Of a stretch of DNA of 64,000 nt, positions 1 to 64,000 are shown one piece after another; position 1 is the first letter of the stretch; the number at the start of each line of letters is the position of its first letter. Source of the DNA: Tricholoma matsutake (lineage: Eukaryota; Basidiomycota; Agaricomycetes; Agaricales; Tricholomataceae); assembly GCA_026075535.2 (NCBI GenBank), contig AP026541.1:1798001-1862000 (forward strand), given 5' to 3'. Under the pieces are notes generated by a model that saw only the letters and a program-made list of their open reading frames with translations, made no database searches and was not told the DNA's origin. The position numbers and the translations under genes were made by a program.

Positions 1-2841
1 TCGGATACTGACTGGGCAGATGGGCAACTGTCGGAGTCATACTCCAAAAGGATTTCTTGGATCGCACCAAAGTGTTCTGATCCAGAATATTCACTGGCGT
101 CACCCCCAGTGTCAGACTCCAAGTTGCACAGTTCACCTTCTGAACTGTACTGAGAACCATCAGGGTTCATGTCTGACAAGGCAGACCCATATTCAGAGCG
201 AGAGTTATCCTCTGAGTTGCTGTACACTGCAGCGAGTCTCTCATTTGTTGCAGAATGTGAATCTGAGTCCTGGGTAGGACTCGAATGATGCTCACCACTC
301 GGTTGAGCACGGGAGGTTTGGGGATCAGCCATAGATGCTGATCCTTCTCGAGCAGCGTACATCTTAGCCAACAGTATGGGCTGTCCATACTTAGGGCAGC
401 CCTTATCTGTGGAGTAGTGTGGACCTCCACAGCTGTAACAAATCAGGGTCTTCTTGTCTTCAGACCTTTTGTCTGGTTTGGATCTGGAGTGTCTGGATGG
501 TTTCCCTCCAGACATGCGATGTCGAGTATCATGACGATCTTTGTTATGGCGATCACTATCACCATGACTTCAAAGCTCCTTGGTAGGAAACTTTGACCCC
601 GGATATTTAGAACTATCATGATAGTTCTTATTGTGTTTATGAGAACAATCCTGGGATCATTCATGAGACTGTTCGGGAGAATGGTCTTTCATTTTGGAAG
701 TTTTAGTCGAAGAGGATGTGCTCTTCGACTTGGTGGAATCCATTATATGCTTCTTTTCATTGAAGCATTTTCTCATCTTACCAATTTCCTCTGCCTGGCA
801 GGCAAAGTGTAGGATATCTTGCACTGAGCTTGTCTCAGTGGAACATCCTTTGTCTAGTACAAAGGATATGATGCTGGTGGGCAACCCAGTCACCAATTGC
901 ATTTTGAACATAAATGGATCAGGTGCCTGTATCATCCTGGTAGCATAGCGCTCCAGTTTGTGGTAATAGCCCATAATGCCCTCATCGGCATTATACTCAA
1001 CATTCCAGAACTTGTCAGTCACATCGTGGGTTGCATTTTCATGCACAAACTGGTCATGTAGGCCAGTGATGACTTCCTTGAAAGTCCAGGCAGATGTTGA
1101 CAGTACGCACTGTCAATGCTATCTTCAAACCAAGTGAGGGCAGTGTTCTCAAGGAACATCACCATATATTTGATGTGGTCTGAGTCCAGTTCAGGGCCAC
1201 ACACCTTGTTCACCTTTAACCACTGAAGAAGGGCATTCATCCATCTTTCAAAGGCTTCAGTGTTGGGTAATCTGCCATACTTCAATGGATTGGGAACCCT
1301 GGGACCATTCTTGCCTCCAGTGGCAGGAATCACTGTCAAGACAGAGACCTTGTTGTTGATCTGTCTATGTATCTTGGCATGAATGTCCCTCAAATATTTT
1401 GAGGGATGGCAAGAGCCTTTATCTCGATAAGAATCGGGATAGGAAGATGTAGACCAGTAAGGGCTACTTGGTTCTCATGGGGTGCCAGAACGTTCAGATG
1501 GGGTACGTCTGGAAGAAGTGCATGTTTGCACTCCTTGTCGGGGATTTGACAAGTTTCTGCAGGACACCTCTTCCTCAAATCAGGAAGAATGTTTGGTACT
1601 TTCATTGCTCGATGTGCTATATGTCGAGTCGCTATCACTTCCATTACCATCATTCCTGGACCCATCTCCATCTGGTGGTCCTCCATGGCCAGCATGACTC
1701 TGCACAGGCCATCGGGAATTTACAGATGGTGGGCTCTCTTGCTTTTTATGGCGAGATGAAGGGTCATCCTTATCCCAAGGTTGACCATCTTTGTCAAAAC
1801 AGATCCCCTGATTGGGGATCAAGGTGTGTCCGTCCTGGATATTGCCATCGTGTATCCTTTGAAGGACAATCCTTTTGTTGTTGATATAGTGTACCTTCCT
1901 TTTAGAAGGTACTTCACGAGATAACTTGGTGTCTGTAGACATGGGGAACCATGTCTGTGGGTGGCAGGATTTTCTTGTTCAGCTGGGTTGGTGAAACAAA
2001 GTTCAACAGGGTTGGGATCTCGTTCCATTGCTGTGGAACAAGACATAGTAGGGTTGATTATTTCCCCATGGGCAAAGTGACTGGCGTAACTTAATGCCAG
2101 ATCTTTAAGTTGGTTTTCCAACCTAATCGGTTCAAACTCTCTTGCATCCATGCAACGGGTAAACATATTCATTGCAATCTGAGCAAAATGCTCAGCTCCA
2201 AATTCATCATCCGATTCATCCTCTCGAGGTTTGGCCTCAAGGGGTCTTTTCTCTAGGTGTCGGCGCAGCCGATTGTCAGCATTCATCAGTGTTGCAGGTG
2301 CCGATGCTGTTAAATCTGACCATACGGCAGGGAATAATCCAGGTGTCTCGTACATCTGGCTGTTGCAGGGAAGATCGATACCACTACTGGGGGTAATCCG
2401 GTGGTTGTTGGGCTCTGGGGTCAATTCATCCAGAGGAGAAAGCTTCTGCAAGCCAGGAGGAGGTCCTGGATTGGAATGAGTGTCTCATTGACTGTTGTTT
2501 GATGAGAAAGATTTTCTGGATTTGGGTTCGCTGTCGTCAGCATCCTCGATGGTGGGCCGTCGATGGTGTGGGCTGAAGGCAGAGGAATCGAGATTTCTCA
2601 AAGCGGCTGTATGCACTTCGAGGGTCTGAAAGTCGCTAGTAGGAGAAACATCGTTTCTCGAGGTGCTTGTATGCGCCTCGAGTGGATGGGATCCAGCCAA
2701 ATCTTTCGGAGCATGCCAAGGAGAATCCAACCCTAATGGTGATGGATGAGGTTTACCTTGCACATCCTGCTTGGGAGCAGGCTTCAGCTTGTTCTTGTTC
2801 TTGGCCCTGGTCAAAACCATGGTCTTGTTCTTGAGGTACAA
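1..2841 (-). pseudogene. Ty3-type retrotransposon gag, broken, cut by window edge
   Basis: The minus strand reads as a Gag capsid protein starting near 2841. An acidic, serine-rich N-terminal part (2841-1580) is followed by a retrotransposon-gag-like core (1393-657) with the stretches WMNALLQWLKVNKVCGPEL, ALTWFEDS and YHKLERYATRM. A lysine/serine-rich tail and a variant zinc knuckle, CYSCGGPH..KGC, follow at about 442-395, and an acidic tail runs off the window start. The reading frame changes several times (near 1940, 1690, 1390, 1040 and 660), and a TGA at 2485-2487 sits where an Arg CGA fits, so it is not expressible as one protein. Protease and RT would lie beyond position 1. Assignment to Ty3/gypsy rather than copia rests on the gag style and is moderately sure. 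Confidence 0.72.
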
Positions 2842-3254
2842 TCTTCAGCAATGGAGAAAAGAATTTTGGTCATAGCAGCAGGCGAAAAGCAAAGAGTTGA
2901 GTGCAAAGAAACTTGATTTGGGTCCTAGCAACGGATATGCTTCCATCACTGATTGCATTGAGAATTTTCTCCCTTTGCGGGAGAAGTTCAGGGTTGTGTT
3001 GATGACGATTGCTGATGGGGCAATGTCGAGCTTAACTCTATATGAGTTTGAGTGTTTAAAAAACTGTAGTGAGTCATAGGGGGGTCCCTTAATATCACAC
3101 AGGAGCTAAACACAAATAACATATATTTATTGTGTGTACTCAAGGTGGTAGTAAAGAGATTGATTATGTAAATAGAAGGCTGGTCCCTTTATAGGGGCCA
3201 GCCAGGTCAATAGCAAAGAAATATAATATATACAAATGTGGGGTCAAGCCCCAG
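2842..3254. other. Non-coding leader, possible LTR remnant
   Basis: No convincing gene. Read on the minus strand it lies just upstream of the gag start and contains a TATA-like CTATAAAGGG (about 3188-3197). It may therefore be the 5' LTR or leader of the minus-strand element, but no second LTR copy is in the window to prove it. The 142-bp-LTR element begins at 3255 directly after it. Confidence 0.3.
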
Positions 3255-3396
3255 TGGAGTAGGGTGTCTGGGCACCTACTCCAGGTAGTCACATGACCAC
3301 GTAGTCAGTAGCCAATCACCTGTACATAGAGAGTCATCCTATCACTATCTGGGCATCCATGCCATCGCTATAGAGGAGACTCCCGGCACGTCTCCA
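3255..3396 (+). repeat. Left 142-bp LTR of the small element
   Basis: Starts TGGAGTAGGG and ends GTCTCCA. It matches 11606-11747 over all 142 bp except three C/T or G/A differences, each at a CpG. Confidence 0.8.
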
Positions 3397-3399
3397 TCT

Positions 3400-3414
3400 T
3401 GGTGATGAGAGCGT
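3400..3414 (+). other. Candidate primer-binding site
   Basis: TGGTGATGAGAGCG begins 4 bp inside the left LTR. Starting with TGG at this spacing is what a tRNA 3'-end primer site would show. The tRNA was not identified; resemblance to initiator-Met-type sites of TRIM elements is only partial. Confidence 0.45.
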
Positions 3415-3606
3415 GATTCGACTTGCTCACCACTGCTTAGACTTACTGGGCTTACTGCTACTTAGTTCCATTCTTGTCACTTCTGCCTTGATTCTCGCAA
3501 GCCACATCACAATGCACCCAGTTCTGGTTTTACAGTCTACAGTCATCACTAGTCTAGTTTTAAGTACCTGTTACAGTCCTCATCATTTAGCACCCCAGCT
3601 ATCGAT

Positions 3607-4466
3607 ATGCCTGGACCTGGGAACTCCAGAATTCCTACCCTGAGCACCTTTGCCAAAATTGGCTGTTTCTGTAACCCCACAACCGCCGCATCAACAGCCA
3701 TCATTTGCAACAGCTTACTGCGGAACGTCATACTGGAACTCCTGGAAAATGTGAAAACCAGAGCTCTTGAAGAAGGGAAGAAGCTTGGTAGAGAGGAACA
3801 GCTCAAGAAGGATGAAAACGCAAAGCAACAAGCATATGAAAATGGTTGGAGGGAAGGCCACAAAACTGGGCTTAAAGAAGGAAAGGAGGAACGGGAAGTG
3901 ACACACGAGCTGGCATATGAGGAAGGGAAGACAAATGGCCACCTGGAGGAAAGGGAGGACTGGGTGTCAAACCATGGTGAGGGCCTCCACACCTCCCCAG
4001 AGGTGTCGATGCCCCGAGTTTGAGACAGCATTGATGTGAGCACCCAAGCAACCCCAAGGACCAATGAAACAGCCTCCCAGACCAACATTGCCACCACCGT
4101 CGACTTCAGCACCCAAACCACTCCCAGTGCTACAGAAACAGCCACACAAACCCTCGACATGCATCCCAGCACTCCCCTCAACATTGCTATGTCACCACCA
4201 TCAATGCCAGCACAGCCACCATCAACATTGTCAACATTGTTGACAACAACCATGACAATGACTTCCTCCACCCCAAACCAGCTCCAAACACCTCGAAAAA
4301 CAATGGCACACCTTGCCGAGTCGACCCACAGCCCAACAGCAGACCCCCCAGCCCCCTAATGATGCTGCCACGTCACCGTCAACACGACAATTGAACCAAA
4401 CAGCCGAAAAATGACAACTAGGGCGATGACTAGCATGCAAATGGCTGCCCCCACTTTAGAGATGGC
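3607..4466 (+). pseudogene. Unknown coiled-coil protein, N-terminal part
   Basis: Translation from the ATG at 3607 gives a short hydrophobic start, then a long Glu/Lys-rich helical stretch with repeating GKKLGREEQ / GWREGHKTGLKEGKEE / AYEEGKTNGH motifs (about residues 50-120). A Thr/Ser/Gln-rich repeat region (TQATPRTNETASQTN style, from 4036) follows. A TGA at 4021-4023 interrupts one continuous frame where CGA fits, and more disruptions lie near 4357-4400. The coding sequence is then split by the chromovirus at 4466/4467 and resumes at 10519. I recall similar multi-copy hypothetical proteins in Agaricomycetes, but no function is known to me. It is the only cargo of the 142-bp-LTR element. 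Confidence 0.6.
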
Positions 4467-4892
4467 TGTAAGGGGACTAGGGGGGTGCCCTGTGTGTTTT
4501 TCCTATTTTTTATGTTTGTCCTATATTTTTCCCCACCTCATTTCCTTCTATTCTTCATTTTCTATGATTTTTCCGGATTTTATTACTAATTTTCCCTTGC
4601 TATCATGTTTGTACATGTTGACACTTTTATATTTAGAGGCGGAGTACCCCTTCTGACACATACCCCTTGGTATCATGTCATTCGGCGGCCTTGATCCGCC
4701 TATCTCCGCCTTTTTCTATTTTTAGGTTATATTTGATTTTTGTCATCTTCACATATACTGGGCATCAGCAAGGGGATCCTTAGAGTTTTCTCTTTGGATT
4801 TCCCTTTGCTAGGTGTGTCCCCAATGCCTGTATTATGTAGTATAATTTTAACTTCGGATTTCCCTTTGCTAGAGGCTTAGGTTGCCCTTATA
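4467..4892 (+). repeat. 5' LTR of chromovirus
   Basis: 426 bp, starting TGTAAGGGGACTAGG and ending GCCCTTATA (TG...TA ends rather than TG...CA). It aligns without gaps to 10088-10513. Confidence 0.93.
4752..4791 (+). promoter_or_regulatory. LTR promoter and likely transcript 5' end
   Basis: CATATACT lies about 29 bp upstream of AGAGTTTTCT (4782-4791), the normal TATA-to-start spacing. AGAGTTTTCT is the exact reverse complement of the sequence just downstream of the LTR (4895-4904), as expected if transcription starts near 4782 and the RNA primes itself. Confidence 0.5.
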
Positions 4893-4894
4893 GT

Positions 4895-4904
4895 AGAAAA
4901 CTCT
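4895..4904 (+). other. Candidate self-priming site
   Basis: AGAAAACTCT lies 2 bp past the LTR end, where a tRNA primer site would be expected, but it lacks the TGG start. It is complementary over 10 bases to 4782-4791. The same pair is kept in the other copies (36841-36914 and 42953-43091). Tf1/sushi-type chromoviruses are known to self-prime this way. Confidence 0.5.
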
Positions 4905-5058
4905 CTCCTAAGGCCCGAAAATCGCAAACGCGCTGCCCAAGATAGGCAGGTACGGACTGGACGACGCTTCCCAAAGCTCCACAGAGTCCCTACACACTGT
5001 TCCAGATAATCTTGCCTTTATTACGCCACCATTTTCGCCAAACGCACTCCCTAGCGAC

Positions 5059-6177
5059 ATGGATGCATCAGAACGCTTCGACACGCTTGAAAGCGACGTT
5101 TCCGGAATGTGCGCGCAAATCGACTCGCTTAAATCTACGATTGAAAACTTCATTAGGACCCTCCAGGCTAACCCTACGACCAATAGTTCCCCCTTTACGA
5201 CTCCAAGCGCACCCAACAACGACGTTTTGCCAAACGCATCCACTAAGGAATGTGCCCAGATCAAACTGTCCCCCCCCGCCGAATTTAATGGTGCAGGTGC
5301 GCATGGACGTGCATTCCTTAATTCCTGTGAGTTATACATTAGTCTCCAGTCGCATCAATTTGTCAATGAGGCTGCAAAAATTTATTGGGCCTTCACATAC
5401 ATGAAATCTGAACACGCCTATCTCTATGTGGACTGTATCCTACGTCAAACTAAAGAACTCGGTTCTCTACCTTTCTCCACTTGGGGTGACTTTCGAGCTG
5501 AGTTTGTACGCCACTTCTGCCCCCTCAATGAACGCCACTGAGCAGTGACACGACTTGAGTCATCCGCTTACCACCAGGGACGTCGATCCGTGGACGACTA
5601 TATCGATGAGTTCAAGGATTTGGTGGACATGGCAGGATATGGGAGTGGGTTACCAGTGGTGGTGAAGTTCCGATGGGGGCTCAACCGAGAAATTCAGGAC
5701 CAGATTGCACAGATGTTGGAAGGGCACCCAGTGGACGATGATATCCTTGCTTGGTATGAAGCTGCTTCACTCTGTGACGAGAACTGACTCACAAATGCGG
5801 CGTTTAATGCTGCATTCCATGCTCCAACTACCACTCATACGCCCTACACCTTCAATCGAAGCCTCCCCCGCCCTAACCCCATTCCTGTTCATCAAACTCC
5901 CACACCAGCCGTCAATGTCCCAGTACCAATGGATGTTGATGCAGCCCGCAGCCATGCACGTAAGTTGGATCTCTGCTACCATTGTGGGGAACCTGGACAC
6001 AGGGCTGGAGCATGTCCCCATCGTCAGGATATCCGCATGCTCACCCCCGAGGGACGAGACAAACTCCTGCAAGATTTGTTGGCACTTGTAGATGTTGAGG
6101 AAGCGAAGGATCAAGTTGCAGAGGAGATTAAGTTGGAAGTTGTAGAGGAGCAGGATTTTCCTATTCGCAGCGAGTGA
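5059..6177 (+). pseudogene. gag: Chromovirus Gag
   Basis: One frame from the ATG at 5059 to the stop at 6175-6177. An N-terminal helical segment (SLKSTIENFIRTLQ) is followed by a capsid-like core (LNSCELYISLQ..., FSTWGDFRAEFVRHF, RRSVDDYIDEFKDLVDMAGY, VVKFRWGLNREIQDQIAQML) and a C-terminal CCHC zinc knuckle, CYHCGEPGHRAGAC (about 5974-6015), which binds the RNA genome. TGA codons at 5539-5541 and 5785-5787 break the frame. The related copy has CAA at the first site, so CGA is the likely ancestor; the second TGA is shared. The start was chosen because upstream in-frame ATGs are missing in this copy. Pol follows in the -1 frame with a short overlap. Confidence 0.85.
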
Positions 6178-9100
6178 ATTGTACGCCCTCACTGCCTGTC
6201 CATAACCGCTTTGAAGTCTTGTCAGTTGAATCCCCAGAGAATGAATCCATTTCTGTGACTGCTCCCCTCTCTGACCCTTCGAAGTTGGCTAAAGACATAC
6301 CTGCTCTCCCCATCTCTCCTTCTACTCCACATCCCAAAATTAAATCATGGGAGTGTAAACTACCACACAAGTATATTGTGGCATCCACTCCCTCTGCACA
6401 TTCCTTAAACCTAGCCATCGAACTGCAGATGACCGACACTGGACAGATACTCGGTGTCTCTGCGCTCCTGGACTCTGGTGCGACTGGTCTCTTCATTGAT
6501 TCCCATCTGGTACAACAACATCGCCTAAATACTCGCTCACTCTCATGTCCGATACCTGTATATAACATGGATGGATCCCCAAATGAAGCTGGTGCCATCT
6601 GAGAGGTTGCAGACCTGGTTCTCCATTACAAAGATCATAGTGAGTGTGCCCTTTTTGCTGTCACTCAATTAGGAAAGCAAAAGGTGATTTTGGGATATCC
6701 ATGGCTTTGAGACCATAACCCAGAGGTCGACTGGCATACCGGGGAGGTTACCATGAGCCGATGTCCATCCCGCTGTCGGACGTGTTTCACAGAAGCCAGG
6801 CAAGAACGTCGTGGACAGAAGGCGGCAATACGACGTACTCAGAAGTGTTGTGCTGGACCCCTGCCTATACCTGAAGTGGAATTGGAAGGGGTTCCTGATC
6901 TAATGCCGGACTCAGATGATGATGATGAGGACCCAGAGGAAGTGGAGGAGGGTGATCGGATCTTCTACACTGTGATTTGCTCATCGCATGAGGTGTGTGC
7001 CACATCAAACATATCCCAATGCCTCACCGAGGCCTTCCACAAAAACAATGCTGCTAAATCCTCTACTAACTCCTTACTCCCTCATCTCCATGAGTTTGAA
7101 GACGTTTTCTCCAAGGAGTCATTTGACTCTCTTCCTGCGTGCAAGCCATGGGATCACGCGATCGAACTCACCCCCGGTGCAACCCCTTCATCCTCCAAGG
7201 TCTATCCTCTCTCTCCGGAAGAACAATGGCAGCTTGACCAGTTCATCGACGAGCACCTGGCCTCTGGACGTATTCGACCATCGAAGTCACCCATGGCCTC
7301 TCCCTTTTTCTTTGTCAAGAAGAAGGATGGCTCACTTCGACCAGTTCAAGACTACAGAAGGCTCAACAACATCATGGTCAAAAATCGCTACCCACTACCC
7401 CTCATCTCCAAACTCGTAAACCAGCTCTGTGGAGCCCGATACTTCACCAAGCTCGATGTCTGTTGGGGCTATAATAATGTGAGGATAAAGGAGGGAGATG
7501 AGTGGAAGGCAGCCTTTTGTACCAACCATGGTCTTTTTGAACCGCTTGTCATGTTCTTTGGCCTTACTAATAGCCCTGCCACCTTTCAGAGCATGATGAA
7601 CGACATCTTCCACGACCTCATCCTCAAAGGCGTTGTCTGCATCTATCTCGACGACATCCTCATCTTCACTCGCATGGTTGAAGAGCACCGTTGCATCATG
7701 CACCTTGTCCTAGAGCGACTTCAATGGTACAAACTCTACCTTCGTCAGGACAAATGCAAGTTCGAAAGGACCAAGATCGAGTACCTCGGCCTGATTATCT
7801 TGGAGGGTCAAGTGGAGATGGATCCTATCAAGGTAAACGGGGTCACAGCTTGGCCGACACCCACGAACAAGAAGGAGGTGCAGTCTTTCCTGGGCTTCAT
7901 CAATTTCTATTGGTGTTTTATCAAGGATTTCTCACATCATGCACGACTACTGTTTGACTTGACAGGAAAGGAGGCATGGAGGTGGGATAATGCACAACAG
8001 GAGGCATTCGAAAAGCTTAAGGAGATGGTCACTTCTGCTCTGATCCTTACCTTTGCTGACGATTCGCGTCCTTTTCGTGTAGAAGCCGACAGTTCTGACT
8101 TTGCAACGGGTGCCATGTTGTCTCAGCAGTCTTTGGAGGACCAGAAGTGGCATCCTGTTGCATTCTACTCCAAAAGCCTTAGTGCTGTAGAGCGAAACTA
8201 CGAGATCCATGACAAGGAGATGTTGGCGATAATGCATGCGCTTGAGGAGTGGCAACACTTCCTTGAGGGTGCCCAACACAAGGTGGAAATTTTGACAGAT
8301 CACAAGAATCTCGAGTACTTCATGACAGCCAAGAAATTGAACCGTCGTCAAGCTCATTGGTCCCTGTATCTATCTAGATTCAACTTCTCCTTGCACCACC
8401 ATCCGGGTCACAGCATGGGGAAGACCGATGCCCTATCCCGACGTGCAGACCATGGGGATGGCAGTGGTGACAACCAAAACATTGTGCTGTTGCAGCCAGA
8501 CCTGTTCACCATTCAGGCACTGGAAGGCATCGCACCCCAGGGCAAGGAGCGGGACATCCTACGTGACATTCATCATGCAAACCATAGTGGTTTACATGAG
8601 GATATTGTTGCCTGAGCTGTTAAAGAACTGAGGAAGGGATCGACCCTTTCCTTACATGCAGCAGAGTGGGCTGAAAAGGAGGACTTGTTGTATTTCAGGG
8701 ATCGCATCTATGTTCCCAATGACCCAGACCTTCACCGGCGCATCATATCCCAACACCATGACTCACAGATTGCTGGCCACCCTGGATGCTGGAAGACCTT
8801 GGAGCTCACCTCATGGAACTATTGGTGGCCACAAATGTCACGGCTCATTGGTCAGTATTGTCGCACTTGTGACCTTTGCTTATGCACCAAGGTTCCTCAT
8901 CGCAAGCCTATTGGTGAGCTACACCCTCTTCCTGTTCCAGAGAGTCGTTGGGATGTCATCAGCGTCGACTTTGTGGTGGAATTGCCAGAGTCAAACGGGT
9001 TTGATGCGGTGATGTGCACAGTTGACTCAGTGGGAAAATGCGCTCACTTCATTCCCACTCACACCACTGTCAGTGCCCTAGGTGCCACTCGACTCTACCT

Positions 9101-10076
9101 CCACCACGTGTGGAAATTACATGGACTTCCTGGTGCCTTCCTCTCGGATCATGGCCCTCAGTTCATGGCAGAGTTCACTTGTGAGCTGTACTGACTCCTG
9201 GGGATCAAACTCCTCGCTTCAACTGCTTATCACCCACAAACTGATGGCCAGACGGAGCGAGTCAACCAGGAACTGGAGCAGTACATCTGCCTCTTTGTCA
9301 ATGAATGCCAGGACGATTGGGATGATCTCCTTCCTTTGGCCAAGTTCGGATACAACAACCATGTCCATGCTTCCACTCAACAGACCCCTTTCCTCTTAGA
9401 CACTGGACGACATCCACGCATGGGATTTGAACCTCGCCAAACTCCCTCACACATTGAGACGGTGAATGAGTTCACAGAATGCATGAGGGATAGCTTGGAG
9501 GAGGCAAGGGCAGCCTTAGCAAAGGTGAAGGACGACATGGCGCGATTTTACAACCAACGCCACTCCCCAACCCCTCAGTACAAGGTTGGTGATCGAGTTT
9601 ATCTTGACTCCAGTGACATCTCCACTACACGTCCATCCAAGAAACTCGCTCATCGCTTCTTGGGACCTTTCCCCATTGTCAAGTGCATTGGAACGCATGC
9701 CTATCATCTACACCTCCCAGCCTCCATGTCCAGACTCCATCCCATCTTCCATGTCGTCAAATTGCTTCCAGCTCTCCCAGATCTGTTCCCGGGACACCAT
9801 TCACACCCACCACCACCACCTACAGTGATCGAGGGAGAACCCCAATATGAAGTCGAGTCAATCTTGGACAGCCGTTTGCGTCGAGGAAAACTCCAGTATT
9901 TGGTACATTGGAAGGGTTATGGGTATGAGGAGAACTCATGGGTTGAAGAGTCTGACATAAATGCCCCTCAGTTAATCAAGGAATTCCACCGACGGCACAC
10001 TGCTGCACCACGTCGCATTCAAGTCACGGACTTTGGTCGTATGCGATTTCAAATGCATCGGGGCAATGCATCTTAG
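6174..10076 (+). pseudogene. pol: Chromovirus Pol with chromodomain
   Basis: A single frame holds all pol domains. The aspartic protease has LLDSGATGLFID near 6467-6502. The reverse transcriptase has RPVQDYRRLN near 7340 and catalytic YLDDIL at 7644-7661. RNase H runs about 8040-8460 with TDHKNLEYF. The integrase zinc finger has H..H (HHDSQIAGH) and CRTCDLC near 8755-8890, and its core has DFVVELP, TVDSVGKCAHF and TERVNQELEQ. A C-terminal chromodomain at about 9847-10005 (YEVESILD...[20 protein letters not shown]) would target methylated-histone chromatin. Four TGA codons interrupt it (6600, 6708, 8613, 9192). The sister copy reads CGA at the third and CAA at the fourth. No indels were found. 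It would make cDNA and integrate it if intact. Confidence 0.92.
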
Positions 10077-10084
10077 AGAGGGGG
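10075..10084 (+). other. Polypurine tract
   Basis: AGAGAGGGGG lies a few bases before the 3' LTR. This is the usual plus-strand DNA primer position in LTR elements, and its first bases overlap the pol stop codon. Confidence 0.7.
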
Positions 10085-10087
10085 TGA

Positions 10088-10513
10088 TGTAAGGGGACTA
10101 GGGGGGTGCCCTGTGTGTTTTTCCTATTTTTTATGTTTGTCCTATATTTTTCCCCACCTCATTTCCTTCTATTCTTCATTTTCTATGATTTTTCCGGATT
10201 TTATTACTAATTTTCCCTTGCTATCATGTTTGTACATGTTGACACTTTTATATTTAGAGGCGGAGTACCCCTTCCGACACATACCCCTTGGTATGATGTC
10301 ATTCAGTGGCCTTGATCCGCCTATCTCCACCTTTTTCTATTTTTAGGTTATATTTGATTTTTGTTGTCTTCACATATACTGGGCATCAGCAAGGGGATCC
10401 TTAGAGTTTTCTCTTCGGATTTCCCTTTGCTAGGTGTGTCCCCAATGCCTGTATTATGTAGTATAATTTTAACTTCGGATTTCCCTTTGCTAGAGGCTTA
10501 GGTTGCCCTTATA
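10088..10513 (+). repeat. 3' LTR of chromovirus
   Basis: 426 bp and gapless against the 5' LTR. The differences (for example TCTGAC/TCCGAC and CGGCGG/CAGTGG) are almost all CpG transitions. ATGGC follows as the target duplication. Confidence 0.93.
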
Positions 10514-10518
10514 ATGGC

Positions 10519-11460
10519 TAACCAGGCCACAAACGACGCACAGAGAACACCCAACACCCAGACAATGGAGTTACGCAATGACAAGCACATTTGCTTGTTG
10601 AAACACCTCATTTATTCGACTAAACAAACTTACTCGCCCCAGAACTCCAAACGAAGGCCCAGGAGCCCTCCAGTAGCACCTTGCTCCCCCCAGCTCAATC
10701 CCCAGCCCCTCGTTCTGCACCTTGAGCCTGCTGCCGCTGCTACATCACCCCCAATGCTGCCTACACCTCACATAGCTGCCACGTCACCAACAATGTTGTC
10801 TACACCTGGGGACATCCCCCATTCATTGTCTATGGCTCATTTGCTGCCTACACACCCCAGAAAGCCCCAGAAAGCCCAGAAATGAGCTGTTTCGCTGTGT
10901 ACTGCTTCCTACACCCCTACTGCATCACTAACGACGCTGTTGTCACCCACGAGCACCCCCAATCTGCTGGCTACACTCCCATCTCTGCCCATGCACCCAT
11001 GCCGATCCCAGTGCACCCAGGAACGTGCTGTCTCATTACCCCCACCTCTCATCAAACCACCATTGAGCCCTACACCACCTCCTGTGCATTTCAACTGGGC
11101 AGATGATGCCGAGTCCCTGCCTATTCCCCTGCATACTGCACCTGCACCCCCACGAGACATCTCTGGTCTGAAAATGGGCTGTCCACAGCCATTCAGGACA
11201 TTACGATGACGGACTTGACGAAGATGACCCCCCATGCAGTATTTCTTGTCTCGAAATTTTTTTAATCCAGCCTTGCCTTCTTTTGTTCTACCTCAACCTT
11301 TCATTACTTGATGACACCCCTCTGGTATAGGCCCAGGCAAGCCCACCATCATAGTGCCCTTTGGACCTCCAGTTCCAATACTTGACTGGGATCAAGACCT
11401 CTGCTCCTCAATTTGGGTCAGGCACTTCGAGCTTTGGGATGGACACCCCCATGTTGAGTC
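10519..11460 (+). pseudogene. Unknown coiled-coil protein, C-terminal part
   Basis: This continues the frame broken at 4466. Joining across the target duplication keeps one reading frame through a Pro/Ser/Thr-rich segment with near-repeats (ATSPPMLPTP, ATSPTMLSTP), which ends in a stop near 10885. Further pieces in shifted frames read HFNWADDAESLPI...PPRDISGL (about 11090-11170) and, after a one-base shift near 11397, LDWDQDP / LLLNLGQALRALGW (about 11378-11450). I recall an LDWDxDPxLxxLxxALRALGW-like end in multi-copy Agaricomycete hypothetical proteins, which supports this being one gene. It is clearly a pseudogene. No enzyme motif is visible. Confidence 0.55.
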
Positions 11461-11605
11461 TTCCACTATTATATTTTTTATATCATGCATAGAATCTTTC
11501 TGGTTACATTGTTTATATTATTCCTATACCTATGGTTTTGTTTTCAGCTTTTTTTGTTTTCTTTCTGTGGCAACAGGGATGTTGCCTTTTTTGGAGGTGG
11601 GCAGA
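11461..11605 (+). other. 3' untranslated part of the small LTR element
   Basis: AT-rich non-coding stretch ending in the purine tract GGAGGTGGGCAGA (about 11593-11605), directly before the right LTR, as for a polypurine tract. Confidence 0.5.
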
Positions 11606-11747
11606 TGGAGTAGGGTGTCTGGGCACCTACTCCAGGTAGTCACATGACCATGTAGTCAGTAGCCAATCACCTGTACATAGAGAGTCATCCTATCACTATC
11701 TGGGCATCCATGCCATCACTATAGAGGAGACTCCCGGCATGTCTCCA
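11606..11747 (+). repeat. Right 142-bp LTR of the small element
   Basis: Second copy of 3255-3396. The three differences are CACG/CATG twice and TCGC/TCAC once, all CpG decay. Confidence 0.8.
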
Positions 11748-12335
11748 CTGGGTCACCACACCCTGCTCCCATTCAACATAATGCATGCAGTAATGGCCTT
11801 GAGCTCATCACAAAGCTCACTGACTCCTTAGATCCTCACATTCAGCAAGTGCATGATGATGAGCATGCCAACCGCTCTCTCCAGAACACACAGTTTCTGA
11901 GCCTTTCGCAGCAACTCCGGGACTTGAACACCACCATTGAGAACCTCCACCAGCAGATTAATATTGTTCAGGCAGGCCTTTATGAATCAGAGCATGCTCA
12001 AGATTGTGCTGAGGTGAAGCTTGAGATGATTGAGCTGTCTTGTGGACAGTCCTCTCAGCCTCGCCATGTTCATGCCCATTGCACCTCATCAACCAAGCGG
12101 ACTCTGCAGCATGTTTGAGGGAAGGTCCGATGTGAAGAATGCTACCCCAAAGGTGGCTCACATACCTATTGGCTGACTGACCCTTCTTCAAGCAGTGATA
12201 AAAGCAAGGAAAATATCCCCCCCTCTCATCATCAGCCTCTTCCCCATCACTCTTCACGCTGTTTGTTTTCTTGGGATATTGAGTGGGGATCTTATCAGTC
12301 TCAGGCTGCCAACCACTTTGAAGCATCTGTTCCAC
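11748..12335 (+). pseudogene. Unrecognised coiled-coil ORF fragment
   Basis: From about 11849 the + strand reads a helical, Gln/Leu-rich segment (LSQQLRDLNTTIENLHQQ). After a TGA at 12116-12118, still in frame, comes VRCEECYPKGGSHTYWLTDP and a Ser/Pro/His-rich stretch ending SWDIEWGSYQS. It could be the tail of another multi-copy protein or a gag. It has no ATG-to-stop integrity, ends abruptly at the 1089-bp repeat, and I cannot assign a function. Confidence 0.4.
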
Positions 12336-13424
12336 TGATGATGCTCAACCTGGAAACCCAAACAAAACCTACTAAATGGCTTTGGATGGTATAACACAAG
12401 TTAGAGGAAGGTTGTGAGGCCCTCTAGATGTCACCTGTCAGACTGACCATCAAATAGTCATAAAAGGACTGCTTGTCGAAGCAATTCGGAACTAAAAGAA
12501 TGTTTTTCATAAAATTTCAGAGAATTTCATGGATAGATCAATAATTTCGGAGTGCACAAATATGTTTGGATGCAAGATCAGGGGACTAGACGAGTAGTAG
12601 AAGCAAAGCAAAGGCGAATTGAGGGAAACGAGAGCAAAAATAGCATAATGCAAGGATTTTTGAGGATTTTTTGAGGATTTTTGAAGATGTTTAGTGTAAA
12701 ACACCAAACTTCAGACTGAATAAGACTAAACTGAACTCTTAAATCACTGCGATCTGGGAGGAAGACAACGACTTTCTTGTTTTTCTTTGTATCTAGTACA
12801 TCTTTTTGTATAAAATAAAGAAACTACCTAAAAAGGCTAGAGAACATGAGGCAAACATGTGGAAAACTTGAGGCAAAAGACAATAGAAGTATATCAGAAC
12901 AGTAAAGCGAGACTAGAAAGGGTGAATATAACACATGATGAAGAAATAATAAGAAAGAATAGCTAAAAGCGGACTGTCCTTGTTATAAATTGCATAAAAC
13001 ATCGGAAACTGCTTCGAGCAAATTGTATGCATGCACATGTGGTCAAAATGTGTTCAATATACTCGAGATAATTTCCCATGTGTCCAGCATGCATCCAAAG
13101 ATCATTCAAATAGGAAATACTGTGTCCAAAGATGTTTTTCAAGGTTCGAGGCTTTTTGAAGATTTTTGAAGTTTCTTTGGACTTTGTTCATGGCCCGAAA
13201 TCGGTGCGATATTGCTCGAAACTGGTTCGGAACTCATTGACGATGTTCCAAGTGTATATTCTGAGCCATATGAAGGTCAAGGAAATTGTATTACAGTGGC
13301 TGAAGGCATGCAAAGAATTTCGAAGCATTTTTGTGACTTTGTAGAGGTTTGTAGAACTTCAGAGGGGTTTGTATGGGTTTGTAGAGCTTTGTAGAGGTCT
13401 GTAGAACTTCATAGAGCTTTGACA
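12336..13424 (+). repeat. 1089-bp LTR-like repeat, copy 1
   Basis: Starts TGATGATGCTCAACC and ends GAGCTTTGACA (TG...CA). It has the same length as the inverted copy at 34694-35782 and high identity to it; a more diverged copy lies at 56214-57351. No large ORF; AT-rich with poly-pyrimidine tracts. It looks like a solo LTR whose parent element is not in the window. Confidence 0.6.
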
Positions 13425-13484
13425 ATGATCATAGATGTGTTTTCCAAGCTTGAACAACAAGGTGGACCTATCACCACCTGCACC
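13425..13484 (+). pseudogene. Copia RT scrap
   Basis: About 60 bp encode IDVFSKLEQQGGPIT, matching the reverse-transcriptase sequence found at the same side of the repeat at 34630-34693. Nothing copia-like precedes the repeat on the left, so this is a truncated copy. Confidence 0.5.
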
Positions 13485-13689
13485 TTGTGCCTTTTGCTCT
13501 ACAACACAGACAACACTGACCTCAGAGATTGACGGTGCTGACTCTATTGATCAGACCTTGGTTTCTAAAACAACTCCTGGTGATAGAGATTCAGAGAACT
13601 AGTTCTTGCCTCGTTTATGGTACATTCCGACTTTTAGTACTAAAACCTATTCAAATCTTGGTCTATCCTTTCATATACTTGGGGGTGAG
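13485..13689. other. No feature seen
   Basis: Unique-looking non-coding sequence between the copia scrap and the satellite. No ORF or repeat could be assigned. Confidence 0.4.
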
Positions 13690-15032
13690 GGCCAATTCTG
13701 GCAGGTATGAGTCCTTATATTTTATGATCTATAATCAAATAATGCTAAATACCTGACAATATTTGGTAATAAAAAACCCAATAGTATGCAAAGAAATAAA
13801 AAATAAAAAATCAGCTCAAGAAACTGATCAGAATGATATATAAAACATAAAATACAGGATATAAACTTTATATTTAGCCCTAATAAATAATACCAAATAG
13901 TGGAAACCATTATGTTAATGATGCATCAATGATATTCTGTTCTATTACAAGTTAAACATTAAGGAAGATATAGCTTATTTTTATTAATAACAAATAATAA
14001 CAAATATATAATAATATCTCTTGATTCTGTTTCAGCAATGTGAATTTTTGTTGGACTTCCAACCATTTTCCATGAAGGTCACCTAGTAATGATTGGCATA
14101 GCATTAGTATTTTAGATATAGTTTCCATTCCTATGATACCTCCACTACTCTGTTCTCCACCAGTCTCTGACCTAACTCTGCTCTTTAGTATTTAACCTAT
14201 TTACTTCTGTTTGTATTCTTCAGTTCATAAAGCAACCAAATTTACCCATCTCAATCTCTAGTCTCCTCTCCTGTCTTGGACTTCCTCTTGAACTCTGATA
14301 TTCTTACATTTACCTTTGTCTTGAAATTAGACACTGACAAGGTGAAGGGTGCAATTTCTTATAAGTTGAAGCCAAGTCCTCTCTGATATACCATCCAATA
14401 TGAGTCCGACAGATTTCCACCCTCAAGTTCAGCACTTAACAATGATGGTCTGATAGTATACAACATTGTTTATATAAGAACTGACTGAAATAATAAATTG
14501 AAACCATTCAAACAAGGCCAAATAATTCCAAATGAGATTTCAATAATAGGCCAACAATATATCTTTTTATTTCAAGTTAAATAAAACAAATGGGACAAGA
14601 ATTGAGTGAGATACAGCATTTTTGATGATTTAATAACAAATATAAACAACCTTTGTACAAACAGTATATATTTTATTTGCAGGTTAAATCAGTTGGATTA
14701 AAAAAGAACTAACTGAGATACCACAAACAATGCCAAACAATACCAAATATGATCTCAATGAATTGTCCAATAATGTATCTTCTTATTCCAAGTTAAATAA
14801 AACAAATTGGCTAAGAATTGACCAAGATACAGCATTTTGATAATTTAACAAATAAAGATAAACAATTTTGTCAATATAAAATGCCCAAGCTACATACCCT
14901 TCTACAAGTTAAACTCAATTGAATTAGAACTGGCTCTGATATAGTCTTTTTGATCTGCTTGATATATTAACAAATAATAGCAAACATCTGTAAATATCCT
15001 TTAAGGATAGACCAACAGTATCTTTTTATTTT
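13690..15032. repeat. AT-rich satellite, diverged left part
   Basis: Very AT-rich. From about 14573 the phrase AAGTTAAAT recurs every 108-116 bp (about 14573, 14681, 14789, 14905) together with AACAAATA and ATACAGCATTTT phrases. The part before 14500 is more degenerate. It is the same family as 16132-17040. Confidence 0.6.
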
Positions 15033-16118
15033 AGGGACATGCTACACTGACTCCCCATCCAGAATACACCGTCATTAAAAGGGGCCAGGTGATGGTGCCC
15101 CCTGGTGGTAGGACAATGCTTGGGTGGCTGCTTCTCACCACCTACTCTCTACCTCCGGCACTCACTCCCCTTGGGGTGTCCAGAACCAGGTTCAATCTTC
15201 TCCCGTTAGGCAGCAGGATGTGCGGCCTGCTTGCAGTTGGAGGCAATGTTGGGTGGGTCTGGAATAGAGATTCTGGCCTGGCTGGTGCTAACTTCACGCT
15301 GCATATTTTGATTAATAGCATCATATACCAGTACTAACTTGCTCTCAATGCCTAAATGGACAACCAGAGACCATCGTTCCAACGATCTTATGCCTCCAGC
15401 TGTCCCAGCTTTCTATGTTGTGATGCCAACAGCTCTAGCAGAGCTTCAATCTGGGGAACCCTTGTCCCCAGTACAGCACTGTTGTTGTCCCAGACAGCCG
15501 CGCTGTTACTAGTGTGGGGCATTCCACTCTACATCCATCACCACCAGTCTGCTGGCTGCTGTCGGGTTGGTGACAAGTGTCACTGCCCTTTATGTTCTCC
15601 CCACTGCGGGGGGGAAACTGTTATCGAGTGCATTTACTCAAGGGGGGCTATGGCCCCCTGCCTATGGCGGTTCCAGTGAATAACCAGCTGCCTCATCACT
15701 GTCACTCGTGCATGGACACGGTGATGGTCCACCTCATTTGGCCAGGGTGGTCAATCCTTGCTGGCTGGGAACATGTAGATGGTTATTCCTCCCGCAAGGG
15801 GGGATTTATGGTGAATTGACACTGCTGCGCCTGATCTGACTATGGTTGGATATGTGGCCGGGGGACTGGTTTGCACCAGCGGATGAGTTAATGGCTAGCT
15901 TTGGGAGGGGGGGCCCCCCCTCTGGATTATTGGCTTTCCTGTCTGAGAGGACAATGTTAGTGGCCTGCTCACCTAAAGTGGCTAAAACGAGGACATGGGT
16001 TGGGAAGCAGGCAAGGGGAACACATAGATAGAGTAGTACCTGAGTTTGTTCCCACTCAGTGGACTGCATTCGAGCCCTGCGTTATAAATTTTTGACCCAA
16101 AAAAAAAAGAAAAAAAGG
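15033..16118 (+). mobile_element. Poly-A retroposon with 13-bp target duplication
   Basis: The 1086-bp insert ends in an A-rich tail (about 16099-16116) and is flanked by a perfect direct duplication, ATCTTTTTATTTT (15020-15032 and 16119-16131). These are the marks of LINE-machinery insertion. The body is GC-richer than the satellite around it. It has no long ORF, so it is non-autonomous. A B-box-like GGTTCAATCTT lies near 15189 and a CATTCGAGCCC near the 3' end, but no convincing A box, so a tRNA or other Pol III origin is unproven. Confidence 0.75.
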
Positions 16119-17040
16119 ATCTTTTTATTTTCAAGTTAAATCATCCAAAATGGATGAAAACTAAAAGAGATACTATATTTAGGCATGACAACAATGTCAA
16201 ACAATACCAAATACTCTTCTGATGATTGGCCAATGATGGGCCAATAGTGTATCTTCTTATTCCAAGTTAAATAAAACAAATCAGCCAAGAAATGGGCAAG
16301 ATACAGTATTTTGATGATATAACAATTAAAGATAAACAACCTTTGTCAGTGTAAAGTGCCCAAGCTACACACACCCTTCTACAAGTTAAATAAACTCAAT
16401 TGAGTTAAAACCAACTCTGGCATCATCTTTTTGATTTTTTGATATATGAACAAATAATGCCAAATATTTGTAAGTATCTTTTAATAATAGACCAACAGTT
16501 AAATCATCCAAAATGGATGAAAACTGAAGGAGATACTATATTTAGCCATGACAACAATGCCAAACAATGCCAAATACCCTCCCAATGATTGGCCAGTAAT
16601 GTATCTTCTCATTCCAAGTTAAATAAAAGAAATCAGCCAAGAATTGAGCAAGATACAGTATTTTGATAATCTAACAAACAAATATAAACAACTTTTGTCA
16701 GCACAGGGCAAAGTGTCCAAGTTACATACCCTTCCACAAGTTAAATAAACTCAATTGAGCAAAAACTGGCTCTGATATAGTTATGTTGATCTTTTTGATC
16801 TATAAACAAACAATCCCAAATACTTGTAAATATTTCCCAATGATAGACCAACAGCATACTTTTCATTTGCAAGTTAAATCGTGCAAATTGGATGAAAACT
16901 GAAGGAGATACTATATTTAGCCATGACAACAATACCAAACAATGCCAAGTACTCTCCCGATGACTGGCCAATGATGTACTTTCCCATCTGTAGTTAAATG
17001 AACCAAATCGGACAAGAAATGAGTGAGATACAAGACTTTC
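16119..17040. repeat. AT-rich satellite, ~120-bp units in triplets
   Basis: AAGTTAAAT-headed units start near 16132, 16262, 16381, 16497, 16615, 16738, 16869 and 16992. Every third unit is most alike (for example CATCCAAAATGGATGAAAAC at 16141 and 16505), giving a higher-order period of about 365 bp. No coding content. Confidence 0.7.
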
Positions 17041-17078
17041 ATTGTAGATGTGCTAAAAAAAGCATACCCTAAACCGGT

Positions 17079-17130
17079 CACGTGCGCCAAATATGGACAT
17101 CTCTCGGGGGGTCGATATTTGGCGCACGTG
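17079..17130. repeat. Perfect 16-bp-arm palindrome
   Basis: CACGTGCGCCAAATAT (17079-17094) is the exact reverse complement of 17115-17130, with a 20-base loop. A second near-palindrome around GGGCGCCC follows (17134-17154). CpGs are kept here, unlike most of the window, suggesting a recent insert end or a protected site. Confidence 0.8.
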
Positions 17131-17339
17131 ATAACTTCAGGGCGCCCCGAAGTATCATCAAATTTCAAAATTTCAATACAAAGTTTGTAACTGATCAATA
17201 ATAGTTTGTAATGAAACTATCAATAACAGTCTGTAATGGATTGTATTGAAGTCAATTACTGTAGGTTACCGGTAATTTAGATAGCCAGATGAAAATTTTC
17301 CTTTTATACTCCAAATCCGCGTCTCAGCTAATTTTTCAA

Positions 17340-17403
17340 TCCCACGGTTAGTAAAGTCAGTAATTTTTGTAATGGTTGCACAGAACTTACTGACCGTGGG
17401 GAA
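17340..17403. repeat. Imperfect inverted repeat
   Basis: CCCACGGTTAGTAA... on the left pairs with ...TTACTGACCGTGGG on the right across about 30 bases. It may be part of the terminal region of the neighbouring DNA transposon, but no target duplication was found. Confidence 0.5.
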
Positions 17404-17529
17404 AAAGGAAATGTTTTTCTTATAGCACTGAATTTTTCCTCGATTCCCGGTATGAAGAACGAGTCTTACTTAACGTTGTTAAGGACTCGTAACCAGTACT
17501 GCTTGTTTCAGTGTACATAATTCTAGTTA

Positions 17530-18892
17530 TTACTCTGCATATGTATGAAATCGAGCAACCTGATCATTTTTCCTCTGGTCCGAAAACAACATACTCTTGA
17601 AGTTGTGCCAGACTTCTTCATTGGTATCATGTTGCCAAAGAGGCATGTAAACAGTTTGGATTTGATTCATACCAACATGCCAAGCATGCAAGTTGAATGA
17701 TCGGACACAGGTTTCCAGCGGATCTCCACGATGCTCCATGTGATTGATTGCTAGTGGAACTCACAACCAACCAAAGGAACCCTGAAGCCCACAATTTCCC
17801 CACTCTGCAGTCTGATGATAAGATAGAAGTTCTCAATCAAATGCCATCCTTGCTTCAATCTCCTCATGAGTTCCTTGGAGTCGTTGGCCCACCTTTAATG
17901 GAGCTTGGATGCGCCCACGAATCTGGTTTGTCCCACATGGGAAAGCAGTGTCAGCTACAAGGTAGAAACCAGCTGGTGTACTGGTGCAAAGTTTCTTGTA
18001 AATAGGCTGTGCTACTTGCGCATCATGCCAACTTCCAGGTGCATTGAGGTTTGCTGCTATAACAGTTCCTGATGACATTATAGTAATATGTGAGCAAGAG
18101 TTCAAATGATGCATGCATGCTAGTAAGCTGACCTTTTGGCGAGAATACCAAAACTGAACTCACAAAATGGTCTTGAAGCCAACCATTGAATGTTGCATTT
18201 TCAATGTCTTCATCATCTGAGTTTTGGACAGGAAGGTTTAGCCCGTCAATGCTGGCAAATGCCCCATTAAGAAGTGGGTGTCGTGTGACAATCAGCTCAT
18301 TGTATTTGTGAAAATCTTCAAGTGTGCCTGGCCACTCAATCCTTGCATCCCAGATGGAGCAAAGGGTGTCGAAATAGATCTTTAGGCCAAATGTAATGTA
18401 TCGCGAGACTGTGGCAGGAATGATGGCAAAGATCTGCTGCAGACTTATCTCATGCATAGTAGAATTGAGATAATGGAGTATCAGACCAAGTGCGCCTGGG
18501 CCATCTAATGACTGCCCCCCAGGTCGAGCTCCACCAGTGCTAGCAGTATCACTCTGGGGGATGGTTGTCCAATTCCACTGGTGTGCAAAGCCGGCTTCCA
18601 GAATGAAATTGAAAGTTTCAACATCAAACCCCATCATTGTGATGAATGCTCGGTTGCTGTGGCTGGTGTAAAGTGCCTCCCAAGGGGTACCAAAGCATGG
18701 ATTTGGAAGTAACTGGTCACAGCATAAGTAAAGGTGGCTAGGTTGACGATGCTGCACATGAAGTTGATGACCTTCCTCAGCACCAATGTGAATAACAACA
18801 AGCACAACTGCCATTCTCATCTCTGAATCCTGTACCCTTTCTTCCTCCTCATGCTCCAGCTGCTGTAGGAGAAGGTGCCCTTCTTCATCCAT
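17530..18892 (-). pseudogene. PIF/Harbinger-type transposase, DDE nuclease
   Basis: Reads from the ATG at 18890-18892 to the TAA at 17530-17532. The N-terminal part (LLPNPCFGTPWEALY...RAFITMMGFDVETFNFILEAGF) leads into a DDE_Tnp_4-like core: FASIDGLNLPVQ (first Asp), then after an intron NLNAPGSWHDAQVAQPIY, GFYLVADTAFP (second Asp) and HQTAEWGNCGLQGSFGWL. The last part resembles the tail of these proteins (VGMNQIQTVYMPLW). An intron at 18069-18132 (64 bp, GT...AG) restores FSPKG-TVIAANLNAPGSW. Two TGA codons (17833-17835, 17761-17763) replace expected Arg CGA. The protein would cut and move a TIR element. The element's own TIRs and its usual 3-bp duplication were not identified. Confidence 0.85.
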
Positions 18893-19068
18893 AAGTTTAT
18901 GTGGAGTGATATTTGAGATGAAAAGCTCTCAATAATTTATATTGGAACATCTTCTGGTTTAATTGATGCAATAGATTATTGGATTAAAGTGGCCATCAAA
19001 TGATCGGAAACATGGATCTCTCACATAATTTATTCTAAAACCTTACATAAAGTCACCCAGTCACCCAT
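18893..19068. other. No feature seen
   Basis: AT-rich spacer between the transposase start and the truncated copia LTR, with a tandem AGTCACCCAGTCACCCA just before the LTR edge. A transposon terminus is possible but not shown. Confidence 0.3.
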
Positions 19069-19232
19069 TGTGTTTATCTACAATGACTATTTATACAAGC
19101 ATTTGATGCATTGATTGTTAATCACAATCGGTAATTAGAATGTCCTGCTATTAATAATCTGTGGGTGCATCATTACTGCTATATTCAGTGTTGGCATCGG
19201 TGTTGCCTAATGCTACAATCACTTATTCAACA
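19069..19232 (-). repeat. Truncated 3' LTR of copia 1
   Basis: Matches 23116-23279 over 164 bp and stops abruptly at 19069. The outer 46 bp present in the other LTR are absent. Confidence 0.8.
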
Positions 19233-19239
19233 CTCCCCC

Positions 19240-22200
19240 TCAACACCTACGCCATACCTATGCACTTGACAAGATCCTCATGTTTTGGTCTTGGCAGCAC
19301 CTTGGTGAATATGTCTGCTAGGTTGTTGTCTGTTGTGCAGTACTGAATGTCAATCTCATGAGAGATTAGTTTCTCACATATGAAATGATGCTGGATATTA
19401 ATATGTTTTGTGTGGCTGTGGTTAATGGCATTGTTTGAGTAGTCAATTGTGCCTTGGTTACCTATGCTGAGTTTAATGGGTCCAGAGTATGGAATGCTGA
19501 GTTTGGAAGTGAGCATTCACAGCCATAGAACCTGGCATGTTGCTAGGCTTTCCACTATGTATTCAGCTTCCATTGATGATAATGCTACCATTGGCTGCTT
19601 CTTTGATTGCCATGAGATTGGGCCACCTGCCATCTGGAAGCAGTATCCAGAAATAGATTTTTGATCATTGACGTTCGATCCCCAATTGGCATCCAAATAA
19701 GCAGTCGGGTTCTCCCCTTTTTTGGTAGACGATACTGAGATTGCGAGTACCGTTAAGATATCAAAATATGTGTTTGATGGCAGTCCAATGAGTAGGTCTG
19801 GGATTGCTCATGAACTGGCTGAGTGTTTGTACTGCAAATGAAATGTCAGGTTGGGTGCCAATTGCCACATATATGAGTGATCTGATCGCACTGCAATATT
19901 TGAGGATATCATGGTGCTCATCATCGGGCATTTTGATCAGTTTGATATTAGGGTCCAATGGTGTGCTGACAGGGTGTGAATCTGTCATTCCAAATTTCTC
20001 CAGGACCCTTTTGATATACTGATGCTGCATGATTTTGAGGGTACTAGCCTCCATGTCCCTTTCCAACTCCAATCCTACAATCTGCTTTGCCTCCCCCAGG
20101 TCTGTGATTGTGAAGAATTTTGATAGCTCAGCTTTTATTCCTGTGATGGCATCAATGTCTGATCCGAGGATGGTCATGTCATCAATGTGTACCAAGGTGA
20201 TGATCAGATCTTGATCAGTATGCTTGATATAGATGCATTGATCAGAGAAGAGCTGCATGAAATTCATCTGCAGGAATGTCTGGTTAAGTTCATGGTTCCA
20301 AGCTCAGCCCGCCTGTTTTAGCCCAGAGAGAGGCCGTACTAACTGTAGAACCCATCCTGTGCCATCATCATATTCAGGGGGTTGCATCATGAAAATCACC
20401 TCCTCTAATTTCCTATTCAGGTATGCACCTACCACATCAACTACATGGATCTCAAGACCCAGTTTGGTTGCAAGCACTATCAATAGCCAGAATGTTTCCA
20501 GGGGCATGACCAGCACAAATGTTTCCACAAAATCTATCCCAGGGATTTGGGAGAACCCCTTCTCCATGAGTCTGGCTTTGTGTTTGGTGATTTCTCCAAC
20601 ATGATCGTGTTTGATGTGATAGACCCATTTGCTCATGATGGCTTGGTGGTCTGAGGGTAGGTCAACTTAATTTGAATGTACCTCTTTTGGTTAATTGCAT
20701 CATTTTGGCATCCATAGCCATCCTCCACTTCGGCCAATCCGATTGATCTTTGGCTTCTTTTACCATAAGTGGGTCATCCTCCAGTGTCGCCCTGATCATC
20801 GCATAGTCCACCATTATGTAGCCAGCTTCCTCCACTACTGGTACTTGGTGTTGCCATTCCTTTGGCCCATGTGAGTTTGGGTTGTTAAGCATCCTATAAT
20901 TTATGAGTGGTTGTGCAAGGATGTGCGCTGACCTTTCCCAGGGTACTGGAATTTGTGATGGTGATGTGAGATTTGATGGCAATTCAGGTATGTGATGCAT
21001 TTCTTCCCCTTCTGGCACTCACTCACCCGAAGTCTGCTTGTCATTTTCTCCACTCTCCCCCTCAAGCTGCATAGGGTGAGTTACCTCCACTTCATCATAT
21101 TTCTCCTCCACCACTGAAAATACCACATTTTGAGAAGTGAGGGTTTGATGGGTTTGGGAATTATAGTACCTGTATCCTTTTGTACCATCAGCTATTCCCA
21201 CAAAAATAAATTGGTGTGATTTTGGATCCAGTTTGGATCTTTTCCCATCCTGCTGCAGAACCCAGCATGTTCTGCCAAATTCCTCCAAGTGTGATATGTC
21301 TGGTTTCTTTCCCCAGAAGGTTAGATTCCATTGTCCAGCAGAAATTTCTTGAACTTTTTGCTAAGAAATTCCCCCACTCCATTGATGCAAAAGTTTGTGC
21401 CCAGTTTGAGTTTTGATGAAACTCTTGTACTGTTTGAACTTTGTTAGCACTTCAGATTTTTGTTTCAAGAAATAGGTCATTGTGCATCATGCCTTTCCAT
21501 CAGTGAATGTTATAAAATACCGGTCTCCCCTGGAGCCTGAGTGCACACTGGTCCCCACAGATCACTAACTGTCAGATCTCCGATCTCTTTGATCTCTGAT
21601 TTGCTTTCTCTGGGAAATGGCCAGACTTGTTGCTTTGCAGTGATGCATGCCTGGCATTGCGAAGCTGGTTCCACCATCCTATCCACCTCCATTCCCAAAA
21701 CCATTTCCTTTTCTTTGAGCATTTTTACTGAACCCATGTTCAGATGCCCAAAAATTCTGTGCCATTCATCCCATGTTCTTCCATGTTTGGCGCATATGCT
21801 TGGTTGTGTTTGGCAATACCTTTGACATTCATATCAAATAACCAGTTTCTGACCCAACCTTCCATGATGATTGATCCATTGGGCAATTGGAATCTGACTT
21901 CTGGCACCATGAATAAAACAGCTGCCCCAGCCTCAAGCACACATGAAATTGAAATGAGGTTGAATGGCCCATCAGGGGCATGTGCCACATCCTTGAGAGT
22001 GATTCTGGATATTTTTCCTCCCACAGTGCATTCCAGCCATATTGAACCTTGTCCAAGCACAGGTGCCTTTCTGAATCCAGAAATCTGGTGTCCAGGGGTA
22101 GAGGTGTAGTCAATAAAACTTTCTCAGTTTCAAGCAATGTGAGATGTGCATGCCGAATCAGCCAACCAAGAGTCTGGTGAGACAGCCAGTGCTACATCCT

Positions 22201-23030
22201 TCCCATCATCCCCATAGAACGTGAATTCATCATTGGCCGCCACATTTGCTTCCGTCATGCCCCTCTGCTTCCCTCCCAATCTCCACTTTCCCGATTTGGA
22301 CTTCTTCTTACATTGCCAGCCTATGTGCCCCTTTTCCCTGCATTCAAAACATGTGATATTGGGATTGTACTTCCTTTTCCCATGCTTCCCTATTAAGGCT
22401 GTATCATCAGCATTACACATGTTAATCTGTCGATCATGTTCAAGGATGCATGCAATCAGTTTCGGGGCGTCCATTAAGGCTGTTGTGTCAATAGAGGCAA
22501 TATAATTGTTCCAGGCTTTGGGAAGTGAGCTTAGCAGAATAATAGAAAATTCTTCCCCATCAATTTTCTGTCCCAGGTTGTGCAGCTCCTCCTGGTAGCC
22601 ACACAGCATCCTACTGTGTTTCTCAGTGGGTGTCAATTCTTTCCATTGAGCCTGAAATAACTTTTGTGGTGCCAACACTATGCTGAGCACCCCTTGCATT
22701 TCCAATAATGACTTCAGTGCATCTCACACTTCCTTTGACGTTGTTGAACTTGGGACATACCCCAACATTTTGTCGGCAACCCTTAATCAGATCGTGGATA
22801 GCGCCATCCTATCCTTCTTTACCCATGCTGCTTTTGCTGCCTTGTCTGATTGCCAAATAGTTGATCTGTTGACATATTCTCACAAATCTTGTCCCATCAA
22901 GATATCCATCATTTTGATCTTCCATATGGCATAATTCTTGGCTCCTGTCAAGGGTTCGATCCAGTAAATGTTTGTGTGCATGTTTGATGTGTCTGTCATT
23001 TTGAAAAGTGGCTTGGTGTGTTAAGAGTGA
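19240..23030 (-). pseudogene. Copia 1 Gag-Pol polyprotein, broken
   Basis: On the minus strand the Gag core (PKAWNNYIASID) is followed by a CCHC knuckle, CFECREKGHIGWQC (about 22351-22310), a protease region with WLADSACTSH (about 22170-22140), a GAG-pre-integrase domain (CQACITAKQ near 21640) and an internally shortened integrase (about 21510-21190). A linker then leads to RVT_2 reverse transcriptase (GFSQIPGIDFVETF near 20550, catalytic HIDDM near 20185) and RNase H (about 19520-19247, with HTKHINIQHHF). Several frame changes (near 21290, 21020, 20640 and 20300) and TGA or other stops break it. No activity is expected. Confidence 0.85.
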
Positions 23031-23049
23031 GTGTGTGCAAAAATTCAGT

Positions 23050-23069
23050 TAAGCCCAGGGCCCATAACC
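23050..23069 (-). other. Half-tRNA primer-binding site, copia 1
   Basis: GGTTATGGGCCCTGGG on the minus strand starts exactly after the LTR end. It is complementary to the anticodon stem-loop of initiator tRNA-Met, the known primer type of Drosophila copia. This fixes the LTR edge at 23070. Confidence 0.7.
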
Positions 23070-23279
23070 TGTTGAGACTCTGAGGACTTGATTATAGTAT
23101 AAACGGACTTATTATTGTGTTTATCTACAATGACTATTTATACAAGCATTTGATGCATTGATTGGTAATCACAATTGGTAATTAGAATGTCCCGCTATTA
23201 ATAATCTGTGGGCACATCATTACTGCTATATTCAGTGTTGGTGTCAGTGTTGCCTAATGCTACAATCACTTATTCAACA
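23070..23279 (-). repeat. 5' LTR of copia 1
   Basis: 210 bp, TGTTGAATAAG to CTCAACA on the minus strand, bounded by the primer site. Confidence 0.8.
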
Positions 23280-23430
23280 AGTCAGGACTCAGGAAATGCA
23301 CTGGCAGAGCACTGTTCAGATAGAGCAATCCAAACACAGCTGACTTTCAGATAACAGACACAGCGAAAAAGGAAAGAACATCAGTGGAAGGAGGAATTCT
23401 GGGCACCTGCTGGCTGTGTATTAGCCACAG
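23280..23430. other. Short unique spacer
   Basis: No gene. It ends in the 9-bp CAATTGCCC (23431-23439) that is duplicated at the far end of TIR element A. Confidence 0.4.
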
Positions 23431-23835
23431 CAATTGCCCAGTACTTTACAGTCCCCCACTTGTCCTAGTGGACTCCAACCAGACTGACTGGAGTCCAAGT
23501 GGAGTCCAATTGAACTACACTAAGTCATGTAGAGTTCAATCCCCCACTGGAGTCCAACTGGAGTCTGAGTGGAATGTATTTTGAGGTCTTTACACTCCCC
23601 CCCCAATCCGAACGGACTCCGCTCGGACACTCAGACTTTGCTCGGACTTTGCTCGGACTTCTTTGGCTGAAAGTCCTGCCAAACTAAATATTCAGTCTGA
23701 GCTGAGTCCAAGCTGAGTCCTTGGACTGTCCTAGGACTGTCCAAGCGTCCAAGTGGAGTCTGAGTGGACCAGCACTCGTACAGTCCTAGGACTGTCTGAG
23801 TTGCTTATATAACTGACTGAAAAATCTATGGCTAC

Positions 23836-23905
23836 CAGAGGGATTGAACCCTCATAGTCACATGATAAAGTACAATTAAGTCAGCGATATAACAGTTAGA
23901 CCAAA
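23836..23905 (-). other. tRNA-like A/B-box segment, element A
   Basis: On the minus strand TGGTCTAACTG (A-box-like) and GGTTCAATCCC (perfect B box, within a GAGGG/CCCTC stem) are spaced as in a tRNA with a long variable arm. The acceptor arm does not pair, so it is tRNA-derived rather than a working tRNA gene. It points outward, toward the left end of the element. Confidence 0.5.
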
Positions 23906-24046
23906 GCATCATTACAGGTAAGTAGTTATATCTCTCTATGTACTGCCCCAGCTGTGATGACAAATCAACACAGCCACATCATCAACAATGCTGGCAACGG
24001 TGCCGCCTCCTCCTTACCTCCTACCTCAATAACCAACAACGGGAAT

Positions 24047-24146
24047 GAGCCCAAACGATGGCATTGTCATTTGGGCTCACTTGTAAGTGCTTTTTTACAT
24101 GATTTTTGTTGTTTTGTTTAACTAACTGAAATTTCCTTAATGATAG
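24047..24146 (+). repeat. Hairpin-intron module
   Basis: Hairpin 24047-24078 (GAGCCCAAA...TTTGGGCTC), then GTAAGT at 24083, a T-rich run, AACTAACTGA, and acceptor GATAG ending 24146. The intron-like part is 64 bp. Confidence 0.6.
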
Positions 24147-24416
24147 GTTCTATCTATGTTATAATGATGCCACAGCCTCAAAACCATGACAATGACTGAC
24201 ACAGCCACCACCCTAGGACCCAGAACCACTGCTGCAAGCAACTGCTTGCGGGGTGGGAATGGGTACAACTGCAAAATGGCAAGACAATGGCGACGCCAAC
24301 TTGGCCAAACAGAATGACAATGCAACAAGGCGACTGGAGATGACTGGGACTGGGAGATGGAATGACAAGGGGACAAGCAGGAAACAATGAAAGGAAGGCA
24401 AAGCAAACAAAGAAAA

Positions 24417-24497
24417 GGCCCAAGAGACATCGTTTGATGTCTCTTGGGCCATTGGTAAGTTTTTTTTCTTGTTTTTGTTACTAACAAACTTTTTTAG
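24417..24497 (+). repeat. Hairpin-intron module
   Basis: Perfect 15-bp arms, GGCCCAAGAGACATC, with a 4-base loop (24417-24450), GTAAGT at 24455, CTAACAAAC and acceptor TTTTAG ending 24497. The intron-like part is 43 bp. Confidence 0.65.
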
Positions 24498-24527
24498 GTA
24501 TTATCTAGTACTGCTGATGACGATGAC

Positions 24528-24802
24528 TGTTGAAATTAGACTCCTGAGATACATGCTGCATACATGAGGCAATACATGCAGCATACACATGTTACTGCAC
24601 TTACTGCGCATACATGTGGTAACCACATTCCCAAGTCATGTGACATCCTTATTATTATGTATATAAGGAGAACCTGTACCGTAGTAGGAATCCAGTATTC
24701 TTACCTCTGCTAACCCTAGCTGTAAGTCTAACTAAACCCCAGGTAGGTTGTAAGGAACATGTTGTCTCTTCCTCTGTGCAGCATATATAGTCTGCTCCAA
24801 CA
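24528..24802 (+). repeat. 5' LTR of copia 2
   Basis: 275 bp, TGTTGAAATTA to CTCCAACA, with the TATA-like TATATAAGG near 24659-24667. Confidence 0.9.
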
Positions 24803-24822
24803 GGTTATGGGCCCTGCTGGGC
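24803..24822 (+). other. Half-tRNA primer-binding site, copia 2
   Basis: GGTTATGGGCCCTGCTGGG directly follows the LTR. It is the same initiator-Met anticodon-arm complement as in copia 1. Confidence 0.7.
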
Positions 24823-25049
24823 ATGTCACAAATGTGCCTTAATTGGCTGTGAATGACGTTGACTTCATCGTCTCCAAATTATAACCTTGCGCTCTTTGTG
24901 AGCTGCATTGTGCTCCCTGTGAGCTGCACTTAAAACCTAGGTTGACTAGGGTTAACCACTCTGAAGAAGTGTTTTTTCCTGAGATTGTGAAACATGTTTT
25001 CTTGGATAAAAGACTGATTGAGTGCTTTTAACAGCTGCCACCAAGAATC

Positions 25050-28000
25050 ATGTCTTCAACCCTTGAAAAACTTGTACAAACTTTCGATGGCTCAAATTAC
25101 ATTCAATAGGCTGACTCCATGAAGGCGTGGCTCAGGTCTCAGGGCCTCTGGCAGATAACTAGCGGGGCAGAAACCAAACCGCCTCTGGCACCTCCTTTGA
25201 TGGTGACAAATGCTACTCTTGTAGCAGATGCTATTGCCAAGCTCCAGACCTGGAGCAACAAAAATGACCAGGCTATTGGTAGCCTAGTGCTCCGCCTGGC
25301 CCCCTCAATTCAGCAGCATGCCAACACCAAGGACACTGCTGAGGTGGTGTGGGACCTCATTCGCACCGATTATGGTGTTGATGGCCCCTCCCAAGTCTTT
25401 GCAGACTTTAGGTCTGCAATAGCAATCAAAATTCTGGCTGCAAATCCCACGCCAGAGATTGCTAAAATGGCTGACAAGTTCGAGCGCCTCATGGCTGCCA
25501 ACATTGCCATCCCCAAACTAGTTCAGGTGATAATCCTACTTGCTGCAATGCCGCGCGAGTACAATTCTTTGTCCGCCACGGTCCTTAACACAACCGCTAC
25601 TAGTGCCTTGACATTTAAACATGTCAAGGACTCCATTGTCACTGAAGCCTCAAGGTGCACAGCAGTAGGAAAGCCCGCTGGCCAGCCTCAGGCCAACAAA
25701 CTTTCCACTGTCAAGTGCAAAGGGGGAAACCCCAAATGGCAGCCCAAAGAAGGGCAAAACAACAATGGAGATTCGTCCCGAAAACGTGGACGATGCAGGG
25801 ACAGAAAGACTAAGGAGGAAAAGCCTAAAGAGAAACATACCCACCTTGCCTCCAGTGCCTTTACCACCATAAATGGTAATGACACCATCATACTGCTGAT
25901 GCCGCTCATTCAGTGCATCGAAAAGCGCGAACACACTCCCACAAGGGATCCTCACCGCTGACTGCCTGCACAGGCATATTCGGGCACGGCCTCTACCTCT
26001 CATTTGGTTTATGCTGAATATCAGCAAGCTTGAGACACCCTTGAGCAAATGCAACTTCCGCGCACCATGAAAAATCTGCGACTGCTGGAAGAGCACCTAA
26101 CGGTACAAGAAGGTAAGAGGAGGAGGATCAAACCAGAACCGAGGATCGTAGAGGTAGAAGACGACACTGTCTCCCTTGGATTGGAACCTCCAGTTTCTGA
26201 TGAGGAAGTATGGAAAGCCGTCGACGAGATGCTCGTCGATGAACCCCTTGAAACAGGAGCGTATGATGATAGGTCAGTCCTTTTCCCTGCCACAAGCACA
26301 AAGATTAATATTCCTATGAAAACAGTGAACTTTTCATGTGAAATTTTACCGCTATTAAATGTATCATGGAATTATTTAGATCTTAATATATGTGTTATGT
26401 GTGCAAATGGAAATTGTAAGAAAGGTGCAGACTGGATCATGGATTCAGGCGCATCAAAACACTTCACTGGTGAAATGAAAGATTTCGCTTCCTACAAGCC
26501 TTTACCAAGAAAGGACTCTACCTTGGTCCAAACAGCCACAGGTACTACTCATATAGTAGGAAAAGGAGCAGTCTTCATTAAACATCAGGTAGTATGTCAC
26601 GGGAAGTCAGAGACGCATGAAATGCGATTATACCCCATCTACTACATACCTGACATTAATACTCAATTAATGTCAATGGGCGTCTTCTTACAAGACGGAA
26701 GTGATGTGCGTGGTTCCTCCGCACACATTTCATTCATTGAGAAAGGAAACCCAATTATGCATTGTGTCCCTCTTAGGAGAAGTGACACGATTTATTGGGC
26801 TCAGACTCATATAATGAGCACCAAAAAGGTCAATGTCGCGACCATTTATGTCGCTGACTACTTGACTTGGCATAGGTGACTTGGACACCCATCCAAAGAG
26901 GCACTAGGGAAAATGCCTAATAGCACCATCAAATTCCTGAGGAATTTAATTATTCCTAAAGACAAAATTATATGTCCAGGGTGTGCTGAAGGGAAAATGA
27001 CATCAAAATCTTTTCCTGAATCAAATTCATGTGCTGAGAAACCCTTTGAATTAATACATTCTGATCTAAAGGAACTCCCAGTACTATCGTACCACAAACA
27101 TAAATACTTTATTGTATTTCTGGATGACAAGACATCACATATCTGGGTCCAGTGCCTAAGAAAGAAGTCTGATGCTGCTGCAGCGATTAGACAATTTCAG
27201 GCAATGGCTTTGACCCATTATGGAAGCACTGGCATGTTGATCCAGGGGGGGAGTTCAAAGATCATGAGCTACAAAATACGCTCAAGGATTTCAGCATCAA
27301 AATAGAGATGTCTGCACCCCACATTCACGAACAGAATGGGAGCGCAGAGTGCACCATAAGGACAATAATGGAAAAGTCACAAACCCTGCGATTTACCACT
27401 TGTCTACCACAATCATGGTGAGAATTTTGCATTGAACATGCAACACACTTATACAACCGAACCCCAATAAGGCGCCTGAAATGGCTGACACCTTTTGAGG
27501 ACCTGACAAAGGTCCGCCCAGATCTAAACAATCTGAAGGTCTTCAGTTGTGGTGCTTACGTCTATCTACCCAAGGAAAAATGTCCAACCACATTATCTCC
27601 TCGATCGGAGTTAATGACATACCTTGGATTAGAAGATGGCATTAAAGCATACCGTTTCATGCGACTTAGTGGTGCAATATTCATTGGTGCTATGGCACTA
27701 TTTGATGAAATGATGTTCCCATGCTGTCCCAGAGCTAAAACTCCTGCCAAGACAGACCTTGGTGATTTTCCACCTCCAGAACCAGAAGATGATGACCACT
27801 CATCTGGAATGGATGGCGATGATTCTATACCACCACAAAATCCGCCCCTTCCTCCATCATCGGAAGATGATGATGATGATGTACCAAGTGAGCAAAAGGC
27901 ACATGATGATGCAACTGATGCTCCTCCTCCGCCGCCTCCAGTTACCACTGAGGATTTTCATCCAAGACGTGAAGATCAACAGGAATGGCAGCAATTGCCC

Positions 28001-29891
28001 CGTTGATCAGGCAGGCAGAGGAACATCCCAAACTGTCCCAGCAATATCTATGGAGAGAAGCAACTCCCCTCTGACATAGAGAGAGACATTGCGCATGATC
28101 GATATTGGAAGAGATCTGTGGGTCAAGATTTGGATCATAACCAAACATGACCACGACCTCAACAGCAAGAACTGGTTGCTGGACCGAGTTTGGCACCCCA
28201 CGAGAGTGTGCCTGATTCCAATAATCAAGAACATGATCACCCAATGGGGGAACCGGACAAAGCAGGTTATATTAAAAAGATAACCAAGGAAGGTGGAGAT
28301 AAGCTGATCCACTGGCTGTTGTCAAAAGCAGTCACACCATCAAGCAGAATAAGCCAAGTTCCAAACCAATTTCGTGATATTGCGCGCCTACCACGGCAGC
28401 AGCAACTTGAGTGGAAACAGGCTTGTCGTGAAGAATTAGAGGCTCTTTGCAAGCGACAAGTCTATGACATCGTCGATCTTCCACACGATTGAAAAACAAT
28501 CAAAAATAGATGGGTTTTCTCTGTGAAATTGGACGGAAGAAAATGAGCCAGACTCATGGCCAAAGGCTTTTCACAAGTCGAAGGCGTTGACTTTGATGAG
28601 ATTTTCTCACCAGTAGTCTGCTACAAGACCATACATCTCATGTTTGCACTTGCATCTCTAGAAGGCATGTATATGACCGGTCTAGATGTAAAAACCGCAT
28701 TTTTATATGGCAAACTAGAAGAGGAGATCTATATGGATCAACCCGAGGGTTTCAGACTCGAGGGAAAAGAGCGCAAAGTAATGCGCTTAGGCCGAGCATT
28801 GTATGGCCTTAAACAGGCCTCACTTGCATGGTGGAAAGAGCTAGAGGCATTTATGCGCACCATTGGGTTTGTGCGCGCCAGCTCCGATGCCAGCATCTTC
28901 ATACACAAGGATCCTAAGACAGGCAGCATTGTTATTGCACTAGTCTATGTTGATGATGGCTTGTTCATGGGGAAGAACAAGAAACTTGTGGATGAAAAGA
29001 AGAATGCTTGTTTGAAGCATTGGGAGTGCCATAGTACGGAAATTCTTGGGCATGCGTGTCACCCAGACTGCAAGCAAAGTCAAACTCGATCAAACTGAAT
29101 ATCTTGCCCAAGTGCTTGAGAGGTTCAAGATGACAAATGCCAAAGCTGCCCCCACTCCCCTCCTGACTGGTTACAAACCATCGGAAAACACAGTGATGCC
29201 AAACACGGTGCTTAGATCGAAATATCAGTCTGTGATTGGATCTTTATTGTATCTGATGCTTGGAACATGACCTGATATCGCTTACGCAGTAATCAAGATG
29301 TCGCAATTCTCGGCTAATCCTAGCCAAGAACATCTAGACAAAGCGATGTACATCATGTGCTATCTGGTGGGAACCCAGAAATATAATATAGTCTACGATG
29401 GAGAGAAATCCAAAGGGCTACAGGCCTTCACAGATTCTGATTGGGCAGCTGACACTGTCAAGCGCTGATCTACAACGGCTTACTTTGCTACTCTAGCGAG
29501 TGGCATTGTGTGCTGGCAGTCCCATTTACAAAAAACTGTAGCACTGTCATCCACAGAAGCCGAATATATGGCTCTCTCTGACACTTGTCGACACATAGTG
29601 TGGATAGAGTCCTTATTCCAGGAACTTGGATATATACTGAAGCGTGTACCAATCTGCGCTGATAATCAGGGATCCATCTTTATCAGATCAAATCCAGTTC
29701 AGGAAAGAAGGACCAAACATATAGACATTTGCTACCACTATACCCACAAATGCATAGAAAATGACAAAGTCACAGTCGTTTTCATTCCTGGAAGTGATAA
29801 TCCAGCTGACATGTTCACAAAGAACCTTGGCACCGTCCTATTCAGGAAATTTAGAGACTCTCTCAGAATTACTTTTGAGATTCAAACTTAG
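25050..29891 (+). pseudogene. Copia 2 Gag-Pol polyprotein, broken
   Basis: Starts at the ATG at 25050. The UBN2-like Gag runs to about 25850 (DLIRTDYGVDGPSQVFADF). The protease has MDSGASKHF at 26439-26465. GAG-pre-integrase is at about 26866, and the integrase core at about 27040-27500 has HSDLKELPV, IVFLDD and HEQNGSAE. A Pro/Asp-rich linker precedes RVT_2 (28480-29000, YVDD at 28945-28956) and RNase H (about 29400-29880; TDSDWAAD, LSSTEAEYMAL). Stops include TAG at 25107 (Trp expected) and TGA at 25959, 26031, 26877, 28004, 28490, 29268 and others where Arg CGA fits. Frameshifts lie near 27250 (G-run) and 29000. It is recent in LTR age but dead. Confidence 0.9.
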
Positions 29892-29923
29892 CTGCTTAGA
29901 GCACTGTACAGTTTGAGGGGGGG

Positions 29924-30198
29924 TGTTGAAATTAAACTCCTGAGATACATGCTGCATACATGAGGCAATACATGCAGCATACACATGTTACTGCACTTAC
30001 TGCACATACATGTGGTAAACACATTCCCAAGTCATGTGACATCCTTATTATTATGTATATAAGGAGAACCTGTACCGTGGTAGGAATACAGTGTTCTTAC
30101 CTCTGCTAACCCTAGCTGTAAGTCTAACTAAACCCCAGGTAGGTTGTAAGGAACATGTTGTCTCTTCCTCTGTGCAGCATATATAGTCTGCTCCAACA
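29924..30198 (+). repeat. 3' LTR of copia 2
   Basis: 275 bp, preceded by the purine tract GAGGGGGGG. Confidence 0.9.
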
Positions 30199-30214
30199 AC
30201 AACAATGAGCACTC

Positions 30215-30620
30215 AGAACCACTGCTGTGAGCAGCTGCTCACGGGGTGGGAATGGGTGCAACTTCAAAATGACAAGAACAGCTACTCACGCCCACCATGC
30301 AGGACACACCACCTGCCTCCAGCCTCACGAGCAACTGCTTGTGGGGTGGATGGTGGGTGGAATGACAACAATAGCAGGGAACGATGACAGCACCTGCTCC
30401 AGCCCTACGAGCCACTGCTCGTAGGGTGGACAATGGGTGGAACAACAATGATTAGGGTCCTAGGTAAACACCCACAATGACACCCACCCCACGCCTATGA
30501 GCATCTGCTCGTGGGGTGGTTCAGGGGGGAGAAGAATAGGGACAGGAGAGCAAGACAGCCAGGGGATGACCTGGGGAGAGATGAACGCCGCCATGAGCAA
30601 CTGCTCATGGTGGGTGTTTT
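30215..30620. repeat. Cluster of GAGCA..TGCTC palindromes
   Basis: At least five short hairpins occur (near 30227, 30326, 30396, 30500 and 30593), each of the type CACGAGCAACTGCTCGTG with variants, usually followed by GGGGTGG. Arms differ in parallel between copies. A 19-base G run follows at about 30672-30690. Confidence 0.6.
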
Positions 30621-31007
30621 TAATTTAATGGCCACCCCCCTCTCGCTGCAAACGGCTGCAAATGTGAGTGTGGGGGGGGGGGGGGGGGGGTTTCTTGTTC
30701 AATATATTAGTTTAATCTAGTGTAATTATATTATTAAAATACATATTCATGTCAAAACCCATGAATAACGACAGGTAACCTGCCAAAACCCATGGTAATA
30801 CTGCACCCTTAACTGTAGGGGTACAGTGTTGATGGGTATGGGTGTGGGTACCACAAAATATACCCAGGGGTTACCCATGTCATGCCCTACAGGCAGTTGG
30901 CTGGTGACCAGTCCCAGTGGACTCCAGCTGGACTCTGGTCAGTCTGGTCGGACTCCAGTCGGAGTCCACCAGGAAGGGTGGGGGAGTGTAAAGACCTCCA
31001 ATTGCCC

Positions 31008-31679
31008 ATCACTAACAACATTTGTCTCTTTGCTGTAGTTCTACCTGTGATATCACCTCACCTTGCATGCAAATAGTACAATAGTAGTATCATGTTTCTG
31101 TCTTTTCCAAAATTCATTTGGTCTCTGTGGGTTGAGGAAATTGATCCGATGTGGCCAAGATGTGGCACTGCCACAAGTTATTTCAGGCATCTACTATTAT
31201 TAGTGCTCTCTGCTCTGGATTCACAGTTGTATCTTCCAAACCAGAACTATAAGATCATTTTAAATGTCTTCCATTTGATACCCTTGCTGAAATTGAAAAA
31301 TTGCATGCCCTACTGTGCCTGGTCAGGTACTCGGCCACACCAGGTACTCGGTCAGTCACCTCTACATCTTGATAATGTTTGTTGTGTACATTTTCTGTAG
31401 TACAGTTGAATAGACCATACCTAGGGCTACACCCATGCCAACTCTTGGGCCTTCAATGTCCCTTCATTATGAGCACAGCCTATTTTGATAAGCAATCAGT
31501 CAGGTATTACCACATTTTGCTGTGGGAACTGCAGTACCTAATCCAGTCAAATGCCAGTTCTCCACCATCTCATATCCATTTGGCCTCAAATTTTGAGGTG
31601 ACATGGATATTAGTTTTGGGTTTGTATACATGTAGTCCCCCCCTTCATACTGCCCTTAATTCCATGCTGTAGGAATAGC
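31008..31679. other. No feature seen
   Basis: Non-coding and unique-looking after the right target duplication of element A. ORFs here are short and show no family signature. Confidence 0.4.
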
Positions 31680-32051
31680 TATACAAAACATAAGTTTACT
31701 CAGTGTTTGCATGTGAGAGTGGGGGCCAAATGACTGATATATTCACCTACACAAAACATAAGTTTACTAGGTGAATATCAAGTAAGTAATGAGAATAATA
31801 GTAAAGTAAGTATGGGGGTATTTACCTCAGTGTTTGCACGCAAGAGTGGGAGCCAAATGACTGAGATGCAAGTATGATACCTATGTATGTTTTATCCTAC
31901 AAGTGACCATGTGTAAAGGTACAGTAAAGGTTAATAGGCTAAACAGTTAAAAGTTCATAACCAAGGAGAACTGGAAATAGAGAACAAATGTGATACTGAT
32001 GCCAGGATCCTCATCCCTAAGCTCAGGCATAGTCAGCTTGGTATTCCAACA
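31680..32051 (-). repeat. Probable 3' LTR of copia 3
   Basis: On the minus strand the purine tract CAGCTTGAGGGGAAG is followed by TGTTGGAATACC, an LTR start, at 32051. The LTR body extends left and holds two near-copies of CAGTGTTTGCA...AGAGTGGG (near 31700 and 31830). The outer edge and the other LTR were not found. Confidence 0.45.
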
Positions 32052-33252
32052 CTTCCCCTCAAGCTGGTAAAAGTCCAAGCTCAGATGTGAAGTGCTTGAC
32101 TTTTGCAGAAGGGAGGGCCTTAGTGAGGGTATCCACAATCATGTTGTCTGTGGGACAGTAGATGAGATGAAGGGAACCTTGTTCAATGATCCAGTGAGTA
32201 AAGCAGAAACAAATGTTGATGTGCTTGGTGCAAGCATGGTATTGGTGATCCTGAGTGAGCGTGACTGCAGATTGATTGCCCAAAAAGAGTGTTGTAGGGT
32301 CTAGGTTCAGTGAGAACAATTGTGTGATGAGGGAGCACAGCCACAAGGCTTCCTTGGCAGCATGGGTAATGGCAACATACTCGCTCCAGTGGTAGAGAGG
32401 GAAACAATTTCTTGACGTTTAGCACTCCATGAAATGGTGCTGTCATGAAGGAGGAACACATACCCAGAAATGGTGTGACGATCTTCAGCCATGTTTCCAT
32501 CAGCATCAGCAAACCCCATTAACTCATTGTGAGTTCCTCCAAATGACAACCACAGCTCATTTGTACCCTTCAAGTACCAAAAAATGTGCTTGATGTAGTG
32601 TTTAAGGGTCCGGTTCAGTCCAGTTTTTTGACCCCCAAGGGGGTCAACCAGAGACCGAAACCGGTCCAAATTGATGCCCAGATTAGATGGACCGCAACTG
32701 AACCAAATAGGACTGGTCCTATTTGTTTCAGTTGATTCCAAAAGACTGGTTTTAACTGGTCTTCATGCTGTTTTTACAAGTCTAACTAAATTATAATATA
32801 TCATAGATAAAATTAATTATATTTACACCCTGCGAGCAGTTGCTAAAAGACAGAAAGAAAATGAAGAAGAACAAGATAATAATAAAATAGCCCCACTGTC
32901 TCACATTTGTAGCAAGGGTGGGGGGTCGAGAGTGGTTGTCATTTGTTGTCTCCTCCCTGTCATGTGTTGCCACCTCCCCTATTCTCGTTGTTGTCCATTT
33001 TCCACTCCCTGTTGTTTGTCTGCCCCTGTGTGCATTGTTGTTTGTCATTGGCACCTCCATCCCCCCCTACGAGCAGTGGCTCATAAGCAGGTTGGTGGTG
33101 CTGTGACATGGTGTCGGCCGTCATCCCTGGCTGCTGTTGCTGTTGCTGTCTGGAAGTGGTGGTACCCATTGCCACCCTGCGAGCAGAGGCTCGCAGCAGT
33201 GATGTAGGGCATGGGTGGGGTACATCGAGGGCCCAGGTGCATTGCGTGGTGG

Positions 33253-33331
33253 CTAGGTGATGTTGTTAGTAAAAGTAATAAGATTAAAACATACCCAACA
33301 GCCCAAACAACGATAGTCATTGTTTGGGCTG
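33253..33331 (-). repeat. Hairpin-intron module
   Basis: On the minus strand: hairpin CAGCCCAAACAATG...TTGTTTGGGCTG (33331-33299), GTATGT from 33294, TTTACTAAC, and acceptor ACCTAG ending 33253. The intron-like part is 42 bp. Confidence 0.6.
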
Positions 33332-33429
33332 TCTGGATGTGGTGGTACCCATTGCAACACTGTGAGCAGAGGCTCACAGTGGTAATGTAGGGCATGGGTG
33401 GGGTACAGCGAGGGCCCAGGTGCGTTGCA

Positions 33430-33530
33430 TGGTGGCAAGGCGACGTTGTTAGTAAAAGTAATAAGATTAAACAAAAACAAAACATACCTGATGGCCCAAA
33501 CGATGCTAGTCGTTGTTTGGGTGGTCTGGA
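33430..33530 (-). repeat. Hairpin-intron module, acceptor lost
   Basis: The minus strand shows the CCCAAAC...GTTTGGGC hairpin, GTATGT and TTTACTAAC, but no AG at the expected place. Confidence 0.45.
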
Positions 33531-33639
33531 TGTGGCGGTACCCATTGCCACCCATGGTGATGTAGGGCATGGGTGGGGTATGATGGTGCGGGTCCAGGTG
33601 CATTGTATTGTGGCTAGGCGACATTGTTAGCAAAATATA

Positions 33640-33735
33640 AGAAACTAAGAAAAGAATTGTTAGTAAAAGAAATAAGACTAAACAAAAAAAAACATACTTG
33701 ACAGCCCAAACAATGACTAGTGTTGGTTGGGGTGT
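33640..33735 (-). repeat. Hairpin-intron module, decayed
   Basis: The minus strand shows a partly mismatched hairpin (ATTGTTTGGGC intact), GTATGT and TTTACTAAC. The acceptor is uncertain. Confidence 0.4.
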
Positions 33736-33884
33736 CTGCTTTGCATTTGTTCTGAATTGTTCATTGGCGGTGCTTTTGGGGCAGGCAGTGTGCATGTGTT
33801 TATGGTGGACATGGGACTGGATTCGTGGGAGTCATTTGTCATTGTGGGAGTCATCTGGCAATGGTGCCACTTTTCTTTTTTTTC

Positions 33885-33935
33885 AGGAGCACATGACCAC
33901 ATGGTCCATGCATGGCCACAGGGTATATAAGTACC
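33885..33935. promoter_or_regulatory. TATA-containing segment shared with 43255-43312
   Basis: ATGACCACATGGTCCATGC followed by GGGTATATAAG. A similar order (GACCAAATGGTC, then GGTATATAA) occurs at 43269-43306, each time about 150-200 bp from a hairpin-intron module that reads away on the minus strand. It could be a Pol II promoter; TATATA reads both ways, so direction is open. Confidence 0.35.
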
Positions 33936-34693
33936 TGCCAAACGACTCCTTTTCCCCTGGGCTTGTCCCACTTCATGTAAGTATAGTATAAATAGTAATA
34001 GTAGTATTTATATTTTGTTCTTTTATATACTTTTATATACTTATTTCTGTATTTTGTACTTGAATAATACTATATATCTAGCAGTATAAACATGTGTGAA
34101 AGACCAGTTAAGACCGGTTTTGTGATTTTTTTCAAAACTGATCAACTGACAACCGAACCGACTCCCATATGGGGTCAACCACAACCGACGGTTCAGTCTC
34201 TTGCGGTTAAGTTCGGTTAAGGGTCCGGTCTTTTTCTGGTCTTATGGACTGGACCCTTGAACACTAGCTTGATGGCATCCCAATGAGCCATGCCAGGCTT
34301 TGTCAAAAAACATGAGACAGTTTGGACTGCAAAGGAAATGTCCACGCAGGTGCTGAGTGAGGCATACATGAGTGGGCCCATAGCTTTGTTGTATGGAACA
34401 TGACACATCTGGGTGAATTCAGCAGTGGTCGAGGGGGATTGGGATGAGGAAAGACAAAGGTTGGTTTCCATGGGGGTAGAAACAGGCTTGAGATCTTGGA
34501 GGTTGTAATGATGGATGATAGAGTCGATATAGGAACATTGGGAGAGGTGTTCACAGTCACAACAAATCTCGATGCCAAGAAGCCAATGGAGCTCACCAAG
34601 GTCCGTGATTTCAATGTGTTTGGAAATTTTCTTTTTGTTAACGTTGATAGGACCACCTTGTCTTTCAAGCTCAGAAAACACATCTACAATTGT

Positions 34694-35782
34694 TGTCAAA
34701 GCTCTATGAGTCTCTACAGACCTCTACAAAGCTCTACAAACCCATACAAACCCCTCCAAACCTCTCTGAAGTTGTCTGAACCTCTACAAACCTCTACAAA
34801 GTCACAAAAATGCTTTGAAATTCTTTGCATGCCTTCAGGTACCGTAATACAATTCCCCCAACCTTTGTACAGCTCAGAATATACACTTGGAACATTGTCG
34901 ATGAGTTCCAAACCAGTTTCGAGCAATATCGCACCAATTTCAGGCCATGAATGAAGTCCAAAGAAACTTCGAAAATCTTTGAAAAACCTCGAACCTCGAA
35001 AAACATCTTCGGACACAGTATTTCCTATTTGAACGATCTTCGGACACATGCTGGACACATGGGACACTATCTCAAGTACATTGAACACATTTCGACTGCA
35101 TGTGCATGCATACAATCCGCTCGAAGCAGTTTCCAATGTTTTATGCAATTTATAACAAGGACAGTCCACTTTTAGCTATTTTTTGTTATTATTTCTTCAT
35201 CAAGTGTTATATTCACCCTTTCTAGTCTCCCTTTATTGTTCTGATATACTTCTATTGTCTTTTGCCTCGAGTTTTCCACATGTTTGCCTCATGTTCTCTA
35301 GCCTTTTCAGGTGGTTTATTTATTTTATATAAAAAGATGTACTAGATACAAAAAAAGAAAGAAAAAAGTTGTTGTCTTCCTCCCAGATCGCAGTGATTTG
35401 AGAGTTCGGTTTAGTCTTATTCAGTCCAAAGTCTGGTGTTTTATGCTAAACTTCTTCAAAAATCTTCAAAAATCCTCACATTATGCTATTTTTGCTCTCA
35501 TTTCCCTTGATTTGCTTCTACTACTCGTCTAGTCTCCTCATCTTGTGTCCGAACATATTTGCACACTCCGAATTCAGCGATCTAGCCACAAAATTCTCCA
35601 AAATTCCACAAAACACATTCTTTTAGTGACGAATTGCTTTGACAAGCAGTCCTTTTATGACTATTTGATGGTCGGTCTGACAGGTGACATCTAGAGGGCC
35701 TTGCATCCTTCCTCTAACCTGTGTTATACCATCTGAAGCCATTTAGTAGGTTTTGTTTGGGTTTCCAGGTTGAGCATCATCA
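34694..35782 (-). repeat. 1089-bp LTR-like repeat, copy 2
   Basis: Inverted relative to 12336-13424 and the same length. It interrupts the copia 3 RT between VATT and VDVFSELE codons. No clear 5-bp target duplication (ACTAT/ACAAT is one mismatch off). Confidence 0.6.
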
Positions 35783-36532
35783 ACATGATAGTGGTAGCCA
35801 CTATGGTGCAGTCATCAATGTGAACAAGGATAATAATAAGTTTATGTTCCTCATGATGAAAGAACACTGCCTGATCAATGTTGCAACAAGAAAATCCCAA
35901 CTTCTCAAGGATATCCATGAGCTTGTGGTACCGACGATGTCCAGACTGTTTTAGGCCATAGAGGGTTTTGCAAAGGTGCCAGACTTGGCCAGTGGAGTTG
36001 GGAGCAGGATAACTGGGAGGTTGCTTCATGTAGATTTGTTTGTGTGAGATGAGTTCACCATTAAGATATGTGCATTTGATGTCAACCTGATGAAGTTCAA
36101 GATCCAAGTGGGGAGCCATGGCGAGAACAGTGCGAATGGATGGAAGTTTTGTGACAGGAGCAAAGGTGTCAAAGTAGTCAACACCTAGGACTTGGGAGAA
36201 ACCTTGGGCGATGAGGCGGCCTTTGTAGTGAACAACATTTCAGCAGCCGCATCCTTCTTCACCTGAAGCATCTGCAGGGGGTTTAACAACCTCATAAGTT
36301 CCCATCTCCTTTAAAGCTGCCAACTCCTTGTGAATAGCCTGTTCCCACAGTGGCCAATCAGGATGGTGCTTCACTTCAGCCAACAATCTGGGCTCCAGAG
36401 CCTCAGCATCGCATACTCTTCAGCAAAGTTGGCCACCATTATCCAGTCTGCTGTTCCCTCCCCCTCAAACTCCATTGTCAGCAACTGAATCCCCGAGGGG
36501 AGATGGGGATCTGAAGGGCATGCAGAGGTGAC

Positions 36533-36904
36533 TGTAAGGGGACTAGGGGGTGCCCCACATGTTTCTCCTATTTTTTACATTTGTCCTATATTTTTCCTCA
36601 CTTCATTTCCTTCTATTCTTCATTTTCTATGATTTTTCCTTATTTTATTACTAACTTTCCTTTCTATCACATTTATGCATGTTGACAGTTTTATATTTAG
36701 AGGCAGAGTACCCTGACATCTACCCCTTGGTATGATGTCATTTGGCAGCCTTGATCTGCCTATCTCTGCCTTTTCTGTCTTAGGTTATTATTTGATTTTT
36801 GCAGTCTTCACATATACTGGGCATTGGCAAAGGGGTCCTTAGAGTTTTCTCTTTGGATTTCCCTTTGCTAGTCCATTAATTAAGTGGCCTCTATTGCCCT
36901 TATA
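36533..36904 (+). repeat. Chromovirus-family LTR, 372 bp variant
   Basis: TGTAAGGGGACTAGG to CCCTTATA. It lacks about 54 bp near the end (GGTGTGTCC... to ...CCCTTTGCTA) relative to 4467-4892. The self-priming pair AGAGTTTTCT/AGAAAACTCT is kept. Confidence 0.85.
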
Positions 36905-37433
36905 GTAGAAAACTCTCTCCTAAGGCCTGAAATCATGAATGCGCTGCCCAAGATAGGCAGGTACAGAGTGGATGACACTTCCCAAAGCTCCATAGACTCC
37001 CTACACACCGTTCCTGACAGTCCCACCTTCAGTGCACTGCCATTTTGGCTTAATGTGCCCCCTAGTGCCATGGACACATCAGAATGCCTCGACACACTTG
37101 AAAGCAACCTTACCGGAATGCATGCACAAATCAATTTGCTTAAATCTACAATTGAAAACTTTGTCAGAACCCTTCAGACTAGCTCCATAACCAATGTTCC
37201 CCCCATTGCAACTCCAAGCACACCCAATAACAATGCACTGCCTAACGCGCCCACTAGGGAGCATGCCCAGATCAAACTGTCATCCCCCGCCAAATTTAAT
37301 GGCATGCATGCACAGGGGTGTGCATTCCTTAATTCCTGTGAGTTGTACATCAGTCTCCAGTTGCATCAATTTGTCGACGATGCTGCAAAAATTTGCTGGG
37401 CCTTCACATACATGAAATCTGAATGCACCTATC
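36905..37433 (+). pseudogene. Chromovirus gag fragment
   Basis: The leader and gag N-terminal half (TLESNLTGMHAQINLLKSTIENF, FLNSCELYISLQLHQF, AFTYMKSECTY) run to 37433, where unrelated sequence begins. No protease, RT or 3' LTR follows. It is a truncated copy of the element at 4467-10513. The start used by the full copy corresponds to the ATG at 37071. Confidence 0.8.
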
Positions 37434-38838
37434 ATTTGACCCTGTTTCATGGGCACAGTGTGTGGTTAACCCATGCAAACACTGTGACACCATGGTAATG
37501 GGTCATGGTAGTCAGCGGGTCGGCAATTCTTAATACTGTACCCATACCTGCAGACCCCATGACCCAAACACTGCAGTTTTCACCATACCCATGTTACTCC
37601 TATTCATGAGTGTTGCATGTAAGTTGTAGGTCACCTGGACTCACTCATGAAGAAAATGGTATTTCATCAGGAAGCTGTCGAGATGCTTTCTATTTTTAAC
37701 TTTACCATCAAACCATCAAACCACCACATCATGCACATGCCCCTCCATGCCTCCTTGTAGAGAGAACCTGCATGGTACTGCTACCAGTTAAGTGGGTGTC
37801 ACTCTAACACAGAACTGGAAAGCTATGAGAGTACTCTATCAGTCTAGATCTTGTAGCTAATTGTAGCCCACCTGCCAGAATTGCATTATATGTTGTCAAA
37901 TATGCTCAAACAACTCAAAATACCAATAGTTCACTGATAATAGCATGCTAACATTGCCAGTAGCTCAAATCAACATTTTTATATGGCTGTTTTGTTGTCA
38001 GTATATAAAATTTAGAAAGTTTCAACAAATTGAGTCTGCATAGCCACAACCCCTTGAGCTCAGCAAAATTCAAAAACCTGATCATGACCTCAGCCACAAA
38101 TAAGCAAGGGTGTGTGACTAAGCATGTAAGATTATGTGGAGTGAGACAAGCAAACACATGTAGGCATGTGTCAATAGCAACAATGTACAATATATGTAAC
38201 ATAGTATATAAAAGAAATACACACTAGGGAACTCCCAGTTGTGTTCTCTTATGTATTCCACCCATAGTTGTAGTGTGAACCACCTTTCTCAACCAACCAG
38301 TTTATTAATAACCCCTCACATCAATCAATCAACCCCTGCATCACATGTGCAAACCCTCGCCCCTTCTTGTAGAGAGAACCCACACAGTCATTGCTAGCAG
38401 ATAAGTGGGTCACTGTGGGTGTCACCCTAACAGAAGAACACAACTACGCCATATCAGTGCACCTTCTCTTGTTCACACATAGGTCATTGTTTCATCATGC
38501 CACATCCAATTACTCATCCTTTTGGCACAAGCTGAAAGTAATTTGTGCATTTGTAATCTATCTTTCTTTCATAAGCCAGAATCAGGCCTTGCCTTGCCAG
38601 TGATCAAGAGGCAGTGCTCATCATTGGGACAGCTGGAACCAGACAACCAATCACATCTGGTTTAGTTATGATTTACATTACTCGATTTGGATGACTATTT
38701 TAGTTGCAAGCCAAGTTCAGTGATATTTCTGAGATCAGGCACTGTTGGAAAGGGTATTGATTTGAGGTGCCTTAGCCAAAGACCAGGACCTGAGTCAACT
38801 GAAGAAGCTATGAAGTTTTTGTTACAGATTGATCGATT
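37434..38838. other. Non-coding mosaic with a pair of direct repeats
   Basis: About 37440-37610 resembles 55685-55800 (TACCCATAC...CTGCAGACCCCATGACCCAAACAC), a shared repeat. Two related blocks at about 37733-37860 and 38340-38460 share TTGTAGAGAGAACC and AAGTGGGTGTCAC. A TATA-like AGTATATAAAAG lies at 38204-38215. This could be LTR or leader sequence of the gypsy at 38839, but its edges are not clear. Confidence 0.35.
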
Positions 38839-40570
38839 ATGTCCAAGCCATCAATTTCTAATCCTGTTCCAAATCCTGTTCCCATGCCTGCACTAGAGGT
38901 GAAAATTGATGTGCTGATGGCACAAATGATGCAGCTAGTGTCAGTGCTTAGTGCATCCCAGCCAAGTCAATCAGAGTACAGCCACATACTACTGCAGACA
39001 AAGATGATGAGATGGTGGAGATGGTGGAGTGGATTTTTCAGGATGATGTGCAAATGGCAGAGAAGTCCAAAAATGGAAAAGTATGCTTACCTAAGTATGC
39101 ACCACCAGAAATTTTTGATGGTACTATACAAAATACAAAATCATTCATCAGCTTTATAGTATTGTATATCCACAGGCAGAAGCCTGAATTTTGCACAGCG
39201 GAGTCTAAAATTATGTTTGCTCTCTCATACATCCAGGGAGGCAAAGCACAGTTTTGGAGAAATGCAGCCATCAATCAAATTGCTGGGGGAACAGGGCATT
39301 TTCAACTTTCAAGGAATTTTTGGAGAGATTGGAAGCTCAGTTTGGAGATCCTAATCCAAAAGTGATGGCTAACACTAAATTAAAAATGATGTGCCAAGGT
39401 GCCTTAACAGTGGACAAGTTGATTTTGCAATTCAAAGCTGAAGCTTCACAGATGGATATGGGAGAAGCTGCATTGGTGGAATATTTGAAGGTGGGATTAA
39501 ATCCCTCATTATTCAAGTCTATCTACTGACTACCTTCTATGCTGGAATGATTGGATGAATGGTATAATTGGGCTGATTGGGAGTATCAGCAGGAACAACC
39601 AGAATCAAAGTTGATGTACAGAAGTACTATATTTGGAAAGCAATCAGGGGGAAAGACCAAGAAAGGAAAAGTGCCTCAGGTACCAGCAGCAGTACAATCT
39701 CTGATGGCACAGCCACTGGCCATGGCAGTGACACCTACTACTTCTGTGCCACCTGCATCTGACACAATGGAAGTTGAGTGAGTATGTAGATGACCCCCAC
39801 TCAAATGTTTCAGTTGTGGGAAATTAGGTCACATCTCTAGAAACTGTAGGGAAAGGTGACAAATAAGGGAAGCTACTATTGAAGGAGTGAAAGAGGAAGA
39901 AAGCAAGCAGCAGAATTTTGTGCAGGAGTCCCAGTGAAGCTTTCTCCATTGGTGACCCAAAACTCCTACAATGTACTAGTATCAGAGGAAACTCAGGGCA
40001 ATGGTTCTCATATAGGAAGTGCAACAGAAAAGGAAATCAATATTGATGACAACAAAAATCGATCACATGATGATGAAGATTTGCATATACAATTTCTGAA
40101 AACTCCTAACTTCCTTATTTACTCACTGTGGATAGAACCTGAAATCACTTTGACCATGGGACTGAAAATGGTGGACACTCACACATCATTTGATGTGGAA
40201 GGGTTTCTTGATAGTGGTGCTTCAGGATTATTTATCAATCAGTCCTTAATTACTGAAAATGGTATTAACACATGCAACCTACCACAACTTATCATGATGT
40301 ATAATGTTGATGGAACAGTTAATTGAGGAGGAACTATTAAGGAGGAGGTGACCACAATACTAAGGTATCAGGGCCATCAGGAATGAGCTGTTTTCAAAGT
40401 ATGCAATCTTGGGAAGACCAAGGATGTCCATGGTTACACAAGCACAATCCCAAAGCTGATTGGAAGACTAGGAAATTACAAATGACTTGTTGTCCTAAGG
40501 AATGTAATGTATTTGGAAGAAAAGTGAGGAAGGAAAAGAAAGAGAAGAAAGAGGAAGAACATCCAGGAAG
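38839..40570 (+). pseudogene. Second gypsy family, Gag and protease
   Basis: From the ATG at 38839 with frame changes: Gag core (PPEIFDGTIQNTKSFISF, ALSYIQGGKAQFWRN, FLERLEAQFGDPNPK), then a zinc knuckle CFSCGKLGHISRNC (about 39810-39855), then a retropepsin region with LDSGASGLFINQ (about 40207-40242) and MYNVDGT. This matches the gag-pro part of Ty3/gypsy but differs clearly from the 4467-10513 family. Stops and frameshifts are frequent. Reverse transcriptase is absent because the chromovirus LTR at 40714 cuts the sequence. Confidence 0.75.
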
Positions 40571-40813
40571 CATTTAGTGACAATGGAAGAAGTCAGGCAT
40601 AGCTGTCATTATTTTGCAAAACAATACCCTAATAAGAACAAATACTGTATGCAAACCATGGTGTAGTTACAAGCTTTCTGAATTTGGAAAATTTTGCAAA
40701 CAACCCCCCCATCTGTAAGGGGAGTAGGGGGTGCCCCATGTGTTTCTCCTATTTTTTACATTCGTCCTATATTTTTCCTCACTTCATTTCCTTCTATTCT
40801 TCATTCCCTATGA

Positions 40814-42733
40814 CAAGTTTAGGAATGTGCCTCCAGCACGCATTAAGTTTTTATATAGATTTTCTTCATTCAGGCTGACTGTGGCATGGGCCAGCTCATG
40901 TGTACATGACTCAATGCTTAATCCTACTACAGGTTCACAATTTGTCAGTTGACTTTGGACCTTTGGCCCAAAGTCAATGTGGGGGGTTTGTTGTATCTTC
41001 TGACTCAATGCTTAATCCTACTACAGGTTCACAATTCTTCAGTTGACTTTGGACCTTTGGCCCAAAGTCAATGTGGGGGGTTTGTTGTATCTCCTCATCC
41101 CCCCCCCTCTGCTTCACCCCATCCCCATCAGTCCTCCCCATGTCCTCATCCCCCCCCTCCTCTTCAGTCCATCCCCCTCTCCCCATCACCACAGCTCCAT
41201 CAACTCCCCCCTCCCCCTCTGCATCTTTGTCATGGAATTTGTTTGCATTGCTTGCTCAGCCTGACTCCAGATGGGCCAGGTCATGTGTATATGACTCAAT
41301 GCTTGATCCTACTACAGGTACACAATTTTTATGTTGACTTTGGGTCAAAGTGAAGTCCTGCATACATTATGCAATGTTGAATCCAATATGGGTTGACAAT
41401 TCTTCAGTTGACTTGGGGGGGGGCTGTTGCTCTCTTACTACTCTCCCCATTCCCATCCCCCCCTCCTCAACACTCCATGTCCATCACCCCATCACCCCAT
41501 CCCCATCACCCCATCCCCATCCCCCCATCCCCATCACCCCATCCCTATCTGCTCATTCCCCCCCTTTCCTCTTGACCCCATCCCCCTCTCTCCATGTCCC
41601 ATCACATCATCCCTATCACATCATCCCCCCCTCCTCTTCACCCCATCTATATTTTCTATATACATTAATGTAATAGTACTGCCAGGTTGCATGTACATGA
41701 CTCAATGCTTAATCCTACTACAGGTACACAATTACTCTTACTGACTATTCTCATAATCAATTTATTTTTTACTGACTTGAGTTAATAATATAATTACTAC
41801 TTGTAATGAACTCATTTCTAATTGTTAGTGACTTTACATTTTAATTCACTTGTAAAAAGAATTTACTTTTTTATAGTGATTGTAATTTACTCACTCATTT
41901 GTTATCAAGTTGAGTTTCTTGTGAATATAATGACTTTACCTGACATTGCTCCATAATGAATTCAATTTCAACTGACTTGACTTTGTAATGAACTCAGCCT
42001 TTATCTGACATCACTCTGTAATGAATTTAATTTCAACTGACTTGAGTTTGTAATGAACTCCATTTGTTATGAACCTGACTTTCTTAATGGACTTTTAATT
42101 GACAATGAATTTCGTTTGAAATTGACTTGACTTTGTAATGAACTCATTTCTTATGAACCTGACTTTTTCATGAATGTAATGACTTTTAGTTGACAATGAA
42201 TTTGATTTCAAATTGACTTGATTTTGTAATGCACTCATTTCAACTTTTCTTTTACAGGTTCTTGCTTGATTTCGAAGCTTACTTTTTTTCCATAGCTGTT
42301 TACTTGTAGTTCTTTCTTTATTGCAGCTTACTGTAGCTCAAATTGTAACCACATTTTATTGATCAACTTATTACTGACTAATACAGTGATGTGTCTAATT
42401 CATGTTATGCGGATCATGTGCCAAAGTCATGATCAAGTTTTTGCATTTTGTTCAGCTGGCGAGGTTCGCTTAGTCAGCTTTTCACAGTACACCAATGTTC
42501 CATTTCACTACTCACAGTACACATCTCAGAGTCCAAGGACATTTTTTGGTTTTACATAGATCAATTCAGCCAGAGCAGTGGGTTGTTCAGCCCACTCAGC
42601 ATTTCCACAGTCCATACAGTAAAAGGAGCACGGTTTGTCATGCTGACCAATATTTTATGCAAGAAAATTCCCAGTCTGCTAAAAAACTCCCACAACCCAA
42701 ATATGGCAACCACGTGACCATCCTCCCTTTATT
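40814..42733. mobile_element. Unclassified 1.9-kb insert in the gypsy LTR
   Basis: The insert splits the LTR phrase CTATGATTTTTCC. It contains two adjacent ~94-bp direct repeats (about 40907-41000, 41001-41095) with TCCTACTACAGGTTCACAA and an internal GACTTTGG...CCAAAGTC pairing. Weaker copies lie near 41295 and 41700. A C-rich CCCCATCCCCATCA stretch (41090-41650) and an AT-rich zone with repeats of GACTTGACTTTGTAATGAACTCA (41760-42240) follow. No ORF with a family signature, and no clear TIR or target duplication. Confidence 0.5.
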
Positions 42734-43097
42734 ATGGATTTTTCCTTATTCTATTATTAATTTTCCTTTCTATCACATTTGTGCATGTTGACAGTTTTAT
42801 ATTTAGAGGCAGAGTACCCTTTCCAACGTCTACCCCTTGGTATGATGTCATTTGGTGGCCTTGATCTGCCTATCTCTGCCTTTTCTATTTTTAGGTTATT
42901 ATTTGATGTTTGCAGGCTTCATATATACTGGGCATTGGCAAAGGGGTCCTTAGAGTTTTCTCTTTGGATTTCCCTTTGCTAGGTGCACCTCCAATCCCTG
43001 TAATATGTACTATAATTTTAACTTCGGATTTCCCTTTGCTAGTCCATTAATTAAGTGGCCTCTAAGGTTGCCCTTATAGTAGAAAACTCTCTCCTAG

Positions 43098-43130
43098 GGC
43101 CCAAATGATGCAACATGCGTCATTTGGGCC
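43098..43130 (-). repeat. Hairpin of the hairpin-intron family, intron lost
   Basis: GGCCCAAATGATG / CGTCATTTGGGCC arms. By the flanking sequence it is a minus-oriented module whose intron side abuts the gypsy leader at 43096. Confidence 0.5.
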
Positions 43131-43254
43131 ATCTTTGCATGGGTTCATGGTAGGTGAGTAGGCTGTGGTGGAAGTGAAGAGAGAATGAAACAGCATTGTT
43201 GGTTTGGCAGCCATGGGAATGGTGTCAACAAGTGGCACCACCTTTTCGTTTGGG

Positions 43255-43312
43255 TGTGCAAATGTGACCAAATGGTCTGTATGGAGCCGCATGGTATATA
43301 AACCTTATGAAT
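43255..43312. promoter_or_regulatory. TATA-containing segment
   Basis: GACCAAATGGTC followed by GGTATATAAACC, parallel to 33885-33935. Confidence 0.35.
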
Positions 43313-43478
43313 CTATAGGGGGTTTGCTTAAGCAACCTAAGATGTAGGTGCATGGCTTGCTTAAGTATAAGTTGGCTTGAGCACATATTGCCTGTAATAT
43401 TGTATGCACAGAAACAATAATTGAACACCCTGAGCTCATGTCCTGTCTCAACCATGCTGCTAAAGCACTCTCCCTGCT

Positions 43479-43620
43479 CAAGCACCCTCCCCACTCAAGC
43501 ACCCTCCCCACTCAAGCACCCTCCCCACTCAAGCACCCTCCCCACTCAAGCACCCTCCCCACTCAAGCACCCTCCCCACTCAAGCACCCTCCCCACTCAA
43601 GCACCCTCCCCACTCAAGCA
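43479..43620. repeat. 17-bp minisatellite
   Basis: About eight near-perfect tandem copies of CAAGCACCCTCCCCACT. Degenerate CTCAAGCA units continue to about 43760. Confidence 0.9.
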
Positions 43621-43959
43621 TCCTCCTGCTCAAGCACTATCCCCACTCCCTGCTCAAGCACCCTCCTGCTCAAGCATGCTCTCTGCTCAAGCAAGCTCCC
43701 CACTCAAGCAGACCCACCAAGCTTGAGCACCCTTCCTGCTCAAGCACCTCCAATCTCAAAACAGCGATAGGACTACTTAATGTGCTTAAGCACTGAGCAC
43801 TCAATAAGCATCTTAAGCAGTCGATATAAACATAGTCGGTTGCAACCAGTTAGAACTGGTTTCAATCAGTTTTAAATATATATTCAATCTATTACAACCA
43901 CAACCAACAGAGTGAGAAAATTAGGACAACCACAACCTGAAAAAGACTGAACCGCAGTT

Positions 43960-44016
43960 TGGTTCAGTCCAGTTGCAGTTTTTTTCTGGTTCGATGAACT
44001 GGACCTTCAAACACTA
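43960..44016. mobile_element. Right end of an hAT-like element
   Basis: Ends GGACCTTCAAACACTA, the same terminus as the elements at 32596-34266 and 45986-46572. The matching left end is not present nearby. Confidence 0.5.
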
Positions 44017-44024
44017 TCAACACG

Positions 44025-45146
44025 CTGGTAAGCGACGTTACCAGAATATGCACGCAAATTGATTTGCTTAAATCTACAATCAAAAACTTCTTCAGAACCC
44101 TTCAGACTAGCTCAACAACCAATATTCCCCCCATTGCAACTCCAAGTGCACCCAATAATGATGCACCGCCTAACGTGCCCACTAAGAAGCATGCCCAGAT
44201 CAAACCGTCCCCCCCCCACCAAATTTAATGGTGCGTGTGCACAGGGGCGTGCATTCCTTAATTCTTGTGAGTTGTACATCAGTCTCCAGTTGCATCAATA
44301 CATCGACGATGCTGCAAAAAATTATTGGGCCTTCACATACATGAAATCTGAATGCACCTATCTCCATGTGGACCATATTCTGCACCAAACTAAAGAGCTT
44401 TGTTCTCTACCTTTCTCCACTTGGGGTGACTTTTGAGCAGAGTTTGTATGCCACTTCTATCCCCTCAACGAGTGCCCCCAAGCACTGACACAGCTTGAGT
44501 CATCCTCTTACCATCAGGCACATCAATCTGTGAATGACTATATTGATGAGTTTAAGGATTTAGTGGACATGGCAGGATATGGGAGTGGGCTACCAGTTGT
44601 GGTGAAGTTCCGACGGGGCCTCAATCAAGAGATTCAGGACCAGATTGCACAGATGCTGGAAGGGTGCCCAGCAGATGATGATATCTATGCTTGGTACAAA
44701 GCTGCTTCACTCTGTGATGAGAACTGACTCACAAATGTGGTGTTTAACACTGCATTCCATGCTCCAACTACTACTCATGCACCCTACACCTTCAATTGAA
44801 CCCTCCCCCAGTGTAACCCCATTCCTGTCCATCAGACTCCCACACCAGCCATCAATGTCCTGGTACCAATGGATGTTGATGCAGCGTGTAGCCACGTGCA
44901 CATAGGTTGGATCTCTGCTACTGCTGTGGGGAAACTGGACACAAGGCCAGAGCATGTCCCCATCATCAGGATATTCACATGCTCACCCCTGAGGGGCAAG
45001 ATGAACTCCTCCAGGACCTGTTGGCACTTGTAGATGTCAAGGAAGTGAAGGACCAGGTTGCAGAGGAGATCAAGTCAGAAGTTGTAGAGGAGCAGGATTT
45101 TCTATTTACAAAGAGTGAATCGTACACCCTCACTGCCTGTCCATAA
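44025..45146 (+). pseudogene. Chromovirus copy 2 Gag
   Basis: Aligns to 5086-6177: capsid core, then a zinc knuckle CYCCGETGHKARAC near 44918-44960. It shares the TGA at 44725-44727 with copy 1 (5785). At 44434-44436 TGA replaces the CGA of copy 1. The site that is TGA in copy 1 at 5539 reads CAA here. A base insertion lies just before the zinc knuckle (near 44890-44905). Confidence 0.8.
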
Positions 45147-48100
45147 CCACTTTGAAGTTTTGTCAGTTGAATTCCCAGAGGATGAATCTAATTCCATGAC
45201 TGTTCCCCTCTCTGACCCTTCAAAGTTGGCTGAAGACGTACCTGCTCTTCCTATATCTCCCTCTACCCCACACCCAGAATTAAATCATGGGAGTGCAAAC
45301 TACCACACAAATATATTGTTGCATCCACTCCTTCTACACATTCCTTGAATCTAGCAATCAAACTACAGACTACCAACACTGGACAGATACTCAGTGTCTC
45401 TGCACTCCTGGACTCTGGTGCGACTGGTCTCTTCATTGATGCCCATCTCACACAACATCGCCTGAATACTCACTCACTCTTGTGTCCAATACCTGTTTAT
45501 AATGTGGATGGGTCCCCAAATGAAGCTGGTGTCATCTGAGAGGTTGTAGACCTGGTCCTCCATTACAAAGATCATAGTGAGCATGCCCTTTTTGCTGTCA
45601 CTTAGTTAGGAAGGCAGAAGGTGATCTTGGGCTATCCATGCTTTGAGACCATAACCCAGAGGTCAACTGGTGTACCAGGGAGGTTACAATGAGCCAGTGT
45701 CCATCCCACTGTCACACTTGTTTCATGGAAGCCAGACAAGAACACTGTGGACAAAAGGCCTCAGTACAATGCACTCGGAAGTGTCATGCCGGACCCCTGC
45801 CTATGCCTGAGGGGGAGTTAGAGGGGGTTCCTGATCTGATGCCAGACTCAGATGATGATAATGAGGAGCCAGAGTAAGTGGAGGAAGGTGATCAGATCTT
45901 CTACACTGTGATTCATCCATTGCATGAGGTGTGTGCTACATCAAACATATCCCAACACCTCGCTGAGGCCTTCCACAAAAACAATTAGTGTTCAAAAGTC
46001 AGGTCCAGTCTAGTTTTTTTGCCAAATTGGGACAAACCACAACCGCAACCGGTTGCCTAATGAGGCAGGACCCTGAAAAACTGGACTGAACTGCAAAAAA
46101 CTGGTCCAAAACAGTTCAAACTAGTTCAAACTGCAGTTCAGTCATAACCCTGTTCAAACTGGTTTGAACTGACTAAAACTGATCTTTTTGGTCATGAGAC
46201 CAGTTGTAAACCATAATAGAGAGTGTATATTAGTCAAATGTAAAGGTCTCATCATGATAACAATGCTCTACATGTCAAAAAACACAACTGTGAGATGTTG
46301 TATAAGTTAGGTTTGGCATTAGGATATTGTTTTGGCCATAGCACATGCAATTCTGGACCGTTTCTCCTAAAATTTTGATCAGAAGATGCATATTTATGTG
46401 GTGCATTCTGTGGCGGTTGAACCGGTTAGAACCGGTTTTTACTGGTCTGGTTCAGTGCGGTTTTTTTATCCAGAGATAAATGAACTGCAACTGAAGGTCC
46501 AGTCTTTTTTGGTTTAGTCTGGTTCAGTTTCTGGTCTTTTTGCAGTTCAATGAACTGGACTTGCAAACACTAAAAACAATGCCACCAAATCCTCTACTGA
46601 TTCCTTGCTTCCTCATCTCTATGAGTTCGGGGATGTGTTCTCCAAGGAATCATTCAACTCTCTCCCCATCGGATCACGTGATCAAACTCACTCCCGGTGC
46701 AACTCCTCATCCTGCAAGGTCTATCCTCTCTCTCCTGAAGAACAGTGACAGCTTGACCAGTTCATTGATGAGCACCTGGCCTCTAAACGTATTTGACCAT
46801 TGAAGTCACCCATGGCCTCTCCCTTTTTCTTTGTCAAGAAGAAGGATGGCTCACTTTGACTGGTTCAAAACTACAAAAGGCTCAATGACATCACAGTCAA
46901 AAATCGCTACCCATTGCCTCTTATCTCCAAACTTGTGAACCAACTCCATGGAGCCCAATACTTTACCAAGCTCAACGTCCATTGGGATTGCAATAAAGTG
47001 AGGATAAAGGAGGGAGATGAGTCTTTCATACCAACCATGGTCTTTTTGAACTGCTCGTCATGTTCTTTGGCCTTACTAATAGTCCTGCCACCTTTCAGAC
47101 CATGATGAACAACATCTTTTACAACCTCATCCTCAAAGGTTTGTATCTATCTTGATGACATCCTCATCTTCCCTCACATGGTTGAAGAACACCATCACAT
47201 CACATGCCTTGTCCTGGAACAACTTCGACAGTACAAACTCTACCTTTGTCAGGACAAGTGCAAGTTTGAGAAGACCAAGATTGAGTACCTCAGCCTGATT
47301 ATCTCAGAGGGTCAGATGGAGATGGGTCCTATCAAGCTGAATGGGGTCATGGCTTGGCCAATGCCCACAAACAAGAAAGAGGTGCAGTCTTTCCTGGGCT
47401 TTATCAATTTATATCGGTGTTTTATCAAGGACTTCTCACATCATGCACAGCCACTGTTCAACTTGACAGGAAAGGAGGTATGGAGGTGGGATAATGCACA
47501 ACAGGAGGCATTTGAAAAGCTTAAGGAGATGGTCACTTCTGCTCCTATTCTTACCTTTGTTGATGATTTGCAGCCTTTTTGTGTAGAAGCCAATGGTTCT
47601 GACTTTGTGACAGGCACTGTGTTGTCTCAGCAGTCTCCAGAGGACCAGAAGTGGCATCCTGTTGTGTTCTACTCCAAAAGCCTTAGTGCTGTAGAGCGAA
47701 ACTATGAGATCCATGACAAGGAGATGTTGGCAATAATGCACGCTCCAGGAATGGTGACACTTCCTTGAGGGTGCCCAACACAAGGTGGAAATTTGGACGG
47801 ATCACAAGAATCTCAAGTACTTTATGACAGCCAAGAAATTGAATTGTCATCAAGCTCATTGGTCCCTGTATCTATCCAGATTTGATTTCTCCTTGCACCA
47901 CCATCTGGGTCACAGAGTGGGGAAGACCAATACCCTCTCCCAATGTGCAGACCATGGGGATGGCAGCAATGACAATCAAAACATTGCATTGTTGCAGCCA
48001 GACCTGTTCACCATTCAGGCACTGGAAGGCATTGCACCCCAGGGCAAGGAGTAGGACATCCTATGCACCATTCATTGTGCAAACTGTAGTGGTTTACACA

Positions 48101-48646
48101 AGGATGTTGTCACCCGAGCTGTTAAAGAACTGCGGAAGGGATCCACTGTTTCCTTGTGTGCAGCAGAGTGGGCTGAAAAGGAGGACTTGTTGTATTTCAG
48201 GGATTGCATCTATGTCCCCAACGACCCAGACCTTTGCTGGCGCATCATATCCCAACACCATGACTCACAGATTGCTGGTCATCCTGGACACTGGAAGACC
48301 TTGGAGCTCACCTCATGGAATTATTGGTGGCCACAAATGTCATGGCTCATTGGTCAGTATTGTCATACTTGTGACCTTTGCTTATGCACCAAGATTCCTC
48401 GTTGCAAACCCATTGGTGAGCTACACCCTCTTCCTGTTCCAGAGAGTCATCGGGATGTTGTCAGTGTTGACTTTGTGGTGGAGTTGCCAGAGTTGAATAG
48501 GTTTGATGCAGTGATGTGCACAGTTGATTCAGTGGGGAAATGCACTCACTTTATTCCCACTCACACCACTGTCAGTGCCCTGTGTGCTGCCCAACTCTAT
48601 CTCCACCATGTGTGGAAATTACATGAACTTCCTGGCACCTTCCTTG
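45115..48646 (+). pseudogene. Chromovirus copy 2 Pol, first part
   Basis: Protease (LDSGATGLFID near 45411), RT (IYLDDILIF, partly deleted near 47140-47170), RNase H (TDHKNLKYF near 47798) and integrase up to LHELPGTFL at 48646. There it is cut by TIR element B. An hAT-like MITE sits between the protease and the RT. TGA or TAG replaces CGA, TGG or CGG at several sites that are open in copy 1 (for example near 46747, 46795, 46857 and 48052). Confidence 0.85.
45986..46572. mobile_element. hAT-like MITE, 587 bp
   Basis: Ends TAGTGTTCAAAAG and CTTGCAAACACTA, with a perfect 8-bp duplication AAAACAAT (45978-45985, 46573-46580). It splits the chromovirus pol at FHKNNA. The interior is non-coding and made of AACCGGTT/AACTGGT-like phrases. 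It is the same end family as 32596-34266, without hairpin-intron modules. Confidence 0.9.
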
Positions 48647-48889
48647 AGTACTTTACACTCCCCCACCTATTCCGGTTGGATTCCAGTTCATCCAGCTGGA
48701 ATTTCTGGAATTTCTGGAATCTGGTGGAAATTTTTTTGTATGTAGTTTTCCCTATGCAGCATAATTCTGGTCGGAATAAGGATCCAATTTACAGCCGGAA
48801 TCCCCGGAATCTGACCAGACTCATCACAACCAGAATAACAGGAATAACCGGAATGCACGTGCTTTCCCAAATAAAAGTTTGACACACAT

Positions 48890-48955
48890 CAATAATCAAA
48901 CTCTCGACCTTGGGTCTGCATACATAACAGCATGCTTAACCACTGAGCTACCAAG
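48890..48955 (-). other. tRNA-like segment at left of element B
   Basis: The minus strand has TAGCTCAGTGG (perfect A box) then TTAAGCATG...; the B box is decayed (GAGTTTGATTA). It points outward to the left end. Confidence 0.5.
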
Positions 48956-49229
48956 GAATTATTCTTTGGTATACATTTAATACTTTTATTACCCAACCAA
49001 GGTACATAGTTAATCACAGTCATTAACAGAATAATTGATAAGTATGCATATGCATGACACATGAGACGTGACTGCCAGCTCACAACCACTACCACCACTG
49101 TCGCCAACGCCGCCTCCTCCTCCTCCTCTCCACTCTACCACCACCACTGCATGCGCACCCACCACCACCATTCCCACACCCAATGCCACCATCACCACCA
49201 CCTTCAAACGAGCCAACTGGATGGAACGC

Positions 49230-49330
49230 GGGCCCAAATGACGCAGATTGCGTCATTTGGGCCCTATGTAAGTTTTTTTCATTTGGTTTTTGTTTTAATA
49301 AACTAACTAACTCATTTTTTTAGTTTCTAG
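49230..49330 (+). repeat. Hairpin-intron module, array unit 1
   Basis: Perfect 16-bp arms GGGCCCAAATGACGCA (49230-49245 / 49249-49264). GTAAGT at 49268, ACTAACTAACT, acceptor TTTCTAG ending 49330. Confidence 0.75.
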
Positions 49331-49387
49331 GTTATAATCTACTAGTAACGAAGCCACCACCTGCAAATGAGCCAACACAGGCCCAAA

Positions 49388-49479
49388 CAACGCAGATCGC
49401 ATCATTTGGGCCCTATGTGAGTTTTTTTGTTTGGTTTTTGTTTTAATAAACTAACTAACTCATTTTTTTAGTTTTCTAG
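49388..49479 (+). repeat. Hairpin-intron module, array unit 2
   Basis: Arms GGCCCAAACAACGC / GCATCATTTGGGCC mismatch only at former CpG positions. GTGAGT at 49425, ACTAACTAACT, acceptor TTCTAG ending 49479. Confidence 0.7.
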
Positions 49480-49527
49480 GTTATAATCTACTAGTAACAA
49501 CGCCACCACCCGCAAACGAGCCAACAC

Positions 49528-49628
49528 GGGCCCAAACAATGCAGATTGCATTGTTTGGGCCCTATGTGAGTTTTTTTATTTGCTTTTTGTTTTTATAAAC
49601 TAACTAATTGTAATTTATTGCTTTTTAG
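49528..49628 (+). repeat. Hairpin-intron module, array unit 3
   Basis: Perfect 16-bp arms GGGCCCAAACAATGCA with loop GAT (49528-49562). GTGAGT at 49566, AACTAACTAATTG, acceptor TTTTTAG ending 49628. Confidence 0.75.
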
Positions 49629-49689
49629 GTTGTATACTACTGGGGATGACCTGCCATGACGAAAAACGCGAGCCGACTGGACGGAATGC

Positions 49690-49790
49690 GGGCCCAAATG
49701 ACGGCAACATCGTTTGGGCCATAGATAAGTTTTTTTCTTTTTTCTTTTTGTTTTTATCAATCAACTAATTGTAATTCATTGCTTTTTAGG
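49690..49790 (+). repeat. Hairpin-intron module, array unit 4, donor altered
   Basis: GGCCCAAATGACG / CATCGTTTGGGCC, each arm keeping a different CpG. The donor reads GATAAGT instead of GTAAGT. AACTAATTG and TTTTTAG follow. Confidence 0.6.
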
Positions 49791-50004
49791 CTCTATACTA
49801 CTGGGGATGACCTGCCACAATGAAAAACGCACAACTCACACCCACACCCACCCGATCCCCTCCTCCCCATTCAAATGGGATGTGAGGCTGTTGACATAGG
49901 CTAGGAGGGTGCAGAGGGATGCCAGGAGACCCCAGAAGGGGGGTACCTGCCTAGTAAGCACCCACCCACCTCTGCACTCACGCCACATTGCGCTGACGCG
50001 CCCA

Positions 50005-50035
<31 letters not shown>

Positions 50036-50102
50036 GAAAAAAACAGAAATCCAAACAGGGGATGACAGCGACAAACGACGACAAGCCACCCACCCCCAGC
50101 CT

Positions 50103-50213
50103 CACGAGCAACTGCTCGTGGGGTGGATCATGGGTGGAATGATGCCCAGGTGCAGGGACAGGAGATGACAATGACACACCACCCACCCCCAGCCTCATGA
50201 GCAACTGCTCGTG
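50103..50213. repeat. Two GAGCA..TGCTC palindromes
   Basis: CACGAGCAACTGCTCGTG (50103-50120) and CATGAGCAACTGCTCGTG (50196-50213), both followed by GGGGTGGA. The same elements are in copy C near 59592 and 59684. Confidence 0.7.
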
Positions 50214-50254
50214 GGGTGGAACGTGGGTGGAATGACAGACAACAGCGGGGTCAC

Positions 50255-50528
50255 ATCCCCTCCCCCTCCCCCGCACTTCGTGTGGGGAGGGATTTTTTTT
50301 GTATTTTTAATTATTTATTAGTATTGTGCCCCCCCTCCCCCATTTTGTGTGGGGGAGGGATTTTTTTCTTCATGTTTTTACCTCCCCCCTCGTGTTCGGC
50401 GTGAGGGGTTAGCTTTTTATGTATATAAATAAAACTCCCTCTCACAAGATGTGAGAGGGAGGATTTTTTGTGTATGTATATAATTACAATTATCCCCACT
50501 CCCTCGCATTCAATGTGAGGGATGTGGT
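50255..50528 (+). repeat. Row of five hairpins, four with T runs
   Basis: Successive GC-rich hairpins each followed by a T run: CCCTCCCC..GGGGAGGG + T8 (to 50300), CCCTCCCCC..GGGGGAGGG + T7 (to 50368), CCCCTC..GAGGGG with T5 (to 50418), CTCCCTCTCAC..GTGAGAGGGAG + T6 (to 50468). A fifth, CCCTCGCATT..AATGTGAGGG, has no T run. Copy C repeats the row at 59740-60005. They resemble terminator hairpins, but their role in a fungal nucleus is unknown. Confidence 0.7.
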
Positions 50529-50608
50529 TAATTAAAAAAATTTGATCTTAACTACTTCGAAAAAAATTAGAGTGTCATGAATAAACATTATATTACTATC
50601 TAATAATT

Positions 50609-50700
50609 CTCCTGTGGCTCAACTGGTTAAGCACACATGTTTGGTTTGTCATGTGATCACTCTAATCAAGATGTCTTGAGTTCAATCCTTACTCTGCACA
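50609..50700 (+). other. tRNA-like segment at right of element B
   Basis: TGGCTCAACTGG (perfect A box), an anticodon-arm-like CACATG..CATGTG hairpin and GAGTTCAATCC (good B box) are spaced as in a Leu/Ser-type tRNA. The acceptor arm does not pair well. It points outward to the right end. Confidence 0.55.
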
Positions 50701-50784
50701 AATATATTTTGTAGGCACTTTGACAACTTAAGACTTGAAATTTGACTATCCATTAGGGTATATACTCTAAGTTGAGGCTCTGGA

Positions 50785-50985
50785 GTAACCAGAATCTGGT
50801 CAGAATAACCGGAATAACTGGACTCCGACCGGAATAACTGGACTCCAATCGGAATAACTGGACTCTGACCGGAATAACTGGACTCTAACCGGAATAATTG
50901 GACTCCAACCGGAATAACTGGACTCCAACTGGAATAACTGGAATCCAACTGGAATAACTGGACTCTGACCAGAATAGGTGGGGGA
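50785..50985. repeat. ~20-bp subterminal tandem array
   Basis: About ten units of GGAATAACTGGACTCCAACC with small changes, running into the right TIR. Confidence 0.85.
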
Positions 50986-50998
50986 GGGTAAATTACTG

Positions 50999-51890
50999 CC
51001 TTCCTTTCTGACGGTGGCCCTCAGTTTGTGGCAGAGTTCACTTGTGAGCTGTACCAACTTCTGGGGATCAAACTCCTTGCTTTGACTGCCTATCACCCAC
51101 AAACTGACAGCCAGACTGAGCAAGTCAACCAGGAACTGGAGCAGTACATCTGCATCTTCATCAATGAGCACCAGGACAATTGGGACAATCTTCTCCCCTT
51201 GGCCAAGTTTGGGTACAACAACCATGTCCATGGTTCCACTCAACAAACCCCTTTCTTCTTAGACACTGGATGGCATCCACACATGGGATTCGAACCTCAC
51301 CAAACTCCCTCACACATTGAGATGGTGAATGAGTTCACAGAACACACGAGGGATAGCTTGGAGGAGGCAAAGGCAGCCTTAGTGAAAGTGAAGGATGACA
51401 TGGCACACTTTTACAATCAACGCAATTCTCTGGCCCCTCAGTACAAGGTTGGTGATCAAGTTTATCTTGACTCCAGTGACATCTCCACCACATGTCCATC
51501 CAAGAAACTCACCCATTGCTTCCTGGGACCTTTCCCCATTGTCAAGTATGTTGGAATACATGCCTATCATCTGCACCTCCCAGCCTCCATGTCCAGACTC
51601 CACCCAGTCTTCCATGTCATCAAACTCCTTCCAGCTCCCCCAGGTCTATTCCCAGGATGCCATTCATGTCCACCACCACTGCCTACAGTGATCGAGGGAG
51701 AACCCCAGTACAAAGTTGAGTCAATCTTGGACAGCCAGTTGTGTTGAGGAAAACTCCAGTATTTGGTGCACTGGAAGTGTTATGGGTATGAGGAGAACTC
51801 ATGGGTTGAGGAGTCCGATGTGAATGCCCCTCGGTTAGTCAAGGAATTCCACTGATGGCACACTGCTGCACTGCATCACATTCAAGTCAC
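50999..51890 (+). pseudogene. Chromovirus copy 2 Pol, integrase end and chromodomain
   Basis: Resumes at the target duplication with SDGGPQFVAEFTCELYQLLGIK. It goes through TEQVNQELEQY, PQYKVGDQVYL and a chromodomain (QYKVESILD...[20 protein letters not shown]). TGA codons in the chromodomain region (about 51746 and 51854) replace CGA of copy 1. Confidence 0.85.
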
Positions 51891-51912
51891 TGACTTTGGT
51901 TGTATGCAACTT

Positions 51913-52125
51913 AGTAAGGGGACTAGGGGGTGCCCCATGTGTTTTTTTTTTTTCTCCTATTTTTTATGGTTGTCCTATATTTTTCCTCACTTCATTTCCT
52001 TCTAGTTTTCATTTTCTATGATTTTTCCTCATTTTATTACTAATTTTCCTTTCTATCACATTTGTGCATGTTGACAGTTTTATATTTAGAGGTGGAGTAC
52101 CCTTTCCGACATCTACTGCTTGGTA
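51913..52125 (+). repeat. 3' LTR of chromovirus copy 2, truncated
   Basis: Matches the LTR from (TG)TAAGGGGACTAGG to CTTGGTA, then stops. The first base is altered. The missing rest abuts TAGGTCCTAC at 52126. Confidence 0.8.
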
Positions 52126-52369
52126 TAGGTCCTACCACGGATGGCCATTATCTGGATAGCCACCCATGGATTATGTAAACATACAGATACAGACGGATAT
52201 GGATAAAATGTGACGGATATCTGCGGATTGCGGATGTTAGTGCCAAATAGGAAAAGACACCAGTATGAGTCATCCGAGAAAACTCAGGCTCGCATTTGCA
52301 TCACTTAGGATGCACATCACGACCACCCCCTATTTATAAACTTGAGGTGAGGATAACCAAATGTGGAGT

Positions 52370-52457
52370 GCCCAAGAAACGTCGACCACATTTCTTGGGC
52401 CATATGTAAGTTTCATTTCATTTCATTTTATTGTTACTAACTAATCACTAGCTCTAG
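52370..52457 (+). repeat. Hairpin-intron module
   Basis: GCCCAAGAAACG..ATTTCTTGGGC, GTAAGT at 52406, TACTAACTAATC, acceptor CACTAG or CTCTAG. A TATTTATAAAC box lies about 40 bp upstream. Confidence 0.6.
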
Positions 52458-52875
52458 CTGTTGCCAACGATGGCAACAAACCCCACCCTGACACAATGAC
52501 AATGACAACTGGGACCAGGAATGACTGAACGTCAATGAGGACCAGACCAGGGAAACAAGGACCAGGACCAGGACCACCTGAGGTCCATGACAACAGGGGG
52601 AGGATGGTGATGGCAGGATGATGATGGCAGCAATGATGATGACAGGGTGAGGACGATGCACAAGGGATGAGGACATCATTGACATCTCTTGGGCTCCAGG
52701 TAAATTTCTTTTTGCTTTTCTCGTGTCATTTTTTCATCATTAACAATTTTTTATAGATACTAACTACTATTGACAACAATGACTGGCCCACCTCTCATGC
52801 TACAACAGGCCCACGATGACACTGCAATGATGACAGGGGACACCACCACCACCACCACCACCACAGTGCAAAGCT

Positions 52876-52963
52876 GGCCCAAATGACAAACAATGTCATT
52901 TGGGCCATAGCGTATGTTTCTTTTATTTATTTTCTTTTCTTTTACTAACTCTTTCTTCTCTAG
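52876..52963 (+). repeat. Hairpin-intron module
   Basis: Perfect 13-bp arms GGCCCAAATGACA (52876-52906), GTATGT at 52912, TTTACTAACTC, acceptor TTCTCTAG ending 52963. Confidence 0.7.
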
Positions 52964-53118
52964 TTTCTTTTTGTTTGCCTATGACATCTCCCACATGACA
53001 GTCATCACACCCATGCCCTCTTTGTGCCCTATGCTCTACGCTGCTGCTGCAAGCCTCTGCTTGCAGGGTGGCAATGGGTTCCATTCCTAAACAGCAACAT
53101 CAACACCACACCACAGCC

Positions 53119-53230
53119 AATGAATGAATGCCAATGAATGAATGCCAATGAATGAATGCCAATGAATGAATGCCAATGAATGAATGCCAATGAATGAATG
53201 CCAATGAATGAATGCCAATGAATGAATGCC
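53119..53230. repeat. 14-bp minisatellite
   Basis: Eight tandem units of AATGAATGAATGCC. Confidence 0.9.
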
Positions 53231-53574
53231 CACAAACAAACACCAATGAACAAACACCAAACAGCAGGGCAACAAACATGGGGGATAATGAAGAGTGGGG
53301 AAGATGAACAAACAGGGGAGGCGACAAATGAACAGTGGGGACAACGAACAACAACACAGCAACAATGAGCGAGGCACATTCGGCACCAACAAACACAACG
53401 GCAGGTGGCACCACTGAGAGCCCCTGCTCACAGGGTCAAGAGATGGGGGGAAGAGAGATGAAGGGAGAGGGAGACGATGATGGGAGGGGGGCATGCAAGC
53501 AGCAAGGTACCGATGATGGGAGGGGGCACAACTATGGCTGATGACAATGATGAAAGGAGGTGTGCACAAATAGG

Positions 53575-53657
53575 GCCCAAGAGACGTTGACGTCTCTTGG
53601 GCTGTAAGTTTATTTTTTTATTGTCTTTTCTTTTTCTTTGCTACCCTACGAGTCTAG
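53575..53657 (+). repeat. Hairpin-intron module
   Basis: Perfect 12-bp arms GCCCAAGAGACG with loop TTGA, GTAAGT at 53604, acceptor GTCTAG ending about 53657. A branch motif is unclear. Confidence 0.6.
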
Positions 53658-54859
53658 TAGTACGAGATGACACCCACGCCCATGAGCAACTGCTTGTGGG
53701 GTGGATCCTCTTCTGTGCTACCCAGCCCTGATGATGACAACATGGTGTCATCATCATTATCAGCTCCTGTATTCAAAGGAGCCCACAATTGCGGGTCTTC
53801 TCAGGTGCAGGAGCTGTTGGTGGATGAATTGATGGGAGATAGTAAGTCTACCCATAGGACCAGTGTAGTAAGGCATGCCATAGACTCATGACCACCACCT
53901 CGTGGGGATGAGAGTGTCAATCCCAATTGACACTTGCTCTTCTCACATGAGGGATGGTCACTGGGCTGGGTGTGTCAGTAACAGGACCAGTCCATATTGG
54001 TTACATATCAGTTCAAAAACCAGTCAAGACCAGTTTTTCGACTGGACCAGGGGTCCAACCAACATTGCCCTTAGACTAATTTATAGTATGATAAAAACAT
54101 TAAGAATAATAAAAAACGAGACAAAAAAATGAGAACAAGTCCACCCCATGAGCAGTGGCTTGCGAGGCTGGCCATAGGCATCATAAGTAGTACAAAATAG
54201 GTCCCCTCCATCTCGCATCTTGCATTTCGAGCAAGGGAGGGGGCAGGGTGGTGTGATGGGGTGTTGGTAAAACTTATTCATTGGTGTCATCGTCCCCATT
54301 CATTGTTGGTAGCTAGCACCCATGATCCATTCCACAAGCAGTGGCTCGTGAGGCTGGGAGTAGGTGCTGTGTTGGTCCTACCCCCTCTCCATCAAAGGAA
54401 GCCCCTGCTGCATAGCAGCAAGCAATGGCTTGCTGTCTAGCTCACAGGGGCTGCAGATGGAGGCAGAGGCAAGGGTATGCCAGTTGAAGAATGATCAGGG
54501 GCACTCAAGAAAAAGAAATGGCCCCCTCCCCCCTGCATAGAGGGCAAAAGGTGAGGGGTGGCCGCTCATCCTCATTGTGGTCCTGTCATGTTAGTTATTA
54601 TTCTCCCATGGTCATACTGCCATCCCCGTTGCTCCCTGTTCCATCCTGTGAGCAGTTGCCCACAGCGATGGTTGGGGGTGCTGCTGCCATGATGATCCCA
54701 CCATTGTCCTTGCCATCCTTGCCTATTCCTGGCCCTGTTCTCTTTGCCCTGGTGGTTGTCCTCATCATCGGTGCTCTCCCTGTCATCCCCATTGCCAGTA
54801 GTTCAATTTAGTTAACAATTTAGTTAGTAAAAATGAAAATGAACAATGAAAGAAAAGAA

Positions 54860-54905
54860 AAAACTTACCTATGGCCCAAAAGATGTCATTGACGTCTCCT
54901 GGGCC
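54860..54905 (-). repeat. Hairpin-intron module, minus strand
   Basis: The minus strand has hairpin GGCCCAGGAGACGTC / GACATCTTTTGGGCC, then GGTAAGTTTTTTC. The intron runs left with TTACTAAC; the acceptor was not found. Confidence 0.5.
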
Positions 54906-55107
54906 TTTTTCTTCTGTCTCCTCATCATCTCCCCATCGTCATCATCCCCTGTCTTTGTTTCCTCCCTGTTGTTTTCTTGTTGTCATCTTCTCGTTGTTGT
55001 TCCCTGTTGTCACCCTGCCACACACCCTGTGAGCAGAGGCTTGCAGCAGTGATGTGGGGTGTCCTGACCTGGCCCGGAGTGGGTCCATCACCACAAAATG
55101 TTTATAA

Positions 55108-55201
55108 CTTGAAATACAATAGATTAGTAAAAAGAAATGCAAAGAAATGACAATAAAACAACTCACCCAGGGCCCAAATGATGATAGACATCATTTGGGC
55201 C
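55108..55201 (-). repeat. Hairpin-intron module, minus strand
   Basis: The minus strand has perfect 13-bp arms GGCCCAAATGATG (55171-55201), GTGAGT from 55166, TTTACTAATC and acceptor TTTCAAG ending 55108. Confidence 0.65.
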
Positions 55202-55439
55202 TGTCTGCATAGGTTCCTGGCATTTGCCTACCCTGTCATTGCCATCTTCGTTGGGTGTCATTTGTCATCTTGTTGTTCCCCGTTGTTTGCTCATTCCCAT
55301 GGTCATACAAACCCTGTGAGCAGGGGCCCACAGCAGTGGTGTGACATCAGGTGCAGGGTTTGTGCATGGGGTGTCTCGGGTTAGATACTATTATTATAAG
55401 TTAAAACACTTAAAATAGAGTTTGATCAGTAAAAAGAAA

Positions 55440-55502
55440 CACAAAGAAATAAGAAAGAAACTTATCTGGGGCCCAAACAATGTTCAACCATTGTTTGGAC
55501 CC
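55440..55502 (-). repeat. Hairpin-intron module, minus strand, donor altered
   Basis: Arms GGGCCCAAACAATG / CATTGTTTGGACCC with one mismatch. The donor reads GATAAGT, like 49723. TTTACTGATC follows. Confidence 0.5.
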
Positions 55503-55901
55503 TGTTTCCATTCTTTCGTCATTGTTCAGCACCATGGAAGGCATGGGTGGTGGCAGTGGGGCTTGAAGGAGGGGAGGATGGGGGAGGGATGGTGGTGGCA
55601 TTGTTGATGGTGGTGCTGGTGAGTGATGAGCAGTGTTGGTGGCCAACATTTGGCTATTGCCATGTTCACACCAACCCACCATGGGTGATGGTAATCAGCA
55701 GGTCAGTAATTTCTAATACCGTACCCATACAGGCCATACCTCTGCAGACCCCATGACCCAAACACCCATAGTTTTCACTGTACCCCAATTTGTATGGATG
55801 CCATAGATGGACCACGGATTGTACCTGTATCTGTGAATTTGGATGTGTCATCCATGGATATTTACCTGGATGGACCCAGATGCATCCACAGTAGGCCCTA
55901 A

Positions 55902-57832
55902 TTGAAGGCCCATTCAGTCAACTATAAAATAATGATGGCGAAGTACATCCACAAAGTTAAAAACCATGTCCTTGGAGCTGATACCAGTGGCAATTTGATG
56001 GAGCAGATTAGGATATTCTTGATATTCCAGAACCTGGTGAAGAATGGTGCCCACCCCAAGTCATCATTGAAGTTTCCTGGAGGCACACATTGCGAGGCTA
56101 TTTTGGCTGCTTTCCTTGCCTACTGTAATGTAGCGATGATAGGTTGTCTCCTTGGCTCAAAGGCTGATTCACCATTTCAACCATATTCTAATCACATTGG
56201 CTAACTCCTACAATGTCCCAGATGCAGCGCGACCCAGTCTATTGAGCACGATATTATATTGACCATGTCGAAACATCACCAGTGACATTGATCGTACCAA
56301 GAGCCTGCATCGCACAACTTTAGGACTACCCTGAAAGCCCCTGAGATCCCTCTAAATGACCATCAAACATCCCCAATCATCCTCAAACAAACTGCGACCA
56401 CGATCAAACATCGTCGACTGTCATCGACCATTGTCGAGTGTCATCGACCATTGTCGAGTGTCATCGATCGATATCGAGAGATTACGAGCGACATCAGGTG
56501 CCGCCTTCATTATCTAAATGGTGGAAGACCATGCACTAGGATGTATTCCAACTTGTGCTCAAACCTGCTGATCATAGGTCAGCCTCGTTTCAAGTCCCTA
56601 TCGTGTACAGAACCTGCTGGACGGATTATTGCAAGACTTAGCACAGTTTATACACAAAGGACAGTCTCTTTTAGTTCTTTCCCTTTATTACTCCTTCATC
56701 ATATGATATATCTCTTTCTTGTTTGGATTTCAGTCTCCTTTTTGGCCTTGTGCCTTACCTCATATCTTCTGCCTCATGTTCTACACATGTTTCTCATTCC
56801 ATTTTAGGAAGTTTCCTTAAAACATATAGAACTCTGTAGTATCTACTTGGAAAGAGAAGAAATTGTCTTCACCTATCATCTCGTATACAGTTCTAAGCAT
56901 CTGATCAATCTTCTAAAAACAATCTAAGTCTCTACAAGTTTTCTCAATCGACGAGAAACCTCTATGATCATCGTTGTCCTTGATCTTCCAATGATCCTCT
57001 GATTGTTATCACTAGCAACCATTTCAACACGTCCTAGCCATCGACTATAGCCTTTGTATACTTTCAACCTATTGAAAGGTCCTCGGAATTCGCACTTCGA
57101 CCATCAATGATAGAACTCATTCGCTGTTGATCTCATCGATCATCCTCAATATTGATCAATACTCGATCAGACTGCGCATAACACCTTCGTCTCCTCTAGC
57201 ACTACCTTCACAACTAGTACCAACTAGTTATCTTCCCATAGGTTTGACCACAAACATTCGGAATGACTCGCACCCTTCCTTGGACTTGTCGCAAATATCA
57301 TCAATCACCTCATCAGCTGTTTTGGTGGTTTTCCTGGGTCGAGTATCATCAGTGACTTTGGAAGAGAAGGATGACCCCAAATCTAAAGAGCTTAGCCAGG
57401 TACTTGATCCACTTACCTTGAGGTTTAAATTCATTATTTTAACTTGTTGTGCAGAGACTGAAGTTTCATGATCAATGGATTTCGCTGTCAAAGCTATACT
57501 GTCCTGTTCGCTGGGAGTTGATAAAACTCGTCAAAATTGAGGATATCTCAGATCAGGCATTTAAAGTCCATGGTCATCATGCCAATCTTTATGATGTGGA
57601 ATTGCCAGAGTGGCTGCCTCATGATATTTTGGAGGTGATGATACAAAAATTTCAACTTTTCACATATCAGCAACTTGAAATCCTCAATGCCTGTGACTCA
57701 TCAGTGAACACTGGCCATGGACACACCCTTAACCTCTCTCATGAAAGTAACATGAGCACCAAAACTGCCAGTAGTGGTGTATCAATACCAGACCCTGACA
57801 AGGAGGAGGACATCAAATTCCTCCATAGGTAA
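55902..57832 (+). pseudogene. OTT_1508-like deaminase family, split
   Basis: The first part (about 55902-56204) has KFPGGTHCEAILAAFLAY, which fits the zinc-binding H-C-E motif of the nucleotide-deaminase-like OTT_1508 family. The second part (57458-57832, after a GT...AG intron at about 57397-57457) has SKLYCPVRWELIKL and HGHHANLYDVELPEWLPHDILEVMIQKFQ. This matches the family's SKxxCPxCWEL...PxWLP end, but the second Cys motif is altered (CPVR for CPxC). A 1.1-kb LTR-like repeat (56214-57351) lies between them. The family is expanded in Agaricomycetes; its substrate is not known to me. The loss of Cys and the insertion argue for a pseudogene. Confidence 0.6.
56214..57351 (-). repeat. LTR-like repeat, diverged copy 3
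   Basis: Shares landmarks with 34694-35782 in order: GGACAGTC..CTTTTAG, TTCATCA, TGCCTCATGTTCT, and the end GAGTATCATCA (GAGCATCATCA there). Length about 1138 bp. It contains local repeats of GTGTCATCGACCATTGTCGA near 56410-56470. Confidence 0.5.
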
Positions 57833-57839
57833 GCATTTT

Positions 57840-58246
57840 TATCTCTTTACTATGACCAGATCCCAGCCATCTGCTATAGCCAATTTTAGCCAACTTCTGT
57901 CTGACCACTGAGTTGAATGAATTGTCAAAACCTGCATGGAGGCCTTTGGGTTGTATATGATGCTTATTATCTTGTTGAACGAGCTTTTCAGAGTTTTGTT
58001 TTTCCTGTGCAAGTACTGTGTCTCCCATCTTTCAGTCACAGTAAAAAGCAGCACATTTTTTTTTTCATTCCAGCCTCATCTTCCCACTGTTTGTGTATAA
58101 CCACATGCATTATTTATTTCATGCTTTCTGCTTATGGTTCCCCCTGATAGTTCAAGCAGGAACCTGTTCAGGTTCAGAAGTAGTTGTCATTGCATCGCTG
58201 TTTGGGTCTTCATTTCAAGTTTATGGATTGTTTTTTTTTCTTCCAG
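57840..58246. other. No clear gene; intron-like
   Basis: T-rich, with the acceptor-like TTTTTTTTTCTTCCAG ending at 58246. It may be intronic sequence of the gene continuing at 58247. Confidence 0.3.
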
Positions 58247-58509
58247 ATCCAGCTCATTTTGTATACACTTGTACTTGCTCATCCTATGTTGTACTGCAGC
58301 TACAACACATTGTTTCAACTACAAGTTCAACTTGCATGGAAGGAAGACTTCAAAAGCCTGAGTGGTGTAGAACAGTGGTTGGGGGTGTACTTCACTGGCA
58401 TGTCTGCACCAACCTTGGGGTTAGGGTCCAGCATTCTGGAGCACTGCCACTACAGGGATTATCCGAGTCCACTGGTGGATGTTGAATTTCACTTTCTGAC
58501 CTCGTCCGA
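58247..58509 (+). CDS. Unrecognised exon-like ORF
   Basis: A 263-bp open stretch sits between a strong acceptor (T-rich, CTTCCAG) and a donor GTAAGT at 58510. It encodes LILYTLVLAHPMLYCSY, WKEDFKSLSGVEQWLG, SILEHCHYRDYPSPLVDVEF. I do not recognise the family. It could be an exon of the same gene as the deaminase-like part or a separate host gene; no start or stop codon belongs clearly to it. Confidence 0.35.
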
Positions 58510-58512
58510 GTA

Positions 58513-58803
58513 AGTACTTCCAACTTGAAGTTTGCCACTTCTTTCCGTGCTCCATTTTCTCCTACTTGTTTTTTGTCACCTGCCTTGAGTCTGACTTTTT
58601 GTCACTCAATCCTACTTGTACATTTGGACTTGGATTCCAACCCTCAGCTTTAAGTTGCCTGTGGATTTTCTCCAAGTCCTCCCGCTTGCTGTTTGGGTCA
58701 CCTTTGGCACCTTGAAGACTCAATACTATATTTACATCATCTGTACAACTCATCTGTTCTCTCCTATGTTTCTGGTTGCCTGCAGGTCTGACTTTTTATC
58801 ACT
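58513..58803 (+). repeat. Copy of a dispersed non-coding repeat
   Basis: Shares GTCTGACTTTTTGTCA, TTGGGTCACCTTTGGCACCTTGAA and neighbouring phrases with 62530-62640. It ends at the CATTCAATG target site of element C. Confidence 0.5.
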
Positions 58804-59064
58804 CATTCAATGAGTACTTTACACTCCCCCACCTATTCCGGTTGGATTCCAGTTCGTCCGGCTGGAATTTCCGGAATTTCTGGAATCCAGTGGAATTTTT
58901 TTTGTATGTAGTTTTCCCTATGCAGCACAATTCCGGTCAGAATAAAGATCCAATTTACAGCCAGAATCCCCGGAATCTGACCAGACTCATCACAACTGGA
59001 ATAACAGGAATAACTGGACTAACCGGAATAACTGGAATGCATGTGCTTTCCCAAATAAAAGTTC

Positions 59065-59140
59065 AACACACATCAAGAATTGAACACAGGACCTTGGGTC
59101 TGCATACATAACAGCACACTTAACCACTGAGCTACCAAGT
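59065..59140 (-). other. tRNA-like segment at left of element C
   Basis: The minus strand has TAGCTCAGTGG (perfect A box, 59134-59124) and GTGTTCAATTC (B-box-like, about 59087-59077). Points outward. Confidence 0.5.
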
Positions 59141-59411
59141 AATTATTCATCTACATACATCTAACACTTTTATTACCCAACCAAGGTGCATAGTTACAGC
59201 CATTAATGGAATAAATAATAAGTACACATACATGCATGACACATGACACATGACTGCCAGCTCACAACCACCACCACCACCATTGTTGCCAACGCCGCCT
59301 CCTCCTCCTCTCCACTCTACCACCACCACTGCATGCGCACCCACCACCACCATTCCCACGCCCATTGCCACCATTACCACCACCTTCAAATGAGCCGACT
59401 GGACAGAACGC

Positions 59412-59516
59412 GGGCCCAAACAACGCAGATTGCATCATTTGGGGCCTAAGTATGTTTTTTTTTTCATTTGTTTCTTGTTTTTTCATACTAACTAACTTGT
59501 TTCATTTGTCTTATAG
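59412..59516 (+). repeat. Hairpin-intron module
   Basis: GGGCCCAAACAACGCA..TGCATCATTTGGGGCC with CpG-type mismatches, GTATGT at 59450, ACTAACTAACT, acceptor CTTATAG ending 59516 (67-bp intron-like part). Decayed hairpin arms follow at 59545 and 59576. Confidence 0.65.
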
Positions 59517-59739
59517 GTTCTACTCAACTGCCAGACACAACATGGGCCCAAACAACGTGATTGGACAGAACACAGGCCCAAACGATGCAGACATGAGCAA
59601 CTGCTCATGGGGTGGATCGTGGGTGGAATGATGCCCAGGCACAGGGACAGGAGACGACAATGACACACCACCCACCCCCAGCCTCATGAGCAACTGCTCG
59701 TGGGGTGGATTGTGGGTGGAAGGACAGACAACAGCAGGG

Positions 59740-60005
59740 TCGCGTCCCCTCCCCCTCCCCCACACTTTGTGTGGGGAGGGATTTTTTTTGTACTTTTAAT
59801 TATTTATTAGTATTGTGCCCCCCCTCCCCCATTTTGCGTGGGGGAGGGATTTTTTTCTTCATGTTTTTACCTCCCCCCTCACGTTCGGCATGAGGGGTTA
59901 GCTTTTTATGTATATAAATAAAACTCCCTCTTGCATCTTGTGAGATTTTTTGTTTATCTATGTAATCACAATCATCCCCACTCCCTCGCATTCAATGTGA
60001 GGGAT
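59740..60005 (+). repeat. Hairpin-plus-T row, copy C
   Basis: Same series as 50255-50528. The fourth hairpin is largely lost, while the first three and the last are kept. Confidence 0.65.
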
Positions 60006-60089
60006 GTGGTTAATCAAAAAAATTTGATCTTTCACTACTTCGAAAAAAATTAGAGTGTCATGAATAAACATTATATTACTATCTAATAA

Positions 60090-60182
60090 TTCTCCTGTGG
60101 CTCAACTGGTTAAGCACACATGTTTGGTTTGTCATGTGATCACTCTAATCAAGATGTCTTGAGTTCAATCCTTACTCTGCAC
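60090..60182 (+). other. tRNA-like segment at right of element C
   Basis: TGGCTCAACTGG at 60098-60109 and GAGTTCAATCC at 60161-60171. Near-identical to 50609-50700. Points outward. Confidence 0.55.
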
Positions 60183-60269
60183 AAATATATTTTGTAGGCA
60201 CTTTGACAACTTAAGACTTGAAATTTGACTATCCATTAGGGTATATACTCTAAGTTGAGCATCTGGAGT

Positions 60270-60420
60270 AACCAGAATCTGGTCGGAATAACTGGAATAA
60301 CTGGACTCCAACCAGAATAACTGGACTCCAATCGGAATAACTGGACTCTGACCAGATTAACTGGACTCCAACCGGAATAATTGGACTCCAACCGGAATAA
60401 CTGGACTCCAACCAGAATAG
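60270..60420. repeat. ~20-bp subterminal tandem array, element C
   Basis: Units of GGAATAACTGGACTCCAACC, about six or seven, up to the right TIR. Confidence 0.85.
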
Positions 60421-60519
60421 GTGGGGGAGGGTAAATTACAGCATTCAATGGATCACCCGGCTGACACACAGGTTCAGGTAAGTAACAAGTTAAACCTATC
60501 AACACCTCTTTCAACCCAT

Positions 60520-60650
60520 CCAAGTGTCAGATGGCCCCTCGAGGTAAGATCCCCTTTCCAATGTTTCTACTTCACTGGCAGTTGACCCTGAAATCCATTC
60601 ATATGGAAAAAAAGTATGAATGAATATTTCTTACATCAGAGAAAGTTGGC
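60520..60650 (+). repeat. Exon/intron-like repeat, unit 1
   Basis: CCAAGTGTCAGATGGCCCCTCGAGGTAAGATCCCC... resembles 62668-62700. A second half (GACCCTGAAATCCATTCAT) corresponds to the CATCCTGAAGCCCATTCAC exon of later units. Confidence 0.45.
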
Positions 60651-60734
60651 TGAAATACTTTGGCACAGGACAAACCTTGGCCCACCCCCATCAGTGCCCA
60701 TGACCCATCCTTTGATTTCAAGTGAGCAATTGCA

Positions 60735-62179
60735 TTGAGTATCGAAAGGGAGGAGATATTTGGCTATTTAGACAGCGGGAAAATAGGACATGGCCTGTTT
60801 AGTGATTCTCCCCTCACCACGCCAGAGCCTACTCCACCTCCCTCACCTACTCAAAAATTGACTTCTTTGGATGACCACAATCTCCCCCCGGATCCCCAGT
60901 CAGTGCCAGGGGAAACTGCTTCAACCTCAGCTGGTTGGCTGGAAAATGTGGGTAAGAAGTATGGCAGCAACAAGCAATGGAGCCATGCAAAGCAGAAGCA
61001 CAACAGAGCTGAGCAGCGGAAGGAGCGTGAGGCTGGAGTGCATGCTTATGAAGTTCAGCCCGCCACCTGCCAGAAATTGCATAACCCAAACTCAAAGGCC
61101 ATTGATGCCAAGCTCAATCTCACAGATATTTTGATCTTGGCCCCTGGGTACATAGGTCTATGTGACACTGAGGAGTTGAAGGATAAGACTGCATACGAGT
61201 TGGACGATCTGGTTGGAGAGAACTTGTGCTTCAAATTTAAGCTGCAAAAGTGGGATGGCAGGTAAGCTAAGTTAATTTTGTGTCAATTCCTATAGCTGGA
61301 ACTTGAATTTGACAGAAAATCAATCCCCATCAAGGATCATGCCAGCCAGATTTTCTGTGTAGGCATTGGGCAGCCAGATGACAGTAACCAGCTGGAGGAG
61401 CAAAAATGGTCGAAGGGAATGGTGGATGTGGAGAGGGAGATGGAGGAGGCCAGCGAGCAATGCTCCTTTGATTCTAAGGACTTGAATCATTGCTGTGGGC
61501 ATTTCCCAGCCCTGGCAGCTGGTGTATCATTTGGTGGTGGACAAGTGATCCCAGGAAACTGAGCCCACAACCGAGCAAATTGCAGAGTTTTATGAAAACT
61601 CCTCAGCTACCCATCCTTTGTCTGCATCTCCAAATTTGCAAATGGTGGATTTGCAGTTTGGTTCCCCAAGCTTTATAAATATTACCATGAAACCCTTGGG
61701 GCCCTGTATGAGCAGGACAAAGGTCTCAAGCACCTATTTCTGGATAGCATCTGGGTGGCAATTTCTTTCAACTTTGGCCCAGCAACTTGGTGCTATTGGC
61801 ATATGGATTGGGGGAACCTTGCCATCAGAGTCTGTGTTATAACCAATGTTGGAAAGTTTGATTCAACACGCAGTGGCCACCTCATCCTATGGGAGTGTGG
61901 CATTGTTATCGAGTTTTCTCCAGGCATGTCCATCATCATTCCCTCATCAGCCACTTGAACCTCCCCATCCAACCCCATGAGATTCAGTACTCCTTCATGC
62001 AATATGTGGCTGGTGGTCTATTCCGATGGGTTGAGCATGGGTTTCAGAAGGAGGAGAGCTATGCTAATGGATCTTTGGCAGCCAAGTGTCTGGCAGAAGA
62101 AGTTCATAGGGCAGCACGTAAGGATTTTGGTCTTTCTTTGTTTTCTACAATGGATGAGCTGCGTGCAATGGTGCAATAG
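60735..62179 (+). pseudogene. TET/JBP-like 2OG-Fe(II) dioxygenase
   Basis: TET/JBP enzymes oxidise 5-methylcytosine using 2-oxoglutarate and Fe(II). Exon 1 (60735-61261) is Pro/Ser-rich, then basic, ending LQKWDG. An intron at 61262-61315 (54 bp) restores WDGRKSIPIKDHASQIF. The catalytic part has ALAAGVSFGGGQ, FPKLYKYYHETLGALYEQD, FNFGPATWCYWHMDWGNL with the iron-binding His-x-Asp (61800-61808), and GHLILWECGIVIEFSPG. The distal His lies in SHLNLPIQ (61952-61954), and QYVAGGLFRWVEHGF includes the expected Arg. TGA codons at 61560 and 61593 and a one-base loss near 61945 break the frame, so this copy is probably dead. Fungal members are expanded in basidiomycetes and linked to KDZ transposons. 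The assignment rests on motif order from memory. Confidence 0.78.
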
Positions 62180-62529
62180 AGCTAACTTAGCATCTGCTGC
62201 ATTGTACCAGTAAACTGGCAATCAACACTACTTCATGTAAAATTACAATTAGACCCATTCATCTGCTCAGTAATATATTGTCTTTTGCTTCCTAGCTCCT
62301 AGTACAATGAGAACATGGAGAGTGGCCTGATAGAACCTCTGAGCCTGAACTTGAAGCTTGAAGGCTTGTCCAATCTCAATCAGATGTGACATTAGGACAT
62401 GTTTATACCCTTACATAATTATAAACAAGTCACAGGAAGTTCAAGTTGAAGTGGTAGTACTCGACTTCTTGTTCAAGTTCTCCCTCTTGTCCTTCCTCAC
62501 TTCTGCGTGTGCTGCTCTTACTTCCTGGC
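62180..62529. other. No feature seen
   Basis: Non-coding sequence downstream of the TET/JBP-like pseudogene. No repeat or gene assigned. Confidence 0.4.
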
Positions 62530-63490
62530 CCTGCAGGTCTGACTTTTTGTCACCTGCCCAGTTGTGTCTGACTTTTTGTCATGCAACCCTACATTTGGGT
62601 TACCTCTGGCCCCTTGAACCTGTTAGCAGCTCGCCCTAGAGTCCTTGACAGGAATTTCAGTATATCCAAGTGTCAGATGTCCCCTTGAGGTGAGATCCCC
62701 TTTACCCACTATATCAGTTATGCAATGCCTGTCCATTGCTCATGCCTAGGAAATTGGCGCAAGCAGCACATAGCAACAGGGTGGCAGCTGATAAAAGATC
62801 AAGAGCTGATGTGTTTTCTACTTTAGTTCATCCTGAAGCCCATTCACCTCCACAAAGGTGTTAATGTTTCCTATATCCAAGGTGGTTGGCTGAGGTACTT
62901 TGTTCCAGTGGTGCCCAGTCAAGCTGCTTGGCGGATGCACCTCCACGTATGCACTGGTGTTGGCTTGATGTAGCAGTGACGATAAGCTTCTCAACGTGTC
63001 TGATGGCACCTCAAGGTGAGAGCCTCCTTTCTTACCCTGCCCTGTCAAATATACAATGCCTGCCCTTTACTCAAGCCCAGGGAATTGGCGCAAGTGACGT
63101 GTAGCTGTATGGTGGCAGGCAATCAATGATCAAGAACTGATGCGTTTTTTTTTACTTTAGTTCATCCCGAAGCCCATTCACCTTGACAAAGCTGTTAATG
63201 CTTCCCATATCTGATGCAGTGTTCAGAATTCAGGATATGTGTCAGTGTTGGCATGAGTAATGGCAATGACTTGGATGGGCTTCCCAAGGTGAGAGCCTCC
63301 CTTCTTACCATGCCCTGTCAGGTATGCAATGCCCGCCATTTACTCGAGCCTGGGAAATTGGCGTACACAACACGTAGCTGTATGGCGGCAGGTAATCAAA
63401 GATTGAAAGCTGATGTGCTTTCTAGCTTAGTTAATCCCTCAGCCATCTGAAAGGTATTCATATTTCTTATATCTGATGTGGGCAGCTAAA
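62530..63490 (+). repeat. Three tandem exon/intron-like units
   Basis: Units of about 300-325 bp share a donor-like AAGGTGAGA (62690, 63012, 63288), GGGAATTGGCGCAAG, GTGGCAGNNNATCAA and an acceptor-like TTTCTACTTTAG or TTTTACTTTAG, followed by TTCATCC[CT]GAAGCCCATTCACC. The intron-like part is about 140-150 bp. A long frame (FILKPIHLHKGVNVSYIQGGWLRYFV) follows one acceptor, but I do not recognise a protein. Confidence 0.5.
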
Positions 63491-64000
63491 ATGTCCTGGC
63501 CCAGGCGCACTCAAGCAAATGGCTGGGCAGCCGTTCCTCTACTTGGCAGCCCATTCATGCCTCCATTTGCATGCCATCTTTTTTTGCTTTGGCCATGATG
63601 CAACAGTACCTATGCAGCTACCTTTAATTTATATGCCATTCAAATGCATCATGCCTGCTCGTCCCCAAGTTCCCAACTTCAAGTTGGTCCCCACTGATTC
63701 CACATATTTCATCGGTTGCTTTCTCCATCTCATATACATAGCAGTCAAAGTCCAGATATGGCATTAATGATAGTTGAAAATGAGTATTGATAAATTTAAT
63801 TATATCTAGCCTTTGAAGCATGGTCATTGTGATGTATGCTAGGAAGTAAGGCATGCTTCTTGTTCTCTTAACCATTATTTTACCCTTATTCTACTAGTAT
63901 GCCTCAAGGAATAAAGTCCTAAGACTTTGTGGGGTGCATGTTCATAATTTTCTACTTCCTTGCATAGATGGGCTCCTGAGCTGCCTATTTTCAGGATCAT
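63491..64000. other. No feature seen
   Basis: No coding region, repeat or RNA could be supported up to the window end. Confidence 0.4.

Follow-up and report, generated by a model that had tools for sequence, protein, structure and literature searches.

A tandem array of hairpins and intron-like stretches at 49230-49789 of the window (the whole 64,000-nucleotide stretch of Tricholoma matsutake DNA analysed here) is the cargo of a non-autonomous hAT-like DNA transposon, and its module, a hairpin set directly before a splice donor, recurs in many diverged families of elements across the genome. We read the array as U2-type introns of a multi-exon non-coding transcript whose exons end in hairpins, and give this reading a probability of roughly 0.5, just on the favourable side of even. 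From the sequence we infer that the plus strand is transcribed and spliced into a chain of short hairpin-ended exons and, with less assurance, that each hairpin does its work as RNA where the exon stops.

Anatomy of the array

The four units follow each other at start-to-start distances of 149, 149 and ~159-161 bp (Table 1), and their positions are as the initial annotation had given them (49230-49790). Arms of up to 16 perfect base pairs had been described, and units 1 and 3 have them. In units 1-3 the donor GT stands three bases past the hairpin, as GTAAGT at 49268 and as GTGAGT at 49417 and 49566; three donors in four units is what had been claimed, with the second placed at 49425, 8 bases off. 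Unit 4 has GATAAGT at this point. The branch-like motif reads ACTAACTAACT in units 1 and 2, ACTAACTAATT in unit 3 and ATCAACTAATT in unit 4, and the acceptors end at 49330, 49479, 49628 and 49789. The build as first described (hairpin directly before a donor, then a T-rich stretch, a branch motif and an acceptor) was right, and it recurs across diverged families.

Table 1. Features of the window discussed in the text
Feature	Position	Strand	Remarks
Two modules of other families	24046..24497	+	Hairpins 24049-24076 and 24418-24449
Second transposon family	32596..34266	-	1,671 bp; ends TAGTGTTTAAGGGT/TAGTGTTCAAGGGT; 8-bp duplication GCTTGATG
Target-site duplication, left	48638..48645	.	8 bp, CCTTCCTT
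Array-carrying non-autonomous hAT-like DNA transposon	48646..50998	+	2,353 bp; inverted ends and 8-bp duplication
Unit 1 hairpin	49230-49264	+	16-bp perfect arms, 3-nt loop; z -7.3 vs shuffles
Predicted intron 1	49268..49330	+	GTAAGT ... ACTAACTAACT ... CTAG, 63 nt
Predicted exon, unit 2 hairpin at its end	49331..49416	+	86 nt
Unit 2 hairpin	49380-49413	+	Interior mismatches; z -3.6 vs shuffles
Predicted intron 2	49417..49479	+	GTGAGT ... CTAG, 63 nt
Predicted exon, unit 3 hairpin at its end	49480..49565	+	86 nt
Unit 3 hairpin	49528-49562	+	16-bp perfect arms, 3-nt loop; z -6.2 vs shuffles
Predicted intron 3	49566..49628	+	GTGAGT ... TTTTTAG, 63 nt
Unit 4	49691..49789	+	Hairpin; GATAAGT, no GT donor; branch-like and acceptor-like motifs kept
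Unit 4 hairpin	49691-49720	+	z -3.3; 2/200 shuffles fold equally well
Two copies, 93 bp apart, of second hairpin type	50087..50229	+	GAGCAACTGCTC core, outer CCACCC/GGGTGG
Target-site duplication, right	50999..51006	.	8 bp, CCTTCCTT
Three hairpins with donors	52370..53602	+	52370, 52877, 53575; first two with full intron-like stretch
Hairpin with GTGAGT donor	55172..55200	-	
Second window copy of the array's transposon family	58812..60441	+	1,630 bp; duplication CATTCAAT

The GATAAGT terminal unit is a type found in seven copies, those of the window array and of L022, L026, L028, L031, L033 and L034 among the fetched arrays. All seven are without GT, and branch and acceptor motifs are kept in six, the L022 copy being incomplete. 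Two further arrays (L023 and L024) each have a unit that has lost its hairpin; a single GGGCCC precedes the donor there, as though everything between the two ends of the palindrome had dropped out.

The predicted exon is 86 nt long in 51 of 55 cases and one of its frames is open in 54/55 exons, which would suit protein-coding repeat exons. Since 86 cannot be divided by 3, however, the next exon is read in a frame that holds a stop in 53/55, and the reading frame is lost after one unit; to a coding role we attach next to no credence. Searches for a known RNA gave no Rfam match above the gathering score over the whole window and below-threshold matches only in two closer scans, and the plasmid and viral collections gave no match. 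Recursive splicing, with exons beginning in GT, was set aside, as exons of several modules start otherwise.

The array is cargo of a hAT-like transposon

The initial annotation had suspected a link to a transposon, and the array does lie inside one. The 2,353-bp element begins with GAGTACTTTACACTCCCCCACCTATTC and ends, read inward, with CAGTAATTTACCCTCCCCCACCTATTC (the ends of the family can also be given as GAGTACTTTACACTCCCC); its terminal inverted repeats have 54-nt arms that are 83% complementary. It interrupts a Ty3/gypsy pol reading frame, with reverse transcriptase, RNase H and integrase zinc-binding domains to the left of the insertion and a Tf2-1-like SH3 domain to the right. Retroelement open frames, Ty3/gypsy-like and Ty1/copia-like by eye, occupy 4912-10076, 25110-29098 and 47109-51747 of the window, the last of these being the retroelement copy split by the array's transposon, with its domains confirmed.

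Searches of the genome (13 contigs, 161.0 Mb) showed how common the family is. The left end of the element has 1,170 genomic copies at no more than one mismatch, against 0 for the control, and a search for the array family gave at least 129 matches, grouped into ~40 places. All 20 further copies that were fetched hold the array, with 3-8 units each by fuzzy search. Including both in the window, 22 copies were examined for the target duplication, and in 17 of the 19 with both ends measurable 7-8 of the 8 bases match (8/8 in 11 of them), compared to 0/114 for a shifted control. The second window copy, 58812..60441, has by eye one hairpin-intron unit.

The hAT label rests on the ends and on the length of the duplication, because the family could be tied to no transposase gene bearing such ends. 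The genome holds 151 matches to the hAT dimerisation domain (150 of 449 candidates scored), and a comparison by eye with the end sequences, taking the first 100 in the list, placed none of them between such ends. Two of the domain matches, C10:9455222 and C4:6850946, lie ~4 kb from array copies (C10:9459211 and C4:6847193); they could be remnants of a related transposase, or there by chance.

Introner-like elements, in which hairpin and intron together are the mobile unit that makes new introns, had been among the first proposals, and the units are indeed intron-sized and present in thousands of copies in one genome. In the array family, however, it is the 2.4-kb element as a whole that has the mobility, the ends and the target duplications, with the units in its interior; the other modules viewed in context sit, by eye, in non-coding hairpin-rich stretches, and no frame of the predicted exon can be read through the tandem copies without a stop. 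We regard this origin as very unlikely. Another early suggestion, that the arrangement lets a transposon be spliced out of host transcripts, is a possibility.

The hairpin-donor module recurs in unlike transposon families

The annotation had proposed searching the genome for the hairpin-donor pattern. Hairpins of the form GCCCAA...TTGGGC have 6,294 matches genome-wide (15 for the reversed-pattern control), and those with GTAWGT within 10 nt have 3,180 (control 0), a count that can include a few nested doubles. Once the donor letters were permuted to TGAWTG, 8 matches were left. A different pattern, TTGGGCCAT followed within 6 nt by GTAWGTTT, gave 544 matches (control 0), and TTTGGGCCCTATGTRAGTTTTT, with up to 2 mismatches, gave 2,076 matches against 0 for its reversed control. 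Modules with hairpin, donor, branch and acceptor number 74 in 262 kb, against 4 in the reversed sequence. Since 20 of the 21 source sequences were picked with a query from this array (L021-L040), this count and that of the 97 hairpins below are weighted to one family.

Within the window, hairpins with a GCCCAA/TTGGGC base and a one-sided donor are found at 24049, 24418, 33301, 52370, 52877, 53575 and 55172. Outside the array these are 7 of the 8 hairpins of this kind, and 5 have a full intron-like stretch; the hairpin at 43099 is without a donor. The modules in 24046..24497 have donors at 24083 and 24455 and predicted introns of 64 and 43 nt. Element 32596-34266 holds minus-strand modules, with donors at 33697 and 33294, between ends (TAGTGTT...) unlike those of the array carrier; units of this build are thus present in two or more transposon families that differ in their ends. 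Modules within one cluster of the window all share the same orientation. Partly decayed modules can be seen by eye near 54840-54905 and 55380-55500, beside hairpin 55172..55200.

On C1 the same trio of hairpins is found three times, ~91-97 kb apart (860924/957473/1052066, 878302/974901/1066126 and 900910/997467/1090298), which suggests a tandem triplication on that chromosome.

Intron-like motifs persist across diverged modules

We looked at the flanks of hairpins chosen with no regard to the donor. In the window and 20 fetched copies together, 97 hairpins were found; a donor flanks 76 of them on exactly one side and none on both sides, and 71 have a full intron-like stretch. Hairpins resembling the array's own family make up 76 of the 97. 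A choice-free sample was taken from the genome-wide list of GCCCAA...TTGGGC hairpins, consisting of 20 of the first 22 (one nested double and one tandem neighbour were omitted). In this sample the donor is on exactly one side in 16 and on both in 0, and the full set of donor, branch and acceptor is present in 14; the 4 hairpins outside the 16 have GATAAGT (2), GTAAGC (1) or no intron at all (1). Blind and window hairpins together (33) were then reduced to 26 whose similarity to one another in the 70 nt that follow the hairpin is below 80%. Those with more than 4 mismatches, or lying too close to the end of a stretch, had been excluded beforehand. Among these 26 diverged hairpins the donor is found on one side in 22 and on the other in 0, the branch motif in 20 (7.6 expected from shuffled sequence), and all three U2-type consensus motifs, at fungal distances, in 17. 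In the blind and diverged samples the donor side is by definition downstream, and the fair figure is that for one side versus both or the other; as the hairpin is near-palindromic, its opposite side is a fair control.

Measured up to the first acceptor-like YAG, the predicted introns of the diverged modules are 42-67 nt long, a size comparable to the host mean of 77 nt (PMC6980582). Spacing is tight, with a gap of 5 nt between TTGGGC and GT in 65 of 92 cases and the loop centre 20.5 ± 1.6 nt ahead of the donor in 22 modules. The T-rich interiors vary across diverged modules while donor, branch and acceptor persist, which is the best evidence here for taking the units to be introns. That diverged families of elements share this build favours the option, already listed in the initial annotation, of a structured non-coding transcript with real introns.

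The hairpins are also palindromic in DNA, and an array of palindromes might act at that level, through cruciforms, replication slippage or transposase binding, with the splice-like motifs as a by-product. Variation in unit number, from 3-8 in fetched copies to 1 in the second window copy, and the hairpins missing between GGGCCC ends in L023 and L024 would agree with this. A symmetric DNA device, though, needs no one-sided donor, branch and acceptor, and the one-sidedness of the donor (76/97 against 0 with both, 22/26 against 0 on the other side) counts against such a device, as does the fall from 3,180 matches to 8 when the donor is permuted; we hold it to be improbable.

A stronger competitor comes from the array family itself. 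Over its 77 units conservation is 0.935 in the hairpin, 0.927 in the intron and 0.932 downstream, with variation greatest at CpG sites, and at 73 donor sites the donor G is replaced by A in 8 and GT by GC in 1. Within the family, donor, branch and acceptor motifs are no more conserved than their flanks, so this part of the check proposed at the outset speaks against the initial interpretation; across families the motifs stay and the rest of the intron differs, which speaks for it. Equal conservation of motifs and flanks, together with the donor losses and a symmetrical decay of both arms (73 G-U vs 64 A-C, with no RNA-type bias seen in arm decay), is what one would expect of a passenger relic, that is, a gene for a structured RNA with introns that several DNA transposons acquired in the distant past and amplified, and that is now functionless and decaying. 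The families share the GCCCAA...TTGGGC ends that were used to seek them and look related beyond those ends, which again fits a relic. On the other side, donor, branch and acceptor survive in modules less than 80% alike after the hairpin, the distance from hairpin to donor is tight, and hairpin interiors differ and yet still pair: in 91 distinct hairpins arm pairing is above that of all 2,000 arm reassignments, an excess partly due to two hairpin classes, AAACGAC and AAGAGAC. A functionless relic is an explanation that we take seriously but doubt.

Folding and a possible role for the hairpin

In 22 modules the mean unpaired probability is 0.21 from -36 to -5 and 0.66 from -24 to -20, where the loop lies. 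That the hairpin exposes the donor was considered and rejected: the donor has a mean unpaired probability of 0.50, about that of the intron (0.51), and in the best fold of units 2 and 3 it is partly paired, donor GUG with a CAC ahead of the hairpin.

On the reading of the units as introns of a non-coding transcript, each would comprise an exon ending in a stable hairpin and, three nucleotides on, a U2-type intron of ~63 nt, and splicing of the transcript would yield a chain of short exons, each with a hairpin at its end. Additional tandem units would arise by ordinary unequal recombination. No precisely spliced genomic copy of a unit was found in the genome search (0), which says little because this is expected when the carrier is a DNA transposon.

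As to what the hairpin might do, a 2008 study by Mishler et al., going by its title, is said to report that substrate RNA structure alters the exon junction complex site. This complex loads ~20-24 nt upstream of junctions (PMC6224609). The hairpin would fold ~5-36 nt before the junction and leave at the loading site only its small loop (-24 to -20), and from this coincidence we propose that it would hamper loading; spliced transcripts would thus bear less of the marking on which surveillance of spliced RNA relies. Hindered loading is the most likely role of the hairpin in this model, and we put it forward with low confidence. Since the loading site falls in the loop and not in the duplex, masking needs a loop too small to load, and position is the one point in favour of the idea; the loop may instead display the loading site, with the opposite effect.

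In Cryptococcus, poorly spliced transposon transcripts are silenced by RNAi. Silencing of this kind would favour transposons with good introns. One could imagine a selfish RNA device that, by confining the loading site to a loop of a few nucleotides, would gain splicing without surveillance and spread across unlike transposons, an extension of the model that we think unlikely.

Relation to known elements

MITEs are as a rule short and without introns. The array carrier resembles non-autonomous hAT transposons and MITEs in its inverted ends, 8-bp duplication, repeats near the ends, lack of a transposase and high copy number, and differs from hAT MITEs in holding directional hairpin and intron units and further hairpins. 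In maize Ds and dSpm, splicing uses a few sites near the element ends. A different case is soybean TgmR*, which sits in an intron and is removed with the host intron (PMC4219821). Transposons with splice sites are already known, and in all three transposon sequence goes through the spliceosome, as proposed for the array; unlike them, the array repeats what is predicted to be a complete intron module.

Introners are intron-sized repeats, present in some fungi, and many of their families bear signs of DNA transposition; they make gene introns by their own insertion, for which the target duplication may supply the splice sites (Gozashti et al. 2022, PMC9860276). Array units share the intron size and the repetition, whereas the predicted introns of the array travel inside a larger element and its hairpins would belong to the exons. 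In oskar, the SOLE is an RNA fold at the exon junction of a spliced transcript (PMC4509934); it is built from both exons and belongs to one gene, while the hairpin of the array would be confined to the upstream exon and has thousands of copies. Closer to the host, megB1 of Tricholoma is a non-coding dimeric Alu-like element, of which this section of the genus has a copy that lies outside the rRNA gene (PMC10627285). Both it and the array are non-coding repeats of the same genus, and megB1 is set apart by its description.

A description of the module was not found in the open literature on introns in transposons, introners, hAT MITEs and hairpins at donors, nor do the available parts of the T. 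matsutake genome papers (PMC10211490, PMC6980582) describe a hairpin-donor-intron module. The vehicle is of a known kind; the repeated hairpin-donor-intron cargo, common to unlike transposon families, is undescribed as far as we searched. Thousands of recurrences in unlike elements suggest a working part. If spliced, the modules would offer thousands of natural variants of RNA structure at the exon end against donor use, which would also inform on junction-complex loading and on the silencing of transposon RNA. The telomere-to-telomere assembly of T. matsutake (13 contigs, 161.0 Mb) is given as having 25.4% unclassified repeats (PMC10211490), and the modules may, as a guess, account for part of these.

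Further features of the carrier

A second hairpin type with a GAGCAACTGCTC core is common near modules, with 25 core matches in the window (one palindrome being counted on both strands) compared to 1.75 in model sequence. Hairpins of this family are found at 24237, 30230-30596, 33081-33374, 50107, 50200, 53052, 53685, 59596 and 59689.

Near the ends of the 2,353-bp element, two stretches look tRNA-like by eye, with a box A/box B appearance (48890-48960 on the minus strand and 50614-50700 on the plus strand); both read outward, and a similar stretch is seen near 23800 (minus strand). An ARAGORN scan of 48000-52000 found no tRNA. Between 50264 and 50520 several C/G-rich hairpins stand in a row with T-runs after them, terminator-like in aspect (CCCTCCCC...GGGGAGGG ATTTTTT), an arrangement repeated in the second window copy at ~59740-60000.
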